From positions 1-64,000 of the forward strand of contig DAOWGM010000144.1 in assembly GCA_030637515.1 (NCBI GenBank): DNA of 64,000 bases, written 5' to 3'. Of the stretch, positions 1 to 64,000 are shown in pieces. A model generated the notes under the pieces. The model searched no databases and had not been told where the DNA came from. It saw only the letters and a list, made by a program, of their open reading frames with translations. Made by a program: the position numbers and the translations under genes. Every line of letters starts with the position of its first letter. Position 1 is the stretch's first letter. Source of the stretch: Bacteroidales bacterium (lineage in GTDB: Bacteria > Bacteroidota > Bacteroidia > Bacteroidales > UBA12077).

Positions 1-1214
1 CTGCACATAATTCCATGTAATTTAGTGTCAACTTCTTCTCTTGACCAGCTTAATTTCATTGAATTCTGTGACATCTCTAATCCTGAAGTTGCAACTCCAC
101 CTGCGTTAGCTGCTTTTCCCGGACCATATAACAATTTCGCTCCTTGAATTACTTCAATTGCTTCTGGCGTACATGGCATGTTTGCTCCTTCTGATACACA
201 AATACAGCCATTAGCTACCAATGCTTTTGCATCTTCTTCGTTCAATTCATTCTGAATTGCACATGGTAAAGCGATATCTACTTTTTGTTCCCATGGTCTT
301 TTACCTTCGTAAAACTGACCACTTTCGAACTCATAAGAATAAGGTTTTACTATATCGTTATTAGAAGCGCGAAGCTCTAACATATAATTGATTTTCTTTC
401 CTGAAATTCCTTCTGGATCATAAATATATCCGTCAGGACCTGAAATAGTAACAACTTTTGCTCCTAATTCTGTTGCTTTTAAAGCAGCACCCCATGATAC
501 ATTACCAAAACCTGAAATAGCAACTGTTTTTCCTTCAAAAGTTTCTCCTTTGGTTGCTAACATCTCTTTTGCAAAATATACATTACCGAAACCTGTTGCT
601 TCTGGACGAATTAAACTTCCACCCCAGTTACCACCTTTTCCAGTTAATACACCTGTATTTTCTCTTGCAAGTTTTCTGTACATTCCGAATAAGAAGCCAA
701 TCTCACGACCACCTACTCCAATATCACCTGCTGGAACATCAGTTTCTGGTCCAATTAGTCTCCATAATTCTGTCATGAATCCTTGGCAAAAACGCATTAC
801 TTCTGCATCTGATTTTCCTTTTGGATTGAAATCTGATCCACCTTTACCACCACCCATAGGTAATGTTGTTAGTGAATTCTTGAAGATTTGCTCGAATCCT
901 AAGAATTTTAATCCACTTAAATTAACACTTGGGTGAAAACGTAAACCTCCTTTGTAAGGTCCAATAGCGTTGTTAAACTGTACTCGGTAACCTAAGTTAA
1001 CGTTTACTTTTCCATCGTCACCAACCCAAGGCACCTTAAATGTTAAGATTCTGTCTGGCTCAACGATTCTTTCGATGATACCTGCTGCTTCGAATTGAGG
1101 ATTTTGATTGTAAATTTCCTCGATTGACTCTAAAACTTCGCGAACTGCCTGAAGATACTCTACTTCTCCAGGATGTTTCTGCTCCAACTGAAGCATTAAT
1201 TTATCTACGTTCAT
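1..1214 (-). CDS. gdhA: NADP-type glutamate dehydrogenase, C-terminus cut by window edge
   Basis: Reversible reductive amination of 2-oxoglutarate to glutamate, a cytoplasmic hexameric enzyme. Reading from ATG at 1214 gives about 404 residues with no stop before the edge. Family members are near 445 aa, so about 40 C-terminal residues are missing. Visible landmarks: substrate-binding lysine in GPYKGG (K88), K112, the catalytic lysine in GGGKGG (K124) followed by SDFNPKGKSD, and the nucleotide-binding turn SGFGNVSWGA near residue 235. The start has an AT-rich leader and no Shine-Dalgarno. A two-box Bacteroidota promoter lies about 62 bases upstream. The NADP preference is inferred from family resemblance and not proven here. 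Confidence 0.95.
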   Translation of the reverse strand, partial: MNVDKLMLQLEQKHPGEVEYLQAVREVLESIEEIYNQNPQFEAAGIIERIVEPDRILTFKVPWVGDDGKVNVNLGYRVQFNNAIGPYKGGLRFHPSVNLSGLKFLGFEQIFKNSLTTLPMGGGKGGSDFNPKGKSDAEVMRFCQGFMTELWRLIGPETDVPAGDIGVGGREIGFLFGMYRKLARENTGVLTGKGGNWGGSLIRPEATGFGNVYFAKEMLATKGETFEGKTVAISGFGNVSWGAALKATELGAKVVTISGPDGYIYDPEGISGKKINYMLELRASNNDIVKPYSYEFESGQFYEGKRPWEQKVDIALPCAIQNELNEEDAKALVANGCICVSEGANMPCTPEAIEVIQGAKLLYGPGKAANAGGVATSGLEMSQNSMKLSWSREEVDTKLHGIMC

Positions 1215-1535
1215 AATATTAATTTATTTGTTAAATACATTAAAAAATTAAAGCGTTGTTAATTAAATAACAATGCAAATGTATATTATATTTTTACATT
1301 ACAAGATATTCTACAACACAGTTTGATATGATTTTTATCAGGTAGAGATTCTTCCATTTTACTTTTAAATGTGCGAAAAAGTACAAACCACATTATATTC
1401 ATTTACTGAAACATTTTTAACTAAGGTATTAATTATTAACTTGCTAATAAGTTATTTTATTGATTAGGTTAAATTATATTAGGATCCAGCGAATTTGGAT
1501 TTGATTTGTTTTTTGTAACTTTATTAAAAATTCTT
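1215..1535. other. Intergenic region between gdhA and the sensor-nucleotidyltransferase
   Basis: A divergent, very AT-rich spacer of about 320 bases. It holds the gdhA promoter at 1276-1304. A weak stem, TAACTT/AAGTTA around a six-base loop (1437-1454), is followed by a short T-rich stretch. I found no TAnnTTTG box for the plus-strand gene and no RNA gene or additional reading frame. Confidence 0.5.
1276..1304 (-). promoter_or_regulatory. gdhA promoter, Bacteroidota -33/-7 type
   Basis: On the minus strand a TTGT box (1301-1304) is followed after 18 bases by TACATTTG (1276-1283), matching the TTG-N19-TAnnTTTG consensus of the Bacteroidota primary sigma factor. Transcription would begin a few bases below 1276, leaving a leader of roughly 55 bases before the gdhA ATG at 1214. 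Confidence 0.55.
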
Positions 1536-2366
1536 ATGGATTTTGATTCTATAAAACCATTACAGGAAAGAGCAAAAGAACTTCAATGTTTATATGAAAT
1601 TGAAAATGTATTTGCTGATAAAAATATTAGTTTTAATGATGTTTTCAATAAAATCCTTGAAATTATTCCAAATGGCTGGCAATTTCCTGCATTGTGTCAT
1701 GCAATAATTGAATTTGATAACAAACATTTTTTTTTAGAAAATTCTCAGGAATCAGAATATTCTCAATGCTCTGAATTAGTGGTTGATAATAGTATAGTAG
1801 GTAAAATAAAAGTGTATTATAAGGATATTCCTTTTAGTGGAGAATGTTTTTTGCCTGAAGAACAAAAGTTATTAAATTCGATTGCAGATCGTTTAAGTCT
1901 TTTTATTTTCCATAATAGACTGGGAAAAACTATTAAACTTTTATCTGAAAAAGCAGTTAAAAATGACAACGATCAATATCTTAAATCTTATAATGATGCG
2001 CATTGGAAATGGCGTTTTCGTATGTCTCAACTTATAGCTAAAAAAACGGATTTTGATTATTACGGATTAAATGCAATGTACGTAATAGGAAGCACTAAAG
2101 AAGCAAATGCTGGTCCTGCAAGCGATATTGACCTTTTAGTTCATTTTCAAGGAACTGAATCTCAGAAAAACCTTTTCAAATCGTGGATTGATGGCTGGAA
2201 TCATTCTTTGAGTGAATTAAATAAGGAGAAAACCGGATATAAATTAGATCAAGGATTAATCGATCTACATATAATTACCGATGAAGATATTAAAAACAGA
2301 ACCAGTTTTGCGGTAATGATTGGAAGTATTAATAATCCTGCACGCTTATTAAAAAAGAAGGAATAA
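1536..2366 (+). CDS. Sensor-domain nucleotidyltransferase
   Basis: A 276-residue protein with two parts, numbered from the ATG at 1536. An upstream in-frame ATG at 1506 would add ten hydrophobic residues that look untranslated. Residues about 5-128 form a GAF-like sensor module with hallmarks KELQCLYEIE, IPNGWQFP, GKIKVYY and an EEQKLLNSIADRL helix. The same module begins the minus-strand protein at 6214-9681. Residues about 170-276 form a nucleotidyltransferase fold: VIGSTKEANAG, then SDIDLLV with metal-binding D197 and D199, and a third acid in LIDLHI (D243). The phosphoesterase gene starts one base after the stop, so the two are probably cotranscribed and coupled. Known kin transfer NMP to proteins or small molecules. 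The target here is unknown. Confidence 0.75.
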   Translation: MDFDSIKPLQERAKELQCLYEIENVFADKNISFNDVFNKILEIIPNGWQFPALCHAIIEFDNKHFFLENSQESEYSQCSELVVDNSIVGKIKVYYKDIPFSGECFLPEEQKLLNSIADRLSLFIFHNRLGKTIKLLSEKAVKNDNDQYLKSYNDAHWKWRFRMSQLIAKKTDFDYYGLNAMYVIGSTKEANAGPASDIDLLVHFQGTESQKNLFKSWIDGWNHSLSELNKEKTGYKLDQGLIDLHIITDEDIKNRTSFAVMIGSINNPARLLKKKE

Positions 2367-2367
2367 C

Positions 2368-3210
2368 ATGAAATGCTTTTTTGTTTCAGACCTTCATGGT
2401 AAAATAAGCAGATTAGAAACACTATTTAATCAAATAGAAATTGATTCTCCTGATATTTTATTCATTGGAGGTGACATTTTTCCAAGTTTTCATTTGTTAA
2501 TAGAATATGATGATTTCATATTGGATTATCTAATACCCAAATTTCAAACCTTAAAATCTAAGTTAAAAGAAAAGTATCCTAAAATTTTTATCATTTTGGG
2601 AAATGATGATCCTAAAATAGAAGAAAACAAAATAATTCAAGGACAAAATCGAAGTCTGTGGGAATATGTACATAATAAAAAAGTTGAATTCAATAATTAT
2701 GTAATTTATGGTTATGCAAATATTCCCCCTACACCTTTTTTATTAAAAGACTGGGAGCGATATGATGTATCAAGATATGTTGATCCTGGCAGTGTACATC
2801 CAACCGAAGGGAAAAGAACAATAGAAGAAAAAGAAGATATTGAATACACCACAATTTATAATGACTTACAAGCATTAACAGGTAATGATAATTTAGAAAA
2901 GTCTATTTTTTTATTTCATTCACCTCCATATAAAACAAAACTTGACAGAGCAGATCTCGATGAACAAGTAATCGATCATGTGCCACTTGATGTTCATGTT
3001 GGAAGTATTGCTATTCAACGTTTTATTGAAGAAAGACAACCTTTACTAACGTTACATGGACATATTCACGAATCTTCAAGAATTACCGGAGACTGGAAAG
3101 ATAAATCCAATAATACATTAATGTTTTCTGCTGCCTATGAATTCCCAAAATTAGCAATTATTAAATTTGATTTAAACCACTTGGATAAAGCACAACGTTT
3201 TATTTTATAA
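2368..3210 (+). CDS. Calcineurin-like metallophosphoesterase
   Basis: A 280-residue predicted cytoplasmic hydrolase with no signal peptide or membrane segment. The dimetal site is complete: DLHG (D8, H10), GGD (34-36), GND (78-80), a histidine in FHSPP (H184) and GHIHE (231-235). The family hydrolyses phosphomonoesters, phosphodiesters or nucleotides, so the substrate cannot be read from sequence. It lies one base downstream of the sensor-nucleotidyltransferase and ends 14 bases from the end of the convergent receiver/ATP-grasp gene. This placement makes it a candidate for removing or degrading whatever the nucleotidyltransferase makes (inference). Confidence 0.8.
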   Translation: MKCFFVSDLHGKISRLETLFNQIEIDSPDILFIGGDIFPSFHLLIEYDDFILDYLIPKFQTLKSKLKEKYPKIFIILGNDDPKIEENKIIQGQNRSLWEYVHNKKVEFNNYVIYGYANIPPTPFLLKDWERYDVSRYVDPGSVHPTEGKRTIEEKEDIEYTTIYNDLQALTGNDNLEKSIFLFHSPPYKTKLDRADLDEQVIDHVPLDVHVGSIAIQRFIEERQPLLTLHGHIHESSRITGDWKDKSNNTLMFSAAYEFPKLAIIKFDLNHLDKAQRFIL

Positions 3211-3224
3211 TGAATTTAAGAATT

Positions 3225-6200
3225 CTATTCATTCTGCGGTTTAAGAATTACACCCTTTTTATTCTTCCCATCTATTTGTATTTGAATAGGTTTATTAAAA
3301 CGAATATGCCTAATATATTTATTTTCAAAATGCGGCTTATGACTTCCAAGGAAATCAAGATCATAAGATCCATCGTTGATATATGGATTAATAGTAAAAT
3401 AGCCTACTCTAAATGAAGTCAGGTTTTGAAAGAAATGCGTTCCCTGACTCGGATCAATTCTAAAATTCTCAAGACCAGATTCAACAATAACTCTTGCCTG
3501 TGAAATATTAGCCCATTTCACAGGTATTCCTAAACTCGGATCAGCAGATCCCCATCTTCCGGGCCCAACCAGAACATAATTTTTTTGTTCGTTTATAAAC
3601 TTTTCATTTAACACTCCAATCTCTGTTGCAATTTTTTCACTTTCTAATGATTTAAACGATTCTGGTTTTATATACACAAAATCATATATATCATCAATTC
3701 TTCCATTTCCTAAGGCTGATTCGCAATAAATTATTGTATTTTCCTTTACGACTTCATCCATATCAAAATCAGCAGATTGGTCAGTATCTACTATTGGTCG
3801 AATCTGTAGGAAATAAAATACATAAGGTTCATCTTTCTCAACATTTAAATCAACAGCAAACTCAATTTCAATCGGATTATTCATTTCTTTTTGACCTACT
3901 TCAAGCAAGCTTTTTAATATTTCGGCTAAGGGAAAGGCTTCATATTTAAGCACATTAGCAAATGTTACCACCCTTTTACCATCGTTTAATGTACCATCGC
4001 GTATAATATTATTCTGGAAATCGTAAGTTGAAGCTGCAAATCGAAAGGATGAATCTTTTTCTGCTGTTTTGATTTCGTCCTTTATTAAGTTTACGCCATC
4101 ATCAGATGATGGCGCAAATTTAGTAGGACACATATCTAATGCATAAAAATATTTCTGTGTATTCTTTAATGCCATATCCGGAGATGATAATTGCAGTATT
4201 TTTTTAGGGTGCTTAGGAGAAAATCGCAATGATATTCCTCCATCTACAATTTGTTTTCCTAAACCGTAGGCAATATTTACAATTCCATCTTCGGGTTTTT
4301 CAGGTTCAATAGGATAAAAATTTATTGACCGTGCTACTCCGGAAATTGTTGGATAAAATTTACTTCCATATTGTTTTCCACAAACCTCCTGCAATACTAT
4401 TCCCATTTTTTCCTCATCAATTACATTTGATGTTGCAGCCATATATGCTTTACTTGACTTAAAGTAAACCGATGCATAAACACATTTAATTGCATCCGAC
4501 AACATTTTTATCATTAAAGTACTATTCGTTGTTTTAGGAATCATATATGTAGAATAAATTCCTGCAAAAGGCTGATAATGCGAATCCTCCAACTTTGACG
4601 ATGATCGGATAGCAATTGGATTCTGTATGACTGAAATAAAGGCATATAAGTCCTGATATACTCTGCTGGGTAATTTTGCATCAACGAATTGTTTTACTAT
4701 TTCCTCATCGCTACTGTCTGACATTCCAATTTTATACAGATCATTTTCTTCCATAAATTCATCAAAAATATCTGTACTCAGAACAACAGTGCGAGGTATA
4801 GTTACAATTACTTTTTCGAATTTATTGAAAATTCTATTCTTATTTATAATGGAATTAATAAATGCTAATCCTCGCGCTTTACCTCCTATAGATCCATCTC
4901 CTATTCTTGAAAAGATCAAATATTCATCGAAATTACTTTTATCAAATTTTGCAATAACCCCCCTTCCCTTACTCATTCGATAACTTGAAATTGCTCTGTA
5001 TATATAAGTTCTTACTTCGGTTAAATTTTTAAAATCACTTACAGGAATATATTTGAATAATTGAGCTATTGGAAAGACAGCCCTGGCATTCAGCCATTTC
5101 GACAAATCATTTCTGCTTGCATGATACTCCAGTGTTCTATCAGGAATCGTGAGTATCATATGTTGTAAGGATTGAAGATCTGAAGCTCTTCCAATTTCCT
5201 TTAAGGTATCCGGATCGCGAAATATAAATTCGCCAAATGCAAACTGTCTTATGATATAATTTCTAAGCTCAATTGATAAGGTTTTTGAATATTTATGAAT
5301 AAAACCTACGTTAAGCTCATCTGCATACTTTTTATTATCCATATCAGATGATTGAAGAAGTAATGGCATAAACTCATCATCTTGCCTAACTTTCTTACAA
5401 AGTTTAATACCAGCTAATTTGTCCTTTATTCCCTTTCTTGGATATGTAATATCAGAAATAATACCAAGCATGTTATACTTATATTTCTCGTATAATTCCA
5501 TAGCTTGCTCATAATTTGTTGCTAAAAGAATTTTTGGACGACCACGCATACGAAGCATTCTTTGGTGCTCATTCAATGCTTCGCGCATATATTCTTTCGA
5601 TTGTTTAAATATTATCTTATAAATATTAGGGAGATATGTTGAAATATAACGAATAGAGTCTTCAACTAACAAAATTGTCTGGACACCCACAACCTCAACA
5701 TCGTACTGAACATTCATTCTATCCTCAATCAATTTAATAATTGCCAGCAAAATATCTGCGTTACCTAACCAACAAAAAACATAATCAATAGCACTTAAAT
5801 CCTCTTTCTCAAGCCGAATAGTTACTTCGCGGGAGAAATTAGTCAGAACTACGATTGGAATAGTTGGATAAATCGATTTTATTTGATTCGCGAATGTAAA
5901 AGTATCAGTATCACCAATTCTTAACATACTAACTACCAAGTCGATATTATCATCTTTTAAAATCCTAAAAGCTTCTTCTGATGAATTCGCCATAACAAAT
6001 ATCGGAGGATATCTAAGGTTTAATGCTACATACTCATTAAATATCTGCTCGTCAACCCGACCATCTTCTTCTAACATAAAAGAATCGTAGCTGCTTGAAA
6101 TAAGCAATACTTTATGAATTCTCTTCTGCATTAAAAGACTAAAAGAAGTGTCGTTAAAATCTAATCTTAAATTATCCTGGTGATTCGTATAAAAACTCAT
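3225..6200 (-). CDS. Tandem-receiver / PEP-synthase-type ATP-grasp protein (991 aa)
   Basis: Domains in order: a degenerate receiver (about 28-165) with Met92 where the phosphoacceptor Asp should be; an intact receiver (about 174-325) with E180/D181, D250, S284-S285 and K303, and about 50 extra residues between its first strand and second helix; a linker; a PPDK_N/PEP-synthase ATP-grasp domain (about 430-805) with GGKARGL (439-445), AIRSSS (530-535), LQEV and FLQIRPI; and a C-terminal domain with GPGRWGS (879-885) and GTHFFQN (920-926). The swivelling phosphohistidine domain (TSHxAI type) and the PEP-binding barrel are absent, so canonical PEP synthase activity is unlikely. It follows its larger paralogue after 13 bases, presumably in one operon. 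Automatic annotation would probably say PEP/pyruvate-binding protein. Confidence 0.75.
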   Translation of the reverse strand: MSFYTNHQDNLRLDFNDTSFSLLMQKRIHKVLLISSSYDSFMLEEDGRVDEQIFNEYVALNLRYPPIFVMANSSEEAFRILKDDNIDLVVSMLRIGDTDTFTFANQIKSIYPTIPIVVLTNFSREVTIRLEKEDLSAIDYVFCWLGNADILLAIIKLIEDRMNVQYDVEVVGVQTILLVEDSIRYISTYLPNIYKIIFKQSKEYMREALNEHQRMLRMRGRPKILLATNYEQAMELYEKYKYNMLGIISDITYPRKGIKDKLAGIKLCKKVRQDDEFMPLLLQSSDMDNKKYADELNVGFIHKYSKTLSIELRNYIIRQFAFGEFIFRDPDTLKEIGRASDLQSLQHMILTIPDRTLEYHASRNDLSKWLNARAVFPIAQLFKYIPVSDFKNLTEVRTYIYRAISSYRMSKGRGVIAKFDKSNFDEYLIFSRIGDGSIGGKARGLAFINSIINKNRIFNKFEKVIVTIPRTVVLSTDIFDEFMEENDLYKIGMSDSSDEEIVKQFVDAKLPSRVYQDLYAFISVIQNPIAIRSSSKLEDSHYQPFAGIYSTYMIPKTTNSTLMIKMLSDAIKCVYASVYFKSSKAYMAATSNVIDEEKMGIVLQEVCGKQYGSKFYPTISGVARSINFYPIEPEKPEDGIVNIAYGLGKQIVDGGISLRFSPKHPKKILQLSSPDMALKNTQKYFYALDMCPTKFAPSSDDGVNLIKDEIKTAEKDSSFRFAASTYDFQNNIIRDGTLNDGKRVVTFANVLKYEAFPLAEILKSLLEVGQKEMNNPIEIEFAVDLNVEKDEPYVFYFLQIRPIVDTDQSADFDMDEVVKENTIIYCESALGNGRIDDIYDFVYIKPESFKSLESEKIATEIGVLNEKFINEQKNYVLVGPGRWGSADPSLGIPVKWANISQARVIVESGLENFRIDPSQGTHFFQNLTSFRVGYFTINPYINDGSYDLDFLGSHKPHFENKYIRHIRFNKPIQIQIDGKNKKGVILKPQNE

Positions 6201-6213
6201 ACAATTTCATTTA

Positions 6214-9200
6214 TTAATTATCATTGCTCCATGTAATCGCCGAAAACCTTTTCCGCCCATCCATTGTAATTGTTAAAGGCTTTTTAAATTCTATATGTTT
6301 AAAGTATTTCGATTCACTAACAACTTTTTGTTTATTCAAGACTTCCCAAGCTATCCTATCTTTAATTGATTTATGATCAACTGAAAAATATCCAACATTC
6401 ATGGATGTTACATTATGAAAAAAGTGTGAACCTAATGAAGCATCTAAATTAAACTCATTTAGACTCATCTCGACAATAATTTTAGCATTTGATATTTGCG
6501 GCCAAGCAACAGGAATACCAATAAATCTATCTCTAGTCCCCCAACGTCCGGGACCTATTAAAATATATTTTTTACCTGCCTCCTGCATTCTTTGATTCAT
6601 CTCATCAATCTCATCTTTCATCTCCATTGTTTTGGTATTATCAAACTTCTCAGGCATAACAAATATTACATCTTTTATATTTTGAATTTTTCCATTACCC
6701 ATCGTTTTTTCTGAATACAATACGAGATGCTCTTTGTCAATTTTATTAACATCAACATGATAATCATCTTCATGACAAACTAGTGGTTTTATTTGTAATA
6801 AATAAAAGGAAGCCAATCCGCTTTTATCCTTAGTAAGATCAACTGCAAATTCTATTTCTACAGGTGATCCCAACGCTTCTTTTACAACATCAAGAATTAC
6901 ATTGATCGTTTTTGCTAATGGAATATATTCATATTTTAAAATATTAGCAAAATTTACTATTCTTGGTCCATAAGAATCAAGTCCAGGACTAACTCTGTCA
7001 TTTTCCGGGTCATAAACTGAGGCTAAATGTTTTAAGGTTCCATGCTTTTCTGACTCATCAATATCCAACCTGATTAATCCAGCATCTTCACCCTCAAGTA
7101 AATTAATATCTTCTTTATCAAAATTAACGGCATAAAAATAAACCTGAGATCCCTTATATAAATCCTTTGTCGAAACAATCTCCAGGTTAGGATAGCTTGG
7201 AGAAAATCTAAACGCTTTTTCTCCTTCAACAACATACTGACCAAGACCCAGTGCTGCCACGGCAAAGCCCTCATCGGGTTTCATATGTGCAACCGGATAG
7301 AAATTATGCGATTGGGCTGTTCCGCTAATATGTGGATAGTAATACTTATCAAACTGTTGCCCTACAACCTCCTGTAAAACAACTGCCATTTTTTCTTCTT
7401 CAACTTTATAATCTATCGCTTTGAAATAGGTTCTTGCATTCTTTGAATATATAGAAACAAATACCAGTTTTATTGCATCCATTAACTGTTTCAATCGTTG
7501 TTCAAAATCTACATGATTATTTGGAAGAATATAAGTTTCAAAAATTCCTGAGAAAGGTTGATTAATACTGTCTTCAAATAAACTGGATGATCTTACTGCA
7601 ATAGGCTTTGTTATTAATTTCAGAAATATTTTTAATTTTTTCTTTAATGAATATGAGAGCTCACCTGCCAGAAAATCTTTTCTCAATTCACTATAATCTG
7701 ATATATCATGTATTTTATCTACCAAATGATTACTTTCAATAAATATATCAAACTCTTCGGTTCCAATTATACTTGTTTTAGGAGTTCTAACATTTATAAG
7801 CGGAAGTAATTCCTTAAACTTGAAATTGTAAATTAAAGTATTTACAAATGCCAATCCACGACCTTTGCCCCCTAATGCACCCGGAGCTAGGCTAACAATG
7901 TTATTTTCTTCTAATACTGCAGCCTCATTAAAATTAACGATTTTACCTTTTTCCTGCTCATTTCTATAAAGCCTTAAAATATTGATAAGAAAATCTCTTA
8001 GCTGATTTGGGCTTTTAAAATCGGATATTTTCAGTGGATTAATAATTTTAGCTATCTGTATTTCTCCTCTTGCCATTAACCACAATGAAAATTGATTCTT
8101 TACTGCATGATATATCAGAGAATCTTCCGGGACTGTTTTTAAGAATGACTCAAATTCAAGCATTGATTTTGCTACTGCAATTTGTCGTCCCTGGTTATCG
8201 CGATAAACAAAATGTCCAAATCCCAAATGGTAGTTAATAAAACTTTTAAGATCTTGCAATAAACTCTCCGAATTCTTATTTATAAAATTTGACTTTATCT
8301 CATAAGCTTTCTTTGCATTCTCAGGATCTGAAGATTGAAGAACTGTTGGTAAATTCAAAACATTCTCTTTAATAAATTTTACTAATTCAAATCCTGCATT
8401 ATTATTTAGCTTATTGTTTTTTGGAAAACAAACATCAGAAATTACACATAAAAAATAATCTTTATACTGATTAAAAATCCCCATAGCTTCTTCATAATTA
8501 TGAGCTAAGAGAATTTTTGGTCGTGCACGCATCTTCAACACTTTATACAAATCATCGGTATTAACATCCTCAATAAGTCGCTGCGTTTGCTCCATAATAA
8601 TTTTATAAAGCATTGGTAAGTATCGCGAATAATATTTAGGTGAATCTTCTACTAATAATATTATTCGTGTTAATCCTATTTTTGTATCATTATCTGCATT
8701 TACCATGTCTTCAATAAGCTTTACCATGGCAAAAAATACTTTTGAATCTCCGTTCCAAATAAAAATTTTATCAATATCTTTTAAATCCCTTTTTTCTTCT
8801 TCGAGAACAGCTAAATCGCTATTATTATTTAATAAAAGAAAAGTTGGAATATATTGATATTTATCTTTGATAGTGCCTGCGATCTTTAAAGGTGTTTTTT
8901 TATCAACACCCATCATTAAAATTACAAGATCGTAGTGTTTATTTTCAAGGGCTTCAATAGTTTCATCTTCATTTGAAACACCTGTAACACGTGGCAAAGA
9001 AGTTAGGTTTAGTTGATGGTACTCTCCTAAAATATGCTCAGAAAAGCGACCTTCTTTTTCAATGCTATATGCATCGTACAAATTCGCAACAAGGAGAATT
9101 TCCTTAACCTTAAATGGCATTAGATCATGTAATAGATCTCTATCGGCATTATGTTTATTTAGAAATTTCTGTAGTAGTTGTCTGCTATTTAAAATCTTTT

Positions 9201-9681
9201 TAGATCCGTCCTTCTCAGATTTTTTTAATTCTTTCTTTTTATCATTTTTCCATATTATTTCTTTGGCTTTAATACTATTTAAAAACCCCAATAGTAAATT
9301 AGACAAATTTAGAATTAGATCTCGCTCTTCTTTTAGAAATGGTCCTTCATATAAACGAGGAAACATTTTCAAATAATATATTTCAATGGATCCCTCATCT
9401 CCATCAATTGTTTGAAAATTCTGTTTTTGAGACCATTCAGTTTCTTTGAAATCAGGACTTCTGAATTCGTGTCCACCAAATACAATTCTTGAAACAGTAT
9501 AATCAGGATACTGCCATGCTTTTGGTAGGCGCAGCGTAACCTTTTGAAGAGTTTCTTCAACTGATTTACCTTCTTTAATTATTTTCGTAGTTTCGTTAAT
9601 ACAAGCAAGTTCTTTTAATCTTTCTTTGTTTTCGGCTAAGAGCTTGTTTATATCATTATTTTGGTTGGATTGATCAGCCAT
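6214..9681 (-). CDS. Sensor / tandem-receiver / ATP-grasp protein (1155 aa)
   Basis: Paralogue of the downstream 991-aa protein with an added N-terminal sensor. I prefer ATG 9681 (MADQSNQ) over 9729, which would add 16 unlikely residues. From 9681: a GAF-like sensor (about 15-135) with KELACINE, LPKAWQYP, GSIEIYY and LKEERDLIL; a charged linker; a degenerate receiver (about 190-330) with Met instead of Asp in DLVILMM; an intact receiver (about 340-480) with E345/D346, D416, S450 and K469; a PPDK_N-type ATP-grasp domain with GGKGRGL (604-610), AVRSSS and LLQIKPL; and the C-terminal GPGRWGT (1043-1049) and GSHFFHN region. No phosphohistidine or PEP-binding domain follows. The sensor matches that of the convergent nucleotidyltransferase, which links the two transcription units. 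It is likely cytoplasmic because it lacks membrane segments. Confidence 0.75.
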   Translation of the reverse strand: MADQSNQNNDINKLLAENKERLKELACINETTKIIKEGKSVEETLQKVTLRLPKAWQYPDYTVSRIVFGGHEFRSPDFKETEWSQKQNFQTIDGDEGSIEIYYLKMFPRLYEGPFLKEERDLILNLSNLLLGFLNSIKAKEIIWKNDKKKELKKSEKDGSKKILNSRQLLQKFLNKHNADRDLLHDLMPFKVKEILLVANLYDAYSIEKEGRFSEHILGEYHQLNLTSLPRVTGVSNEDETIEALENKHYDLVILMMGVDKKTPLKIAGTIKDKYQYIPTFLLLNNNSDLAVLEEEKRDLKDIDKIFIWNGDSKVFFAMVKLIEDMVNADNDTKIGLTRIILLVEDSPKYYSRYLPMLYKIIMEQTQRLIEDVNTDDLYKVLKMRARPKILLAHNYEEAMGIFNQYKDYFLCVISDVCFPKNNKLNNNAGFELVKFIKENVLNLPTVLQSSDPENAKKAYEIKSNFINKNSESLLQDLKSFINYHLGFGHFVYRDNQGRQIAVAKSMLEFESFLKTVPEDSLIYHAVKNQFSLWLMARGEIQIAKIINPLKISDFKSPNQLRDFLINILRLYRNEQEKGKIVNFNEAAVLEENNIVSLAPGALGGKGRGLAFVNTLIYNFKFKELLPLINVRTPKTSIIGTEEFDIFIESNHLVDKIHDISDYSELRKDFLAGELSYSLKKKLKIFLKLITKPIAVRSSSLFEDSINQPFSGIFETYILPNNHVDFEQRLKQLMDAIKLVFVSIYSKNARTYFKAIDYKVEEEKMAVVLQEVVGQQFDKYYYPHISGTAQSHNFYPVAHMKPDEGFAVAALGLGQYVVEGEKAFRFSPSYPNLEIVSTKDLYKGSQVYFYAVNFDKEDINLLEGEDAGLIRLDIDESEKHGTLKHLASVYDPENDRVSPGLDSYGPRIVNFANILKYEYIPLAKTINVILDVVKEALGSPVEIEFAVDLTKDKSGLASFYLLQIKPLVCHEDDYHVDVNKIDKEHLVLYSEKTMGNGKIQNIKDVIFVMPEKFDNTKTMEMKDEIDEMNQRMQEAGKKYILIGPGRWGTRDRFIGIPVAWPQISNAKIIVEMSLNEFNLDASLGSHFFHNVTSMNVGYFSVDHKSIKDRIAWEVLNKQKVVSESKYFKHIEFKKPLTITMDGRKRFSAITWSNDN

Positions 9682-9925
9682 TAAAAAATATTTTAAAGAT
9701 TTATTCCAGATGCTTCTAATTAAACACATTCCTTAAACTTACATGTTCAATAAATGATATGTAAGCATTCAAAGAAAATATCACTTATAAATATAGATGT
9801 TTTTTGGGGCAGATGAAAGTTATTAGCTTCTAAATTAATAGAACAAAAAAGGATAAAATAAAATTAAGGATCCTCTCAATATAAATGATATAAAAGACAA
9901 ATTTGCTATAAATAATGAGTCAAAT

Positions 9926-9958
9926 AAAAAAAGGGGTAACTACTGTTACCCCTTTTTT
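9926..9958 (-). terminator. Intrinsic terminator after korAB (bidirectional in form)
   Basis: A perfect 8-bp stem GGGGTAAC/GTTACCCC (9933-9940 and 9945-9952) with a four-base loop, flanked by seven A on the left and six T on the right. It could stop transcription on either strand. It sits 19 bases past the korB stop, and the plus strand has no gene running into it. Confidence 0.85.
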
Positions 9959-9976
9959 CTATATTTAATAATATGA

Positions 9977-10996
9977 TTAAACTTCCCAGGTAGTTCCGCT
10001 CTTTAACAAATCGTCAACACAATTAAGCGAAGATTTTGCTTTTACTTCTTCAACTTGTTTTTGAACGGCTCCATCATAAGTTTGAGCCTTAACACCTCTA
10101 ATTACACCAAAAGCTACAGGATGTTCTGGATACTGCATATTAGCTAACATCAAATGTAATCCTGGATTTACAGTTTCTGAATTATGAACTAATAAATCTT
10201 TTTCTGAATATTCACCACCTAATTCAACAACCTTAAGTTTTAAATTCTCAGTGTCAAGAATTAAACCTTTATCTCTGTTAGTTCCAAAGATCATTGGTTC
10301 TCCATGTCTTAAAACAATAGTACGGTCTGCTTTGTGTTCTCTGTCTGATATAGCTGCATGCGTTTTATCATTATAAATAACACAGTTCTGTAGAACCTCA
10401 ACTACTGTTGCACCATGATGTCTCCCTGCCTGAAGAAATATTTCCTGACATAACTTAATATTACTGTCAATTGATCTTGCAAAGAATTTCCCTTGTGCTC
10501 CAATTACCAATTCACCAGGATGAAATGGATGTTCAACAGTTCCGTAAGGAGAAGTTTTTGTTACTGATCCAAATTGAGATGTAGGAGAATATTGTCCTTT
10601 TGTAAGACCATATATCTCATTATTAAACAAAATAATATTTAAGTCTATATTTCTTCTAATTGCATGTATAAAATGGTTACCTCCAATTGCCATAGCATCA
10701 CCATCACCAGTAATTTGCCAAACGTTTAGATTTGGATTTGCAACTTTCACACCTGAAGCAATAGCTGATGCCCGACCGTGAATACTATGAAAACCATATG
10801 TATTCATATAATAAGGGAATCGAGAAGAACAACCAATACCAGAAATAAAGGCAAAATCTTCTTTTTTAGTATCTAAGTCAGGTAAAGCTCTTTGTATGGC
10901 ATTCATTATTGCATGATCACCACAACCAGGACACCATCTAACTTCCTGGTCACTTTTAAAATCCTTTGGAGTATATAAGTTTTGTGTTTCAGCCAT
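9977..10996 (-). CDS. korB: 2-oxoacid:ferredoxin oxidoreductase, beta subunit
   Basis: TPP-binding subunit of the enzyme that interconverts 2-oxoglutarate (or another 2-oxoacid) and its acyl-CoA using ferredoxin. The 339 residues show WCPGCGDH with Cys22 and Cys25, a further Cys56, and the TPP/Mg motif GDGDAMAIGGNH followed by an NNEIYGLTKGQ segment. These cysteines, with one more further on, normally hold a 4Fe-4S cluster. It lies two bases after korA. Assignment to 2-oxoglutarate instead of pyruvate rests on the two-subunit architecture, and the substrate cannot be fixed from sequence alone. No separate ferredoxin-like delta subunit is present nearby. Confidence 0.9.
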   Translation of the reverse strand: MAETQNLYTPKDFKSDQEVRWCPGCGDHAIMNAIQRALPDLDTKKEDFAFISGIGCSSRFPYYMNTYGFHSIHGRASAIASGVKVANPNLNVWQITGDGDAMAIGGNHFIHAIRRNIDLNIILFNNEIYGLTKGQYSPTSQFGSVTKTSPYGTVEHPFHPGELVIGAQGKFFARSIDSNIKLCQEIFLQAGRHHGATVVEVLQNCVIYNDKTHAAISDREHKADRTIVLRHGEPMIFGTNRDKGLILDTENLKLKVVELGGEYSEKDLLVHNSETVNPGLHLMLANMQYPEHPVAFGVIRGVKAQTYDGAVQKQVEEVKAKSSLNCVDDLLKSGTTWEV

Positions 10997-10998
10997 GA

Positions 10999-12846
10999 TT
11001 AATCCTCCAATATTTTTTCAAAATGTTCTTCTAATTCGATAATTGTAAATGGTAATCCCTGTACTTTATTATACTGTAAATATTTGAATTCAGGATTAGT
11101 CATTCTTAAATAATCTGCAAATTGTCCCATATTATTTTCGCAAACTACTATTTTATTAAACTTGCTAAAAACGTCTTTAACATTCAACGGTAAAGGTTTA
11201 ATATAATTAAAGTGAGCAAGGCTTACTTTTTTACCCTTAGCCTGTATCTGACTTACTGCTGTAGCAACATGACCATATGTTCCACCCCATCCAACAACAA
11301 GTAATTCTCCAGATTCTTCACCTTCAACTTTAAGTTTAGGAATTGTATTGGCAATTCTTTGCACTTTTTCTTCACGAATATCAATCATCTTTTGATGATT
11401 CATCGGATCATGAGAAACTGCACCTGTTAATTCATCTTTTTCAAGTCCACCAATTCTATGCTCTAAACCTTTTGTGCCAGGAACTGCCCATGTTCTTGCA
11501 AGCTTCTCAGCATCTCTTGCATAAGGTTGCCAGTTTTCTGTTCCTTCTTTAACTACTGGAGCATTTATTTCAGGATACTCAGACATTAGCGGAATTCGCC
11601 ATGGTTCTGATCCATTCGCAATAAATCCATCAGTTAATAAAATAACTGGTGTCATATGTTCTACTGAAATCCTTGCAGCTTCAAAAGCATAATGGAAACA
11701 ATCAGAAGGAGTACTTGCAGCAATAACTGCTACTGGACTTTCTCCGTTTCTTCCATATAACGCTTGCATTAAATCTGATTGTTCAGGTTTTGTTGGTAAA
11801 CCAGTTGATGGTCCACCTCTTTGTACGTTTACAATAACTAATGGCAACTCTGTCATAACTGCCAAACCAATTGCCTCCGCTTTAAGTGCTAAACCAGGTC
11901 CAGATGTTGTGGTAACAGCAAGATCTCCAGCAAAACTAGCTCCGATAGAAGTACAAATACCTGCTATTTCATCTTCAGCCTGAAATGTTTTGACTCCAAG
12001 ATCGTTTCTATTAGAAAGTTCCTGTAAAATTTCAGTTGCAGGAGTTATAGGGTATGAACCACAAAACAATTCCAAATTAGCTTTTTCAGCTGCAGCAATA
12101 AAGCCCCAAGCTGTTGCTAAGTTTCCATTTATATTTCTGTATGTTCCACTTTCGATCTTAGCAGGACTGATCTTATACGATGGAGTCAAGTGTTCCATTG
12201 TTTCGGCATAATTGTATCCTGCCCTTAAAACAGTTTTGTTAGCATCAATAACAAGAGGTTTCTTTTTAAATTTCTTCTCAAAGAATTCTTCAGTATAATT
12301 TAACGGACGATCAAAGATCCAGTATACCATACCAAGAGCAAACATATTTTTACTTCTAAGTATACTTTTAGGATCAAGACCCATATCTTTTAAAGCTTCT
12401 TTTGTTAATGAGCTAATCGGAGCTTCAATTATATTATAACCATCAAGTTTGTCTTCTTTAATAGGATCTTCAGTTTTATATCCTGCTTTTTTCAATCCCT
12501 TTTCGTCAAAACTGTCTTCATCAATTATAATTGTTCCGCCTTCTTTCACCCATTTAGCTGTTGCTTTTAGCGCAGCGGGGTTCATAGCAATTAAAATATC
12601 GGCATAATCGCCAGGAGTTTTAATTGCAGTTTGTCCAACATGTACCTGGAATCCTGACACTCCTCCAACAGTGCCTTGTGGGGCTCTAATTTCTGATGGA
12701 TAATCAGGAAACGTGGAAAGATCATTTCCAATAAATGCCGAAGTATCTGAAAACAGATTTCCGGTAAGTTGCATACCATCTCCGGAATCGCCCGAAAACC
12801 TTATAACGACCTCTTCGCGTTCGATGGCACCTGCTTTTTTACTCAT
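10999..12846 (-). CDS. korA: 2-oxoacid:ferredoxin oxidoreductase, fused gamma-alpha subunit
   Basis: A 615-residue partner of korB. Residues about 8-200 are the gamma domain (FSGDSGDGMQLTGNLF near the start), which binds CoA and helps catalysis. Residues about 215-615 are the pyrimidine-binding alpha domain, with GSYPITPATEILQELS, an EDEIAG segment, TTTSGPGLALKAEAIG and QRGGPSTGLPTKPEQSDL. This gamma-alpha fusion is typical of the two-subunit Kor/OGOR enzymes of Bacteroidota and archaea. Its leader carries a long stem-loop at 12893-12930. With korB it forms a simple two-gene operon ending at the terminator at 9926-9958. Confidence 0.9.
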   Translation of the reverse strand: MSKKAGAIEREEVVIRFSGDSGDGMQLTGNLFSDTSAFIGNDLSTFPDYPSEIRAPQGTVGGVSGFQVHVGQTAIKTPGDYADILIAMNPAALKATAKWVKEGGTIIIDEDSFDEKGLKKAGYKTEDPIKEDKLDGYNIIEAPISSLTKEALKDMGLDPKSILRSKNMFALGMVYWIFDRPLNYTEEFFEKKFKKKPLVIDANKTVLRAGYNYAETMEHLTPSYKISPAKIESGTYRNINGNLATAWGFIAAAEKANLELFCGSYPITPATEILQELSNRNDLGVKTFQAEDEIAGICTSIGASFAGDLAVTTTSGPGLALKAEAIGLAVMTELPLVIVNVQRGGPSTGLPTKPEQSDLMQALYGRNGESPVAVIAASTPSDCFHYAFEAARISVEHMTPVILLTDGFIANGSEPWRIPLMSEYPEINAPVVKEGTENWQPYARDAEKLARTWAVPGTKGLEHRIGGLEKDELTGAVSHDPMNHQKMIDIREEKVQRIANTIPKLKVEGEESGELLVVGWGGTYGHVATAVSQIQAKGKKVSLAHFNYIKPLPLNVKDVFSKFNKIVVCENNMGQFADYLRMTNPEFKYLQYNKVQGLPFTIIELEEHFEKILED

Positions 12847-12892
12847 AATAAATTTTAATTTTGTAGATTAAATTAACAGATATTTAAAATAT

Positions 12893-12930
12893 AAATGCAC
12901 ATGGAAGAGTTCCCTTTTCCATATGCATTT
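12893..12930 (-). promoter_or_regulatory. Stem-loop in the korA leader
   Basis: AAATGCACATGGAA (12893-12906) pairs with TTCCATATGCATTT (12917-12930), a 14-bp stem with one mismatch and a ten-base loop. On the minus strand it lies about 47 bases upstream of the korA ATG. It has no U-run, so it is not a classical terminator. It could be an mRNA stability or translation-control element, or a DNA operator. A possible -7 box TAATTTTG lies upstream at 12993-13000. Confidence 0.45.
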
Positions 12931-13098
12931 CCATAAGTCTTTATTCTTATCCTGTAATGTCTCTATAACAAAACAATTGATTATTTCTGAGACAAAATTA
13001 AGCAATGTAAATTAATTATTAAGTAAAATTTCAATTAAATTTTAATATAATTAACATGATTTTTCTCACTTTTCTCTAAATATGATTATTTCTTATTG

Positions 13099-13106
13099 TA
13101 ATTTTG
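13099..13106 (+). promoter_or_regulatory. Possible -7 box for the gamma carbonic anhydrase gene
   Basis: TAATTTTG fits TAnnTTTG and is correctly placed 29 bases before the ATG. I see no convincing TTG box at the usual distance upstream, so the call is weak. Confidence 0.3.
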
Positions 13107-13134
13107 TAAAAATCAAGAATACAGACACTTATTT

Positions 13135-13653
13135 ATGGCTTTAATAAAATCAGTTAGAGGATTTACTCCTCAATTAGGTAATAATTGTTACTTAGCAGAA
13201 AATTCAACTATTGTTGGAGATGTAATAGTAGGAAACAATTGCAGTTTTTGGTTTAATTCTGTTGTTAGAGGAGATGTGAATTCAATTAGAATAGGAAACA
13301 AAGTAAACATTCAGGATGGAGCTGTGTTGCATTGCACATATAAAAAGACCACAATTCATTTAGGTGATAATGTTTGTGTAGGACACAATGCTCTGATTCA
13401 TGGAGCAACAATTCATGATAATGTTTTAATAGGTATGGGAGCTATTATTATGGATAATGCTATAATAAATGAGAACTCGATTATTGCGGCAGGATCTCTT
13501 GTATTAGAAAATTCAGTAATTGAATCGGGATTTATTTATGGTGGTGTTCCTGCTAAAAAAATAAAATCTATTGATGAAAATGAAGTAAAAGAAAAGATTC
13601 TGAAAACTGCTAATAACTACATTATGTATTCAAAATGGTATGATGAATTATAA
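13135..13653 (+). CDS. Gamma-class carbonic anhydrase family protein
   Basis: A 172-residue left-handed beta-helix protein built of hexapeptide repeats such as IVGDVI, IGNKVN and LIGMGA. The three metal-binding histidines of the family are at the expected positions: H66 (LHC), H84 (VGHN) and H89 (IHGA). It forms trimers and binds zinc or iron. Many YrdA/PaaY-like members have uncertain or weak CO2-hydration activity, so the reaction is not certain. A TAATTTTG box at 13099-13106 gives a possible -7 element with a leader of about 22 bases. The 3' end overlaps the convergent murI gene by six bases. Confidence 0.88.
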   Translation: MALIKSVRGFTPQLGNNCYLAENSTIVGDVIVGNNCSFWFNSVVRGDVNSIRIGNKVNIQDGAVLHCTYKKTTIHLGDNVCVGHNALIHGATIHDNVLIGMGAIIMDNAIINENSIIAAGSLVLENSVIESGFIYGGVPAKKIKSIDENEVKEKILKTANNYIMYSKWYDEL

Positions 13654-14439
13654 CTCATTAACATCATAATCAGCATCAGTAATTTCTTTTAACATTGAAC
13701 TAAGCACACTTGAACTCCCTGAACAATAAAATGTATATTCAGGTTTACAGTTCTCATTTTTTGCTAAATTATTTAGCTCCAAAACTCTTTTTGTCTGCAT
13801 TACTATTGCTGGAGAAGGATCTACTATATTTACATGTGAAGGCAAGGCTGCTTTTAAGACATCTATTAAAAAGGGGTAATGAGTACAACCAAGTACGAGA
13901 TGGTCTATCTCTTTTTCAATTAAAGGCTTTACAAGAGATGTAATATGGTCTATTGTTTCCGGTTCGTTTATTAAACCTTTCTCAACTATTTCCACCAGCT
14001 TATCTCCAACTTTAATATTTACTTCAACATCTTTTGCATATCTATTACTTGTGTCGTTGTACAATTTCCCGTTAAAAGTTCCTTCCGTAGCAAGCACTGC
14101 AATTCTTTTAGTCTTTGAATTCAATGCAGCAGGCTTTACAGCAGGTTCCATCCCAATAAATGGGACCGTATATTTTAAACGTAAAAAATCTATTGCTGAT
14201 GCTGTTGCAGTATTACATGCTACTATAATTAGTTTGCAGTTTTTAGAAATTAAGAAATCAACAACATCTGAAGCAAGTTTTTCAATTTCATCCTGTTTTC
14301 GAGGACCATATGGACAATTAGCATTATCAGCAAAATAGATAACAGATTCATTTGGAAGCACGGCAACAAGCTCTTTCCAAACTGACAGACCACCTACGCC
14401 TGAATCAAATATTCCTATTGGACTATTTCTTCTATCCAT
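13648..14439 (-). CDS. murI: Glutamate racemase
   Basis: Converts L-glutamate to D-glutamate for peptidoglycan stem peptides, in the cytoplasm and without a cofactor. The 263 residues carry the family signatures GIFDSGVGGLSVWKEL at the N-terminus, the first catalytic cysteine in VACNTATASA and the second in LGCTHYPFL. The length is normal. It lies downstream of bamA and the two ompH genes on the same strand. A strong terminator-like hairpin at 14445-14477 separates it from them, with its U-run ending only five bases before the murI ATG. Expression therefore needs read-through or a promoter I cannot see. Confidence 0.95.
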   Translation of the reverse strand: MDRRNSPIGIFDSGVGGLSVWKELVAVLPNESVIYFADNANCPYGPRKQDEIEKLASDVVDFLISKNCKLIIVACNTATASAIDFLRLKYTVPFIGMEPAVKPAALNSKTKRIAVLATEGTFNGKLYNDTSNRYAKDVEVNIKVGDKLVEIVEKGLINEPETIDHITSLVKPLIEKEIDHLVLGCTHYPFLIDVLKAALPSHVNIVDPSPAIVMQTKRVLELNNLAKNENCKPEYTFYCSGSSSVLSSMLKEITDADYDVNEL

Positions 14440-14444
14440 TGTAC

Positions 14445-14477
14445 AAAAAGACCATCTTTAATTCCTTAAAGATGGTC
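14445..14477 (-). terminator. Intrinsic terminator between ompH and murI
   Basis: A perfect 12-bp stem, GACCATCTTTAA (14450-14461) and its complement (14466-14477), has a four-base loop. On the minus strand it is followed by five T (14445-14449). It lies 23 bases past the ompH stop and directly before the murI start codon at 14439, so it ends the envelope operon and may attenuate murI. Confidence 0.8.
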
Positions 14478-14499
14478 AAAAATATTTAATTTCTTAGTA

Positions 14500-15012
14500 C
14501 TATTCTATTTCTAATTCTGTTTTTACTAAAGGTAAAATATCAATACTTGTTTCTGAGAAATATACAACTCCTCCAGCACCAAGATCGAAGATATAAGTAA
14601 ATCCATTTGCTTTAGCTACTTTCTCAATTGCAGCCTGAGCTTTATCCATAATAGGCTGGAATAATTCACCTTCTTTTTGCTGTAAATCCTGCTGAGCTGT
14701 TTGTTGAAAACCCTGAATTCGTTGTTGCATTTCTTGAATTTCAGCTTCTTTTGATTGACGTACAAGGTCAGAATATGATTCTTGTTTCTCAAGATAAGCA
14801 CTTACCTTAGTTTGATACTCAACCTGCATTGTTTCAATTTCTTTTTGCAACATTTGGCTGTAATCCTGAAGCTCAAGTCTTGCACTATCTCTCTCTGGCA
14901 TTACAGAAAGCAATTCTCCTGAATTAATATGTCCGAATTTAAAATCCTGAGCAAACACTGTTGATCCTGAAACCAATACAGCTAATACTAATATTCCAAT
15001 AATTTTTTTCAT
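14500..15012 (-). CDS. OmpH/Skp-family periplasmic chaperone
   Basis: A periplasmic holdase that delivers unfolded outer-membrane proteins to BamA. I chose the ATG at 15012 (MKKIIGILVLAVL), which begins directly with a signal peptide ending near VFAQ. Codons at 15021 and 15039 would only add a hydrophilic lead. The mature part starts FKFGHINSGELLSVMPE and continues into a long glutamine- and glutamate-rich coiled coil (about residues 45-115), then a conserved IFDLGAGGVVYF strand. This matches the Skp pattern of a trimeric body with helical arms. It is the second of two adjacent ompH genes and the last gene before the terminator. Confidence 0.88.
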   Translation of the reverse strand: MKKIIGILVLAVLVSGSTVFAQDFKFGHINSGELLSVMPERDSARLELQDYSQMLQKEIETMQVEYQTKVSAYLEKQESYSDLVRQSKEAEIQEMQQRIQGFQQTAQQDLQQKEGELFQPIMDKAQAAIEKVAKANGFTYIFDLGAGGVVYFSETSIDILPLVKTELEIE

Positions 15013-15049
15013 ATGTTTCATTTTATTAATTATATGCAAATTTAAAAAA

Positions 15050-15562
15050 TTAATTTTTATAGCCTAACTTTTCTAACACTTCATCGCTTTTATCAAATTT
15101 TGGATCGGTAAACAATATTGTTGCACCAGCTGCTGTATCGAAAATAATAGCGTAATTTCCTTTTTCAGCTATATCTTTTATTACATTAAAAATCTCATCC
15201 TGAATAGGTTTTATTAACTCTTGTCGTTTTTTAAAAAGCTCTCCTTTTGTACCAAAAAACCTACGCTGTAGATCTTTTACAACTCTTTCTTTGGCCGAAA
15301 TTTCTAATTTCCTTTGTTTAATCATTTCCTCTGTTAATAAGATCTTTTCTATATTGAAATCTTTTAACATTAATTCGACTTCCGCATAGCCGGTTTCAAT
15401 TTCTTTTTGCCAATCCTGCGATAACTTATTTAACTTATCCTGAGCTGCTTTATATGCCGGAATATTATTTAAAATATAATCTGTATCGACAAATGCATAC
15501 CTCTGAGCAAATAAGGTTGTTGAGATTAAAGCAAATATTAGTCCAAAAAGTACTTTTTTCAT
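15050..15562 (-). CDS. OmpH/Skp-family periplasmic chaperone (first copy)
   Basis: Same family and role as the next gene downstream, which it precedes by 37 bases. The ATG at 15562 (MKKVLFGLIFALI) starts a signal peptide ending at LFAQ and leaves a ten-base gap after bamA. The upstream ATG at 15589 would overlap bamA and place nine polar residues before the signal, so I reject it. The mature protein begins RYAFVDTDYILNNIPAY and contains a basic coiled coil (about residues 40-125) and a terminal IIFDTAAGATILF strand. Tandem ompH genes after bamA are a standard Bacteroidota arrangement. The two copies are clearly diverged. Confidence 0.88.
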   Translation of the reverse strand: MKKVLFGLIFALISTTLFAQRYAFVDTDYILNNIPAYKAAQDKLNKLSQDWQKEIETGYAEVELMLKDFNIEKILLTEEMIKQRKLEISAKERVVKDLQRRFFGTKGELFKKRQELIKPIQDEIFNVIKDIAEKGNYAIIFDTAAGATILFTDPKFDKSDEVLEKLGYKN

Positions 15563-15572
15563 ATTATTTGAT

Positions 15573-18188
15573 TTAAAACTGTTGTCCAATTACAAAATGG
15601 AACTGACTTCCATTTGCATCCGGCTGCCCAGGAATCTCATCGAATCCATATCCCCAATCAACTCCTAAAAGTCCAAACATTGGCAAAAATGCTCTTACAC
15701 CAATTCCTGCTGATCTTTTCAATATAAATGGATTAAATTCATTTATATCAGACCATGCGTTCCCAGCTTCAACAAACCCAAGAAGATAAACAACAGCCTG
15801 CGGTTTTAATGAAAGTGGATATCTAAGCTCAAAATTTATCTTTTCATAAACATTTCCTGCATCTAGTCCTTTTGAATCTATAGGTGTAAGCGATCCATTA
15901 TCATAACCTCTCAATCCTACAGTTTCAACACCATACAAACTATATCCTGACAATCCATCTCCACCAAGATCAAATCTTCCAAATGGCGAATATCCAATAT
16001 CACTGTTGTAATAACCAAGATATCCAAACTCAGTATTAGCTGCTAATACTAGATCTTTCCAAATTCTTAAGAACCACTTACCATTATACTTCCATTTATG
16101 ATATTCTACCCAGTTAAATTTATTTGCATTCTCTCGATTTTCAATTTCAGCATTTATATATGTTTCTTTTAAATTATCATCCAAATCAACCCAAGTATTT
16201 TCCCCACTACTCTCATAACTATCAATTAAAAACTCCTCAGCGCTTGTTTTTTCAGAATTAGAAAGCTCATAAAAATTATCTTTCTTAAATAAAGAATATG
16301 GTGGAGTAAATTGTACAGTTAATGCAAATGAAGATCCCATTCTTGGATATATTGGAGCGTCAATAGAGCTTCTGGCAAAAGTGGTTGAAATACTTAAATT
16401 ATTCGCATTTCCATCATTAACAATAAATCCTGACCACTTATTCAAGTCATATCTCTGATAATTTACAGAATTAGATAATGTGAAATAATCATCAGGCCAT
16501 TTTAGTCTTCGTCCTAGACCAATTGAAACACCTGTGGTTTTCATATACTCCTCTCCAACTTCATAAAATATATTAGTTCTTTTATAGATAGAGTAATATG
16601 CAGTTACTGAAAAAGAATTTGGTTTTTTACTTCCAAGCCATGGCTCAACAAAACTTACACTATAAGTTGAGTAGTATTTGCCATTTGTTTGTGCTCGTAA
16701 AGCCAATGTTTGACCATCTCCTGATGGTATCGGTTTCCATGATCCTTTACGGAACATATTTTTAGCAGAAAAGTTGCTAAAACGTACACCAAGAGTTCCT
16801 ACGAACATATTAGCACCCCATCCACCAGAAATCTCAAGCATATCCGTAGATTTTTCAACCATTGTATATTCGAGATCAACCAAACTTTCTGCCTGATTTA
16901 TATTTACAGGTTCTATACCGAATTGCTCTGGATCAAAATAACCAAGCTGCGCAAGTTCTCTTTGTGATCTCATTATATCAGATCTACTAAATAAATCACC
17001 TGGTTTTGTCCATAACTCTCTTCGAATTACATGTTCATTTGTTTTTGTATTTCCGTTTATATTGATTTTATTTAAACTAACTCTGTCTCCTTCAAATAAT
17101 CTCATTTGAATATCAACAGAATCATTCTCAATATTTGAAATAACTGGAGATACTCTAAAGAACAAGTATCCATAATCAAGGTATAAATTACTTACAGCAT
17201 CTTCATCGGAATTCAATCTTTGACTTATCAATTCAGGATCATAAGGTTCACCTTTATTAACCTTCAAAGCAGTATTTAAAGTTTCAGTATTATATTTTGT
17301 ATTCCCAATCCAATTTATTTCTTTGATAAAGTACTGATTCCCTTCATGAATACTTAACTTAATTCCAATTCGCTTATTACTAATTACATAAACACTATCA
17401 AATGTGATTTCTGCATCTCTGTATCCTAGAGAATTATATTTTTTTACAATCTTATCTTTATCTTCCTTATATAATTCGTCAACAAATTTTGAGCCCGCAA
17501 AGATATTCAGATTCTTCTTTTTAGTTTTTTTCATTACCCTTCTGAGTTTCCCCTCTTTATAGACTGAATTTCCCTCAAAATCGATTTCCTTAATTTTAAC
17601 TTTTTCACCTTTATCAACATAGATATGAAGTTTAATATTATTCATACCAACTAAAGTGTCATCAACTTGAACAATATCAATCTTTGCATTCAAGAACTTT
17701 TTGTCAAATAAGAAATCCTTTATAATTCGTTCTGCATTATTAATTAGGTTCTCTGTTACCTGCATGCCTCTCTTCAGTTCTAACTTCTCTTTAATATCAC
17801 TTACCTTTCCCTTATTTAATCCGAAGATTTCAAGTTCCGATAACCGAGATCTTTCCTGAAGAAAAATGTCAAAACTGATACTATCACCAAGAATTTCAGA
17901 AATCGATATTTTCACATCCGAGAATAATCCTTGTTCCCATAATCTCTTTATAGCATTTGTCACATCATCACCTGGAACTTCAATGCTCTTTCCTTGTTTT
18001 AATCCTGATAGGTTTATCAAAATATTTTTATCCAAGTATTTTATTCCTGAAACCTGAACATCTTTAATAATGTATTCCTTTGCTTCTTTATAGTCTGCAA
18101 CAGACATAGAATCATAGTCCAATTCCTGAGAATATCCTAATAAGGTAAATAAAATCAAAAATATACTTATAGAGAGTTTTCTTAACAT
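15573..18188 (-). CDS. bamA: Outer-membrane assembly factor BamA
   Basis: Central subunit of the machinery that folds beta-barrel proteins into the outer membrane. The 871 residues begin with a signal peptide (MLRKLSISIFLILFTLLGYS). POTRA repeats follow (roughly residues 35-430; for example VKIKEIDFEGNSVYKEGKLRR and VSLNKININGNTKTNEHVIRR). The rest is a 16-strand barrel with the lid-lock type segment PIDSKGLDAGN and GSSFALTVQ, and it ends in the aromatic QQF typical of barrel proteins. The gene sits between uppS and two ompH chaperone genes with short gaps, so assembly factor and chaperones are coexpressed. Confidence 0.95.
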   Translation of the reverse strand: MLRKLSISIFLILFTLLGYSQELDYDSMSVADYKEAKEYIIKDVQVSGIKYLDKNILINLSGLKQGKSIEVPGDDVTNAIKRLWEQGLFSDVKISISEILGDSISFDIFLQERSRLSELEIFGLNKGKVSDIKEKLELKRGMQVTENLINNAERIIKDFLFDKKFLNAKIDIVQVDDTLVGMNNIKLHIYVDKGEKVKIKEIDFEGNSVYKEGKLRRVMKKTKKKNLNIFAGSKFVDELYKEDKDKIVKKYNSLGYRDAEITFDSVYVISNKRIGIKLSIHEGNQYFIKEINWIGNTKYNTETLNTALKVNKGEPYDPELISQRLNSDEDAVSNLYLDYGYLFFRVSPVISNIENDSVDIQMRLFEGDRVSLNKININGNTKTNEHVIRRELWTKPGDLFSRSDIMRSQRELAQLGYFDPEQFGIEPVNINQAESLVDLEYTMVEKSTDMLEISGGWGANMFVGTLGVRFSNFSAKNMFRKGSWKPIPSGDGQTLALRAQTNGKYYSTYSVSFVEPWLGSKKPNSFSVTAYYSIYKRTNIFYEVGEEYMKTTGVSIGLGRRLKWPDDYFTLSNSVNYQRYDLNKWSGFIVNDGNANNLSISTTFARSSIDAPIYPRMGSSFALTVQFTPPYSLFKKDNFYELSNSEKTSAEEFLIDSYESSGENTWVDLDDNLKETYINAEIENRENANKFNWVEYHKWKYNGKWFLRIWKDLVLAANTEFGYLGYYNSDIGYSPFGRFDLGGDGLSGYSLYGVETVGLRGYDNGSLTPIDSKGLDAGNVYEKINFELRYPLSLKPQAVVYLLGFVEAGNAWSDINEFNPFILKRSAGIGVRAFLPMFGLLGVDWGYGFDEIPGQPDANGSQFHFVIGQQF

Positions 18189-18217
18189 TCCTTTTAAATC
18201 ATTTATATATTAAACTA

Positions 18218-18958
18218 TTATATTAATTGTTCGCTTATTTTACCAAAGCGTCTTTCTCTTTGCTGATAATTAATTATGGCATTGTATAAATCTTCGCGTC
18301 TGAAATCAGGCCATAAGACGTCAGTAAAATATAATTCAGTATAAGCTATCTGCCAAATTAAAAAATTACTAATTCTAAATTCACCGCTGGTTCTAATCAA
18401 TAAATCAGGATCTGGAATATCTTTTGTATTTAGGTAACCTTCAAAGTATTCGTTGTTGATCTTTTCTATATTGATATCAGTTTTTTTTGAGTCTGTAAGA
18501 ATATTTTTTACAGCATTCACAATTTCCCACCTTGCACTATAATTTAAAGCCAGAACTAATTTTAATCCTGTGTTATTTGCAGTTTTTTCAATTACTGCAT
18601 TTAATTTCTCTTTTACATTTTTTGGTAGTCCTTCAGTATCACCAATAGTCAGTAAACGAACATTATTTTTTAATAGTGTATCTGTCTCGGAATTAATTGT
18701 GGTAATTAGAAGTGTCATTAAAGCATCTACTTCTTTTTTTGGGCGATTCCAGTTTTCGGTTGAAAATGCATATAATGTTAGATACTGTACACCTAACTCT
18801 CCTGCCCCTTCAACCGTGTCACGAACTGCTTTAACTCCATTTTTATGTCCAAAAATACGTTGGTTTCCTTTTTTCTTAGCCCAACGCCCATTTCCGTCCA
18901 TAATTATTGCAACATGTGCCGGCAGATTATTCTTATCAATCTTTTCCTTTAAATCCAT
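18218..18958 (-). CDS. uppS: Undecaprenyl diphosphate synthase (isoprenyl transferase)
   Basis: Adds cis-isoprene units to farnesyl diphosphate to make the C55 lipid carrier for peptidoglycan and surface glycans. The 246 residues show HVAIIMDGNGRWAKKKG with catalytic D21, the YLTLYAFSTENW segment, and the C-terminal DLLIRTSGEFRISNFLIWQ and AYTELYF motifs. The length is standard. It begins three bases after the DUF6089-like gene and is followed 29 bases later by bamA. This is a conserved Bacteroidota envelope cluster. Confidence 0.96.
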   Translation of the reverse strand: MDLKEKIDKNNLPAHVAIIMDGNGRWAKKKGNQRIFGHKNGVKAVRDTVEGAGELGVQYLTLYAFSTENWNRPKKEVDALMTLLITTINSETDTLLKNNVRLLTIGDTEGLPKNVKEKLNAVIEKTANNTGLKLVLALNYSARWEIVNAVKNILTDSKKTDINIEKINNEYFEGYLNTKDIPDPDLLIRTSGEFRISNFLIWQIAYTELYFTDVLWPDFRREDLYNAIINYQQRERRFGKISEQLI

Positions 18959-18961
18959 TTC

Positions 18962-19633
18962 CTATTTATAATATGTCGGACAATCTATTTTATCTCTAAA
19001 CAATTTATAAGTAACAAATACTCCACAAAGTGAATACCAGTCATCATTATGAATTACAGGAGTATTTTCAGCATCCTGTACATTTAAAACCCCATCAATT
19101 TGATCGGTAAATGTTTTTCGATAACCCCACTCCATGCCTAAAGTTAAGCGCTCAAAGATATTATATTTAATTCCTAATCCAAAAGGAATTGTTATAGGAT
19201 TTTCAAAACCTCCAGAGCCTAAAAGAAAATTCCCTCCAACCCCTAAAAACACAAAGGGTGCAAACCTATTTTTATTCTTCTTAATATATCCTGAACTGGT
19301 AAATGGCAAAAAGTTATATTCGACCTGCACTGAAATATCTATTACTCCTGTTGAAAAAGAAGCTCCTCGTAATTGATTTAGTGTTTCGTCAAAATCATAA
19401 TCACTACCTCTTAATTTTCCGTAGTAACCTTTTATGCTTGTTGAAAGATAATTGTTAAGATTATACTTTACAATTAATCCATATGCCATAGATGGAGAAT
19501 AAAACAATTTTGAATTGTTTATATCTCCCTGATAATAAGAAGTTCCAAGATTAACTCCAAATTCAGTCTTGCTTTGTCCAATTAATAAGTTTGTTATAAA
19601 AATTAATAGGAGTAGTAATAAATATTTCTTCAT
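18962..19633 (-). CDS. Outer-membrane beta-barrel protein, DUF6089-like
   Basis: A 223-residue protein with an N-terminal signal peptide (MKKYLLLLLLIFITNLLIGQ) and alternating hydrophobic strands consistent with an eight-stranded barrel: FGVNLGTSYYQGDIN, YGLIVKYNLNNYLST, IPFGLGIKYNIFERL and GMEWGYRKTFTD. The order DUF6089-uppS-bamA-ompH-ompH recurs in Bacteroidota, which supports the family call. Its function is unknown, and a structural or assembly-related role is only an inference from context. It starts six bases after the barrel gene at 19640, with which it shares the N-terminal Y(Y)QGDI/YFGDI pattern. Confidence 0.78.
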   Translation of the reverse strand: MKKYLLLLLLIFITNLLIGQSKTEFGVNLGTSYYQGDINNSKLFYSPSMAYGLIVKYNLNNYLSTSIKGYYGKLRGSDYDFDETLNQLRGASFSTGVIDISVQVEYNFLPFTSSGYIKKNKNRFAPFVFLGVGGNFLLGSGGFENPITIPFGLGIKYNIFERLTLGMEWGYRKTFTDQIDGVLNVQDAENTPVIHNDDWYSLCGVFVTYKLFRDKIDCPTYYK

Positions 19634-19639
19634 ATAATT

Positions 19640-20392
19640 CTAAAATCGCAGTTCCTTTCTGCTATTGCTTTTTCGTTTAATTTTATATGAAACGTTTATT
19701 ACTGTAAAATAGTATACATCTTTTGCTTCCGACGATTCAGTTGTAAAACCATCAATATAATCGGAAGTAATAAATCGTCGTCCAAACTCAAGCCCAATAC
19801 TTGATTTAGTAGTAAGCGGATATCTAACTCCAATCCCAAAAGGCACAACAACACCAAAATTTTTATTGTCAATAAACCTTGAATCATTTGTTAGATTATC
19901 TATTGCTTTAGGTTTAAAATATGCAACTCCAGCACCTGCATACATATAAACGTTAAGTCCCACATTAAATCTTCTCAACTTCCCCCTCATTGACATTGTT
20001 TTATAAGAAACAAGTGTTTTTTCTTTTAATATATGAAATTCTACATGACCATTAAGCTCAAACATGTTTGTAGAAAAGGTATTGTTTCTACCTTCATTTA
20101 TAGATCCTACATCAGAACCATGTATATTTGCATAGGTAAGATTTGCTTTTGCAGCTATTCGCTCGTGTATTTTATAACGATATCCCAACGCAAGCGTAGG
20201 TCTGGTATTAACCACATCGATATCTGCAAACCCAGACACATCTGTTTTTATAGATCCACCAATGTCTCCAAAATAATTTGACACTCCTATTCCATAACTA
20301 TATTCCGATCTGGATAATTTCCACCTTTGGGAAAACATAAGAGTTGGAATAAGCATTAATATTAGTAATGCAAATAATTTAGATGTCTTCAT
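19640..20392 (-). CDS. Outer-membrane beta-barrel protein
   Basis: A 250-residue secreted protein with a signal peptide (MKTSKLFALLILMLIPTLMFSQ) and a porin-like fold. Strand signatures include YSYGIGVSNYFGDIGG, RPTLALGYRYKIHERIA and VVPFGIGVRYPLTTKSSIGLE, with a basic C-terminus. It resembles its downstream neighbour in layout (GDI motif early, LEFGRRF/MEWGYRKTF late), suggesting an old duplication. It is the first gene of the inferred operon 20392-14500, with a -7 box just upstream. I cannot assign a function. Confidence 0.72.
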   Translation of the reverse strand: MKTSKLFALLILMLIPTLMFSQRWKLSRSEYSYGIGVSNYFGDIGGSIKTDVSGFADIDVVNTRPTLALGYRYKIHERIAAKANLTYANIHGSDVGSINEGRNNTFSTNMFELNGHVEFHILKEKTLVSYKTMSMRGKLRRFNVGLNVYMYAGAGVAYFKPKAIDNLTNDSRFIDNKNFGVVVPFGIGVRYPLTTKSSIGLEFGRRFITSDYIDGFTTESSEAKDVYYFTVINVSYKIKRKSNSRKELRF

Positions 20393-20410
20393 TTTAAGTT
20401 TTTATTATTA

Positions 20411-20418
20411 CAAAGTTA
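20411..20418 (-). promoter_or_regulatory. -7 box upstream of the envelope operon
   Basis: TAACTTTG on the minus strand matches TAnnTTTG and lies 19 bases before the ATG at 20392. An upstream TTTG exists but at 28 bases, longer than usual. The 112-base gap after nadK supports a separate transcription start here. Confidence 0.4.
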
Positions 20419-20504
20419 TCTTTTTTTATGTAATAATTATAATAAGCAAATTGTTTTCAACTTTTTACAAAATATAAAACGTTTTTAACTTAAATTTGTT
20501 TTAT

Positions 20505-21383
20505 TCAATTTCGTTTATCAACTCCCCACATAAGTTTATTTCTTAAAGTCTGATAAAAGCTTGTATTATATAGCTTTAGTAATTTGACTTTAAATTCTGC
20601 TTTGCTAATTGTTATTTCCTCTGTGTTCTTTATCATTATCGATCTATGATCAATTGATGCAATATAATTCAATGAACGACCCTCAAGTTTTAATTGAAGT
20701 TTACTTGTATCAGGTAAAACTATTGGCCGAACTGTTAAGTTATGTGGTGAGATCGGAGATATAATAAAATTTCCAGATTGTGGGATAATTATTGGGCCAC
20801 CTACGCTTAATGAATAAGCTGTTGATCCTGTTGGAGTTGATACAAGCAATCCGTCTGCCCAATATGAGTTCAGAAACTCACCATCAATATATGCATGAAC
20901 AGTTATCATTGCAGAATCAACCTTTTGAACTGCAATTTCATTTAAACTATATGGAAATTCTTTAAATAATCCTGAGGATGATTCCAGCTTGAGTAATGTC
21001 CTTTCTTCAATTGAATACTCTTTTAAAAAAATAGAGTTTAATGCTGATTCTATTTCTTCTTTTGCAATACTAGCAAGGAATCCCAATTTCCCAGTATTAA
21101 TACCAACAATAGGAATATTAGAATCACGTATAACTGTAATTGCATCCAAAATTGTACCATCACCACCAATGCTAAATAATAAATCAACATCATTTCTTAT
21201 TTCATGATGCTTTGAAAATACAGATACAGACTCTGGCACTAAATCAATATTTTTTATTAAAAATTCATAGAATTTCTCATAAATTACGATTTCTATTTTA
21301 TTTGAATTCAGAATATCAAAGAATTTTTTTACATATTCTTTAAATCCTTTATCGAAATTCCTTCCGTATATTGCTACTTTCAT
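20505..21383 (-). CDS. nadK: NAD kinase
   Basis: ATP-dependent phosphorylation of NAD to NADP in the cytoplasm. The ATG at 21383 (MKVAIYGRNF) begins the first Rossmann strand and leaves one base after the preceding stop. The alternative at 21395 overlaps that gene. The GGDGT signature (73-77, catalytic D75), the NTGKLGFLA segment, NEIAVQK and the STPTGSTAYSLSVGGP loop are all present. The length of 292 aa is typical. It follows a CBS-domain gene and a BamA-family gene on the same strand. Confidence 0.96.
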   Translation of the reverse strand: MKVAIYGRNFDKGFKEYVKKFFDILNSNKIEIVIYEKFYEFLIKNIDLVPESVSVFSKHHEIRNDVDLLFSIGGDGTILDAITVIRDSNIPIVGINTGKLGFLASIAKEEIESALNSIFLKEYSIEERTLLKLESSSGLFKEFPYSLNEIAVQKVDSAMITVHAYIDGEFLNSYWADGLLVSTPTGSTAYSLSVGGPIIIPQSGNFIISPISPHNLTVRPIVLPDTSKLQLKLEGRSLNYIASIDHRSIMIKNTEEITISKAEFKVKLLKLYNTSFYQTLRNKLMWGVDKRN

Positions 21384-21384
21384 A

Positions 21385-22788
21385 CTAATTTTCAATTATT
21401 GGTGCTCCCAAATGAATAAAAAACCCGTGTTCTCCAAATTTATTCAATGAATACTCAATACGCAAAACTTTATCGTAATAAGTTACAAAATCGATTCCAA
21501 TTCCACCACTATATAGAAATTCATTAACCAACATGTTATCATTAACAAATTCGGAATTTACATAACCAGTATCAAAAAACAAATTCAAATATAAGGCATA
21601 ATGCACCTTACTGAATTTATCTGTTGAAATAAAATTTAGGTTAAATGCCGATTGTGGAATTAACTCATACTTTAAATTAGTTTTTGATATATAATAATTC
21701 TTGCCTAAAATTGTATAATATTCCATTCCTCTGATATAGTTCTTAAAACCAATTGCTTCAGAAAAATAATAGGATTTAAAACTATCAAAACTTATTTTAC
21801 CTTCAACTCCCGCATTGAAATACAGACGATTAGCTATTTTAAAATTATCCTCTACAGCAGACTTTAAATAAAATGTACCTTCTTCAGAATAAAGGCCTAA
21901 TCCCTCTATAATAACAGAAGTATTAAATTTAAATCCGTGCAAAGGGTAAACTTTTGAATCTCTTTTATCATAATTGAATTTATAAGCTAATGTAATAAAC
22001 TCAATGTCTTTATTTTCTCCATATAAGTAATCAGGATTAAGATCTATAACTGAATCGCTCACATTCACATTTGTATACCTGAATGTAAACTGATGATTGG
22101 TATATAAAAATGGTCTGTAAGACAAGAATGTTGACAACTTAAGTGTTTTCTGGACAAATTCATCATTGAGTTTCAGGTAAACAAGCTCATCATCTGAAAT
22201 TTGATACGCTATTTCATGATTTCTGAAATAATCAATATCAAAGCCAAGTCCAGTTTTCTTCTGTTTATCGATAAAGGGCTTATTATAAAAAAGAACAAAC
22301 CTATTATTGTATCCAAAAATTGATTTTAGTTTAAGAATTTCTTTTCTGCCTCTGAAATTATTTATTAAAACATATATACCATAATCTATTCTTGACCACT
22401 CTTTGTTATTTAAAAAAGTACTTAAATTTCCTTCGGTATATTCTAAAACAGGATAAGGCCATATATACCATCTTTCTTGCAAATCTATTTCTACTTTCAG
22501 GTTGCATAGTGAATCAATTCCGTAATTAATTGTTACAAAATTGAATAGGGAAGTATTTAAAAGATTCTCTCTTGATAATTCAATGACATTATTAATCTCA
22601 GACGAGCTAACCGTGTCTCCTATATTAAATAGCAGCTCTCTTAATACAATATCTTGTTTAGTAATTTTATTACCAGACATTTCAATGCCAGAGATTATAT
22701 AAGTATTTATTTTCTCCTGACTAAAAGAGAAAAAACTAAAAAAGAGAACTGGTAAAATAAAAAGAATACGTTTACAATGGAATTGCAT
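21385..22788 (-). CDS. Small BamA/TamA-family outer-membrane protein
   Basis: A 467-residue Omp85-type protein with a signal peptide (ends FSFSQ), one clear POTRA domain (about 28-105: SGIEMSGNKITKQDIVLREL, then ENLLNTSLFNFVTINY) and a C-terminal barrel with strands such as YKFNYDKRDSKVYPLHGFKF, which resembles the first strands of Omp85 barrels. It is about half the length of the BamA encoded at 15573. The role could be in lipid or protein insertion, but the single POTRA argues against a second general assembly factor. It lies ten bases after the CBS gene and one base before nadK. Confidence 0.75.
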   Translation of the reverse strand: MQFHCKRILFILPVLFFSFFSFSQEKINTYIISGIEMSGNKITKQDIVLRELLFNIGDTVSSSEINNVIELSRENLLNTSLFNFVTINYGIDSLCNLKVEIDLQERWYIWPYPVLEYTEGNLSTFLNNKEWSRIDYGIYVLINNFRGRKEILKLKSIFGYNNRFVLFYNKPFIDKQKKTGLGFDIDYFRNHEIAYQISDDELVYLKLNDEFVQKTLKLSTFLSYRPFLYTNHQFTFRYTNVNVSDSVIDLNPDYLYGENKDIEFITLAYKFNYDKRDSKVYPLHGFKFNTSVIIEGLGLYSEEGTFYLKSAVEDNFKIANRLYFNAGVEGKISFDSFKSYYFSEAIGFKNYIRGMEYYTILGKNYYISKTNLKYELIPQSAFNLNFISTDKFSKVHYALYLNLFFDTGYVNSEFVNDNMLVNEFLYSGGIGIDFVTYYDKVLRIEYSLNKFGEHGFFIHLGAPIIEN

Positions 22789-22798
22789 CAGCGGATTA

Positions 22799-23464
22799 TC
22801 AGGTATTTAAAAATCGCATGAATAAATCATACCTTTCGTTATATAAATCATCCTGTTCATCAAATTCCATAAAAGAAGCTTTAATATTATAATCGTATCT
22901 GATAAATGTCTGAATAACAGCTGTTAAATCAGTAACATTTAATTTTAAAGTAACATCGAGTTTCGTTGATTCTGTTTCTGAATTAATATACATACTAAGA
23001 ATTTTAGCATCGTTTGATTCAACAATCTGAGATATTTCGGACATTGAATAATCGCTTTGTGTCATTTCTAAAACGATGATACCTCCCGGACTTTCAATGG
23101 CAGAAAGTTTTGCGAAATTATGCAACAAATCATTCATTTGGACTACGCCAAGAAATTTCTTGTTATGATCAAGTACAGGTACTACTGAAAGTTTTAATCG
23201 GGCTGCAATCTCCATTACCTCATACAAATGCTGATCACACCTTACGGTAGGCCTGATTAATGACAATCGATGATTTCCAATTGCTTCTTCGGGCTTATTA
23301 ATATCAAAAATATCTGCATCAGAAATAAGTCCAAGAAACTCTTCATTATTTACAATAGGTAAATGAGAGATTCGAAAAACCTCCATCCAATTTAGTGCAT
23401 CAACTCCTGTATCTGAAGTACGTAATGCAGGTATTTCATCTGATATTAAATCTTTTGCTAACAT
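22799..23464 (-). CDS. CBS-pair domain protein
   Basis: A 221-residue cytoplasmic protein. Residues about 5-120 form two CBS motifs (ISHLPIVNNEEFLGLISDAD and LSVVPVLDHNKKFLGVVQMN), a pair that usually binds adenine nucleotides. The rest (about 130-215) looks ACT-like or ferredoxin-like (GIIVLEMTQSDYSMSEIS, then TLKLNVTDLTAVIQTF). It is the first gene of an operon with the small BamA-family protein and nadK, which would suit a sensor of adenylate or NAD status. That link is inference. Confidence 0.8.
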   Translation of the reverse strand: MLAKDLISDEIPALRTSDTGVDALNWMEVFRISHLPIVNNEEFLGLISDADIFDINKPEEAIGNHRLSLIRPTVRCDQHLYEVMEIAARLKLSVVPVLDHNKKFLGVVQMNDLLHNFAKLSAIESPGGIIVLEMTQSDYSMSEISQIVESNDAKILSMYINSETESTKLDVTLKLNVTDLTAVIQTFIRYDYNIKASFMEFDEQDDLYNERYDLFMRFLNT

Positions 23465-23489
23465 CTTTTATTTGTTCCCGAAATACTTG

Positions 23490-23497
23490 TAAATTTG
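23490..23497 (+). promoter_or_regulatory. Possible -7 box for pdxJ
   Basis: TAAATTTG fits TAnnTTTG. A TTTG box ends 15 bases upstream at 23474, somewhat close. The 88-base divergent spacer also holds the short palindrome TTGTACAA (23495-23502), which overlaps the box and could be an operator. Confidence 0.35.
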
Positions 23498-23552
23498 TAC
23501 AATTAACAAGTAAAACGATTAATTTGTTTATTCTATTGCCAAATATTAAAAT

Positions 23553-24266
23553 ATGACCAGACTAAGTGTAAATATAAATAAAATTGCAACATTAAGAAAC
23601 GCCCGAGGCGGAAATTATCCTAATGTTTTAGATGCAGCTATAAATTGTCAACGATTTGGAGCTGAAGGAATAACAGTTCATCCACGTCCGGATGAAAGAC
23701 ATATTCGTTATCAGGATGTTTTTGATATTAAACCTGTTATTACCACTGAATTCAATATTGAAGGATATCCTTCAGAGGATTTTATTAAATTAGTATTAGA
23801 TGCAAAACCTACTCAGGTTACTCTTGTTCCTGATCCGCCGGATGCATTAACTTCAAACGCAGGTTGGGATACTATTAAAAATAAGCAGTTTCTAAAAGAT
23901 GTGATTTCACGTTTTCATTCAGCTAATATTAGGACTTCAATATTTATTGAAACCGACTCAGAATTAATAAAAAATGCGGCAGATACAGAAACAGAACGAA
24001 TTGAATTATATACTGAACCTTATGCAGCAAATTTCGGAAAAAACAAAGAGCAAGCTATTGCTTCATTTGTAAAAGCTGCAGAAATTGCAAATTCCGTTGG
24101 GCTCGGATTAAATGCTGGTCATGATTTGAATCTTGACAACTTAAAATATTTTAATCAAAATATTCCCGAATTGCTTGAAGTTTCAATTGGTCATGCTCTA
24201 ATTTCTGACGCTCTTTATTTAGGTCTTGAAAATACAGTTCAATTGTATCTGCGCGAACTAAAATAA
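23553..24266 (+). CDS. pdxJ: Pyridoxine 5'-phosphate synthase
   Basis: Condenses 1-deoxy-xylulose 5-phosphate with 3-amino-2-oxopropyl phosphate to pyridoxine 5'-phosphate in the DXP-dependent vitamin B6 pathway. The 237 residues form the expected TIM barrel: [30 protein letters not shown] with catalytic His, [22 protein letters not shown], and the phosphate-binding end GLNAGHDLN and [12 protein letters not shown]. The first motif reads INK instead of the IDH common in proteobacteria, which from memory is usual in Bacteroidota. It is divergent from the CBS/nadK operon and followed six bases later by a hydrolase gene. Confidence 0.96.
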
Positions 24267-24271
24267 GAATC

Positions 24272-25063
24272 GTGGAATTGTTCTTCAGAAAATATGGTGA
24301 AGGTCCACCTTTAATAATATTACATGGTTTATACGGATCATCGGATAATTGGGTAAGTATTGGAAGAAAATTAGCTGAAAATTTTGAGGTTTTTTTAATT
24401 GATCAACGAAATCATGGCAGATCGCCTCATTCTTCGGAACACAATTACCAAATCCTGAAAGAAGATTTGATTGGTTTCATGAATAAACAATCTATTGAAA
24501 AAGCTATAATTATTGGACATTCGATGGGTGGTAAAATGGCAATGTTTTTTGCAGCTGATTATCCTGAAAGAATTAGCCATTTAATTGTCGCAGATATTTC
24601 TCCACGATCATACAAAACAACAAATTCGGCTCAGCTCTTGGCTCACAATACTATCATAAAAGCTATGTATAACATTGACATTTACGGAATTACAAGCCGG
24701 GAAGATATTGATATAATACTTGCTAAATCAATTCCTGAACCAAGAATTCGACAATTTCTATTAAAGAATATTAAAAGATCAAAAGACAATGAGTACAGTT
24801 GGAGCCTGAATATAAAAACAATTAAAAACGAGTTGGTTAATATTATGGACGGTTTAAATGAAAATCAAACTGAAATAACAGGATTCCCAATATTGTTTTT
24901 AAAAGGAGAAAACTCAGATTATATTTTAAAGGAAGATGAAAAAATAATTCAAAAAATATTCCCTTATGCCGATTTAGAAACAATCCCAAATACAGGTCAC
25001 TGGATGCATGCTGAACAGCCTGAAATATTTATTAAGAAGATTACTGATTTTATTCTACAATAA
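24272..25063 (+). CDS. Alpha/beta-hydrolase, YbfF-like
   Basis: A 263-residue cytoplasmic hydrolase starting at GTG, six bases after pdxJ, so it is probably cotranscribed. The catalytic machinery is visible: oxyanion segment LHGLYGSSDNW, nucleophile elbow GHSMGGKMA with Ser, an acid in the FLKGENSDYI region, and the terminal His in NTGHWMHAEQP. This pattern matches small esterases and thioesterases of the YbfF group. The natural substrate is unknown. Its 3' end overlaps the convergent exonuclease gene by nine bases. Confidence 0.85.
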   Translation: MELFFRKYGEGPPLIILHGLYGSSDNWVSIGRKLAENFEVFLIDQRNHGRSPHSSEHNYQILKEDLIGFMNKQSIEKAIIIGHSMGGKMAMFFAADYPERISHLIVADISPRSYKTTNSAQLLAHNTIIKAMYNIDIYGITSREDIDIILAKSIPEPRIRQFLLKNIKRSKDNEYSWSLNIKTIKNELVNIMDGLNENQTEITGFPILFLKGENSDYILKEDEKIIQKIFPYADLETIPNTGHWMHAEQPEIFIKKITDFILQ

Positions 25064-25792
25064 CTTATTCTGAGTAGTTGACTCTACATTATCCGTCTTG
25101 ATTAGCTCTTTACCTTTATATTTTAACATAAGCTGAGCAATTGCTAAAACATCTTTTTCACAATATCTAACTATTCGCTGCAAATCCTTGTCGTTCCAAT
25201 AAACGTCGGCAACCATACTTCCATCAATATCATCTTTTGGAGTAGGAATATCAAATATTTGAGTCAGAAGATTCAACGAAGTGTAGTTTTTATAATCGCC
25301 AAACTTCCATAATTCCATTGTATCCAAGAATGAAACCTCCCAAGGTTTCTTACCTGCAATGTCAAGAACTTTAGGTAGTTTGATCCCATTAATTAGCATT
25401 CTACGAGCAATATATGGGAAATCAAATTCTTTTCCATTGTGTGCACATAGTTGCAAATCGGAATTAGAGTTGTGGTATTTCTGAAGCATTTCTTTAAATT
25501 CTTTCAATAATAATGCTTCGTCATCACCAAAAAAGGATTTTAATCTAAAAGTTCTATCTTCTGTTTTACTAACAGCTATACCAACAGAAATACATATTAT
25601 CTTTCCGAATTCTGAATAAATTCCTGCTCGTTGATAAACATCTATTGCTGATTGATCTTCTTTTCGAAAGAAAGAAGATTTCTTTTCCCAAAACTCCTGA
25701 AAGACTTCTGGAACATCATTATAGTCAGAATACTGCGGAACAGTTTCTATATCCAAAAATAAGACGTTCTCAATTTTAATATTATCAAGCAT
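25055..25792 (-). CDS. DnaQ-like / PolB-like 3'-5' exonuclease
   Basis: A 245-residue RNase H-fold exonuclease. ExoI is VLFLDIETVP, ExoII is CAHNGKEFDFPYIARRM, and ExoIII-like acids lie near YCEKDVLAIAQL, so the four catalytic acids appear present. A DTMELWKFGDYKNYTSL segment is typical of predicted PolB-like stand-alone exonucleases. The substrate (DNA or RNA) is not determined. It lies downstream of udk with a 15-base gap, in the same orientation. Confidence 0.85.
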   Translation of the reverse strand: MLDNIKIENVLFLDIETVPQYSDYNDVPEVFQEFWEKKSSFFRKEDQSAIDVYQRAGIYSEFGKIICISVGIAVSKTEDRTFRLKSFFGDDEALLLKEFKEMLQKYHNSNSDLQLCAHNGKEFDFPYIARRMLINGIKLPKVLDIAGKKPWEVSFLDTMELWKFGDYKNYTSLNLLTQIFDIPTPKDDIDGSMVADVYWNDKDLQRIVRYCEKDVLAIAQLMLKYKGKELIKTDNVESTTQNKLL

Positions 25793-25807
25793 AACTGAAT
25801 GTTAATT

Positions 25808-26428
25808 TTACTCTTTATGATTTATTTTCTTCTCAATAATTGAAGATAATACATCAATTCCAACTTTGTTATTTCCACCCTGAGGAATAATTACATCGGC
25901 ATAGCGTTTTGTTGGTTCAATAAATTGAAGGTGCATCGGTTTTACTGTTTTTTCATAACGCTCCAGAACTTTGTTTACCGATCGACCACGTTCAACCAAA
26001 TCACGCTGAATAACACGCATTAATCGATCATCATTATCTGCATCCACGTATACTTTAATATCCATCAAATCACGCAATTGGGCGTTTTGTAAAATTAAAA
26101 TCCCCTCAACAATAATTACTTTTTTAGCCTCAACAGTAATGGTCTCTTTAGATCGTGTGCATGTTAAATAGGAATATATGGGTTGCTCTATTGGTTTTCC
26201 TTCTTTTAATTTCTTTATATGCTCAATTAATAATTTAAATTCTAAAGATGCAGGATGGTCAAAGTTCATTTCCTGACGCTCTTCCATGGGTAAATCACTA
26301 TTATCTTTGTAATATGAATCCTGTGGTATTATTGCCACTTCACCTTTTGGTAAATTTTCAATAACCTTTCTTACAACGGTTGTTTTTCCGGATCCCGTTC
26401 CTCCTGCAATACCAATTATAAAAGACAT
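25808..26428 (-). CDS. udk: Uridine kinase
   Basis: Phosphorylates uridine and cytidine with ATP or GTP in pyrimidine salvage. The 206 residues contain the P-loop GIAGGTGSGKTTVV, the DSYYKD segment, NFDHPASLEF, the YLTCTRS region, VEGILIL, and the basic RVIQRDLVERGRS lid. The length is normal. The first gene of a pair with the exonuclease, it is divergent from the Dabb-domain gene across 75 bases. Confidence 0.95.
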   Translation of the reverse strand: MSFIIGIAGGTGSGKTTVVRKVIENLPKGEVAIIPQDSYYKDNSDLPMEERQEMNFDHPASLEFKLLIEHIKKLKEGKPIEQPIYSYLTCTRSKETITVEAKKVIIVEGILILQNAQLRDLMDIKVYVDADNDDRLMRVIQRDLVERGRSVNKVLERYEKTVKPMHLQFIEPTKRYADVIIPQGGNNKVGIDVLSSIIEKKINHKE

Positions 26429-26503
26429 ATCGATAAAATTTTAATAACTTTAAACTATATTTTGGCATGAAGATAATATAAATTTACACAAAAATTATAT
26501 ATC

Positions 26504-26806
26504 ATGATAAGACATATAATCATGTTTAAATTTGCTGACATAAAAAATGATACTGAAAGGTCGGAAAAAGCAAATAAAATAAAAACAACATTCTCTCCTT
26601 TAAGAAATATTATTAATGTTGTGGAATCTTATGAAGTTGCTATTAATCATAAAAAAACTGCATTTTCTTATGATTTAGCAATAATTTCAGAATATAACAC
26701 CTGGGAAGATTTAGACACTTATCTTAATCATCCTGAACACTTAAAAGCAATAAAACTTTGTAGTGATATTCAGAAAGAAAAAGCAGTATTAGATTACGAA
26801 TTTTAA
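26504..26806 (+). CDS. Dabb (stress-responsive A/B barrel) family protein
   Basis: A 100-residue protein beginning MIRHIIMFKFAD, the standard opening of Dabb domains, which form small dimeric alpha/beta barrels. The middle VVESYEVAINHK and the end YLNHPEHLKAI also match the family. Members include stress proteins and heme or polyketide handling enzymes, so no specific reaction can be given. It precedes manA by 11 bases and is probably cotranscribed. Confidence 0.8.
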   Translation: MIRHIIMFKFADIKNDTERSEKANKIKTTFSPLRNIINVVESYEVAINHKKTAFSYDLAIISEYNTWEDLDTYLNHPEHLKAIKLCSDIQKEKAVLDYEF

Positions 26807-26817
26807 AACACACCAAA

Positions 26818-27861
26818 ATGAGCACATTATATCCATTAAAATTCAAACCTATATTTAAAGAGAAAATATGGGGTGGGCAAAATTTAAAGTCATCATTAAA
26901 TAAAGATATACCTACAAACAAAAAACTTGGTGAAAGTTGGGAAATATCGGGAGTTAAAAATAATGTTTCTGTTGTAGAAAATGGTTTTCTTGCAGGTAAT
27001 GAGCTTGATGAGTTGATAGAAATTTACATGGGCGATTTGGTTGGTGATAAGGTTTATGATAAACATGGATTAGTTTTTCCTTTGCTTATTAAATTTATTG
27101 ACGCGAATGATGTGCTTTCAATTCAAGTTCATCCGGATGATAAATTAGCAAAGCAACGTTACAATTCAAACGGAAAAACAGAAATGTGGTATATTGTTGA
27201 AGTGCAAAAAGATGCTGAATTAATTTCGGGATTTAATCACGAAATGGATAAGGATCATTATTTAAATCATTTAAAAAACAATGAGTTACCTCAAATATTA
27301 AATACCGAAAAAGTTAAACAAGGCGATGTTTTTTACATTCCTGCAGGTAGAGTTCATGCAATTGGTGCAGGAATTGTTTTGGCTGAAATTCAGCAAACCT
27401 CGGATGTAACATACCGAATTTTTGACTGGAACAGAAAAGATGATGCCGGGAATTACCGGGAATTGCATACCGAGAAAGCAATTGATGCAATTGACTTTAA
27501 GGTTTATGATAATTATAAAACAGAATACAAATCAGACCAAAATAAAACCTCAGAAATTGTTTCAACTAAATATTTTGAAACCAATATTCTAAATTTTAAC
27601 AAGAGTATTGAGAAAGATTATAATACTTTAGATTCGTTTGTAATTTATATGTGCCTCGAAGGCAAATTTGAAATTGAATATTACGAATCGGAAAAGATTA
27701 CAATTGAAAAAGGTGAAACTGTGTTAATTCCTTCGGTAATCGAACATTTATTTTTAAATCCTGTTGTTCAAAGTAAGATATTAGAAGTATACATACCTGA
27801 ACCTGAAAAAAATAAGAAACGGGATTCTTTAATCACAATCCCGTTTCAAATAATTTACTGA
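26818..27861 (+). CDS. manA: Mannose-6-phosphate isomerase, class I cupin type
   Basis: Interconverts mannose 6-phosphate and fructose 6-phosphate for mannose use and GDP-mannose supply. The 347 residues contain PIFKEKIWGGQNL, the zinc-binding IQVHPDD and a Glu shortly after in KTEMWYIVE, the PAGRVHAIGAGIVLAEIQQTSDVTYRIFDW block in segments, and a C-terminal cupin (ETVLIPSVIEHLFL). The length fits the shorter bacterial ManA group. The last seven codons overlap the convergent gene by seven bases. A hairpin terminator for that gene lies inside the end of this coding region. Confidence 0.93.
   Translation: MSTLYPLKFKPIFKEKIWGGQNLKSSLNKDIPTNKKLGESWEISGVKNNVSVVENGFLAGNELDELIEIYMGDLVGDKVYDKHGLVFPLLIKFIDANDVLSIQVHPDDKLAKQRYNSNGKTEMWYIVEVQKDAELISGFNHEMDKDHYLNHLKNNELPQILNTEKVKQGDVFYIPAGRVHAIGAGIVLAEIQQTSDVTYRIFDWNRKDDAGNYRELHTEKAIDAIDFKVYDNYKTEYKSDQNKTSEIVSTKYFETNILNFNKSIEKDYNTLDSFVIYMCLEGKFEIEYYESEKITIEKGETVLIPSVIEHLFLNPVVQSKILEVYIPEPEKNKKRDSLITIPFQIIY
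27806..27847 (-). terminator. Intrinsic terminator for the 1828-aa gene, inside manA
   Basis: An 11-bp perfect stem, GAAACGGGATT (27816-27826) with its complement (27837-27847), has a ten-base loop. On the minus strand it is followed by TTA and then seven T (27806-27812). It lies within the last 56 bases of manA coding sequence, just past the stop of the convergent gene. The plus strand has no T-run after the stem. Confidence 0.75.
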
Positions 27862-30800
27862 ACAATTATTTCTCTGACAAACAACTTGTTATCAATTTTA
27901 AATCTGATAAAATAAACTCCATTAGCATAACTGCTAAAATCAATATTTTCTATTGAGCTTGAAATATTTTCCAATTTTCTATTGTAAACAATACTTCCAT
28001 TTACATTTACAATTTCAATTATTATATCCGAATTTTTTGCATTGGCAAATTCAATGTTTAGATTTTCAGAAACTGGATTAGGATAATATGTAATTTTAAA
28101 TGTTTCACCTTTTATTATATTATCTACTCCAGTTGTGTTTTCACAATATATCTCACCTATTCCTTCGCAATCGTCAATTGTTGTTACCGTTACTTTATAT
28201 GTTCCTGTTGTAGTAACAATAATTGTTCTTGTGGTTTCTCCTGTTGACCACTTATAACTGTCATATGTATCTAAAGTTCCTCCAATCTCAGTGCTACCCG
28301 TAAAAAACACAGTATCAGAACCTAAATCTACGTATGGCGCATTTATATTAACATCTTGTATCAAGGCATCATCTGTATCTGCATCGTTATTTGTTTTTCT
28401 CGATATAATAGAAAACTCATATCCCTTACTTACTGATAAGTTCGCTGTTTGAGTAAACTCGAACTCACCAACACTATCAGGGTAAAGAGGTTCAGTTAGT
28501 ATGAATGATCCGGATTTTAAACTTCCGGAATTTATTGAATAACTAAAACTTAAAGATTCTCCAGCTAACAATGTGTCCTGGCTATTATTAATATAGCCGA
28601 TTTTAACTGGTTCAGAATCTGATGCATTACACTGATTATATGGATATGGATTTATTAATGAATCTGTTGTGATATTATATGTGTACAAATCCATAGTATC
28701 GCTTGCTGTACAACCATTAATATCAGTGACGGTTACTGAATAAGACTTAGAAGCCAAGTAAGTAACAATTAATGAATCATTCTTTGTTCCGTCGTTCCAA
28801 ACATAATTATTAAATCCCCCAGATGCTATAATAATAACTGTATCAGGTTGTGTTGTATATATATCAGGACCTGCCTGTACAGCAGGATTACTGTATGTCC
28901 TTATGCCTTCAATAATAGTATCGTTTAAAAGATATACATCATTTTCATAATTAATATATGTTTTTAATATGTAGGTATTAACTACTGACAGATCAACGGT
29001 GTTTATAAACTGATGTGTAATAGTCCCGGAAGGAAACAAATCTGTTAATAATGTAATTTGTTCATATTCTGGCACGTTATCTTCAAATTTATAATAAGCA
29101 TCAATCTTTTCTCCCGATAAAATGGTATCCTGACCATAATTCTTAATAATTATTTTAACCAGTTCTGCATCATTATGAGAACATGAACTCTTTGGCAGAT
29201 TTAATTCAGATATTCCAAGATCATAAGCAATAATTTGTGTTGAATCTTTACTGGATTTACATCCATGAAGGTCATCCGCTGAAACTATGTATTTTTTTGT
29301 ATATTTCTTTGTTACAACAAGTGTATCATTTTCTGTTCCATCATTCCACATATAATTTGTAAACCCGGTTTGAGCAATCAGTAATACAGTATCTGCCCTA
29401 CTTGTATAAATAGTATCATAGTCGAGGGTAACCTCCGGATAACCCCATGTTTCAATGGATGTTTCAATACTGTCATTAGCAGAGTTTACATCGGTTTCTG
29501 AGTCAAGCTTTATTTTAAGTGGATATTCTCCCGGCACAATCAGATCAATATTTTTTGTAAAAGTCAGATCTTTATCCACACCCGGGCTAAAATCACTACC
29601 TAAGGTAACAGTATCATTTTCCCAAGTACTGTTAAAATAATATTTAAAAGGGATTTTTGTTCCTATAGCATAGGTATTGCCACTGTAGTTATGCACTGAA
29701 ACCTGTATTACCTCATTGGAAGTATGTTCACATTCACTTACAGGACTAACAACACTATTTATTCCTAAATCGTAAGTTTCAATATATGTTGAATCTTTAT
29801 CTGAACTACAAAATTGAGAATCTTCTACTGTTACCACATACCATCGAGTTTCTTTAGTAGGAGTAATAGTTTGTGTTGTAGAATCCACATTCCATAAGTA
29901 TGAACCATAACCTGCACCAGCATCCAAAGTGATTGTATCAGCCTGCGATGAGAAAATTGAATCAAATTCTAACTCTACATCAGGGCCTCCCCAAGTATCT
30001 ATATTAAAATATAATGTATCATCTGAAAGATCCAAGTCTTCATCAAAATTTGTAAAAATCTTAATATTATATTGTCCAACATTTCTCAAATCACATTTTT
30101 CTGCAAAAGTAAATAAAACAGTATCACCCGGAGGGCTTGCAGTTAATGTATCTGTTAGAATCAATGTGTCTGCTACAATTAGATTATCATTTATTTGATA
30201 ACCAAAATAAATTGAGTCGTCAGTACTAAAACCATCCAAACTATTATTAACAGCTTGCACACTTATTTCTGTAAGCTCATATCTATAACAGCTATCTTTT
30301 AGTTCAATTAATACGCTATCCATTGTCATATTCACAAGAGAACTTACAAGTAAGGTAGTATCCGAAGCACTACAACCATCTGCATTTGTAACAGTAACTT
30401 TGTAAGTTCCAACAGATGTAGCTGTAAAAGTGGGGTCTGATGATGCATCTTGCCATTCATATGAACTATAACCTGCTCCAGCATCTAATATATAATTAAT
30501 AGGCGTAGTTGTTCCTGTAATATCTTCAAAAGGATTATAATTCGGCATTCCAATTACCGAAACTGTTTTATTTAATGTATCGTTGCTCAATGTATCATTA
30601 TAGAAAAAAGTATTAGATTCTAAATTTGTATTAATTATAAAATTATAATCTCCTGCATACGACATATCAACCGTTGAATTAAAAGTAAACAAGACTGAGT
30701 CGTTAACAGGAATATCGCCGGTTAGCTCTAAGGTGTCATAAACTATTTCTGTATTTAAATTAAGCTCAACCGGAATTTTTGTTCCACTGATAACATTGTT

Positions 30801-33341
30801 AAGACCGTAATTTTCGATATATACCTTAACATGTGTAGTGTCGCTGAGTTCGCATTTTGAAATTGGATAATGTAATGAAGTTACACCAACATCATCTGGC
30901 GCCTTATAAATTTTAATGTCATCAATTCCAATTCCTGCATCAACAATTCCATCATAATCACTCTTAAATAAAAATCGGAATTTTACACTGGATTCATTTG
31001 CGATTTCAGATGGTAATAATCTTTTTACTTTATACCATTCTGCACTAACAGTATCCCAGCCTGCTGTATTTAGAGCATAAATATTAGATTCATTGTACCA
31101 TTCCCAATAATAATCCATTCCATCAGGTACTATTATCCATGGCAAACTGTTGTTTAAAGAATAGTGAAGTGCCATACCGTCACCTTCATCAGTCGAGCCT
31201 TTCAACATAAATTCAATTACAGGATTGCTGACTCCCGTAAAATCAAAACACGGGCTTTCAAGTATTGACGAATCTCCATCAGGATAATTTGCATTTAGTT
31301 TTGTTAGCCAAGCATATTCACCTGACGCTGCTGTATTAATACTACCTGAAGTAGGCTTCCCGTATTCCCAGCTGGCTAATCCTAAAGATCTCCAGTATCC
31401 ATTGTTAGATTCAAAATTCTGAGAATAAGGTAAACTAATTATTGGTATAGCATACAATGATTTGGTATAAGCGTCATTTGATGGCACTTCATCACTGGGT
31501 AAAGCCGCTGCAACTATTAATGAATAAGGACCGGGACTCGTTAGGTCAATTTTTCTGTTTAGTGTAAGTGTATCAATTCCATCTACAGGTACAGAGACAA
31601 AAAGTGTGTCGTAATATTTAGTTACTCCTTCATCAGTTGAAAAATATACAGGAATAGTATCATTTGTTGGCCAACCGGCATAGTTTTTTACAATCACTTC
31701 TATAGGCTCTTCAGAAGAGTGTCCGCATGTTGTAATCGGAGTAAGCACATCAACGATACCTGCATCAACTGTAAGGAAATCTCCGGTAAGAAAAACATCA
31801 TCAATATTCCAGCCACTAAAAACTCCTGAATTATCAGTAGATCCCAAAGCAAATCGAATTTTCAAACTATCCTGATCACTTGCATAATTTGAAATATTAT
31901 AAATATACTGAGTCCACTTATTATCTGTTACTACATTTGAGGCATTATTCCATAAATTATCCCAAGAATTACCACCATCCTTACTTAAATCAAGATAAGC
32001 ATTATCTAAAACTGCAATGTTAAGCCATCGCTGAAAAAAAAGTTTTATATTTCTAAAATACTTTGCATTAATAAGTTGAGTAGCAGCCTTATCTGCACGA
32101 TCTGCAAGACTATTTTCATAATTACCTGAATTTAATCCTAATCCTGTTAAATCTGTTCCTATAATAGTTGTTCCTGAATACGCTATTTCAGGGTCTGGAT
32201 ATCCAATACCACCGCCAAGACCTTGTGCTTCTTCTCTTTGAAATTCTCCGGTAAAATCCCAAGTTTTAATCGTCTCGAAATCATCAAAGAATATAGATTC
32301 TACAATTGACCTGCTTCCAATAGGTGACTTTTGTACCGCAGGATAATACGAATTGTTTAATTTGATATGATCGGCTAAAATTTTAGCATCAAGAATATGC
32401 CCCTGCATTTCGTGGTTTAAATCTTCTTTAATGTCATATGTTAGCCATACAGATGTTAACCCTCTTTTAAGTAAAAAATCAATATTATCAAAAGCAACTT
32501 GTCCACTTGAAAAGTTTTGACCAGATGCGATTAATAAACTATTTCTAAATAATGAATCTTCCGATGCATACAATTTTACACCATTTGTTGAAATATCGTT
32601 ATCGTCAGTATTTAATGAAGTTACAACCAATGAGTCTAAAACAATGCTTCCTTCATTCCCCTGAACTGAAAAATCAATACGCAGAATAGCATTCTTGCCT
32701 GATTCTGTTGGCACTACTTCTGTTACATCTTGTTTTATTTCTAAAGATTCCAGGTATTTAGGTATAATACCTGTTTCTATTACAATAACACTATCAATGC
32801 AAAGTCCTGCACCTCCACTGTTTTTTCCCTCAAAAGCAATATAAAAAGTGCTGGTCAAAACAGTATCAGGTAAATTTATGAATCGCTCAATCCACCCTTC
32901 AAATGTCTCTGTATATGTTTCGAGAATATGCCATGAATCACCTGTTGCATTTTTATAATAAATTCTAAGTTCTTCATTTACCATTCCAAAAAATTCCCTT
33001 TCATCCATTGCATGCCAAAACCTTAATTCGGGTTTTATTGCATAATCAAGATCAATAGGCGGTGTAATCAATTTTGTTTTTTCGTTTAATTTACTATTGA
33101 ACTGAAAATATGCATTATAAGTTCCTTCTTTTGCAAATGGCGGATCGCCAGTACCAGGAGTCTCCGGCTCAGTTGAATATCCCCCGTCATTTAGTTTCCA
33201 GTCGTATTCTTCTATTACATATTCCTGTGTCCAAACCTCAAAGACACTTGTTTCTTCAAAAAATTCAAAAAAATATATTTCTTGTCCGGATAGTGATGCC
33301 GAAATTGCTGTAAATAATAGCATCAAAATAAAATTTTTCAT
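27855..33341 (-). CDS. Giant secreted multidomain protein with type IX (type A) sorting tail
   Basis: About 1828 residues from ATG 33341 (MKNFILMLLFTAISASLSGQ, a signal peptide). The ATG at 33410 would bury the signal behind 23 residues and is unlikely. N-terminal to C-terminal: three adhesin-like jelly-roll regions, each ending in an IDSVIV/IDDVFL/IDDIKIY strand. Then come repeating units of about 170-200 residues that pair a CARDB-like part (DLGI...C.H...E.V.V...NY) with an Ig/PKD-like part (Y.W.DG...T.YxVTVTDxxGC). The last 80 residues are a type A sorting domain (YYPNPVSENLNIEF, then IVNVNGSIVYNRKL, ending FVREIIVQ). It is predicted to be exported and surface-attached or released. The role is adhesion or an exoskeletal layer by inference, as no catalytic domain is visible. 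Confidence 0.85.
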   Translation of the reverse strand: MKNFILMLLFTAISASLSGQEIYFFEFFEETSVFEVWTQEYVIEEYDWKLNDGGYSTEPETPGTGDPPFAKEGTYNAYFQFNSKLNEKTKLITPPIDLDYAIKPELRFWHAMDEREFFGMVNEELRIYYKNATGDSWHILETYTETFEGWIERFINLPDTVLTSTFYIAFEGKNSGGAGLCIDSVIVIETGIIPKYLESLEIKQDVTEVVPTESGKNAILRIDFSVQGNEGSIVLDSLVVTSLNTDDNDISTNGVKLYASEDSLFRNSLLIASGQNFSSGQVAFDNIDFLLKRGLTSVWLTYDIKEDLNHEMQGHILDAKILADHIKLNNSYYPAVQKSPIGSRSIVESIFFDDFETIKTWDFTGEFQREEAQGLGGGIGYPDPEIAYSGTTIIGTDLTGLGLNSGNYENSLADRADKAATQLINAKYFRNIKLFFQRWLNIAVLDNAYLDLSKDGGNSWDNLWNNASNVVTDNKWTQYIYNISNYASDQDSLKIRFALGSTDNSGVFSGWNIDDVFLTGDFLTVDAGIVDVLTPITTCGHSSEEPIEVIVKNYAGWPTNDTIPVYFSTDEGVTKYYDTLFVSVPVDGIDTLTLNRKIDLTSPGPYSLIVAAALPSDEVPSNDAYTKSLYAIPIISLPYSQNFESNNGYWRSLGLASWEYGKPTSGSINTAASGEYAWLTKLNANYPDGDSSILESPCFDFTGVSNPVIEFMLKGSTDEGDGMALHYSLNNSLPWIIVPDGMDYYWEWYNESNIYALNTAGWDTVSAEWYKVKRLLPSEIANESSVKFRFLFKSDYDGIVDAGIGIDDIKIYKAPDDVGVTSLHYPISKCELSDTTHVKVYIENYGLNNVISGTKIPVELNLNTEIVYDTLELTGDIPVNDSVLFTFNSTVDMSYAGDYNFIINTNLESNTFFYNDTLSNDTLNKTVSVIGMPNYNPFEDITGTTTPINYILDAGAGYSSYEWQDASSDPTFTATSVGTYKVTVTNADGCSASDTTLLVSSLVNMTMDSVLIELKDSCYRYELTEISVQAVNNSLDGFSTDDSIYFGYQINDNLIVADTLILTDTLTASPPGDTVLFTFAEKCDLRNVGQYNIKIFTNFDEDLDLSDDTLYFNIDTWGGPDVELEFDSIFSSQADTITLDAGAGYGSYLWNVDSTTQTITPTKETRWYVVTVEDSQFCSSDKDSTYIETYDLGINSVVSPVSECEHTSNEVIQVSVHNYSGNTYAIGTKIPFKYYFNSTWENDTVTLGSDFSPGVDKDLTFTKNIDLIVPGEYPLKIKLDSETDVNSANDSIETSIETWGYPEVTLDYDTIYTSRADTVLLIAQTGFTNYMWNDGTENDTLVVTKKYTKKYIVSADDLHGCKSSKDSTQIIAYDLGISELNLPKSSCSHNDAELVKIIIKNYGQDTILSGEKIDAYYKFEDNVPEYEQITLLTDLFPSGTITHQFINTVDLSVVNTYILKTYINYENDVYLLNDTIIEGIRTYSNPAVQAGPDIYTTQPDTVIIIASGGFNNYVWNDGTKNDSLIVTYLASKSYSVTVTDINGCTASDTMDLYTYNITTDSLINPYPYNQCNASDSEPVKIGYINNSQDTLLAGESLSFSYSINSGSLKSGSFILTEPLYPDSVGEFEFTQTANLSVSKGYEFSIISRKTNNDADTDDALIQDVNINAPYVDLGSDTVFFTGSTEIGGTLDTYDSYKWSTGETTRTIIVTTTGTYKVTVTTIDDCEGIGEIYCENTTGVDNIIKGETFKITYYPNPVSENLNIEFANAKNSDIIIEIVNVNGSIVYNRKLENISSSIENIDFSSYANGVYFIRFKIDNKLFVREIIVQ

Positions 33342-33421
33342 AACTTGTCTATTAATTTTGGAACATCTTTGTAAGTAATACGTTATAATTTTAAAATAGT
33401 TTATCATCAAAGAGTCAATTT

Positions 33422-36400
33422 ATGAGTTTTTTTAATAAATTCCTAACACTACTAACTTTTTGTTTTTTCTTGTCAACATCTGTAATAGCTCAGATGGATA
33501 ATGAATTTTGGTTTGCTGCACCTACACTTACAACTGATTGTGTTTCTGGTGGATGTACTGGAGGAGAGCCTATTTATTTAAGAATTGGTACGATAGATTG
33601 GGATGCAAAGGTACTTGTTACTATTCCCATAACAGGAGATACTATTGCGTATATTGATGTTTTAGGAGGAGGGGGTGCAACTATTGATTTAACAGCTTGG
33701 AGAGCTAACATTGAAACAGGACAGGGCATTGATAATACAGGTATATTAGTTCAAAGTTGGAACGAAACTACAAATAGTGTTTCAGGAATTTTAATTACAG
33801 CATTTTATGAAATAGGAATGGCTTCAAGAGATGCTGATAATTTTGTTCTTAAAGGGGGAAATGCTATTGGAACATCTTTTATGGTTCCTACACAAAACAC
33901 TCACGACAATATGACAACCATAGCACCTTTGCCTGTGCATGGTGTGTATATAGTTGCCACTGAAGCTGCAGATATTGACATTACGCTACCTCCTACTGCA
34001 AGTGCTAATGGTTTTCCTGCAGGTGCATCTATACCAACATTTCATCTCGATGCTGGTGAAACATATGGTCTTATAGCTACAAGTAACTTAGGTGTGAATC
34101 ACCTTGCTGGCACAACAATTGAAAGTACTGGAAATATTGCAGTAACTATGAGTGATGATGCGGTTGATTATGGAACAAAAGAGGATTTAAATGGTGATCA
34201 AATAATTCCTTTAAACTTGATTGGATCGGATTATGTTGTTATTGGAGGACCAGGAGCTAATGGAAGCGAAGTTTTTATTACAGTTGTAAATGATGGAACT
34301 TCTATTGATTATGTTGATGATTTTGGAGTAACTCAAACTGTTGGTCCTTTTGCTGCAAAAACTGTTTTTAGTTACTCATTATCAACAGGAAATAATAGTT
34401 TTGTTAATGCAACAAATAATATATTAGTATATCAATTAACATCTTTCCAGGATTTTGGGGGCGCAATTTTACCTCCAATAAATGGATGTACCGGATCTCA
34501 AGATGTTTCAATATTTAGACCTACTACTCAAAGGTTTCATATGTATATTATGGTACCTACTGGTGCAACCGATGCATTTTTAGTTGATGGAGTTGCAATT
34601 CCGGAACTTCAACCCTCAGAGTTTACTGATTTAGGAAATGGATGGAGTGTAATTACAGACGCTACCTGGTCCCATAGTGCAATTGACGATGGTGTTGTGT
34701 CTAAAATTGTAAATACTGAAGAAGTTTTTCATTTAGGCGTTGTTTCAACTATTGCTGCAAATGGTACTTCATATGGCTATTTTTCTGACTATGGTGTAAG
34801 TAATGCATCGGCTATGGAAGTTGGTGATGCATCACAATTTGCTTCAGTATGTTTTGGTGACAGTATTCAACTTACAGCCACAGGAGGATCAATATTCTCA
34901 TGGTACAATAAAGCTACCGGTAATCCTGATTACTTGAACGACCCAAACATTCAAAGTCCTGTTCTTACAAATATTCCGGTTGGACAATATATTTATGAAG
35001 TTGCTATTAGTGGTGCCTGCGTCTCAGATACTCTTGAAATATGGATACAAATAAAAGAAGGTATTGATGCTTTTTTTCAGGTTGATGATGCAATTGGTTG
35101 TGCTCCTCATTATGTAAAAATTGATAATTATACATCGGGAGGAGATGACTTCAGGTGGGATTTTGAAGGAGATGGTTTTGATGTTATTACAAATGATTCT
35201 GCTGCAGTAACAAATCATACATATTATAATACCTCATCTACAGATACTGCTTATTATTTAAAATTATTTGCTAAAAACCCTTCTGGTTGCAGTGATAATT
35301 TTACTCGGTATATTCAAGTTTTCCCGGAAATAACTGCCGGGTTTAATCAGAATTTTGATATAGGCTGTAATCCTCTAAGTGTTCAATTTACAGATACCTC
35401 ATCCGGCAATTTGAATCAGAACTACTGGGAATTTGGCGATGGGGATGTTGCTGTAGACTCAATTGACCCTTTTCATATTTATGAAAATGTAAATACTACT
35501 GATACAATATATACGGTAACACTTATTAATACATCTCCATATAATTGTAAAGATACAGCTACAAAAAGCATAACTGTAAATCCATTTATTGAAGCCCGCT
35601 TTTCAATTGATAAAAATGTTGGTTGTGCACCTTTAGAAGTTAATGTAACTAATCTTTCAAGAGGTGGAATAACAAGTTATTCCTGGGATTATGGTGATGG
35701 TTTTACAAGTACAGATCAAAACCCCACTCCTAATCCGCACATTTATACAAATCTCACTAATCTCCCTATTGATGATACTTTACGATTAGTTGTTGCAAAT
35801 GCAAATGGATGTACAGATACACTTGAACGAATTATTCGGGTTTACCCTATAATTAAAGCAGATTATGCGGTTGATGTAGATGAAGGTTGCAATACACTTG
35901 ATGTTGTGTTTACTAATAATTCTACCGGAGCAACAACTGTTGACTGGAATTTTGGTGACGGTATTTCTTCAAACTCTACAGCTGCAACAATTAATCACTC
36001 ATACAATAATTACTTTACTCACGATACTATTTTTGGATTTTCTCTACATGTTGAATCTGATTATGGTTGTAGTGATGATACAACAGGTAACATAACAGTT
36101 TACAGGACATTCGCAGATTTTAAAATTGATACTGCACAAGGTTGTTCTCCATTAAATGTAAACATTATTAATACTTCAATCGGAGATATTAATATTTATG
36201 AATGGTTTTATGATGATGGCTCTCCTGTTGATAATAATATTAATCCTGTGAGTCACCCATATACAAATATAACAGGAGCTCCGGTTACTCATAATTTAAA
36301 ATTAAGGGTTTCCGGAAATGGCGGTTGTAAAGACAGTTTAACTTTACCTATTGATGTTTATTCAGAAGTAACTGCAGCTTTTACGCCAACGAATATTGTG

Positions 36401-39400
36401 GGGTGTGATTCTACAGTAATTAACTTTGTGAATAACTCCTCAGCTTGGACAACAATTTACGATTGGAGTTTTGGTGATGGAACAAGTTCTAATATGACCA
36501 CTCCAGAGCATATTTATAGAAACTTCACAAGTAGTGATGTTGATTATAAAACATTATTAAAAGTTACAACAGTAAATGGTTGTACAGATACCATTTCTAC
36601 AAACGTACGAATTCATCCTTATGTAAAAGCAGATTTTGCTATTGATCCTTCTGAAGGATGTTCTCCATTCATTTTAGATGTTGAGGCTGTTTCTTATCCT
36701 GGTATTGGTATATATAATTGGGATTTTGATAATGGTAATACTCCTTCAGGCATTAATCCTGTTGCAGAGACTTATTTAAATTCGAGTGGTATAACAGATA
36801 ATTACTTAATTGAGCTTTCAGTTATAGATGTTACCGGTAATTGTCACGATACTCTGACCATCCCTATTAATGTATTTTCAGAAGCAAAAGCTGACTTTAC
36901 TCCAATGGATGATATTGACTGTAATCCATTTGATATTACATTTGATGGAACACCAGCATTTAATGCTTTATTGTATAATTGGGATTTTGGTGATGGAGCT
37001 TCGTCTAATTCACAAAATCCATTTCATAGTTTTGTTAATACAACAGATGCTATAGTTCCTTATACAGTTAGTTTAGAAGTTACATCTGCTGATGGTTGTA
37101 CGCATGACACTTCAACAACTGTATCTGTTTACCCTTATGTTTTAGCCGACTTTGATATTAATATTGTAAATGGTTGTTCACCATTTGAAGTTCAGATAAC
37201 AAATAATTCTCGTGGTGGAAATTATCGTTTCTTCTGGGATGATGATAATTTATTAGTAGCCGATTCTACATTTGTTGTCAATAATACTTTTACAAAATGG
37301 TATTATAATAACAGTGGCACTACACAAACATTTAACCTAACATTAATCGCTGACAACGGAAATAACTGTTACGATACATTACAAAGAACCTTAACTGTAT
37401 ATACAGAAATTGATGCACAATTTTCTTTTGCACCTGTTGCTGGAAGTGGTTGTAATCCATTAACTGTTAATTTTACAAACAATACTATTAATGGAAACTC
37501 ATATAATTGGTACTTTGGCGACGGTTCTTCAACAACGATAGAATCCCCAGATCATACTTTTAACAATAATTCTACCAGTAATAAAATATTTGATGTTAAA
37601 ATGGTAGCAGAATCTGTAAATGAATGTATTGACTCAGCAAACACAATAATTACGGTTTATTCAAAAGTTGATGCCGGATTCTCTGTTGAAACAAGTGAGG
37701 GTTGTCCTCCGTTTAACACAACAATTACCAATACATCATATGGGAATATTGCCAATACTTATGAATGGCAAATAGATGGTATTCCGGTAGTTGGTTCACC
37801 TACCGACAAGTCAGATTTTACACATACATACACCAATGCAAATCATCTTGCATCGCAATATTACCAAGTTAAACTTATTACCGAAAACGCAGAGGCTTGT
37901 TCTTCTATACACATCGATACAATAACAGTTTACGAAAGTGTAACTGCCGGATATACAATGGATATTGATAATGGATGTAATCCCTTAGAAGTTCAGTTTA
38001 CGGATGCGGCACTAGTTCCAGCTTCTACAACATACATCTGGAATTTTGGCGATGGAGCATCATCTGGAACCGCCAATCCGACACATACTTTTTATAACCC
38101 CAGCAGAATAGCAGATTTAAATTATACTATTGAACAAATTGTATTATCTGCTAACTATTGTTCTGATACAGTAACTGATCAGGTTTCTGTTTACCATTTA
38201 CCATTATCGAAATTCTGGATTGATAATACATCATCATGTCCTGACCTTATTGCCAATATGAATAATTTTGAATCGAAAGGTTTTGATTCCTTTGAATGGA
38301 GATTTGGTGATGGGAATACAAATACTACTAATACAAGTTTAACTTATACTTATCCGAATACATTAGTTGATGTTGTTCAGAATTACGAATTAGAACATTG
38401 GGTTACTACTGCAAATGGGTGTAGCGATAGTACATCACTTGTATTAAATGTATTCCCAGATGTCATTGCTAACTTTACTGCAACTCCTCAGAATGGTTGT
38501 AGTCCTGTTACAGTGAGTTTTGATTCTGATCCTTCATCAAATCCTGCTAAATTCTTTTATTGGGATTTTGGAGGAGACGGAACATCCAACGACATTGCAC
38601 CGATTCATACTTTTACTAATACATGGTCTACAGATCGAGTTTATGATATTGTGATGATCGCAAGATCAGAGTATGATTGCAGAGATACTATTACTAAACC
38701 TGTTACGTCCTATGCACAGCCTATAGCCGAATTTGACGTAAACCCTGTTGTTCAAAGATTTCCTGACAATCAGGTTGACATAGATAATAAAACCAGTCCA
38801 ATTGCAGGTCCTTTTGATTATTTGTGGGAATTTGATGATACACAAACATCAACAACAAAAGAACCAGGAAGTCACCTGTATGATCATTGGGGTGAATATA
38901 ATATAAAACTGACTGTTAATAGCCAAACCAGTACTTGCAGCGATAATGTAATTAATACAATTACAATTCTGCCACCAGCTATAAATGCAGACTTTATTGC
39001 TGATAAAACAAAAGGCTGTCTGCATGGTGGATTTGATGTTACATTTACAGCAGCCTCTTCGTCTTACTCAGAAATTTATGATTATTTCTGGAAATTTGGT
39101 GATGGTAATTCTGCCACAGGACAAATTGTAAGTCATACTTACGAAAAGGCCGGCGTTTATTATGTGAAAATGACTGCCACTGGACTTGGAGGTGAGGATT
39201 ACGAATATGAGACTATACGTGTTTACTCTAATCCGGTTGCTAATTTTGAAGTCTCACCGAGATCAGTTATGCTAAATTACGATCTTGTTGGCAGAGTTGA
39301 GTTTTTCAATTTATCCGAGTGTAATGATACTACAGGGTGTGCATATTTGTGGGATTTTGGAGATGGTACAACAGGTATTTCAAGAGATCTTACTCATAAT

Positions 39401-39775
39401 TATACTGAGATAGGATTGTATGATATTGGATTAACTGTTACATCTGCAAACGGGTGTGTTGACTCTCTTTTAAAACCAGAAGAAGTAGAAATTTTAGGTG
39501 CTGGTAAAATTAAATTCCCTAATGCCTTTACACCAAATAACGATGGTCTGAATGATACATTTAGACCTGTATCGGAAGGAGTTATAAAATACGAACTACT
39601 TATTTACACCAGATGGGGAGAACTAATCTTTACTACAAAAGATTTAAGCGCTGGCTGGGATGGTATACTTAAAGGAAAACCGGCAAAACCTGATGTTTAT
39701 GTATGGAAAGCGGAAGGTAAATTTACAAATGGCAGAGCCTTTGAACTAGCAGGAGATGTAACCCTAATTAGATAA
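33422..39775 (+). CDS. Giant PKD-repeat surface protein with type B (gliding-type) sorting tail
   Basis: 2117 residues with a signal peptide (ends SVIAQ). Residues about 25-460 resemble the IgGFc-binding-like region found in Bacteroidota surface proteins (FWFAAPTL, then MVPTQNTHDNMTT). From about 545 to 2020 I count 17 PKD-like units of about 85 residues, each with GCxPLxVxFTNxS, a YxWDFGDG core and a GCxDTxxxxIxVYP end. Units 5, 9 and 11 have lost the FGDG. The last 90 residues, KFPNAFTPNNDGLNDTFRP to ELAGDVTLIR, form the gliding-motility-associated (type B) T9SS sorting domain. It is divergent from the type A giant across 80 bases. Adhesive or structural surface function is inferred. Confidence 0.88.
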   Translation: MSFFNKFLTLLTFCFFLSTSVIAQMDNEFWFAAPTLTTDCVSGGCTGGEPIYLRIGTIDWDAKVLVTIPITGDTIAYIDVLGGGGATIDLTAWRANIETGQGIDNTGILVQSWNETTNSVSGILITAFYEIGMASRDADNFVLKGGNAIGTSFMVPTQNTHDNMTTIAPLPVHGVYIVATEAADIDITLPPTASANGFPAGASIPTFHLDAGETYGLIATSNLGVNHLAGTTIESTGNIAVTMSDDAVDYGTKEDLNGDQIIPLNLIGSDYVVIGGPGANGSEVFITVVNDGTSIDYVDDFGVTQTVGPFAAKTVFSYSLSTGNNSFVNATNNILVYQLTSFQDFGGAILPPINGCTGSQDVSIFRPTTQRFHMYIMVPTGATDAFLVDGVAIPELQPSEFTDLGNGWSVITDATWSHSAIDDGVVSKIVNTEEVFHLGVVSTIAANGTSYGYFSDYGVSNASAMEVGDASQFASVCFGDSIQLTATGGSIFSWYNKATGNPDYLNDPNIQSPVLTNIPVGQYIYEVAISGACVSDTLEIWIQIKEGIDAFFQVDDAIGCAPHYVKIDNYTSGGDDFRWDFEGDGFDVITNDSAAVTNHTYYNTSSTDTAYYLKLFAKNPSGCSDNFTRYIQVFPEITAGFNQNFDIGCNPLSVQFTDTSSGNLNQNYWEFGDGDVAVDSIDPFHIYENVNTTDTIYTVTLINTSPYNCKDTATKSITVNPFIEARFSIDKNVGCAPLEVNVTNLSRGGITSYSWDYGDGFTSTDQNPTPNPHIYTNLTNLPIDDTLRLVVANANGCTDTLERIIRVYPIIKADYAVDVDEGCNTLDVVFTNNSTGATTVDWNFGDGISSNSTAATINHSYNNYFTHDTIFGFSLHVESDYGCSDDTTGNITVYRTFADFKIDTAQGCSPLNVNIINTSIGDINIYEWFYDDGSPVDNNINPVSHPYTNITGAPVTHNLKLRVSGNGGCKDSLTLPIDVYSEVTAAFTPTNIVGCDSTVINFVNNSSAWTTIYDWSFGDGTSSNMTTPEHIYRNFTSSDVDYKTLLKVTTVNGCTDTISTNVRIHPYVKADFAIDPSEGCSPFILDVEAVSYPGIGIYNWDFDNGNTPSGINPVAETYLNSSGITDNYLIELSVIDVTGNCHDTLTIPINVFSEAKADFTPMDDIDCNPFDITFDGTPAFNALLYNWDFGDGASSNSQNPFHSFVNTTDAIVPYTVSLEVTSADGCTHDTSTTVSVYPYVLADFDINIVNGCSPFEVQITNNSRGGNYRFFWDDDNLLVADSTFVVNNTFTKWYYNNSGTTQTFNLTLIADNGNNCYDTLQRTLTVYTEIDAQFSFAPVAGSGCNPLTVNFTNNTINGNSYNWYFGDGSSTTIESPDHTFNNNSTSNKIFDVKMVAESVNECIDSANTIITVYSKVDAGFSVETSEGCPPFNTTITNTSYGNIANTYEWQIDGIPVVGSPTDKSDFTHTYTNANHLASQYYQVKLITENAEACSSIHIDTITVYESVTAGYTMDIDNGCNPLEVQFTDAALVPASTTYIWNFGDGASSGTANPTHTFYNPSRIADLNYTIEQIVLSANYCSDTVTDQVSVYHLPLSKFWIDNTSSCPDLIANMNNFESKGFDSFEWRFGDGNTNTTNTSLTYTYPNTLVDVVQNYELEHWVTTANGCSDSTSLVLNVFPDVIANFTATPQNGCSPVTVSFDSDPSSNPAKFFYWDFGGDGTSNDIAPIHTFTNTWSTDRVYDIVMIARSEYDCRDTITKPVTSYAQPIAEFDVNPVVQRFPDNQVDIDNKTSPIAGPFDYLWEFDDTQTSTTKEPGSHLYDHWGEYNIKLTVNSQTSTCSDNVINTITILPPAINADFIADKTKGCLHGGFDVTFTAASSSYSEIYDYFWKFGDGNSATGQIVSHTYEKAGVYYVKMTATGLGGEDYEYETIRVYSNPVANFEVSPRSVMLNYDLVGRVEFFNLSECNDTTGCAYLWDFGDGTTGISRDLTHNYTEIGLYDIGLTVTSANGCVDSLLKPEEVEILGAGKIKFPNAFTPNNDGLNDTFRPVSEGVIKYELLIYTRWGELIFTTKDLSAGWDGILKGKPAKPDVYVWKAEGKFTNGRAFELAGDVTLIR

Positions 39776-39901
39776 TTAGAACCCTAATTATTAGAAACAA
39801 TTAATTTGATGTGACTAAAAGTAATTTTGTATTTAAACATTAAGTTTTATATGCTGTTATTCAGAGTAAGATCTTTAAAATCTATATACCTGAGCTAACA
39901 G

Positions 39902-40339
39902 ATGAAAAAGGAAAAGACATCGCCAACAAAATTATTATCTGATAAAAATAAGGGCATTATTTTATTTGATGGATTTTGTAATTTATGTTCTTGGGCGGTT
40001 CAGTTTATTATAAAGAGAGATTCAAAAAATTATTTCAGATTTGCTTCTTTACAATCAAATATTGCTGAACAATTTTTAGAGGAATTCAATATTCCAAAGA
40101 GATTTTATCAATCGCTTGTTTTAATAGAAAATAATCAGATTTATTTTCAATCGGATGCTGCATTAAAAATTACAAGGAAATTAAAAGGGCATTGGTCTAT
40201 TTTCTATTATTTTATTACAATTCCAAAGCCCGTGAGAGATTATATTTATAATATAATAGCAGTAAATCGCTTCAAATGGTTTGGTAAAAAAGATAGTTGT
40301 TATACCCCAAGAAAAGATTATTCTGAGAAGTTTTTATAA
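39902..40339 (+). CDS. DCC-family thiol-disulfide oxidoreductase (DUF393)
   Basis: A 145-residue protein with the diagnostic DGFCNLCSWAV motif, a CxxC-like pair three residues apart in a thioredoxin-like start, then IIKRDSKNYFRFASLQS. The family is widespread but poorly characterised, and redox activity is predicted and not shown. There is no signal peptide, so it is cytoplasmic or peripheral. It stands alone between the PKD giant and the convergent DUF4924 gene, overlapping the latter by six bases. A TAATTTTG at 39822-39829 is a possible -7 box. Confidence 0.85.
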   Translation: MKKEKTSPTKLLSDKNKGIILFDGFCNLCSWAVQFIIKRDSKNYFRFASLQSNIAEQFLEEFNIPKRFYQSLVLIENNQIYFQSDAALKITRKLKGHWSIFYYFITIPKPVRDYIYNIIAVNRFKWFGKKDSCYTPRKDYSEKFL

Positions 40340-40876
40340 TTCCAGTTTCCCTTCTTCATCTAATTTATAATTTTTGCTTAGCAAGCCTATTAACTGGCTA
40401 ACACTACTTAATGCAGAAATTGTATCGGGAGATATTGTTTTTTGCTGTAAACGAAGCATTAATAATCCATATAATCCATTAAAACAAGCTTCAATTTCAT
40501 TCTCAACTGTTCCTTTTGATTTATTCATTAACTCAACAATTCCTGATTTTGCTTTATTATACAAATCAATATAATCAAGTTGTTCCGGAGATTTTAGAAG
40601 TACAAGATGAAATTCATAAAGATCATTTACAGTATTTTGCACAAATTGTAGATGCCCTGACTTGGTTTTTTGCTCTTCTTTCATAAAGTCGATTAAACCT
40701 TCATACCAGTTTTTAATTTCTTTTTTTACCGAATCTGGTTGTTCAAATCGTTGTACTATATTTTTATCTATTTCCTTTATATCAAGTCCATAAGCACGAA
40801 TAAGATCTTCAATTTGCCACATGTATAAAATATACTCTGCAATGCTTTCTCTTTTCTTTTGTCGGGCAATAATCAT
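40334..40876 (-). CDS. DUF4924 family protein
   Basis: A 180-residue, mostly helical cytoplasmic protein starting MIIARQKKRESIAEYILYMWQIEDLIRA, given here only to show the family signature (basic start, then YMWQIEDLIRA). DUF4924 is restricted to Bacteroidota and has no known function. It starts two bases after the S4-domain gene, so the two are probably cotranscribed. A role near ribosome quality control is only a guess from that neighbour. Confidence 0.75.
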   Translation of the reverse strand: MIIARQKKRESIAEYILYMWQIEDLIRAYGLDIKEIDKNIVQRFEQPDSVKKEIKNWYEGLIDFMKEEQKTKSGHLQFVQNTVNDLYEFHLVLLKSPEQLDYIDLYNKAKSGIVELMNKSKGTVENEIEACFNGLYGLLMLRLQQKTISPDTISALSSVSQLIGLLSKNYKLDEEGKLEL

Positions 40877-40878
40877 AA

Positions 40879-41265
40879 TTATATTTTCTTTTTTAAATCT
40901 TCAATTAAACGTCGTTCTCTTTTAGTTGGCCTTCCAATTCCTCTGTCTCTCATTTCAAAGCCTGTAAGCCTTTGCATATCAATCTTTAACTTTTCTTCGT
41001 CTGGTGTAATATCCTTTACATAATCAACAACAATTGAAGCTGCTTGCCTTTTCCCTAATAATCCTAATACTTTATATTGAAATGTTACTGGAGGTCTTTT
41101 TATATGAACAATCTCTCCAACCTTAATAACACGAGATGGTTTAACCTGAACATCATCGATTAAAACTTTTCCTTTCTTACAAGCTTCTGCTGCCTGACTT
41201 CGTGTTTTAAAAATCCTGACAGCCCATAACCATTTATCTATACGAAGATTTTGTTCGTTTTGCAT
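40879..41265 (-). CDS. S4-domain RNA-binding protein, Hsp15-like
   Basis: 128 residues with an N-terminal S4 RNA-binding domain (RIDKWLWAVRIFKTRSQAAE, then GKVLIDD) and a basic C-terminal tail (RPTKRERRLIEDLKKK). This is the Hsp15/RqcH-associated family, which binds 50S subunits carrying stalled peptidyl-tRNA. It clusters with pth, which rescues peptidyl-tRNA, and with rplY, so the neighbourhood is concerned with translation. The exact function in Bacteroidota has not been proven. Confidence 0.88.
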   Translation of the reverse strand: MQNEQNLRIDKWLWAVRIFKTRSQAAEACKKGKVLIDDVQVKPSRVIKVGEIVHIKRPPVTFQYKVLGLLGKRQAASIVVDYVKDITPDEEKLKIDMQRLTGFEMRDRGIGRPTKRERRLIEDLKKKI

Positions 41266-41339
41266 ATCTGATATTAAAATAAATCAAGTAAACAAAAATA
41301 AAGATTAAGCAGAAGTAAAAAAAATATTACTTATAAAGA

Positions 41340-41903
41340 CTACCTATTATTAAACTCATTCATGGTATTTGCAACTCCAATAGTTCCAAAACTTTTTATG
41401 ATTTCGATTGCCAAGTCGGTTCTTTCAGAAAGTTGTGCTTTTTCGTCATCATCCCATGGACTAAGAACATAATGAGCCTGAGCTCCCTTCGGATAATTAT
41501 TTCCTATTCCAAATCTTAATCTTGAATAATTTTGATGACCCAAATTCAGATTGATATCTTTCAATCCATTATGTCCGGCATCAGCTCCTTTTGGTCTTAA
41601 ACGTAAAGCACCAAATGGCAATGCCACATCATCAACTAATACCAGCATCTTTTCAACAGAAATCTTTTCCTTTTGCAACCAGTAGTTTACAGCTTTACCA
41701 CTTAAGTTCATAAAAGTAGTAGGTTTTATGAGTACAAAGGTTCTTCCTTTATATTTATATTCTGCCCGAAAAGCATAACGACGGTCCTGAAAAGAAATAT
41801 TGGATGCATTAGCTAATGCATCCAATATTTTAAATCCAATATTATGTCGGGTATTGATATACTCGTTACCCATATTTCCTAAACCGACAATAAGGTACTT
41901 CAT
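41340..41903 (-). CDS. pth: Peptidyl-tRNA hydrolase
   Basis: Cleaves peptidyl-tRNA released from stalled ribosomes. The 187 residues contain LIVGLGNMGNEYINTRHNIGF in segments, with the catalytic His in TRHNIGF, then PTTFMNLSG, VDDVALPFGALRLR and GADAGHNGLKDI, all family hallmarks. The length is normal. It starts 23 bases after rplY ends, a common L25-pth pairing in bacteria. Confidence 0.96.
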   Translation of the reverse strand: MKYLIVGLGNMGNEYINTRHNIGFKILDALANASNISFQDRRYAFRAEYKYKGRTFVLIKPTTFMNLSGKAVNYWLQKEKISVEKMLVLVDDVALPFGALRLRPKGADAGHNGLKDINLNLGHQNYSRLRFGIGNNYPKGAQAHYVLSPWDDDEKAQLSERTDLAIEIIKSFGTIGVANTMNEFNNR

Positions 41904-41926
41904 ACCAATTATCTGTTTAAATTATA

Positions 41927-42601
41927 TTATTCTTTTCCTTCAGCAGCTGGAGCTTTTCCCCCTTCAGCAGCACCTTCAGTTTTTTCACCTTCAGCACCTT
42001 CTTCTCCTTCTTCTCCTTCTTCTCCTTCTTCTCCTTCTTCAACTTCATCAACAACGGCAGCACGTGCAGTTTTAACTAATATTACAACAGCATTGTCAGG
42101 CTCCATAAACTCAAGACCTTCAATTTTTAAATCAGCAATCTTAATTGATTGACCAATTACTAAATCAGCAATGTCAATTTTTATATCATCAGGTAAAACA
42201 GAAAGTAAACCTTTTACTTTTACCTTTCTCATTTTCTGAACTAATCTACCGCCATTAATAACTCCAACAGGAGTACCTTCAGTTACTACAGGCATTTGAA
42301 TCCATAACGGCTCTTTTTCTGTTACTTCAAAAAAGTCTGCATGAATAATTTTATCAGATACAGGATGGAACTGAATAGCTCTTAAAACTGCCTGATGCTT
42401 TTTACCATCAATATCTAAATTTACAAGATATGCATTTGGTGTAAACACTAATTTTTTAAAAGATCTCTCATGAGTATGAAAATGTACATTTTCCCCATTA
42501 CCATACACTACGCAAGGTATTTGATCTTCTTTTCTTAAACTCTTAGAAGTTGTTTTTCCAACTTTTTCTCTTAAACTACCTTTAATTTCAACTGATTTCA
42601 T
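41927..42601 (-). CDS. rplY: 50S ribosomal protein L25/Ctc
   Basis: 5S rRNA-binding protein of the long Ctc form, 224 residues. The N-terminal L25 domain (KGSLREKVGKTTSKSLRKE, then IPCVVYG) is followed by the TL5 C-terminal domain (about 95-185). The last ~38 residues are a low-complexity acidic tail of EEG repeats, then KTEGAAEGGKAPAAEG. The tail is encoded by a tandem nucleotide repeat. The stop is followed by pth. A possible -7 box, TATATTTG, is at 42699-42706. Confidence 0.95.
   Translation of the reverse strand: MKSVEIKGSLREKVGKTTSKSLRKEDQIPCVVYGNGENVHFHTHERSFKKLVFTPNAYLVNLDIDGKKHQAVLRAIQFHPVSDKIIHADFFEVTEKEPLWIQMPVVTEGTPVGVINGGRLVQKMRKVKVKGLLSVLPDDIKIDIADLVIGQSIKIADLKIEGLEFMEPDNAVVILVKTARAAVVDEVEEGEEGEEGEEGEEGAEGEKTEGAAEGGKAPAAEGKE
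42001..42041. repeat. Tandem nine-base repeat within rplY
   Basis: Roughly four and a half copies of the nine-base unit CTTCTTCTC run across this stretch. On the minus strand they encode Gly-Glu-Glu repeats in the tail of L25. Near-perfect identity between copies suggests recent expansion by slippage, always in frame because the unit is a multiple of three. Confidence 0.8.
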
Positions 42602-42698
42602 TTTTTTTAATTGCGTGCTACTCAGAATAATACTAAAATTTCAAAAGCTTCTTATTCCCCATCACACTTTTTTACAATATGCTTTTTATTTTGGTGTG

Positions 42699-42706
42699 CA
42701 AATATA
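42699..42706 (-). promoter_or_regulatory. Possible -7 box for rplY-pth
   Basis: TATATTTG on the minus strand matches TAnnTTTG and lies between the prs stop and rplY, about 98 bases before the rplY start. No TTG box is seen at the usual distance because the upstream sequence is prs coding. Confidence 0.35.
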
Positions 42707-42711
42707 TAATA

Positions 42712-43650
42712 TTAAACTATAAAATTCGAACTTATCGACTGATAATTATATACTTTATTAATTACATCAGCAAAAACATCTGCCACAGTAAGTACTTTAA
42801 TCTTGTCGGATATTGGTTTTATAGGTAATGAATCAGTAACTACCAACTCTGTTATTCCAGAATCATTAATTCTTTCATAAGCAGGTCCAGATAAAACTGC
42901 ATGAGTAGCAAATGCTCTTACACTAAGTGCTCCCTTTTCCATCATCATATCAGCAGCTTTTGTAACAGTACCTGCCGTATCAATCATATCATCAAGAATA
43001 ATTACGTTTTTCCCCTCAACATCGCCAATAACTGTCATTTCTGCAATAACATTTGCTTTTTTTCTTGATTTATGACAAATAACCATAGGTGTTTCTAAAA
43101 ATTTAGAATATGCATTAGCTCTTTTTGTTCCTCCCATATCAGGTGCTGCAATAACAAGGTTGTCAAGATTTAAATTCTTTATATATGGAACAAAAATTGA
43201 TGATGCATAAAGATGATCAACAGGAAGATCGAAAAAACCCTGAATTTGGTCAGCATGCAAATCTAATGTCATTATACGATCAACACCTGCTGCTGTAAGT
43301 AAATTTGCAACAAGTTTAGCTCCTATAGAAACTCTTGGTTTATCTTTTCTGTCTTGACGTGCAAAACCAAAATATGGCATTACAGCAACTACTTTATAAG
43401 CTGATGCTCTTTTTGCTGCGTCAATCATCAAAAGAAGTTCCATTAAATTGTCTGAAGGAGGAAAAGTTGACTGAATTATAAATACATATGCTCCACGAAC
43501 AGTTTCTTCATAAGAAGTTTGAAACTCACCGTCGCTAAATTCAATAAACTCTGTACTACCAAGATCTATACCATATTCTTTTGCTATTTTTTCTGCAATA
43601 TATCGTGACTTGGTTCCTGAAAAAATTTTAATTGGAGGTTGAAGACTCAT
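42712..43650 (-). CDS. prs: Ribose-phosphate pyrophosphokinase
   Basis: Makes PRPP from ribose 5-phosphate and ATP for nucleotide, histidine and tryptophan synthesis. The 312 residues show IKIFSGTKSRYIAEKIA, the ATP-binding PYFGFARQDRK, the metal-binding DLHADQIQGFFDLPVDHL in segments, the VIAAPDMGGTKRA flexible loop, and the PRPP-binding VIILDDMIDTAGT. The length is typical of class I enzymes. A single-gene unit is likely, with a TAAATTTG -7 box at 43693-43700, about 43 bases upstream. Confidence 0.96.
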   Translation of the reverse strand: MSLQPPIKIFSGTKSRYIAEKIAKEYGIDLGSTEFIEFSDGEFQTSYEETVRGAYVFIIQSTFPPSDNLMELLLMIDAAKRASAYKVVAVMPYFGFARQDRKDKPRVSIGAKLVANLLTAAGVDRIMTLDLHADQIQGFFDLPVDHLYASSIFVPYIKNLNLDNLVIAAPDMGGTKRANAYSKFLETPMVICHKSRKKANVIAEMTVIGDVEGKNVIILDDMIDTAGTVTKAADMMMEKGALSVRAFATHAVLSGPAYERINDSGITELVVTDSLPIKPISDKIKVLTVADVFADVINKVYNYQSISSNFIV

Positions 43651-43692
43651 TGTATCTAATTTTCAATAATTTTATACTTGTTTTAGGAATTG

Positions 43693-43700
43693 CAAATTTA
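43693..43700 (-). promoter_or_regulatory. Possible -7 box for prs
   Basis: TAAATTTG on the minus strand matches TAnnTTTG at a sensible distance before the prs ATG (43650). No clear -33 TTG box is seen. Confidence 0.4.
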
Positions 43701-43752
43701 TAAATATCATTTTATTTTACACCTTCTTTTGCAGGAAATTTGCTTTACAATA

Positions 43753-44355
43753 CTAAATATTTACAGAGACGTTTATATTGTCAATAAAATCCAGTAGTTC
43801 AGTTCTTCCTTGTCTGTTTTCAGCAGATGTAATAAAAATATCAGGAAGCTTCTCCCATTCTTTTAACATCTCCTTCTTATAATGCATTATGTTTTTATTT
43901 ACTGCTGAACTCGATAATTTATCTGCTTTTGTGAACACCATTACAAAAGGAACCTGTTTTCCTCCCAACCATTTCATAAAACCTAAATCATTTTTTTGAG
44001 GTGCATGACGTGAATCTAAAAGAACAAACATACACATAAGGTTCTCTCTGTGTAATGCATAATCATTAATAAGTTTATTAAAATCTTTACGCATTGATTT
44101 CCCAACTTTAGCATAACCATAGCCAGGCAAATCGGTTAATACCCAATTTTCATTTACTATAAATTGATTAATCAACTGTGTTTTACCAGGACTCTGAGAT
44201 ATTTTAGCTAGTTTCTTTCTTTCCAGTAACATATTTATTAACGAAGATTTTCCAACATTTGATCTGCCAACAAAAGCATATTCGGGAGTGTTGTTTTTCG
44301 GACAATCTTTATAGCTTACATAACTTGATACAAATTCTGCTGATTTAATCTCCAT
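43753..44355 (-). CDS. engB: Ribosome biogenesis GTPase EngB/YsxC
   Basis: An essential GTPase for 50S assembly. I use ATG 44355 (MEIKSAEFVSSYVSY), the usual family start, 40 bases past the stop of the LysE-type gene. The in-frame ATG at 44433 overlaps that gene and adds 26 cysteine-rich residues without family support. G motifs are complete: GRSNVGKSSLIN (G1), a threonine in PGKTQLINQF (G2), DLPGYGYAK (G3), TKADK (G4) and SAENRQG (G5). The length of 200 aa is normal. Confidence 0.95.
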   Translation of the reverse strand: MEIKSAEFVSSYVSYKDCPKNNTPEYAFVGRSNVGKSSLINMLLERKKLAKISQSPGKTQLINQFIVNENWVLTDLPGYGYAKVGKSMRKDFNKLINDYALHRENLMCMFVLLDSRHAPQKNDLGFMKWLGGKQVPFVMVFTKADKLSSSAVNKNIMHYKKEMLKEWEKLPDIFITSAENRQGRTELLDFIDNINVSVNI

Positions 44356-44395
44356 TACTATTATCTTAAATTTAATAAAAAATACTCTTAAATAT

Positions 44396-45022
44396 CTATC
44401 TGAAGAACACAGATAACATTGCTGCAACACCAAAAATAACTACAATAATTCCAGCAATTTTATTAATCCACCAAAGCTGTTTTAATCGAAAACGTTTCCT
44501 AAATAAATTAACAAAAAAGGTAAGCGCAAACCACCAGATCATTGCACCAAAAAAAACTCCTACTACAATAAAAGAAGATTTTAGGGAGCTGTCTTTTGAA
44601 GTTACAATTCCTATTCCGGCAAATGCTGCTACAAATAAGAAAATAGCTACCGGATTTGATAATGTTAGAAATAATACTGAGAAATAATCTTCAATTAATT
44701 TATTCTTTCGTCTTCTGTGTCTACGAATTTGTTTTATTGGATTAGCATAAAAGATTCTTGCTCCAAGAACTATCAAAATAACACCTCCAACTAACTGAAT
44801 GTAAAACTGTTGCTCCTCAATAAAATTAATAATAAATGTAAGACCTAAAGCTGCAACTAAGGCAAAGAAAGCATCGACAGTAGCTGCTCCCATTCCAGAA
44901 AATAGTCCAGAACGTCTACCTTTATTAATTGTTCTCTGTATACATAATACACCAACCGGACCTAATGGAACGGATGCTAAAAAACCTATAACTAATCCCT
45001 TTATTAAAAATTCAACTTCCAC
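44396..45022 (-). CDS. LysE/RhtB-family exporter
   Basis: An inner-membrane amino-acid or metabolite exporter of 208 residues with about six transmembrane segments: the N-terminal FLIKGLVIGFLASVPLGPVG, with the PLGPVG signature of the family, then AATVDAFFALVAALG, LVGGVILIVLGARIFYA, LTLSNPVAIFLFVAAFAGI and two C-terminal helices. A basic loop (RRHRRRKNK) sits in the middle. The substrate is unknown. It is 21 bases after the aldehyde dehydrogenase and likely in one operon with it and engB. Confidence 0.85.
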   Translation of the reverse strand: MEVEFLIKGLVIGFLASVPLGPVGVLCIQRTINKGRRSGLFSGMGAATVDAFFALVAALGLTFIINFIEEQQFYIQLVGGVILIVLGARIFYANPIKQIRRHRRRKNKLIEDYFSVLFLTLSNPVAIFLFVAAFAGIGIVTSKDSSLKSSFIVVGVFFGAMIWWFALTFFVNLFRKRFRLKQLWWINKIAGIIVVIFGVAAMLSVFFR

Positions 45023-45043
45023 AATAAGATTAATACAATTTAA

Positions 45044-46468
45044 TTAATAATCAGTATTCTTTATCATCAATTTAGGTTCCATCATTTCAAAAATAGAATA
45101 TTTAACACCCTCTCTTCCAAAACCAGAATTTTTAACTCCGCCGTATGGCATATGGTCAACTCTAAATGTAGGGACATCATTTACTATTACACCACCAACT
45201 TCAATTTCACCAAATGCATGATTCATTTCATTTATACTATTTGTAAAAACTCCTGCCTGCAATCCATATTCAGAATTATTTAAATTTTCTATGGCATTTT
45301 TAAACTCTGAGTATTTTTCAATAGTAACAACCGGTCCGAAAACCTCCAATGAACAAACTTTCATTTCTTGTTTTGTGTTTGTAATAATTGTTGGTTCAAA
45401 ATAAGTTCCTTTTCTTACACCACCATGCAAAATTTTAGCCCCATCGTGAACAGCTTCATTCACCCAATTCTCAACCCGAACTGAATTTTCCTCATCAATC
45501 ATTACAGAAATATCTGTAGTTATATCATCAGGAGCTCCAAACTTTAATTTCTTTACTTCTTTTATAAAACTATCAATAAATGTATCAAAAATATTCTCCT
45601 GAACAAAAATTCTTTGAACATGAATGCACACCTGACCTGAATATGCAAATGCCCCAACTAAACACTTTTTCACCGCTAAATCAATATCTGATTGATCAGA
45701 AACAATAACTCCTGCATTTCCGCCAAGCTCAAGTGTAATCTTCTTTTTCCCAGCATTTGATTTCATTTTCCATCCAACAGCAGGAGATCCTGTGAATGAT
45801 AACATGTGAATTCTATCATCTGTTACCAACTGATTTCCGGCTTCGCGATCCATGGGCAAAACAGAAAATGCTCCTTTAGGCAAATCTGTTTTATCAATAA
45901 TCTTTGCTAATTCAAGAACAGACAATGGTGTTGATCTTGCTGGTTTTAAAATAATTGGATTCCCTGATGCTATTGCGGGTGCAATTTTATGAACCGCAAG
46001 GTTTAATGGGAAATTAAATGGCGCTATACCTGCAATCAATCCTATAGGAAAATGTTTTATTAAGCCTTCCTTTCCTTCTCCTGCAGGTGTCCAGTCAATT
46101 GAAAAATATTCTTTAGGCAATCTTTTTGATTCCTCTGCTGCAATAATAAAAACCTGTATTGCACGATCAATTTCTCCTGCTGCATACTTTAATGGTTTTC
46201 CCGCTTCTTTTGATAATATTAAAGCCAGCTCCTCTTTTTTGCTTTTAATTTCAGCAGCAATATCCATCAATATTTTATACTTCTTATATGATGGTAAATC
46301 ACGCATTTCATTTTTTATGGATAAAGCTGCTTTTATGGCTTTTTCCAATTCCTCATTACCAGCTATATATGATACTCCAACAACAGAATTATCATAAGGA
46401 TTTGTTACCACTAATTTTTGGTTAGTTTTAACAAATTCTCCGGCTATATAAATCTTGTGATCAGTCAT
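45044..46468 (-). CDS. NAD(P)-dependent aldehyde dehydrogenase
   Basis: 474 residues from ATG 46468 (MTDHKIYIAGEF). The ATG at 46498 would add ten residues and is less likely. Family motifs are complete: GIAPFNFPLNLAVHKIAPAI, cofactor-binding SFTGSPAVGWKM, catalytic Glu in ELGGN and catalytic Cys in AFAYSGQVCIHVQR, then EVFGPVVTI and a terminal VDHMPYGGVKNSGFGREG. It resembles the glyceraldehyde-3-phosphate (non-phosphorylating) or succinate-semialdehyde groups. I cannot choose a substrate. It is divergent from the EamA gene, with a repeated 12-base motif between them. Confidence 0.9.
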   Translation of the reverse strand: MTDHKIYIAGEFVKTNQKLVVTNPYDNSVVGVSYIAGNEELEKAIKAALSIKNEMRDLPSYKKYKILMDIAAEIKSKKEELALILSKEAGKPLKYAAGEIDRAIQVFIIAAEESKRLPKEYFSIDWTPAGEGKEGLIKHFPIGLIAGIAPFNFPLNLAVHKIAPAIASGNPIILKPARSTPLSVLELAKIIDKTDLPKGAFSVLPMDREAGNQLVTDDRIHMLSFTGSPAVGWKMKSNAGKKKITLELGGNAGVIVSDQSDIDLAVKKCLVGAFAYSGQVCIHVQRIFVQENIFDTFIDSFIKEVKKLKFGAPDDITTDISVMIDEENSVRVENWVNEAVHDGAKILHGGVRKGTYFEPTIITNTKQEMKVCSLEVFGPVVTIEKYSEFKNAIENLNNSEYGLQAGVFTNSINEMNHAFGEIEVGGVIVNDVPTFRVDHMPYGGVKNSGFGREGVKYSIFEMMEPKLMIKNTDY

Positions 46469-46488
46469 TTTACCTTGATTCTTGAAAA

Positions 46489-46550
46489 GTATTTGCAAAA
46501 TTAGTTTTTTTAATAAAGAAAACTATGCAAAAAGCATTGTATTTGCAAAA
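46489..46550. repeat. Direct repeat of a 12-base motif upstream of the aldehyde dehydrogenase
   Basis: GTATTTGCAAAA occurs at 46489-46500 and again at 46539-46550, exactly 50 bases apart. A related TATGCAAAAA lies between them at 46524-46533. The core TTTGCAAA is self-complementary. The first copy overlaps a CAAAATTA that reads TAATTTTG, a possible -7 box, on the minus strand. Confidence 0.5.
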
Positions 46551-46617
46551 AGATAGAACAAGTCAGTTCTGGATTTGTTAATTATATTTTATCTTTAACA
46601 CTTCTTAAAATAATCGA

Positions 46618-47514
46618 ATGATAAAAGTTGATTTAAAAAACAGAGGATGGCAATGGTTAACATTGCTTTTTCTATCTTTCATATGGGGAAGTAGTTTTAT
46701 TCTTATGAAAAAGGGACTTCGCTCTTATAGTCATGACCAAGTTGCTGCATTTAGAATATTCATTTCATTTTTAGCTTTTTTACCATTTGGTATTAAAAAC
46801 CTAAAAAAGGTTACACGTGATAATATTTATTCGTTATTAATTGTGGGATTTATTGGCTCGACTATACCTGCGTTCTTGTTTACAAAAGCTCAAACTCAAG
46901 TTGACAGCTCGCTTGCCGGAATATTAAATTCTATTACACCATTATTTACATTAGTTATTGGTTTGCTTTTTTACAAGAGTACAGCAAAACTTATAAATGC
47001 GATTGGTGTTTTTCTTGGTCTTACAGGAGCTCTGGGGCTAATTACTTATTCTACAAATGGAGGAAATATTCTTGATAACATTAATTATTATGGTCTTTTT
47101 ATAGTTGTAGCAACCATATGTTATGGTATAAATGTTAATCAAGTGAAATATAAAATTAAAGGATTAAATGGATTAGAACTAACATCAATGGCATTTATGT
47201 TTGTTGGTCCATTTGCAGGTATATATCTACTTTTCACTGACTTTTCTTTTACATTTTCAACTAATGATTACATGCTGAACCTTGGTTATATTGCAATACT
47301 TGCAGTAATAGGAACAGTTTTAGCTTTAGTTATTTTTAATACATTAATACAGCACACATCGGCTCTTTTTGGAGCTTCTGTTACATATTTCATTCCAGTT
47401 TTTGCAATAATGTGGGGTCTGTTTGATAATGAAAACTTATCACTTATTCAATTTTTATGGATTGGATTAATATTTACTGGGGTCTATTTAGTTAATAAAA
47501 GATCTAAAAAGTGA
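46618..47514 (+). CDS. EamA/DMT-family transporter
   Basis: A 298-residue inner-membrane protein of the drug/metabolite transporter superfamily, with about ten membrane segments in two EamA halves. The first half has FLSFIWGSSFILMKKGL and a Pro-rich FLTKAQ-type segment. The second half begins near NYYGLFIVVATICYGINV and ends TYFIPVFAIMWGLF and LIFTGVYLVNKRSKK. The substrate is unknown. Its TGA overlaps the GTG start of lnt (GTGA), so the two are translationally coupled. Confidence 0.9.
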   Translation: MIKVDLKNRGWQWLTLLFLSFIWGSSFILMKKGLRSYSHDQVAAFRIFISFLAFLPFGIKNLKKVTRDNIYSLLIVGFIGSTIPAFLFTKAQTQVDSSLAGILNSITPLFTLVIGLLFYKSTAKLINAIGVFLGLTGALGLITYSTNGGNILDNINYYGLFIVVATICYGINVNQVKYKIKGLNGLELTSMAFMFVGPFAGIYLLFTDFSFTFSTNDYMLNLGYIAILAVIGTVLALVIFNTLIQHTSALFGASVTYFIPVFAIMWGLFDNENLSLIQFLWIGLIFTGVYLVNKRSKK

Positions 47515-49139
47515 AAAAAACAACTTTATTATTCTTAGCTCTATTAAGTGGTATTCTTTTAACACTTCCCTGGTATCAGGAATTTTCCGGAATTATTATT
47601 CTTATTGCATTTGTCCCTCTTTTATTAATTGAGGATTATATTTTTTCGACAAAAGAAAAAAACAAACCCATAATATTAATAGGATATTCAGCATTAACTT
47701 TTTTCATCTGGAATATTCTTGCCACATATTGGATATATAATGCAGCACTTGTAGCTGTTATTGCTGCGGTATTAGTTAATACCTTGTTAATGACATCTAC
47801 TTTTTGGCTCTTCCATTTTACAAAAAGAAACCTCGGATCGAAAGTTGGAAATTTCTCTTTTATTATTTACTGGATAGGATTTGAATATTTTTATCTTAAT
47901 GCAGAGATTTCGTGGCCTTGGCTTAATTTAGGAAATGCATTTGCAAAAGATATTAAATTAATTCAATGGTTTGAATTTACAGGCACTTTAGGAGGAACTT
48001 TATGGATTCTTATTTTAAATCTTATTTTATTTTATATAATTAAATCATATATAAATAGTAGGAATTTAAAATCCATAATTCCACAATTCATATTATATAT
48101 AATCCTTATTTCAACTCCAATATTAATTTCATTATCCATTTTTCGAAATTATACTGAAAAGGGAAAAGAATATAATATTGCTGTAATTCAACCAAATATT
48201 GATCCTTACAGTAACACTTCAAGCAGTTCGTCGCATTTTCAGCAACTGAAATCGATCCTTCATCTTGCCGATAGTATTTCAGACGAAAATACAGATTATA
48301 TAATTGCTCCGGAAACTTCACTTGGCAACTCTGTTTGGGAGCATGATCTAAAAACCAACAAATCTATTCAGTTGGTTAAGAACTTAGTAAAGAAGAGACC
48401 GAAAGCAAATTTTGTAATTGGAATGAATTATTACAAAAAATATATGCAAAATGAAGAAAAGTCTTCAACAGTAAGATATTGGGAAAAAGAGGATATTTAT
48501 TATGATGTTTATAATTCTGCAATTCAAATTAATGCTAATAATAATTACCCTGTTTATCATAAATCAAAGTTAGTTGTTGGTATTGAAAAGATGCCGTACC
48601 CCAAATTATTTAAACTTATAGAGGGTTTTATTGATAAAATGGGAGGAACAATAGCAAGCTGTGGCACTCAGAAATTCAGAGGAACATTTAAAAATTCATT
48701 AGATGAAACAAGGGTTGCTCCTGTAATTTGTTATGAATCAGTTTATGGAGAATTCGTTACTAATTATATTAAAAAAGGTGGCAATTTTATTTTTGTTATT
48801 ACGAACGACGGATGGTGGGGTGACACTCCAGGATACAAGCAACATTTAAGCTATTCGCAATTACGAGCAATTGAGACAAGGAGAAGTATAGCCAGATCTG
48901 CTAATACAGGAATTTCTGCTTTTATTAATCAAAAAGGTGAAATTTTAAATAAAACACAATGGTGGGTTTCTGATGCTATAAAAAATACTCTTAAAGCCAA
49001 TACGGAAATAACTTTTTATGTTAAATATGGCGACTATATTGGGCGATTGTCTGGATTTCTTGCCATATTTCTATTTTTGTATACAGTTGTGCAACTTATA
49101 CTAAATACATCAAAAGAAAATAAATTGTTAAAGCATTAA
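47511..49139 (+). CDS. lnt: Apolipoprotein N-acyltransferase
   Basis: Adds the third acyl chain to lipoproteins at the inner membrane. The 542 residues start at GTG 47511 inside the stop of the preceding gene. An N-terminal membrane part of about eight helices (1-210) precedes a nitrilase-like periplasmic domain. The catalytic triad can be read as Glu in IIAPETSLGN, Lys in YHKSKLVVGIEKMPYP and Cys in VICYESVYGE. A FVITNDGWWGDTPGYKQH segment matches the family, and a last helix ends the protein. A three-acyl lipoprotein pathway fits the DUF4249 lipoprotein gene just downstream. Confidence 0.93.
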   Translation: MKKTTLLFLALLSGILLTLPWYQEFSGIIILIAFVPLLLIEDYIFSTKEKNKPIILIGYSALTFFIWNILATYWIYNAALVAVIAAVLVNTLLMTSTFWLFHFTKRNLGSKVGNFSFIIYWIGFEYFYLNAEISWPWLNLGNAFAKDIKLIQWFEFTGTLGGTLWILILNLILFYIIKSYINSRNLKSIIPQFILYIILISTPILISLSIFRNYTEKGKEYNIAVIQPNIDPYSNTSSSSSHFQQLKSILHLADSISDENTDYIIAPETSLGNSVWEHDLKTNKSIQLVKNLVKKRPKANFVIGMNYYKKYMQNEEKSSTVRYWEKEDIYYDVYNSAIQINANNNYPVYHKSKLVVGIEKMPYPKLFKLIEGFIDKMGGTIASCGTQKFRGTFKNSLDETRVAPVICYESVYGEFVTNYIKKGGNFIFVITNDGWWGDTPGYKQHLSYSQLRAIETRRSIARSANTGISAFINQKGEILNKTQWWVSDAIKNTLKANTEITFYVKYGDYIGRLSGFLAIFLFLYTVVQLILNTSKENKLLKH

Positions 49140-49216
49140 ATAACACTTAACTTGTGCTTCTTACTGCATAATAATTGTTCTAAGAAGCCGTTTTATAAGA
49201 TTAAACTTAAATACTA

Positions 49217-51538
49217 ATGAAACAACTACTAATATTTTTATCAATAATATTTTTTACATTCTCAGCTACGCTTGCTAATAAATATACTATTAGCGGTTAT
49301 GTTAAAAATAGTTCTGGAGAAGAACTTATTGGTGCTACTATTTATGTTCGAGATTTAGAAGCAGGAACAGTAACCAACGCATATGGCTTCTATTCAATTA
49401 CCCTTCCAGAAGGAAATTACAGTTTTGATTATTCGTATATGGGTCATGAAACAGTGGTTAAAAAAGTTTTATTAGATAAAAACCTAAGAATAAATATTTC
49501 TTTATCTGAGTCATCTAAAACACTTGAAGAGGTTATTGTTACAGCTGAAAGAAAAAATGAGAATATTATAAGAACAGAGATGTCAACCACGAAATTGCAG
49601 GCAAAAGAAATTAAAAAAATACCAGCATTATTGGGAGAAATTGACGTAATTAAAACTTTGCAACTTTTACCGGGAATACAAGCAACAGGAGAAGGATTTT
49701 CTGGATTTAATGTGCGTGGCGGAAGTCCAGATCAGAACCTTATACTTTTTGATGAAGCAACAGTATATAATGCATCTCACCTCATGGGGTTTTTCTCTGT
49801 CTTTAATAATGATGCTGTAAAAGATTTGAAGATTTATAAGGGAGATATTCCTGCCCAATATGGAGGTAGGTTGTCTTCACTATTAGATATCAGAATGAAA
49901 GAAGGCAACCAAAAGAAGCTGGAAGCAACTGGAGGTATTGGAACTATATCTTCACGATTAACTTTGGAAGGTCCAATAATTAAAGATAAATGGTCAGTTT
50001 TAGTGTCTGGGAGAAGAACATATGCAGATTTATTTTTGCTTTTATCAAGCGATGATGCTATGAAATCTACAAAACTATACTTTTACGATTTAAACTTAAA
50101 ATCAAATTATAAGATTAGTGATAAAGACAGAATCTTCGTCTCTGGTTATTTTGGTCGTGATGTGCTGAAATTTAGTGATTTATACAGTTTTGACTGGGGG
50201 AATTACACCTTAACATCTCGTTGGAATCATTTATTTACTGAAAAATTATTTTCAAACTTTTCTTTCATATATAGTAAATACGATTACAAAATGCAAAGTG
50301 GCGATGACAATCTTGGATTTAATTGGATCTCAAATCTTGAAGATTTTAAATTTAAAGCTGATCTGAATTATTATCCAAATCCAAAAAATACTATAAAGTT
50401 TGGATTAGAAGTTATTCATCATCATTTTATTCCTGGTGTAGCAAGAAGCATGGGCGAATCTACAAATACTACAATCTCAATGCCCGAATCTTATGCTCTC
50501 GAATATGGCATTTATCTTAGCAATGAACACAAATTATTAGACAAATTAACATTAAGCTATGGTTTGAGAGGTTCTATGTTTCAAAATATGGGTAATGCTA
50601 TATCTTATGATTTTAATGAGAATTACGAAAAAATTGACTCATCTACATATGATAGATGGGAAATATTTAATACTTTTTCAGGTTTAGAGCCTCGTTTAAG
50701 TTTAAATTATACTTTAAATCCTAAATCATCAATAAAGGCTAGTTACTCTAGGACTTTACAATACATGCATCTTGCTTCCAACAGTACAGCAGGATCACCT
50801 CTGGATGTATGGGTTCCATCATCACCAAATATTGATCCTCAGTTAGCAGATCAGGTTGCATTAGGGTATTTTAGAAATTTTTTCGACAATAGTATAGAAA
50901 CATCTGTTGAGATTTATTATAAAGACATGCAAAATCAAATTGATTTTAAGGACTTTGCAGACCTAATGCTGAATGCCGAATACGAAAGTGAGTTCAGAAT
51001 TGGAAATGCATGGTCCTATGGTGCTGAGTTTTTTATTCGAAAGCAGCAGGGGAAATTCACTGGTTGGATTAGTTATACTTTATCTAAAGCAAAAAGAAAG
51101 ATTCCTGAGATAAACGATGGGAAAATTTATTCATCTTCTTATGACAGACCTCACAATTTGTCAATTGTTGCCATGTATGATCTAACAAAAAGATGGAATG
51201 TATCAGCCACATGGGTTTATGCATCAGGGACCCCAGTTACTTTTCCAACTGGGAGGTACGAACAAGGCAATATGATTGTTCCGATTTACTCAGAACGTAA
51301 TGGTTATAGAATGCCAGATTATCATAGAATGGATCTCTCAATAACCTTAAAAAGTAAAGAAAAACCAAATAAAAGAATGACAAGCGATTTAAATCTTTCT
51401 ATTTACAATATTTACAACAGGCATAATGCTTGGATGATTAATTTTAGTCAGGATGAAGATAGTCCAAATACTACCGTAGCCGAGTTGGTTTATGTTTTTC
51501 CTATTATACCTTCATTAACATGGAATTTCCATTTTTAA
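49217..51538 (+). CDS. TonB-dependent receptor with carboxypeptidase-like N-domain
   Basis: An outer-membrane transporter of 773 residues, with a signal peptide (ends SATLA), a CarboxypepD_reg-like domain (about 23-105: YTISGYVKNSSGEELIGATI), a plug (about 120-230: LPGIQATGEGFSGFNVRGGSPDQNL in segments) and a 22-strand barrel. It is shorter than SusC-type receptors, and the partner is a DUF4249 lipoprotein, not SusD, which fits the non-glycan receptor group. The barrel ends in the aromatic WNFHF. The substrate is unknown. No adjacent sigma/anti-sigma pair or peptidase is present. Confidence 0.88.
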   Translation: MKQLLIFLSIIFFTFSATLANKYTISGYVKNSSGEELIGATIYVRDLEAGTVTNAYGFYSITLPEGNYSFDYSYMGHETVVKKVLLDKNLRINISLSESSKTLEEVIVTAERKNENIIRTEMSTTKLQAKEIKKIPALLGEIDVIKTLQLLPGIQATGEGFSGFNVRGGSPDQNLILFDEATVYNASHLMGFFSVFNNDAVKDLKIYKGDIPAQYGGRLSSLLDIRMKEGNQKKLEATGGIGTISSRLTLEGPIIKDKWSVLVSGRRTYADLFLLLSSDDAMKSTKLYFYDLNLKSNYKISDKDRIFVSGYFGRDVLKFSDLYSFDWGNYTLTSRWNHLFTEKLFSNFSFIYSKYDYKMQSGDDNLGFNWISNLEDFKFKADLNYYPNPKNTIKFGLEVIHHHFIPGVARSMGESTNTTISMPESYALEYGIYLSNEHKLLDKLTLSYGLRGSMFQNMGNAISYDFNENYEKIDSSTYDRWEIFNTFSGLEPRLSLNYTLNPKSSIKASYSRTLQYMHLASNSTAGSPLDVWVPSSPNIDPQLADQVALGYFRNFFDNSIETSVEIYYKDMQNQIDFKDFADLMLNAEYESEFRIGNAWSYGAEFFIRKQQGKFTGWISYTLSKAKRKIPEINDGKIYSSSYDRPHNLSIVAMYDLTKRWNVSATWVYASGTPVTFPTGRYEQGNMIVPIYSERNGYRMPDYHRMDLSITLKSKEKPNKRMTSDLNLSIYNIYNRHNAWMINFSQDEDSPNTTVAELVYVFPIIPSLTWNFHF

Positions 51539-51548
51539 AATTTGCACA

Positions 51549-52421
51549 ATGAAAAAAATTAAATACACATTTATAATATTTGCCTTACTACTTTCAGCTT
51601 GCACCGAACCATATAATACAGAGCTGGAAGGCAGTTTCATTAGATTTGTTGTTCAAGGCTCAATCAATGATGAGCTAAAAGCACATCAGGTTTCATTAAC
51701 AAAAAGTGCTGATTATTTTGCAAATACAGCAGCTACAAGAGTAAGCGGAGCAAATATTTCAATTTATGATGGTGAAAATACCTTCAGTTTGCATGAAGTT
51801 TCTGATGGTCTTTATGAAACAGACACAATTGCAGGTGAAATAGGAAAAACATACACTTTAACCATTAATTCAAACGGTGAAATATATGAGGCAAGTTGCT
51901 ACTTAAATTATTGCCCACCTATAGATTCTATCAAATTTGGATATTACGACTTAAGTGCCTATGATATTATAGACAGTTCGGCATATGTACTTTTGAGTGC
52001 TATGGAGCCAGCAACACCAGACAATTATTATATGTGGAATGTATATAGAAATGGATTATTAGAAACAGACACCATTAATGAAGTTTCTTTTTCTGATGAT
52101 GTATTTATAAATGGGAATTACATGTATGATGTTCAAGTTGGATGGATTAAAAAGGTTGAAATTGGAGATACTGTAACTCTCGAGATGCTTTCCATTACAG
52201 AAGAGTATTATAATTATATTTATCAGATGTTATCGGTTACAGACTGGGATATGGGTCCTTTTGGCGGTCCTCCAGCCAATCCAAATGGTAATATTACTGA
52301 AGTAAACGATAATGACAATAACAATGATGATCCCTTAGGATTTTTCCTTGCCTATTCAACTTATAGGATTACAAAAATAATTCCTGAAAAAGATGAATGG
52401 ATCCTTCTTGAATGGTATTAA
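51549..52421 (+). CDS. DUF4249 lipoprotein, partner of the TonB receptor
   Basis: A 290-residue exported lipoprotein with a lipobox LLLSAC (Cys18), placed ten bases after the receptor. The opening YNTELEGSFIRFVVQGSINDE fits the DUF4249 family, which repeatedly accompanies TonB receptors in Bacteroidota. The fold is mainly beta (Ig-like first half with NISIYDGENTFSLHE). It ends LTTYRIT-like with KIIPEKDEW. It is thought to cap or help the receptor at the surface. The ligand is unknown. Confidence 0.85.
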   Translation: MKKIKYTFIIFALLLSACTEPYNTELEGSFIRFVVQGSINDELKAHQVSLTKSADYFANTAATRVSGANISIYDGENTFSLHEVSDGLYETDTIAGEIGKTYTLTINSNGEIYEASCYLNYCPPIDSIKFGYYDLSAYDIIDSSAYVLLSAMEPATPDNYYMWNVYRNGLLETDTINEVSFSDDVFINGNYMYDVQVGWIKKVEIGDTVTLEMLSITEEYYNYIYQMLSVTDWDMGPFGGPPANPNGNITEVNDNDNNNDDPLGFFLAYSTYRITKIIPEKDEWILLEWY

Positions 52422-52425
52422 AAAT

Positions 52426-52454
52426 AAAAAGAGCTGATCTATCGATCAGCTCTT
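52426..52454. terminator. Bidirectional terminator between convergent genes
   Basis: An 11-bp stem AAGAGCTGATC/GATCAGCTCTT (52429-52439 and 52444-52454) has a four-base loop. On the minus strand it is followed by a T-rich stretch (from 52430 down). On the plus strand it has TTAATTCT. It ends the lipoprotein operon and the zinc-ribbon operon. Confidence 0.78.
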
Positions 52455-52476
52455 AATTCTATATTAGTATTTCTTC

Positions 52477-53235
52477 CTATTTAAAATCTTCTTCCATATC
52501 TGGATCAACAAGAATACGTCCACAATATTCGCAAACAATAATCTTCTTTCTTGATCTAACATCTAACTGACGTTGTGGTGGGATTTTGTTGAAACAACCT
52601 CCACAAGCATCACGATGAACTGGAACAACCGCTAAGCCATTTCTTGCATTTCCACGAATTTTTTTATAAGCATTTCGTAAACGATCTTCAATCATTTCCT
52701 GAATACTTAAAGATTTTTTCTCGAATTCTTCCTCTTCTTTTTGTGTTTCAGAAGTAATTGAATCTAGCTCAGACTTTTTTGTTTCCAAATCAGCTGTACG
52801 ATCTTCAAGAATTCCTTTAGAATCATCAGTAACAACCTTTTTATCTTCGATTTTTACAGTGAATTCTTTTATTCTCTTTTCGCAAAGTTCAATTTCTAAT
52901 GTCTGAAATTCAATTTCTTTTGATAAAGAGTCAAATTCACGATTATTACGAACATTGTTCTGTTGTTCAGTATATTTCTTAATTAATGCCTGAGAATCTT
53001 TTATTTCATTCTTTTTATTAAGGATACCTTCTTCAAGTTTGGCAAGATCATCTTCATGATTTTGGATACGTGTTTGTAATCCTTCAATTTCATCTTCCAA
53101 ATCCTGTACTTCAAGAGGAAGTTCTCCACGCAATCTTTTAATATCATCAATTTTTGAATCTACCATTTGTAGTTCAAATAAAGCTTTTAATTTCTCCTCA
53201 ACAGTTAAGTCTTTGTTTTCCTTTGCTTTAGCCAT
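52477..53235 (-). CDS. Coiled-coil zinc-ribbon protein
   Basis: 252 residues, almost entirely a long antiparallel coiled coil (about 20-200: LQTRIQNHEDDLAKLEE, NNREFDSLSKEIEFQT and similar), ending with a C4 zinc ribbon, ACGGCFNKIPP plus CEYCGRIL. This family (zf-RING_7/CT398-like) is adjacent to nif3/ybgI in many bacteria, as here with a five-base gap. It is cytoplasmic and may be a nucleic-acid or complex adaptor. No reaction is known. Confidence 0.88.
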   Translation of the reverse strand: MAKAKENKDLTVEEKLKALFELQMVDSKIDDIKRLRGELPLEVQDLEDEIEGLQTRIQNHEDDLAKLEEGILNKKNEIKDSQALIKKYTEQQNNVRNNREFDSLSKEIEFQTLEIELCEKRIKEFTVKIEDKKVVTDDSKGILEDRTADLETKKSELDSITSETQKEEEEFEKKSLSIQEMIEDRLRNAYKKIRGNARNGLAVVPVHRDACGGCFNKIPPQRQLDVRSRKKIIVCEYCGRILVDPDMEEDFK

Positions 53236-53240
53236 GTTCT

Positions 53241-54335
53241 TTATAAATAATTTATCGGATTCGAATTTATTTCTGTCAAACGAACTGCAAATTTAGGGAA
53301 TTTTTTTATAAGTAATTCATAAAAAAGTTCTTTTGTAACTTGTTCGGTCTCAAAATGTCCAATGTCAGCTATTATAATTTTTCCATCGGCATCAAAAAAC
53401 TGATGATATTTAAAGTCACCGGAGATAAAAATATCAGCATTCTCTTTAATAGCATTTTTTAATAAAAAACTTCCACTCCCACCACAAACTGCTACTTTTT
53501 TTATTGGTTTCTTTAATAATTCTGTATGTCGAATACATTTTGCATTAAAAATTTGTTTTACTGATTCCATAAATGACAGCTCATCAATTTCATTTTCCAA
53601 CTCACCAACTATTCCATAACCTAATCTATTAAACTCATTTTCTAGAGAATAAATATCATGTGCAACTTCCTCATAAGGATGAGATTGAATTAATGCATTA
53701 GCAATTTTATTTTTAAGATATTTTGGAAAAATAATCTCAATTCGCATTTCATCTTCAATATGAGCCTCACCATTATTTCCTACAAAAGGATTTGCATTTT
53801 CTCCGGGAAGAAACATTCCTTTCCCTTCTGAATTAAAACTTACAGAACTATAATCACCAATTGTTCCTGCACCGGCTTCAAAAACTGCCTTTCGTGTTTT
53901 TTCAGCATAATCTTTAGGTACAAAATAAACCAATTTACAAAGTTGATTAGATGCTGGTGCCAAGACCTTTTGATTTTTTAGCTTCAAATTATCTGCTATT
54001 TTACTACTTACACCTCCCCAGATACTATCCAAGTTTGTATGAGCTGCATAAATTGCAATGTCATTTTTTATAGCCTTAAGTACAATTCGTTCGGTGAAGT
54101 TTTTGCCTGTTATTTTTTTTACTCCCGATAACATTATAGGATGATGTGCTAAAATCAGATTTGTTTTTTTTCTTATTGCCTCTTCAACAATTTCCTCTGT
54201 AACATCTACAGTTATTAAAACTCCTGTCAATTCTAAATCAGGATTTCCAATAATCAAACCGGCATTATCGTAATCTTCCTGAAATGAAAGTGGTGCAATA
54301 GATTCTATGTAAGAAGTAATTTCTTTTAGTTTCAT
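53241..54335 (-). CDS. Nif3/YbgI dinuclear-metal protein, long form
   Basis: A 364-residue cytoplasmic protein. The N- and C-terminal halves hold the metal-binding histidines (LAHHPIMLSG; HTNLDSIWGGVS; ISGDFKYHQF; IADIGHFETEQ). A middle insertion of about 100 residues (about 125-235) is PII-like, as in the longer bacterial members. The family is conserved but its activity is uncertain; a GTP cyclohydrolase I type 2 label appears in databases without strong proof. It is paired with the zinc-ribbon gene and 43 bases after merR. Confidence 0.88.
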   Translation of the reverse strand: MKLKEITSYIESIAPLSFQEDYDNAGLIIGNPDLELTGVLITVDVTEEIVEEAIRKKTNLILAHHPIMLSGVKKITGKNFTERIVLKAIKNDIAIYAAHTNLDSIWGGVSSKIADNLKLKNQKVLAPASNQLCKLVYFVPKDYAEKTRKAVFEAGAGTIGDYSSVSFNSEGKGMFLPGENANPFVGNNGEAHIEDEMRIEIIFPKYLKNKIANALIQSHPYEEVAHDIYSLENEFNRLGYGIVGELENEIDELSFMESVKQIFNAKCIRHTELLKKPIKKVAVCGGSGSFLLKNAIKENADIFISGDFKYHQFFDADGKIIIADIGHFETEQVTKELFYELLIKKFPKFAVRLTEINSNPINYL

Positions 54336-54378
54336 CCTGATAAAATTTAAAAAAGATTTTTTTTGAAAAAATGTAAGA

Positions 54379-54714
54379 TTAAATATCCTCTCGAATTTCT
54401 AAAAGCATTGATTTAATTTCTTTCAGCGATTTAACAGCTTCGAAATTATTCATGGTCCCTTCCTTATTCTCTTTAAGCTTCTTTTGGGCACCTTTAAGTG
54501 TAAGTCCAAGTTCCTTAACCAAATAATAAATAATATGAAAATGCTCAATATCTTCAATTGTAAAGAAGCGATTTCCCTTTTTATTTTTCTTAGGTTTAAT
54601 AATATCGAATTCTTTTTCCCAATAACGGATTAACGATGGATTTACATTAAACATTTCGGCAACTTCGCCAATACTATAATATAGTTTCTCTACACGTTTT
54701 TCTTTATAGGGCAT
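54379..54714 (-). CDS. MerR-family regulator (short form)
   Basis: 111 residues with an N-terminal MerR winged-helix (YYSIGEVAEMFNVNPSLIRYWEKEF, in segments) and the wing KKGNRFFTIEDIEHF, followed by a short helix LGLTLKGAQKKLKE. There is no C-terminal effector or metal-binding domain and no cysteine cluster. In Bacteroidota this short MerR lies near the M23 peptidase and alaS genes, which matches the layout here. The ligand and targets are unknown. Confidence 0.85.
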   Translation of the reverse strand: MPYKEKRVEKLYYSIGEVAEMFNVNPSLIRYWEKEFDIIKPKKNKKGNRFFTIEDIEHFHIIYYLVKELGLTLKGAQKKLKENKEGTMNNFEAVKSLKEIKSMLLEIREDI

Positions 54715-54770
54715 ATCAGTATTTTTAAAGAATGATGAATTAATAAAATTAAAGAATTAATTGATACAAA

Positions 54771-54778
54771 CAAAGTTA
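54771..54778 (-). promoter_or_regulatory. Possible -7 box for merR
   Basis: TAACTTTG on the minus strand fits TAnnTTTG. A TTG box lies 16 bases upstream (54795-54797), inside the 3' end of the propeller gene. The leader would be about 55 bases. Confidence 0.35.
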
Positions 54779-54781
54779 ATT

Positions 54782-56263
54782 CTATAATCCAAAGCAATAT
54801 AAATATCCATCTCGTGATGCTATATATATTTTATTATCCCAAACAATTGGAGTTGATTCAAAAGTACCCTCACGTTTGTCCAAAAGTTTAAAATTATTTT
54901 GAGCATCGTATTCATAAATCCTTATTCCCCAATAACCAGCTACAATTAACTTGTTATCAACAAATATTGGTGTAGATATTGATGGACCAACCTTTTGCTT
55001 AAAAATTAGTTTAGGAGTATTATAAATAGCTAAACTATCTGGTCCTAAAACTGTTTTTGTTGAATCAATACTTTTGTGATCAACAACATAAAGGTATCCA
55101 TCAATTGCATTAAATGCTGCCAGATGAGTTTGATCTGGATTAATATAATTATCATTTATTCCAATTGAGCCTATAATTCCACCTTCCCATCCAGCAAAAT
55201 CTTTATCATCAACTGGAAAATACCACACAGCAGCATCTTCCGGATTCTTTGATGGATTCAATTTAAATGCACCTCCTTTGCCTTTAATGTATTGTTTCTC
55301 AACCGATGCAAGGATATTGCTATCAGAAGTAACAATTACAGAACCATCCATATCTGAACCAGTGTAAAAATCCCAGTCAATCTCTCTTGTTTTTAAGTTA
55401 TAGCCATAAACATGACCAGAGCCCGAAGCTACATAAATTCTATTCTCCAAAATTGAAGGAGATGATTCTGTAACAACATTATTCCGATGTTTACGCACGT
55501 CATTTAAAGTATATAATTTACGTTCCTGAATTATTTTTGGCTGAAACATTCCATTCAGCATTTTTCCATTTCTATGATCGGGATCAAAAACAGTAAAATA
55601 AGAATTTTCTAATCCCAAATATGCAGTATCATTTAAAATAAGTGCAGAACCGTCAACATCACGGGAATAGCTATGAGTCCATTTTTGATCCATGCGCCAT
55701 AACTCCTTTCCTGTAAAATATGAAATTGCTCTATAACTGGGAATATGTTTTGTGTCTAAAAAGTTTCCAACACCTAACCTACTTCCTTGTAAGATTACAA
55801 TGCTGTTTTCATGCAAATCTGAATTGCTATTTTCCCACAAGGTTCCTGTTCCTTTCACAACATCATCAAATTCGTATTGCCAAACTAATTTACCAGTTTC
55901 TGCATCTATCTTTTTTAAGTGATGATCATAAGCACCTTGGATTAAATAAAGTTTCCCCTCTTCTTTAACCAATAATGGCTGACCGGTCCAGCCTGCTCCT
56001 GCCCAAATTCTGGAACCTGCTTTACGGGATATAACAGTTTCACCCTTTCCAAGATAGTATTTCCAAACCAACCCAAGCGTATCAGGCGCATCTTTACCGT
56101 AAAAATTACGTTCCCAATTACCCAGAAATGTTTTAATAATTGGATAAGTATGTGTATCAACTACTGGTAAAGAATCTTGTAAAACATTCTTTTGCTGTGC
56201 ATTACCATAAAAAAAAGTTCCCATAAAAATGAGAACAAATATTAGTCTTGATATAAAATTCAT
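54782..56263 (-). CDS. Secreted PQQ-like beta-propeller protein
   Basis: 493 residues with a signal peptide (ends FFYGNAQ). Repeated beta-propeller blades follow the pattern of PQQ/BamB-like proteins (GKLYLIQGAYDHHLKKIDAETGKLVW, in segments; RIYVASGSGHVYGYNLKTREIDW; KIYIASRDGYLYCFG). No quinoprotein dehydrogenase motif is evident, so it is probably a periplasmic scaffold or binding propeller. It sits 11 bases after the M23 peptidase in the same orientation, hinting at a shared envelope role. Confidence 0.75.
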   Translation of the reverse strand: MNFISRLIFVLIFMGTFFYGNAQQKNVLQDSLPVVDTHTYPIIKTFLGNWERNFYGKDAPDTLGLVWKYYLGKGETVISRKAGSRIWAGAGWTGQPLLVKEEGKLYLIQGAYDHHLKKIDAETGKLVWQYEFDDVVKGTGTLWENSNSDLHENSIVILQGSRLGVGNFLDTKHIPSYRAISYFTGKELWRMDQKWTHSYSRDVDGSALILNDTAYLGLENSYFTVFDPDHRNGKMLNGMFQPKIIQERKLYTLNDVRKHRNNVVTESSPSILENRIYVASGSGHVYGYNLKTREIDWDFYTGSDMDGSVIVTSDSNILASVEKQYIKGKGGAFKLNPSKNPEDAAVWYFPVDDKDFAGWEGGIIGSIGINDNYINPDQTHLAAFNAIDGYLYVVDHKSIDSTKTVLGPDSLAIYNTPKLIFKQKVGPSISTPIFVDNKLIVAGYWGIRIYEYDAQNNFKLLDKREGTFESTPIVWDNKIYIASRDGYLYCFGL

Positions 56264-56274
56264 GCAATAATATT

Positions 56275-57246
56275 TTAATCGAATGATTGTCCGCTATTCG
56301 AAGATATAAATATCATTTTATCAAACTCTTCTGGGCTTAAATCATTAAAATAATAATGAACTGGGTTAACCTTTTTATTATCTTTTAATACTTCGTAATG
56401 TAAATGCGGTGCTGTTGATGTTCCTGAAGAACCAACAAATCCTATCACATCTCCGCGTTTTACCTTCTGCCCTTTTCTTACATTAAACCCATTTAAATGT
56501 CCGTATAAAGTTTTGTAGTTAAAACCATGATCAATAATTATTCTCTTTCCATAACCACGTAGAGAATTATCTAATACCTCAACTACACCATCACCAGTAG
56601 CATATATTTCGGTTCCTGTTGGTGCAGTAAAATCCATTCCATAATGAAATTTACGAATTTTATAAATTGGATGAATCCTGAATCCCCATCCTGAAGCAGT
56701 TCTTCTTAAGTCTTTATTTGATATAGGCATTATAGCAGGAACACTAGCAACCATTTCCTCTTTATTTTTAGCCATTTCAATGACCTCATCATACGACTTT
56801 GATTGCACATATAATTGCTTTGTTAACTTATCAAGCCTCCTGGCTGATTCTGTAACCAAGTCTGAATTTTTAAACCCCTGTAAATCTGCATAACGATTTA
56901 CACCTCCAAAACCTGCAGATCTTACTGAAGGAGGAATAGGTTCTGCTTCAAAAATTACTCTATAAATATTATCATCTCGCTTTTGCAAATCTTCAAGCGT
57001 ATTCTCAACTAAATCAAAGCGATTGTTTAAAACTTCATATTGAGTAGCTAACTGCTGATTTTCTCTAATTAGACCTTTTTCCTTTGGAGTATCAAAAAAT
57101 ACAATGAAGAATATATTGTAAATAACTGCAATTAATAATGTTGCAGTAAAGTAGGTCATAAATCGATAAAACTTCTGCTTTCCTGTAAGCACAATCTTAT
57201 CGTAACTAAGCTTATTATGATCAAATTGGTATTTTACTTTACCCAT
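56275..57246 (-). CDS. Membrane-anchored M23 peptidase (second copy)
   Basis: 323 residues: a cytoplasmic start, one transmembrane helix (about 29-51), a periplasmic coiled coil (about 58-92) and a C-terminal LytM domain. The zinc and catalytic residues are all present: H201 and D205 in HYGMD, H250 in LYGH, H281 and H283 in HLHYEV. It probably cuts peptidoglycan cross-links. It is the same length and exactly colinear with the preceding gene, 44 bases upstream, which shows a tandem duplication. Confidence 0.9.
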   Translation of the reverse strand: MGKVKYQFDHNKLSYDKIVLTGKQKFYRFMTYFTATLLIAVIYNIFFIVFFDTPKEKGLIRENQQLATQYEVLNNRFDLVENTLEDLQKRDDNIYRVIFEAEPIPPSVRSAGFGGVNRYADLQGFKNSDLVTESARRLDKLTKQLYVQSKSYDEVIEMAKNKEEMVASVPAIMPISNKDLRRTASGWGFRIHPIYKIRKFHYGMDFTAPTGTEIYATGDGVVEVLDNSLRGYGKRIIIDHGFNYKTLYGHLNGFNVRKGQKVKRGDVIGFVGSSGTSTAPHLHYEVLKDNKKVNPVHYYFNDLSPEEFDKMIFISSNSGQSFD

Positions 57247-57290
57247 AAATACAGATATTTATGGGTCAAATATAAGGAAATATTTTAAAA

Positions 57291-58262
57291 CTAATCCATT
57301 GGATTGCGTCTTTTTGAGCATGCAGCAACCATTAGCTCGTACTCTTCGGCATTAATATCGTTAAAATAGAAGTTTATCGGATTGATTCGTCTATTATTCT
57401 TTTTCACTTCATAATGAAGGTGTGCTCCGGTTGAGCGACCCGTATTGCCAAGACTGCCAATAACTTCTCCCCGTTTCAGTTTTTGTCCTTCATCCACAAA
57501 TATCTTTTTCAAGTGAGCGTATACTGTTTTGTAGCCAAATCCATGATCTATAACCACTCTATTACCATAACCATAAAAAGAATATCCTGCTTCAACAACA
57601 ACGCCATCGCCCGTTACAAAAATATCAGATCCTTCAGGTCCGGTAAAATCCATGCCATGATGCATGGTTGATTTTCCTGTAAACGGATCAGACCTGGTAC
57701 CATAATAATCGCTTATACGTGTAAAGTCCTTTAAAGCAACTGGTTGGATAGCTGGTATGCATGCATGCATTCTCTCTTTATTCTTTGCTAAGTCAATTAC
57801 TGTATCAAAAGATTTTGATTGTACATATATCTTTTTAGAAATAACATCAACTCTATTAAATGTCTCTATTAATACATCTGAACTTTCATAGCCTTCCAAA
57901 TCATTATACCTGTTTGTACCACCAAAACCTGCCTCTCTAACGGATGATGGAATAGGTTCTAATTCAAATATTGATCTGTATAAATAATCATCTCTCTGCT
58001 GTATGTCGTTGATTATAAAATCAATATTTTCCATTTGCTCATTTAACATATCATATTCTGACAAAAGAATTTCACGTTCTTCATCAAGAACAATTTCCTT
58101 TGGAGTTCTATAGAATGAGGTATACGATAAATTTAATGCTATAGCAGCAAATCCTGTAACAAATAAAAACATAAGAACTCTGGATATTCTTTGCTTCCAG
58201 ACTAACTTAACCTTTTTAAATGTTAGAGTTTTTGAATCAAATTGATATTTGATCTTTGGCAT
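57291..58262 (-). CDS. Membrane-anchored M23 peptidase (first copy)
   Basis: 323 residues with the same plan as the downstream copy: a basic start, a membrane helix (about 28-48), a coiled coil with many Glu residues (about 58-90), and a LytM domain with H201, D205, H250, H281 and H283 intact (HHGMD, VYAH, HLHYEV). Both copies also share the conserved PIPxSVRxAGFGGxNRY block. A two-box promoter lies upstream. It is divergent from alaS, a neighbourhood conserved in Bacteroidota as far as I recall. Confidence 0.9.
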   Translation of the reverse strand: MPKIKYQFDSKTLTFKKVKLVWKQRISRVLMFLFVTGFAAIALNLSYTSFYRTPKEIVLDEEREILLSEYDMLNEQMENIDFIINDIQQRDDYLYRSIFELEPIPSSVREAGFGGTNRYNDLEGYESSDVLIETFNRVDVISKKIYVQSKSFDTVIDLAKNKERMHACIPAIQPVALKDFTRISDYYGTRSDPFTGKSTMHHGMDFTGPEGSDIFVTGDGVVVEAGYSFYGYGNRVVIDHGFGYKTVYAHLKKIFVDEGQKLKRGEVIGSLGNTGRSTGAHLHYEVKKNNRRINPINFYFNDINAEEYELMVAACSKRRNPMD

Positions 58263-58313
58263 ATTACAATAAATTCTTTATTCTATAACTGTAAATAAAT
58301 TCAACGATAGCGA

Positions 58314-58344
58314 CAAATCTAATTTAAATAAATTAATTTTACAA
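58314..58344 (-). promoter_or_regulatory. M23 operon promoter, Bacteroidota type
   Basis: On the minus strand TTG (58342-58344) and TAGATTTG (58314-58321) are 20 bases apart. Transcription would start about 45 bases before the ATG at 58262. No matching box was found for the divergent alaS. Confidence 0.5.
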
Positions 58345-58417
58345 CCCTGATAATATAAAATTTATCTTATTTTATATTTTAATTAATGAGTTTTAACTGT
58401 TTTTAAAATAGGTTTTT

Positions 58418-61036
58418 ATGAATTCGAAAGAAATCAGAAATAGATTTTTAAGTTTTTTTGCAAGTAAGAATCATGCAATCGTTTCTTCTGCTCCCATGGT
58501 TATAAAAAACGATCCTACCCTTATGTTTACCAATGCGGGCATGAACCAGTTTAAGGATATTTTCCTTGGAAACCACACACCCAAAGATAATCGTGTTGCG
58601 GATACTCAGAAGTGTTTGCGTGTTTCCGGTAAACATAATGACTTAGAAGAAGTTGGTCACGACACGTATCACCATACGATGTTTGAAATGTTGGGGAACT
58701 GGTCATTTGGAGATTATTTTAAGAAAGAAGCAATTGAGTGGGCTTTTGAATTTCTGGTTAAAGAAATGAATGTTGATAAAGAAAGATTATATGCAACTGT
58801 TTTTGAAGGAAGCTCAGATGATAACTTGGATTTGGATACAGAAGCTAAAGAACAATGGAAAAAATATTTGCCAGAAGAGCGTATTTTAAATGGTTCAAAA
58901 AAAGATAATTTTTGGGAAATGGGTGAAACCGGACCGTGTGGTCCTTGTTCTGAAATACATGTTGACTTAAGAAATGATGACGAACGTAATAAAGTTTCTG
59001 GTGCTGAATTAGTAAATAAAGATCATCCTTTAGTTATTGAAATATGGAATTTGGTTTTTATTCAATACAACAGAAAATCTAACGGATCTTTAGAATTACT
59101 TCCAAATAAACATGTTGATACAGGAATGGGATTTGAAAGACTGTGTATGACTCTTCAAGGTAAGAAATCGAATTATGATACAGATGTTTTTCAACCATTA
59201 TTACAAACCATAGCTAAAAACTCAGGCAAGAAATATGGTGAAGATGAACAAGCTGATATTGCTATGCGAGTAATTTCTGATCATTTAAGAGCTATTAGCT
59301 TTTCTATTGCCGATGGTCAGTTACCTTCCAATGTAAAAGCCGGTTATGTTATAAGAAGAATACTTCGACGTGCAGTAAGATACGGATATACCTTTTTAGG
59401 TTTTAATGAACCTTTTATATATAAATTATTGCCTGTTTTATCTGAGGTTCTTGGTGAAGCTTATCCTGAACTTATAAATCAAAAAGAATTAATTGAGAAA
59501 GTTATTTTTGAAGAAGAAACGTCCTTTTTAAGAACCCTCGAAACTGGTATACGCTTACTCGATAAAATTATTAAAACTACTGAAGATGGAGATTATAATG
59601 TTATCTCAGGGAAAATAGCATTTGAACTTTATGACACTTATGGTTTTCCTCTTGACCTTACAGAACTTATTGCCAAAGAACACAACTTGGTAATAAATAA
59701 AAGAGAGTTTGAAGGAGAAATGGAAAACCAAAAAAACAGATCAAGAAGTGCAGCTGGAATTGATACCGAAGACTGGATTGAACTATTAAAAGATGACGTT
59801 GAAGAATTTGTAGGATATGATTATCTGGAGACAGAGGTAAAAATAACAAGGTACAGAAAGGTTAAACAGAAAAATAAAGAGTTTTATCAAATTGTATTTA
59901 ATATTTCTCCTTTTTATGCAGAAAGTGGAGGTCAGGTTGGTGATAAAGGTTATATTGAAGCAAATAATGAAAAAGTTAGCATTCTTAATACCATAAAAGA
60001 GAACAACTTAAGCATTCATATTACCGAAAAGCTCCCGATTGATCCGAAGGCAGACTTTAAAGCAGTTGTGAATAAGAATAAAAGAATTTCAACTGCAAAC
60101 AACCATACTGCAACACATCTTTTACATCATGCATTAAGAAGTATTCTTGGCGAGCATGTAGAACAAAAAGGATCTTTAGTTCATCCAGATTATTTACGTT
60201 TTGACTTTAGTCATTTTCAAAAACTAACAGATGAAGAAATAAGAAATATCGAAATTTCTGCAAATGAAAAAATACGTGAAAATATATCTTTAGATGAGCA
60301 TCGGAATATTCCGATGAAAGCAGCTTCAAATATGGGTGCAATTGCTTTATTTGGCGAAAAATATGGAGATACTGTTCGTGTTGTAAAATTTGATGATTCT
60401 GTTGAGTTATGTGGTGGAACTCATGTTTCAAATACAGGACAGATTGGCTTTTTTAAAATTATGAACGAAAGTTCAATTGCTGCCGGGATTCGCAGAATCG
60501 AAGCTATTTCTGGCGAAAAAGCAGTTGAATATGTATTTAATCAGATGCAGGAATTAAATGAAATAAAAGCTTTGTTTAAAAATCCTAAAAATGTTGTAGA
60601 GAGTGTGAAATTACTTTTTAAAGAAGCAGATGAATTAAATAAGCAAATTGAAGAAATGACCAAAGAGCAGGCTCAGGCTATCAAAAAGCATTTAAAAGAG
60701 CAGGTTCAGGAAATAAATGGAATTAATTTTATTGGATATAAGATTGGAATTAATTCAGCTTCAGCAATAAAAGACATTTCATTTCAACTAAAAGGGGAAA
60801 TTAAAAACTTAGTTTTAGTACTTGGTGCAGAAATTAATGAAAAAGCTAATTTAACAGTTATGATTTCAGAAAATCTCGTAAAGGAAAAAAAATGGAATGC
60901 ATCTAAGATTATTCGCGAAATTTCAAAAGAAATACAAGGTGGCGGAGGCGGACAAGATTTTTATGCTACTGCTGGAGGTAAAAACCCGAAAGGCCTGGAT
61001 GCCGCAATTCAAAAAGTTAAGGAACTGATAAATTAA
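58418..61036 (+). CDS. alaS: Alanyl-tRNA synthetase
   Basis: 872 residues: a class II catalytic domain (about 1-240: [20 protein letters not shown] in segments, then [12 protein letters not shown]), a tRNA-recognition domain, the editing domain with the zinc motif HTATHLLHH and CGGTH, and the C-terminal Ala_C/DHHA1 part ending [15 protein letters not shown]. The length matches the bacterial family. It is a single gene, divergent from the M23 peptidases and followed by a palindromic element. Confidence 0.97.
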
Positions 61037-61053
61037 CGAAACTATAATAAAAT

Positions 61054-61121
61054 AAAAGGAGTTGTCATGTAAGCCTGAATGCCATCAGGCAGGTTTGTCG
61101 AAACATGACAACTCCTTTTTT
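61054..61121 (+). repeat. Palindromic element with internal hairpin, also a likely alaS terminator
   Basis: A perfect 17-bp stem, AAAAGGAGTTGTCATGT (61054-61070) and its complement (61103-61119), encloses 32 bases. Within the loop GCCTGA (61073-61078) pairs with TCAGGC (61085-61090). Six T follow the right arm, so it can terminate alaS 18 bases past its stop. The GTCATG...GTCGAAACATGAC core, from memory, resembles dispersed palindromic repeats of Bacteroidota genomes. Only one copy is visible here. Confidence 0.7.
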
Positions 61122-61509
61122 CTTATATCACACTACGACAAGCTAAAAGTGACAAACAAAGGTTTTAATTTAAAATATTGTTAAATTACGTAGACGGAAT
61201 CTGTAATGTTAAAATCAAATACTCAAATAACTCTCACTTTTAATCGATATTAAAACCAAAATTCGATTTCATATAATTTCTGACCTATATCATAGTTAAG
61301 TTTATATAATACTTAACCTTTTTTCATGAAAATAAGTTTAGTTTTTTTCGACCGACTAATTCATCAGCTAAATATTGCTTACTGTCTTTAAACCAGACTT
61401 TGACTTACTTACTATGCTAAACCTTATAAACCACGCGAGTTTCTGATAGTTTATGATAGAAGAAATAAAATTGTATATTTGGTAACTAAACTCTTAAAAT
61501 TTTTAGACC
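61122..61509. other. Intergenic region before the acyl-CoA synthetase
   Basis: About 390 bases of AT-rich sequence without a plausible reading frame, tRNA or further strong hairpin. It contains TATATTTG at 61474-61481, a possible -7 box 28 bases before the ATG, but no TTG box at the usual spacing. The rest is unassigned. Confidence 0.4.
61474..61481 (+). promoter_or_regulatory. Possible -7 box for the acyl-CoA synthetase
   Basis: TATATTTG fits TAnnTTTG and is well placed before the start at 61510. The upstream partner is not recognisable. Confidence 0.4.
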
Positions 61510-63291
61510 ATGAACATTACAAGAACTTTTGATTTACTGGACAGATACAAAGAATTATATGATATCGAAGACGCCCTTGCTGGAAAAGAAGATGGCAAAT
61601 GGGTAAAATACAGTTCTGCAGATTATATCAATTTTTCGAATTTGGTAAGCTACGGTCTTTTAGCATTAGGCTTTAAAAAAGGAGATAAAATTGCTACAAT
61701 TTCCAATAACCGACCTGAATGGAATTTTGTTGATCTGGGAATGGCACAAATTGGCGTAATTCATGTACCAATTTATCCAACAATTAGTGAAGAAGAATAC
61801 GAATACATATTTAAACACTCTGAAGCAAAAGCAGTAATTGTATCAAGTAAAACACTGTGGAATAAAATAAGTTCTGTTATTAAAAATGTTGATTCAATAG
61901 AATCAGTTTATTCCTTTGACGATATTGAAGGATTAAAATCATGGAATACCATTATTGAAGAAGGGAAAAAGAACGAAGAAAAATTTAAATCCGAGGTATT
62001 AAAAATTAAAGCCAACATTAAAAAAGATGAAATGGCTACTTTAATTTATACTTCTGGAACAACAGGTTTCCCAAAAGGGGTTATGCTTTCTCATAATAAT
62101 CTGGTTTCAAATATTATTAGCACAACCAAAGCACATAGTTTAGGTATTGGACATAGGGCATTAAGTTTTTTACCCTTATGTCATGTATTAGAACGTATGC
62201 TAAATTATCATTTGCAATACAAAGGAATGAGTATATACTATGCCGAAAGCCTTGGGACAATTACAACTGATATTAAAGAAGTAAAACCTCATATGTTTGG
62301 TACAGTTCCTCGTTTATTAGAGAAAGTGTATGATGGAATAATTGGAAAAGGACGAAATCTTTCTTTCATTAAAAAACAAATCTTTTTCTGGGCAGTAAAT
62401 CTTGGATTAAGATATCGTGTAAATAATAAGCATCGATATTTTTATAATTTCAAACTTAAAATAGCACGAAAGCTGATTTTTAGTAAATGGCAAGAAGCAT
62501 TGGGTGGTGAAGATCTTTTAATCGTTTGTGGTGGTGCAGCTTTACAAGAGCGATTAGCAAAAATATTTATGGCTGTCGGATTTACGGTATTAGAAGGTTA
62601 TGGTCTAACAGAGACTTCTCCTGTAATTGCAGTAAATACTAAAACACCGAAGGCTATCAGATTTGGAACGGTTGGACCAATACTTGAAAATATTGAGGTT
62701 AAAATTGCTGATGATGGCGAAATATTATCCAAAGGCCCAAATTTAATGTTGGGCTATTATAAAGCTCCGGAACTTACCAAAGAAGTAATTGATGAAGAAG
62801 GTTGGTTCCATACTGGCGATATTGGGAATGTTGACAAAGATGGATTTTTAAAAATCACTGACCGCAAAAAAGAAATGTTTAAATCTTCTAGTGGAAAATA
62901 TATAGCTCCACAAGTTATCGAAAACAAATTTAAAGAATCATTTTTTATTGAGCAGCTAATGGTTATAGGAGAAAATGAAAAATTTGCGAGCGCTTTATTA
63001 TCTCCAAATTTCACATTTTTACATGATTGGTGTTCCAGACATAAAATTCAATATCGTGATAATAAAACTTTAGTTAAAACTTCTGCTGTTATAGCTCGTT
63101 ACCAAAAAGAAGTAAATAAATATAATGCAACACTTGGCGATCACGAAAAAATTAAACGATTCAGACTTGTTTGTGAAGAATGGAGTGCACAATCCGGAGA
63201 ACTGTCCCCTACCCAAAAGCTAAAACGAAATTTTGTTTATGAAAAATACAAGCAAATAATTGCTGAAATATACCAGTTCGATAAGAAATAA
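61510..63291 (+). CDS. Long-chain fatty acid-CoA ligase (AMP-forming)
   Basis: Activates fatty acids as acyl-CoA for lipid synthesis or breakdown. The 593 residues contain the AMP-binding P-loop LIYTSGTTGFPKGVMLSHNN, the adenylate motif EGYGLTETSPVI, HTGDIGNVDKDGFLKITDRKKEM in segments, and the SSGKYIAPQ lysine region near the C-terminus. The length and the HVLERM segment fit the long-chain FadD/FadD15-like group, not acetyl-CoA synthetase. It is a single gene, and no beta-oxidation genes are nearby. Confidence 0.92.
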   Translation: MNITRTFDLLDRYKELYDIEDALAGKEDGKWVKYSSADYINFSNLVSYGLLALGFKKGDKIATISNNRPEWNFVDLGMAQIGVIHVPIYPTISEEEYEYIFKHSEAKAVIVSSKTLWNKISSVIKNVDSIESVYSFDDIEGLKSWNTIIEEGKKNEEKFKSEVLKIKANIKKDEMATLIYTSGTTGFPKGVMLSHNNLVSNIISTTKAHSLGIGHRALSFLPLCHVLERMLNYHLQYKGMSIYYAESLGTITTDIKEVKPHMFGTVPRLLEKVYDGIIGKGRNLSFIKKQIFFWAVNLGLRYRVNNKHRYFYNFKLKIARKLIFSKWQEALGGEDLLIVCGGAALQERLAKIFMAVGFTVLEGYGLTETSPVIAVNTKTPKAIRFGTVGPILENIEVKIADDGEILSKGPNLMLGYYKAPELTKEVIDEEGWFHTGDIGNVDKDGFLKITDRKKEMFKSSSGKYIAPQVIENKFKESFFIEQLMVIGENEKFASALLSPNFTFLHDWCSRHKIQYRDNKTLVKTSAVIARYQKEVNKYNATLGDHEKIKRFRLVCEEWSAQSGELSPTQKLKRNFVYEKYKQIIAEIYQFDKK

Positions 63292-63307
63292 AAAAACAAC
63301 ACTAAAA

Positions 63308-63337
63308 AATGCTCCTTTTACTAAGGAGTATTTTTTT
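63308..63337. terminator. Bidirectional terminator between convergent genes
   Basis: A 10-bp stem AATGCTCCTT/AAGGAGTATT (63308-63317 and 63323-63332) with one G-T pair and a five-base loop. It is flanked by six A on the left and seven T on the right (63331-63337), so it works for the acyl-CoA synthetase and for the convergent symporter. Confidence 0.8.
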
Positions 63338-63338
63338 A

Positions 63339-64000
63339 TTAATCTAAATTCTTTTCTCTAAAAATAAATAATCCTGTAAAAGTTATCAATCCATTTAAGA
63401 TTAATAATTCAAAGCCAAATTTATAGCCTCCTAAAATTGATCCTGAATAATAATTTAAAATATAGCAGATTACCGGTGAAACTATTGCAATTATCGGTAC
63501 TAATTTATCTTTTGTTTTAAATTTGGTTAATAAGCCAAAAGCATACATACCTAATAATGGTCCATATGTGTAACCCGCTACTCTGAATATAGCACTTATT
63601 ACACTTTCATTATTTATTGAGTTGAATATTAATATTACAACAACCAGGGTTGCAGAAACACCAATGTGGACTTTCTTACGAATTGTTTTAAGTTCTTTTT
63701 CGGTTTTATTCTGCGGATTTAAAATATCAACAGTAAATGAAGTTGTTAAAGCAGTAAGTGCTGAATCGGCACTACTATATGCAGCAGCAACTAATCCAAT
63801 TATAAAAAATATAGCAACAGCCGGATTTAAATAACCTTGAGTAGCAATAAGAGGAAATAAATCATCTGTCCTATCGGGAATAGCTATTCCATTCTTTTGT
63901 GCAAATACTACCAATAAAACACCTAAAGACATAAACATGAGATTTACAGGAACTAATGCAAAACTCATCCAATACATGTTCTTTTTTGCTTCCTTAATAT
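63339..64000 (-). CDS. Sodium:solute symporter, N-terminus beyond window edge
   Basis: The last 220 residues of an SSF/SSS-family inner-membrane transporter. The reading frame is open to the window end. The segment YSSADSALTALTTSFTVDIL is the family signature, followed by several membrane helices, the last ending in a short charged tail (FREKNLD). The methionine near 63977 is internal, not the start. The full protein is probably about 480-550 aa. The substrate cannot be told from the C-terminal part. Confidence 0.88.
   Translation of the reverse strand, partial: IKEAKKNMYWMSFALVPVNLMFMSLGVLLVVFAQKNGIAIPDRTDDLFPLIATQGYLNPAVAIFFIIGLVAAAYSSADSALTALTTSFTVDILNPQNKTEKELKTIRKKVHIGVSATLVVVILIFNSINNESVISAIFRVAGYTYGPLLGMYAFGLLTKFKTKDKLVPIIAIVSPVICYILNYYSGSILGGYKFGFELLILNGLITFTGLFIFREKNLD

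Follow-up and report, generated by a model that had tools for sequence, protein, structure and literature searches.

Organization of the Locus

The window, that is the whole stretch of 64,000 nucleotides of Bacteroidales DNA analyzed here, carries close to its first position two plus-strand genes, encoding a sensor-nucleotidyltransferase (NT) and a metallophosphoesterase (MPE), which converge on two minus-strand genes encoding the large proteins AG2 and AG1, in which receiver domains are joined to an ATP-grasp domain of the pyruvate phosphate dikinase type (PPDK_N) (Table 1). Open reading frames and Pfam domain matches confirm what a sequence-only reading had described, namely four tightly spaced, convergent genes at these coordinates: a single base separates NT from MPE and 14 bases lie between the end of MPE and the end of AG2. 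For NT the ATG at 1536 was used as start in the alignment, while its longest open reading frame opens at a TTG at 1506; the open reading frame of AG1 runs on to 9729. Two features outside these four genes had been overlooked by that reading, a glutamate dehydrogenase (GDH) gene and a gene pair for the subunits of a 2-oxoacid oxidoreductase (OorAB). The GDH fragment matches ELFV_dehydrog with 258.3 bits and ELFV_dehydrog_N with 169.8 bits (Pfam) as well as PRK14030 with 755 bits at a cut-off of 743 (NCBIfam). The OorAB pair adjoins AG1 and is found within 1.5 kb of an AG gene in 12 of 52 order-level loci, in none of 53 loci elsewhere and in none of 18 loci with a fused gene (described below) in the phylum sample.

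Table 1. Genes and domains at the locus, with positions in the window.
Feature	Position	Strand	Basis
GDH, glutamate dehydrogenase, truncated at the contig end, divergent from NT	1-1214	-	Pfam, NCBIfam
NT, GAF sensor and nucleotidyltransferase, 276 aa	1536-2366	+	NTP_transf_2 match; 15 full-length homologues aligned, the window's included
GAF-like sensor module of NT	1560-1955	+	conserved in NT alignment; GAF fold seen for this module in archaeal L069
NT active-site stretch GSTKEANAGPASDID	2088-2132	+	third acidic residue, D243, lies downstream
MPE, calcineurin-like metallophosphoesterase, 280 aa	2368-3210	+	Pfam Metallophos (PF00149)
AG2, REC1 - REC2 - linker - PPDK_N ATP-grasp - conserved C-terminal domain, 991 aa	3225-6200	-	PPDK_N
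C-terminal domain of AG2, GRWG and GxHFF motifs	3228-3788	-	H922 codon at 3435-3437
PPDK_N-type ATP-grasp domain of AG2	3789-4913	-	invariant residues, structure match
REC2 of AG2, intact receiver (E180, D181, D250, K303)	5226-5684	-	alignment columns, structure match
REC1 of AG2, aspartate-less receiver	5751-6119	-	phosphoacceptor column without Asp in 39/39
AG1, GAF - REC1 - REC2 - DUF5752-like linker - PPDK_N ATP-grasp - C-terminal domain	6214-9681	-	PPDK_N; GAF common with NT
OorB-like 2-oxoacid:ferredoxin oxidoreductase beta subunit	9977-10996	-	PorB_KorB 240 bits, below cut-off 261.9
OorA-like 2-oxoacid:acceptor oxidoreductase alpha subunit	10999-12846	-	TIGR03710 661.6 bits, cut-off 482.75

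The Nucleotidyltransferase and the Metallophosphoesterase

NT matches NTP_transf_2 with 23.3 bits (Pfam cut-off 21), and its residues G185, S186, D197, D199, and D243, which we take to be catalytic by analogy with the superfamily, are invariant in 15/15 homologues. Residues 10-146 of NT match AG1 with an E-value of 7.1e-8 in a search of the window's own genome, which bears out that one sensor module is present on both transcription units. By sequence the module gives no match to Pfam GAF; in the relative L069 it adopts a GAF fold (residues 17-152 on 3cit, Z 13.0, rmsd 2.5, 126 aligned).

The comparison of NT with enzymes of the DUF294 type was not upheld, as Pfam returned no DUF294 nucleotidyltransferase domain and no CBS or cNMP sensor family at E up to 1. 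An assignment to the GlnE or GlnD type was rejected as well: neither NT (at E up to 1) nor the fused proteins described below (at E up to 0.1) contain any GlnE or GlnD domain in Pfam, i.e., no GlnE repeats, GlnD HD or ACT, and the matches obtained are NTP_transf_2, Polbeta, and weak others. The sole NCBIfam match of NT is MntA (NF047752), and a Foldseek search with the model of a fused protein yielded MNT antitoxins (best match 8xeh_E, E 8.2e-3), other small nucleotidyltransferases and aminoglycoside nucleotidyltransferases, with cyclases absent among the matches to its NT part. The title of one match, 7ae9, names AMPylated HEPN, and MntA is known to AMPylate a protein. NT thus shares the small nucleotidyltransferase fold with the type VII toxin-antitoxin system MntA-HepT. 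That it is itself a toxin-antitoxin enzyme located here by chance is nevertheless extremely improbable, since its 17.9 bits fall far under the MntA cut-off of 60, its usual neighbor is MPE and an NT domain is fused to an ATP-grasp protein in other organisms.

MPE matches Metallophos with 49.1 bits (cut-off 21.5), and D8, H10, D36, N79, H184, H230, and H232, presumably metal ligands, are invariant in 15/15 sequences. An MPE gene lies within 500 bp of NT in 15/15, 49/53, and 11/18 loci of three overlapping samples. In 296 genomes of the phylum, MPE is present in 12, every one of which has NT, and 7 of the 19 NT genomes give no MPE match. The proposal that NT and MPE form a writer/eraser pair gains from this adjacency; against it stand the NT genomes that give no MPE match and two of 59 relatives (G019, G029) in which MPE is found but NT is not matched over its full length.

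The Receiver-Linked ATP-Grasp Proteins

AG2 and AG1 match PPDK_N with 139.3 and 125.5 bits (Pfam cut-off 27). Each AG contains two receiver-like domains, REC1 and REC2; for Response_reg (cut-off 30.2) AG2 passes with 41.9 bits whereas AG1 fails with 19, and the linker of AG1 reaches 19.3 bits for DUF5752, below the cut-off of 23. Among 39 aligned AGs (nine short AGs of the 48 in total are devoid of receiver domains and were left out), REC2 has the Asp of the D250 column and the Lys of the K303 column in 39/39, and the second acidic residue is D in 36 and N in 3. The claim of an intact receiver is therefore borne out by REC2. The phosphoacceptor column of REC1 holds no Asp in any of the 39, four archaeal sequences having an Asp one column later. 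In the structure model of AG2 (pLDDT 86.6, pTM 0.80) residues 172-325 match receiver structures at Z about 14-16, with ComE REC 4mld at Z 16.1 (rmsd 2.2, 128 aligned).

The ATP-grasp residues K441, R532, E778, E780, and Q799 are invariant in 48/48 AGs, and this set is shared with phosphoenolpyruvate (PEP) synthase, pyruvate phosphate dikinase, and rifampin phosphotransferase. The best structural matches of the AG2 domain are 5hv1, 5hv3, and 2ols, with rifampin phosphotransferase 5hv1 at Z 26.7 (rmsd 2.8, 286 aligned). Unlike PEP synthase and pyruvate phosphate dikinase, AG proteins carry receivers and GAF and a C-terminal domain of their own with GRWG and GxHFF motifs; at E up to 1 Pfam finds in AG1 and AG2 neither the PEP-utilizer His domain (PF00391) nor a PEP/pyruvate-binding domain, and their scores of 29 and 36 bits for the PEP_synth model are far from its cut-off of 739.75. 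H922 of the C-terminal domain is invariant in 48/48, and residues 418-989 of the AG2 model align to 2ols 4-467, reaching the His-domain region of PEP synthase (Z 25.9, rmsd 4.3, 362 aligned). As the domain has no profile similarity to the His domain of pyruvate phosphate dikinase (hhalign 0.1%) and no credible PDB sequence match, it is this invariance and structural span that suggest a possible phospho-His role for H922.

Distribution of the Gene Set and the Fusion Protein

The four-gene arrangement of the window is not widely conserved. Full-length NT occurs in 15 of 59 relatives and adjoins AG in just three of them (G000, G016, G057), so that the expectation of adjacent homologues failed for this pair in most NT-bearing relatives. 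The order AG1-NT-MPE-AG2 is found on one strand in L015, L041, and L042. In 16 of 53 loci elsewhere, spread over several phyla of bacteria and archaea, a single polypeptide combines GAF, a diverged ATP-grasp domain (AG'), and NT; its gene mostly adjoins MPE and a second AG, and its AG' part shares the C-terminal domain of AG2 (hhalign 99.9%). This fusion and the single-strand order support the view that the proteins act as one functional unit, and do so more firmly than could be told from the window's sequence alone, although the rarity of NT beside AG in relatives counts in part against it. NT is not recognizable in 4 of 22 AG' proteins, and these genomes still keep the GDH clade linked to AG'. 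Because GDH is the steadiest partner and these AG' proteins keep it, AG rather than NT looks like the core of the system, and a mark exchanged solely among the four proteins is not supported.

Two genomes (G036, G050) encode beside AG2, in the place of NT-MPE, a GAF-like and Crp-like protein (L016, L017; domains called by Pfam on the G036 copy). This replacement, together with the co-travel of MPE and NT in most genomes having either, would fit a nucleotide second messenger that is made by NT and destroyed by MPE and controls AG, GDH, or transcription. We regard this as quite unlikely, since neither genome has an NT-domain or MPE match, so that their Crp-like proteins read no NT product there, and since the NT part of the fused model matches small and aminoglycoside nucleotidyltransferases instead of cyclases.

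Linkage to Glutamate Dehydrogenase

AG is linked to GDH in its gene neighborhood and in its occurrence. Of the 40 ordinary-AG regions retrieved from the 296-genome sample, 32 have a GDH gene no more than 1.5 kb from AG (34/44 when four AG' regions are added). The same holds for 15 of the 18 loci with a fused gene in the phylum sample, and GDH is located beside the module in 15/15 fused loci with enough flank from the set of other phyla, five of them judged by coordinates. In the 44 regions the nearest GDH is on the same strand as AG in 32 and on the opposite strand in two, with a median gap of 84 bp. The linkage is looser in the window's order, where GDH accompanies AG at this distance in only 21 of the 52 loci retrieved, 39 of which had sufficient sequence. 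L160 and L161 contain AG'-NT with no adjacent GDH. As for co-occurrence, the same 22 of 296 phylum genomes yielded both AG' and a GDH of its clade (68% identity or more to the GDH of L144), corresponding to 10^-33 if genomes were independent, and families f49, f51, f64, and f69 each hold members that have the pair and members that lack both. The searches of these genomes scored at most 4 or 5 candidates per genome, and absences are therefore not watertight.

These associations could reflect inherited gene order without functional meaning: many genomes per sample are related, the samples overlap, and other recurrent neighbors (e.g., those at L047-L061 and at L083) occur, as judged by record title, only in Bacteroidales or Bacteroidetes. 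This explanation is already disfavored and very unlikely, as no other family is as widely recurrent (GDH in 35/44 loci, the next commonest family in 10/44), separate GDH paralogues pair with separate AG paralogues, and presence and absence agree also inside the four families.

Among the candidates scored, GDH was found in 271 and AG in 49 of the 296 genomes, and therefore GDH does not generally need AG. A comparison of 71 paired with 21 other GdhA-type sequences revealed only one M/L position as specific to AG-paired GDHs. Neighborhood and co-occurrence are an association and no demonstration of an action on GDH. An alternative is that AG is a metabolic enzyme, co-expressed with GDH, which phosphorylates or ligates a GDH substrate or product (2-oxoglutarate, glutamate); receivers and GAF would then regulate AG only. 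PPDK_N relatives indeed work on small molecules (PEP synthase, rifampin phosphotransferase, prodigiosin ligase PigC), and the 2-oxoacid:ferredoxin oxidoreductase adjoins AG1 in the window. We consider this alternative unlikely, although it deserves some weight, because AG1 and AG2 match none of the PEP-related domains named above at E up to 1, AG and GDH copies interleave at several loci (L216, L200, L203, L207) as would fit a dedicated partner, and AG' is fused to sensor and NT.

A Proposed Model for the Control of Glutamate Dehydrogenase

On balance we lean toward the locus being a GDH control module, in which AG is the core regulator gated by receiver and GAF, NT and MPE are an optional writer/eraser layer, and GDH would be the target rather than a co-regulated enzyme. 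AG, a receiver-linked ATP-grasp protein of the PEP synthase type that tends to pair with its own GDH, would autophosphorylate with ATP at its intact ATP-grasp site, H922 being the probable acceptor. The phosphate could then pass to GDH, or AG might otherwise switch GDH on and off. The direction of the switch would be set by the phosphorylation of REC2 and by a ligand bound to GAF, perhaps, as a guess, 2-oxoglutarate. As a second layer NT, fused to AG' elsewhere, may put a nucleotide on AG or GDH, which MPE may take off again. The specific version, in which a phosphate moves from a histidine of the receiver-gated ATP-grasp protein to GDH and a second, nucleotide mark is added and removed in many lineages by a fused or adjacent NT and its phosphoesterase, is tentative and rather doubtful in its entirety.

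In their logic only, GlnE (glutamine synthetase adenylyltransferase) and GlnD (PII uridylyltransferase) are similar, setting an NT fold and a sensor beside a nitrogen-assimilation enzyme together with a reversing activity; in contrast, the system at this locus is linked to GDH, has an ATP-grasp protein as its core, and would rely for reversal on a metallophosphoesterase encoded by a gene of its own. That covalent marks control glutamine synthetase is found in every textbook, and we know of no member of the PEP-synthase-type ATP-grasp class that modifies proteins in signaling.

AG1 and AG2 fit the architecture of the REC-pyruvate phosphate dikinase response regulators, having receivers, one of them aspartate-less, and a PPDK-type domain. 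The passages concerned present such architectures as census items (PMC5847659; PMC4395418), including a 'Bacteroides-like combination' in three Heimdallarchaeota (PMC5847659) and a strong association of aspartate-less receivers with pyruvate phosphate dikinase effectors, the latter being connected there with plant C4 metabolism (PMC4395418). In those passages the entries give no partner genes or function (PMC5847659; PMC4395418), the main text of PMC5847659 does not contain the term 'glutamate dehydrogenase', and our literature search found no paper tying receiver-PPDK architectures to GDH. New relative to this census are the pairing with GDH, the GAF-AG'-NT fusion, and MPE.

Physiological Significance

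GDH joins or splits the carbon of 2-oxoglutarate and the nitrogen of ammonium. As the central AG enzyme often adjoins the GDH gene, we propose that the AG system, common to bacteria and archaea, probably tunes the making or burning of glutamate, and the four genes are apparently parts of a control system that is so far undescribed. A dedicated set of GDH-controlling enzymes in archaea and in bacteria of the Bacteroidota group would be a novelty and, if true, would constitute a control system at the 2-oxoglutarate/glutamate junction. Receiver-PPDK proteins, so far entries of a census in the passages cited, would acquire a partner along with a role that can be put to the test, and there would be reason to ask why they bear one dead and one live receiver.

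Architecture of the locus

The genome of the window has a size of 4.1 Mb, and the window begins one of its contigs. The sequence-only reading had described two plus-strand genes one base apart, encoding a sensor joined to a nucleotidyltransferase (NT) and a metallophosphoesterase (MPE), which converge on two genes for proteins combining receivers with a PEP-synthase-type ATP-grasp domain (AG1 and AG2), one sensor module being shared by both transcription units; from NT to AG1 this description was correct. The flanking genes encode a glutamate dehydrogenase (GDH) and 2-oxoacid:ferredoxin oxidoreductase subunits (OorA/OorB-like). Pfam matches were obtained for NT (NTP_transf_2), MPE (Metallophos), AG2 (Response_reg) and both AG1 and AG2 (PPDK_N). 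A second GDH of this genome lies outside the window (G000:C41:1770-3029, region L253), and a divergent pair of giant ORFs (1851 and 2117 aa, 11 bases apart) occupies positions 27855-39775 of the window.

Genes of the locus at the start of the window
Feature	Position	Strand	Remark
GDH	1-1214	-	cut by contig end
NT	1536-2366	+	
MPE	2368-3210	+	
AG2	3225-6200	-	
AG1	6214-9681	-	
OorB-like	9977-10996	-	
OorA-like	10999-12846	-	

The NT residues GS...DxD...D and the MPE set D, H, D, N, H, H, H are each kept in 15/15 aligned homologues. Each AG contains two receiver-like domains, and the aspartate of the phosphoacceptor column is absent from the first (REC1) in 39/39 and present in the second (REC2) in 39/39 aligned AGs, counts which leave out nine short AGs without receivers. 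K441, R532, E778, E780, Q799 and H922 (AG2 numbering) are present in 48/48 aligned AGs; for the named residues of NT, MPE and the ATP-grasp domain, catalytic roles are presumed by analogy with their superfamilies.

The AG2 model (pLDDT 86.6, pTM 0.80) resembles in its ATP-grasp domain the rifampin phosphotransferase 5hv1 (Z 26.7, 286 aligned residues, rmsd 2.8), and its positions 418-989 match positions 4-467 of PEP synthase 2ols (Z 25.9, 362 aligned, rmsd 4.3), a span which extends to the region of the swivelling His domain of PEP synthase; the isolated ATP-binding domain 5hv6 covers model positions 412-804 only. Neither profile comparison nor sequence search related the C-terminal domain of AG to the His domain of PPDK. 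Because there is a structural span but no profile similarity, a role of H922 as phospho-His is put forward as a hypothesis only. Sequence searches against solved structures gave two receiver matches for AG2 (E 0.067 and 0.085), a best E of 0.024 for the NT domain, and none within E 0.001 for MPE.

Distribution among order relatives

Of the 59 genomes surrounding the window, 57 contain AG-type proteins and 17 contain MPE; full-length NT was counted in 15 by our reading of the search matches. NT is accompanied by an adjoining MPE in 15/15 NT relatives, and two genomes, G019 and G029, contain an MPE without a full-length NT match. The sequence-only reading had proposed that the four genes form one unit, and had taken homologues that are rarely neighbours as evidence against it. 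NT-MPE adjoins an AG in only 3/15 order genomes (that of the window, G016 and G057), a figure that on this criterion would speak against the four-gene unit within the order. For this reason we rejected the four-gene neighbourhood alone as an argument; the case for a unit is carried by the fusion and by the linkage to GDH. OorAB as a general AG partner was also rejected, since these genes lie within 1.5 kb of AG in 12/52 order-level loci and in 0/53 and 0/18 loci of the two other samples (NT scan and phylum-wide fused loci).

Further arrangements were observed in single loci. In L016:862-2007 and L017:1441-2574, AG2 is faced by a converging gene for a GAF-like and Crp-like protein (378-382 aa), which fills the slot taken by NT-MPE in the window; Pfam, applied to the L016 protein only, assigns cNMP_binding and HTH_Crp_2, and in L016 a GDH lies on the far side of this gene. 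G057 carries NT plus a further 382-aa ORF with the sensor of these proteins. G017 has NT-MPE convergent with a GDH of its own (L136:7558-10705), and the AG pair and another GDH are located elsewhere (L093). A rubrerythrin-like ORF (L010:897-1415), judged by eye, immediately precedes NT.

Fusion of GAF, ATP-grasp and nucleotidyltransferase domains across phyla

Scanning for the NT domain with one genome per species yielded 53 loci, 16 of which contain a single ORF of 1040-1100 aa composed of GAF, a diverged ATP-grasp domain (AG') and NT; L068 represents a partial 17th. Going by record title, the bacterial bearers belong to Melioribacteraceae, Ignavibacteria, Acidobacteria and Aminicenantes and include one unclassified bacterium, and the archaeal ones belong to Thermoplasmata/Thermoplasmatota or Euryarchaeota, plus one further archaeon. 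An MPE is located within 500 bp of NT in 49/53 loci (34 on the same and 15 on the opposite strand). A second AG lies immediately upstream of the fused gene in 16/16 loci of the NT scan vs 11/18 fused loci of the phylum sample, and in L041 and L042 the order is AG1-NT-MPE-AG2 on one strand, followed by GDH. That the GAF, ATP-grasp and NT domains met by chance is very unlikely.

The model of a fused archaeal protein is weaker (pLDDT 69.8, pTM 0.51). In it, the N-terminal part resembles a GAF domain, matching 3cit (Z 13.0, rmsd 2.5, 126 aligned) and the NifA GAF domain 8jrc (Z 11.7, rmsd 2.5, 116 aligned). The best 50 VIA-align matches listed include no nucleotidyltransferase; Foldseek has some, namely small NTs, MNT antitoxins among them, at E ~0.01 or weaker. 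Near the archaeal module, genes for NfnAB-like FAD/NAD-binding and GltD-like oxidoreductases were seen (L071:7320-9577), with related ORFs in L079, L080, L082 and partly in L075 and L076.

Glutamate dehydrogenase as neighbour

When ORFs around the 53 NT loci were clustered, GDH was the most widespread outside family, present in 16/53 loci from both bacteria and archaea; the other families that recurred were confined to Bacteroidales-type loci or, in the case of two oxidoreductase families, to archaeal loci. For the window, L069 and L144, GDH identity is based on Pfam or NCBIfam, and for the remaining loci on similarity. The module has a GDH no more than 1.5 kb away in 16/53 NT-scan loci (41 with enough sequence) and in 15/18 fused loci of the phylum-wide sample, and the same holds for AG in 21/52 order-level AG loci (39 with enough sequence). 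Of the 57 AG genomes, 47 supplied these 52 loci (outside the set are G000, G001, G002, G004, G005, G008, G009, G016, G019 and G024), and the order, NT-scan and phylum samples overlap in that some genomes recur among them. Among the fused NT-scan loci with enough flank, GDH is present in 15/15 (10 directly, 5 via contig coordinates), a count leaving out L068, L073, L075 and L076, which are fragments or lie at contig ends. In the coordinate-based five (L071, L077, L079, L080, L082), the AG frame and GDH are separated by ~10 bases if the numbered contig is the locus's own. In L066 the GDH found is on the MPE side.

The sample of 296 phylum genomes supplied 40 regions with ordinary AG and 4 more with AG', the 40 being all ordinary AGs of the sample except that of the window and that of G093, which lies in L158 with GDH 68 bp away. 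GDH is found within 1.5 kb in 32/40 ordinary-AG regions (exceptions L194, L195, L209, L210, L217, L220 at 2346 bp, L221 and L225) and in 34/44 once the AG' regions are added (exceptions L228 and L229); in 32 of these 34 the nearest GDH is on the same strand and in 2 on the opposite one, the median gap being 84 bp. As a control, neighbour families were counted at the same 44 loci: GDH occurs in 35/44 and the next commonest family in 10/44. AG and GDH copies can alternate, as GDH-AG-GDH-AG-GDH in L216 and similarly in L200, L203 and L207. The five genes of this array (L216:4056-14546) share one strand, and their frames are at most 120 bases apart, with some overlapping.

Joint presence and absence

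AG', which shares 27-33% identity with the grasp region of AG2, was found in 22/296 phylum genomes, and a GDH with at least 68% identity to that of L144 was found in the same 22/296. The next GDH below this clade has 51% identity among the matches listed, and the 68% cut was chosen after the 68-vs-51% gap was visible; presence and absence were read from the best 4 (AG search) and best 5 (GDH search) candidates per genome. The probability of this coincidence by chance is 10^-33 if genomes are independent, which they are not. As families f49, f51, f64 and f69 each include members with both AG' and the GDH clade and members with neither, the two were probably gained or lost together on more than one occasion, and in G254 and G345 both co-occur though on separate contigs. 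With the same candidate numbers, GDH was found in 271/296 genomes vs AG in 49/296, which makes AG an added control and no requirement for GDH.

The NT domain is recognisable in 19/296 genomes (E <=1e-8) and MPE in 12/296 (E <=1e-30), all 12 being NT genomes with MPE beside NT. Four AG' genomes are devoid of a recognisable NT: G067 and G242 carry an apparently decayed copy, and in G167 and G218 AG' ends ahead of the NT position and has no GAF match. Since all four retain the GDH clade, the core looks like ATP-grasp plus GDH, with NT and MPE being optional and usually found together. In L226:5615-8695 and L227:5193-8444, the C-terminal part of AG' is a decayed-looking nucleotidyltransferase without GS/DxD, and GDH adjoins.

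Proposed function and relation to known systems

The relation of AG and GDH shown here is an association. AG is most likely a dedicated ATP-using regulator or modifier of GDH, with REC2 and GAF as putative inputs; NT would write a nucleotide on AG or GDH and MPE would erase the same mark. The main rival is that AG is a metabolic enzyme acting on 2-oxoglutarate or glutamate. A search for a GDH residue tracking AG pairing passed only a single M/L position when AG-paired GDHs, including duplicates from one genome, were compared with 21 sequences; these came from 21 usable of 22 comparison loci, including the second GDH of the window's genome, and only G060, G070, G099 and G107 were comparison genomes seen without AG.

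Published reports describe a "Bacteroides-like combination" of receiver and PPDK in three Heimdallarchaeota (PMC5847659), aspartate-less receivers that are highly associated with pyruvate phosphate dikinase effectors (PMC4395418), and a PPDK-like gene adjoined by a response regulator gene in a study on nitrate resistance of Desulfovibrio (PMC4001038). Titles and abstract openings found by searching an open-licence library contained no link of GDH to the receiver-PPDK architecture and no GAF-ATP-grasp-NT fusion. If GDH is not the target, the system would reduce to a variant of the receiver-PPDK architecture, which is already in print.
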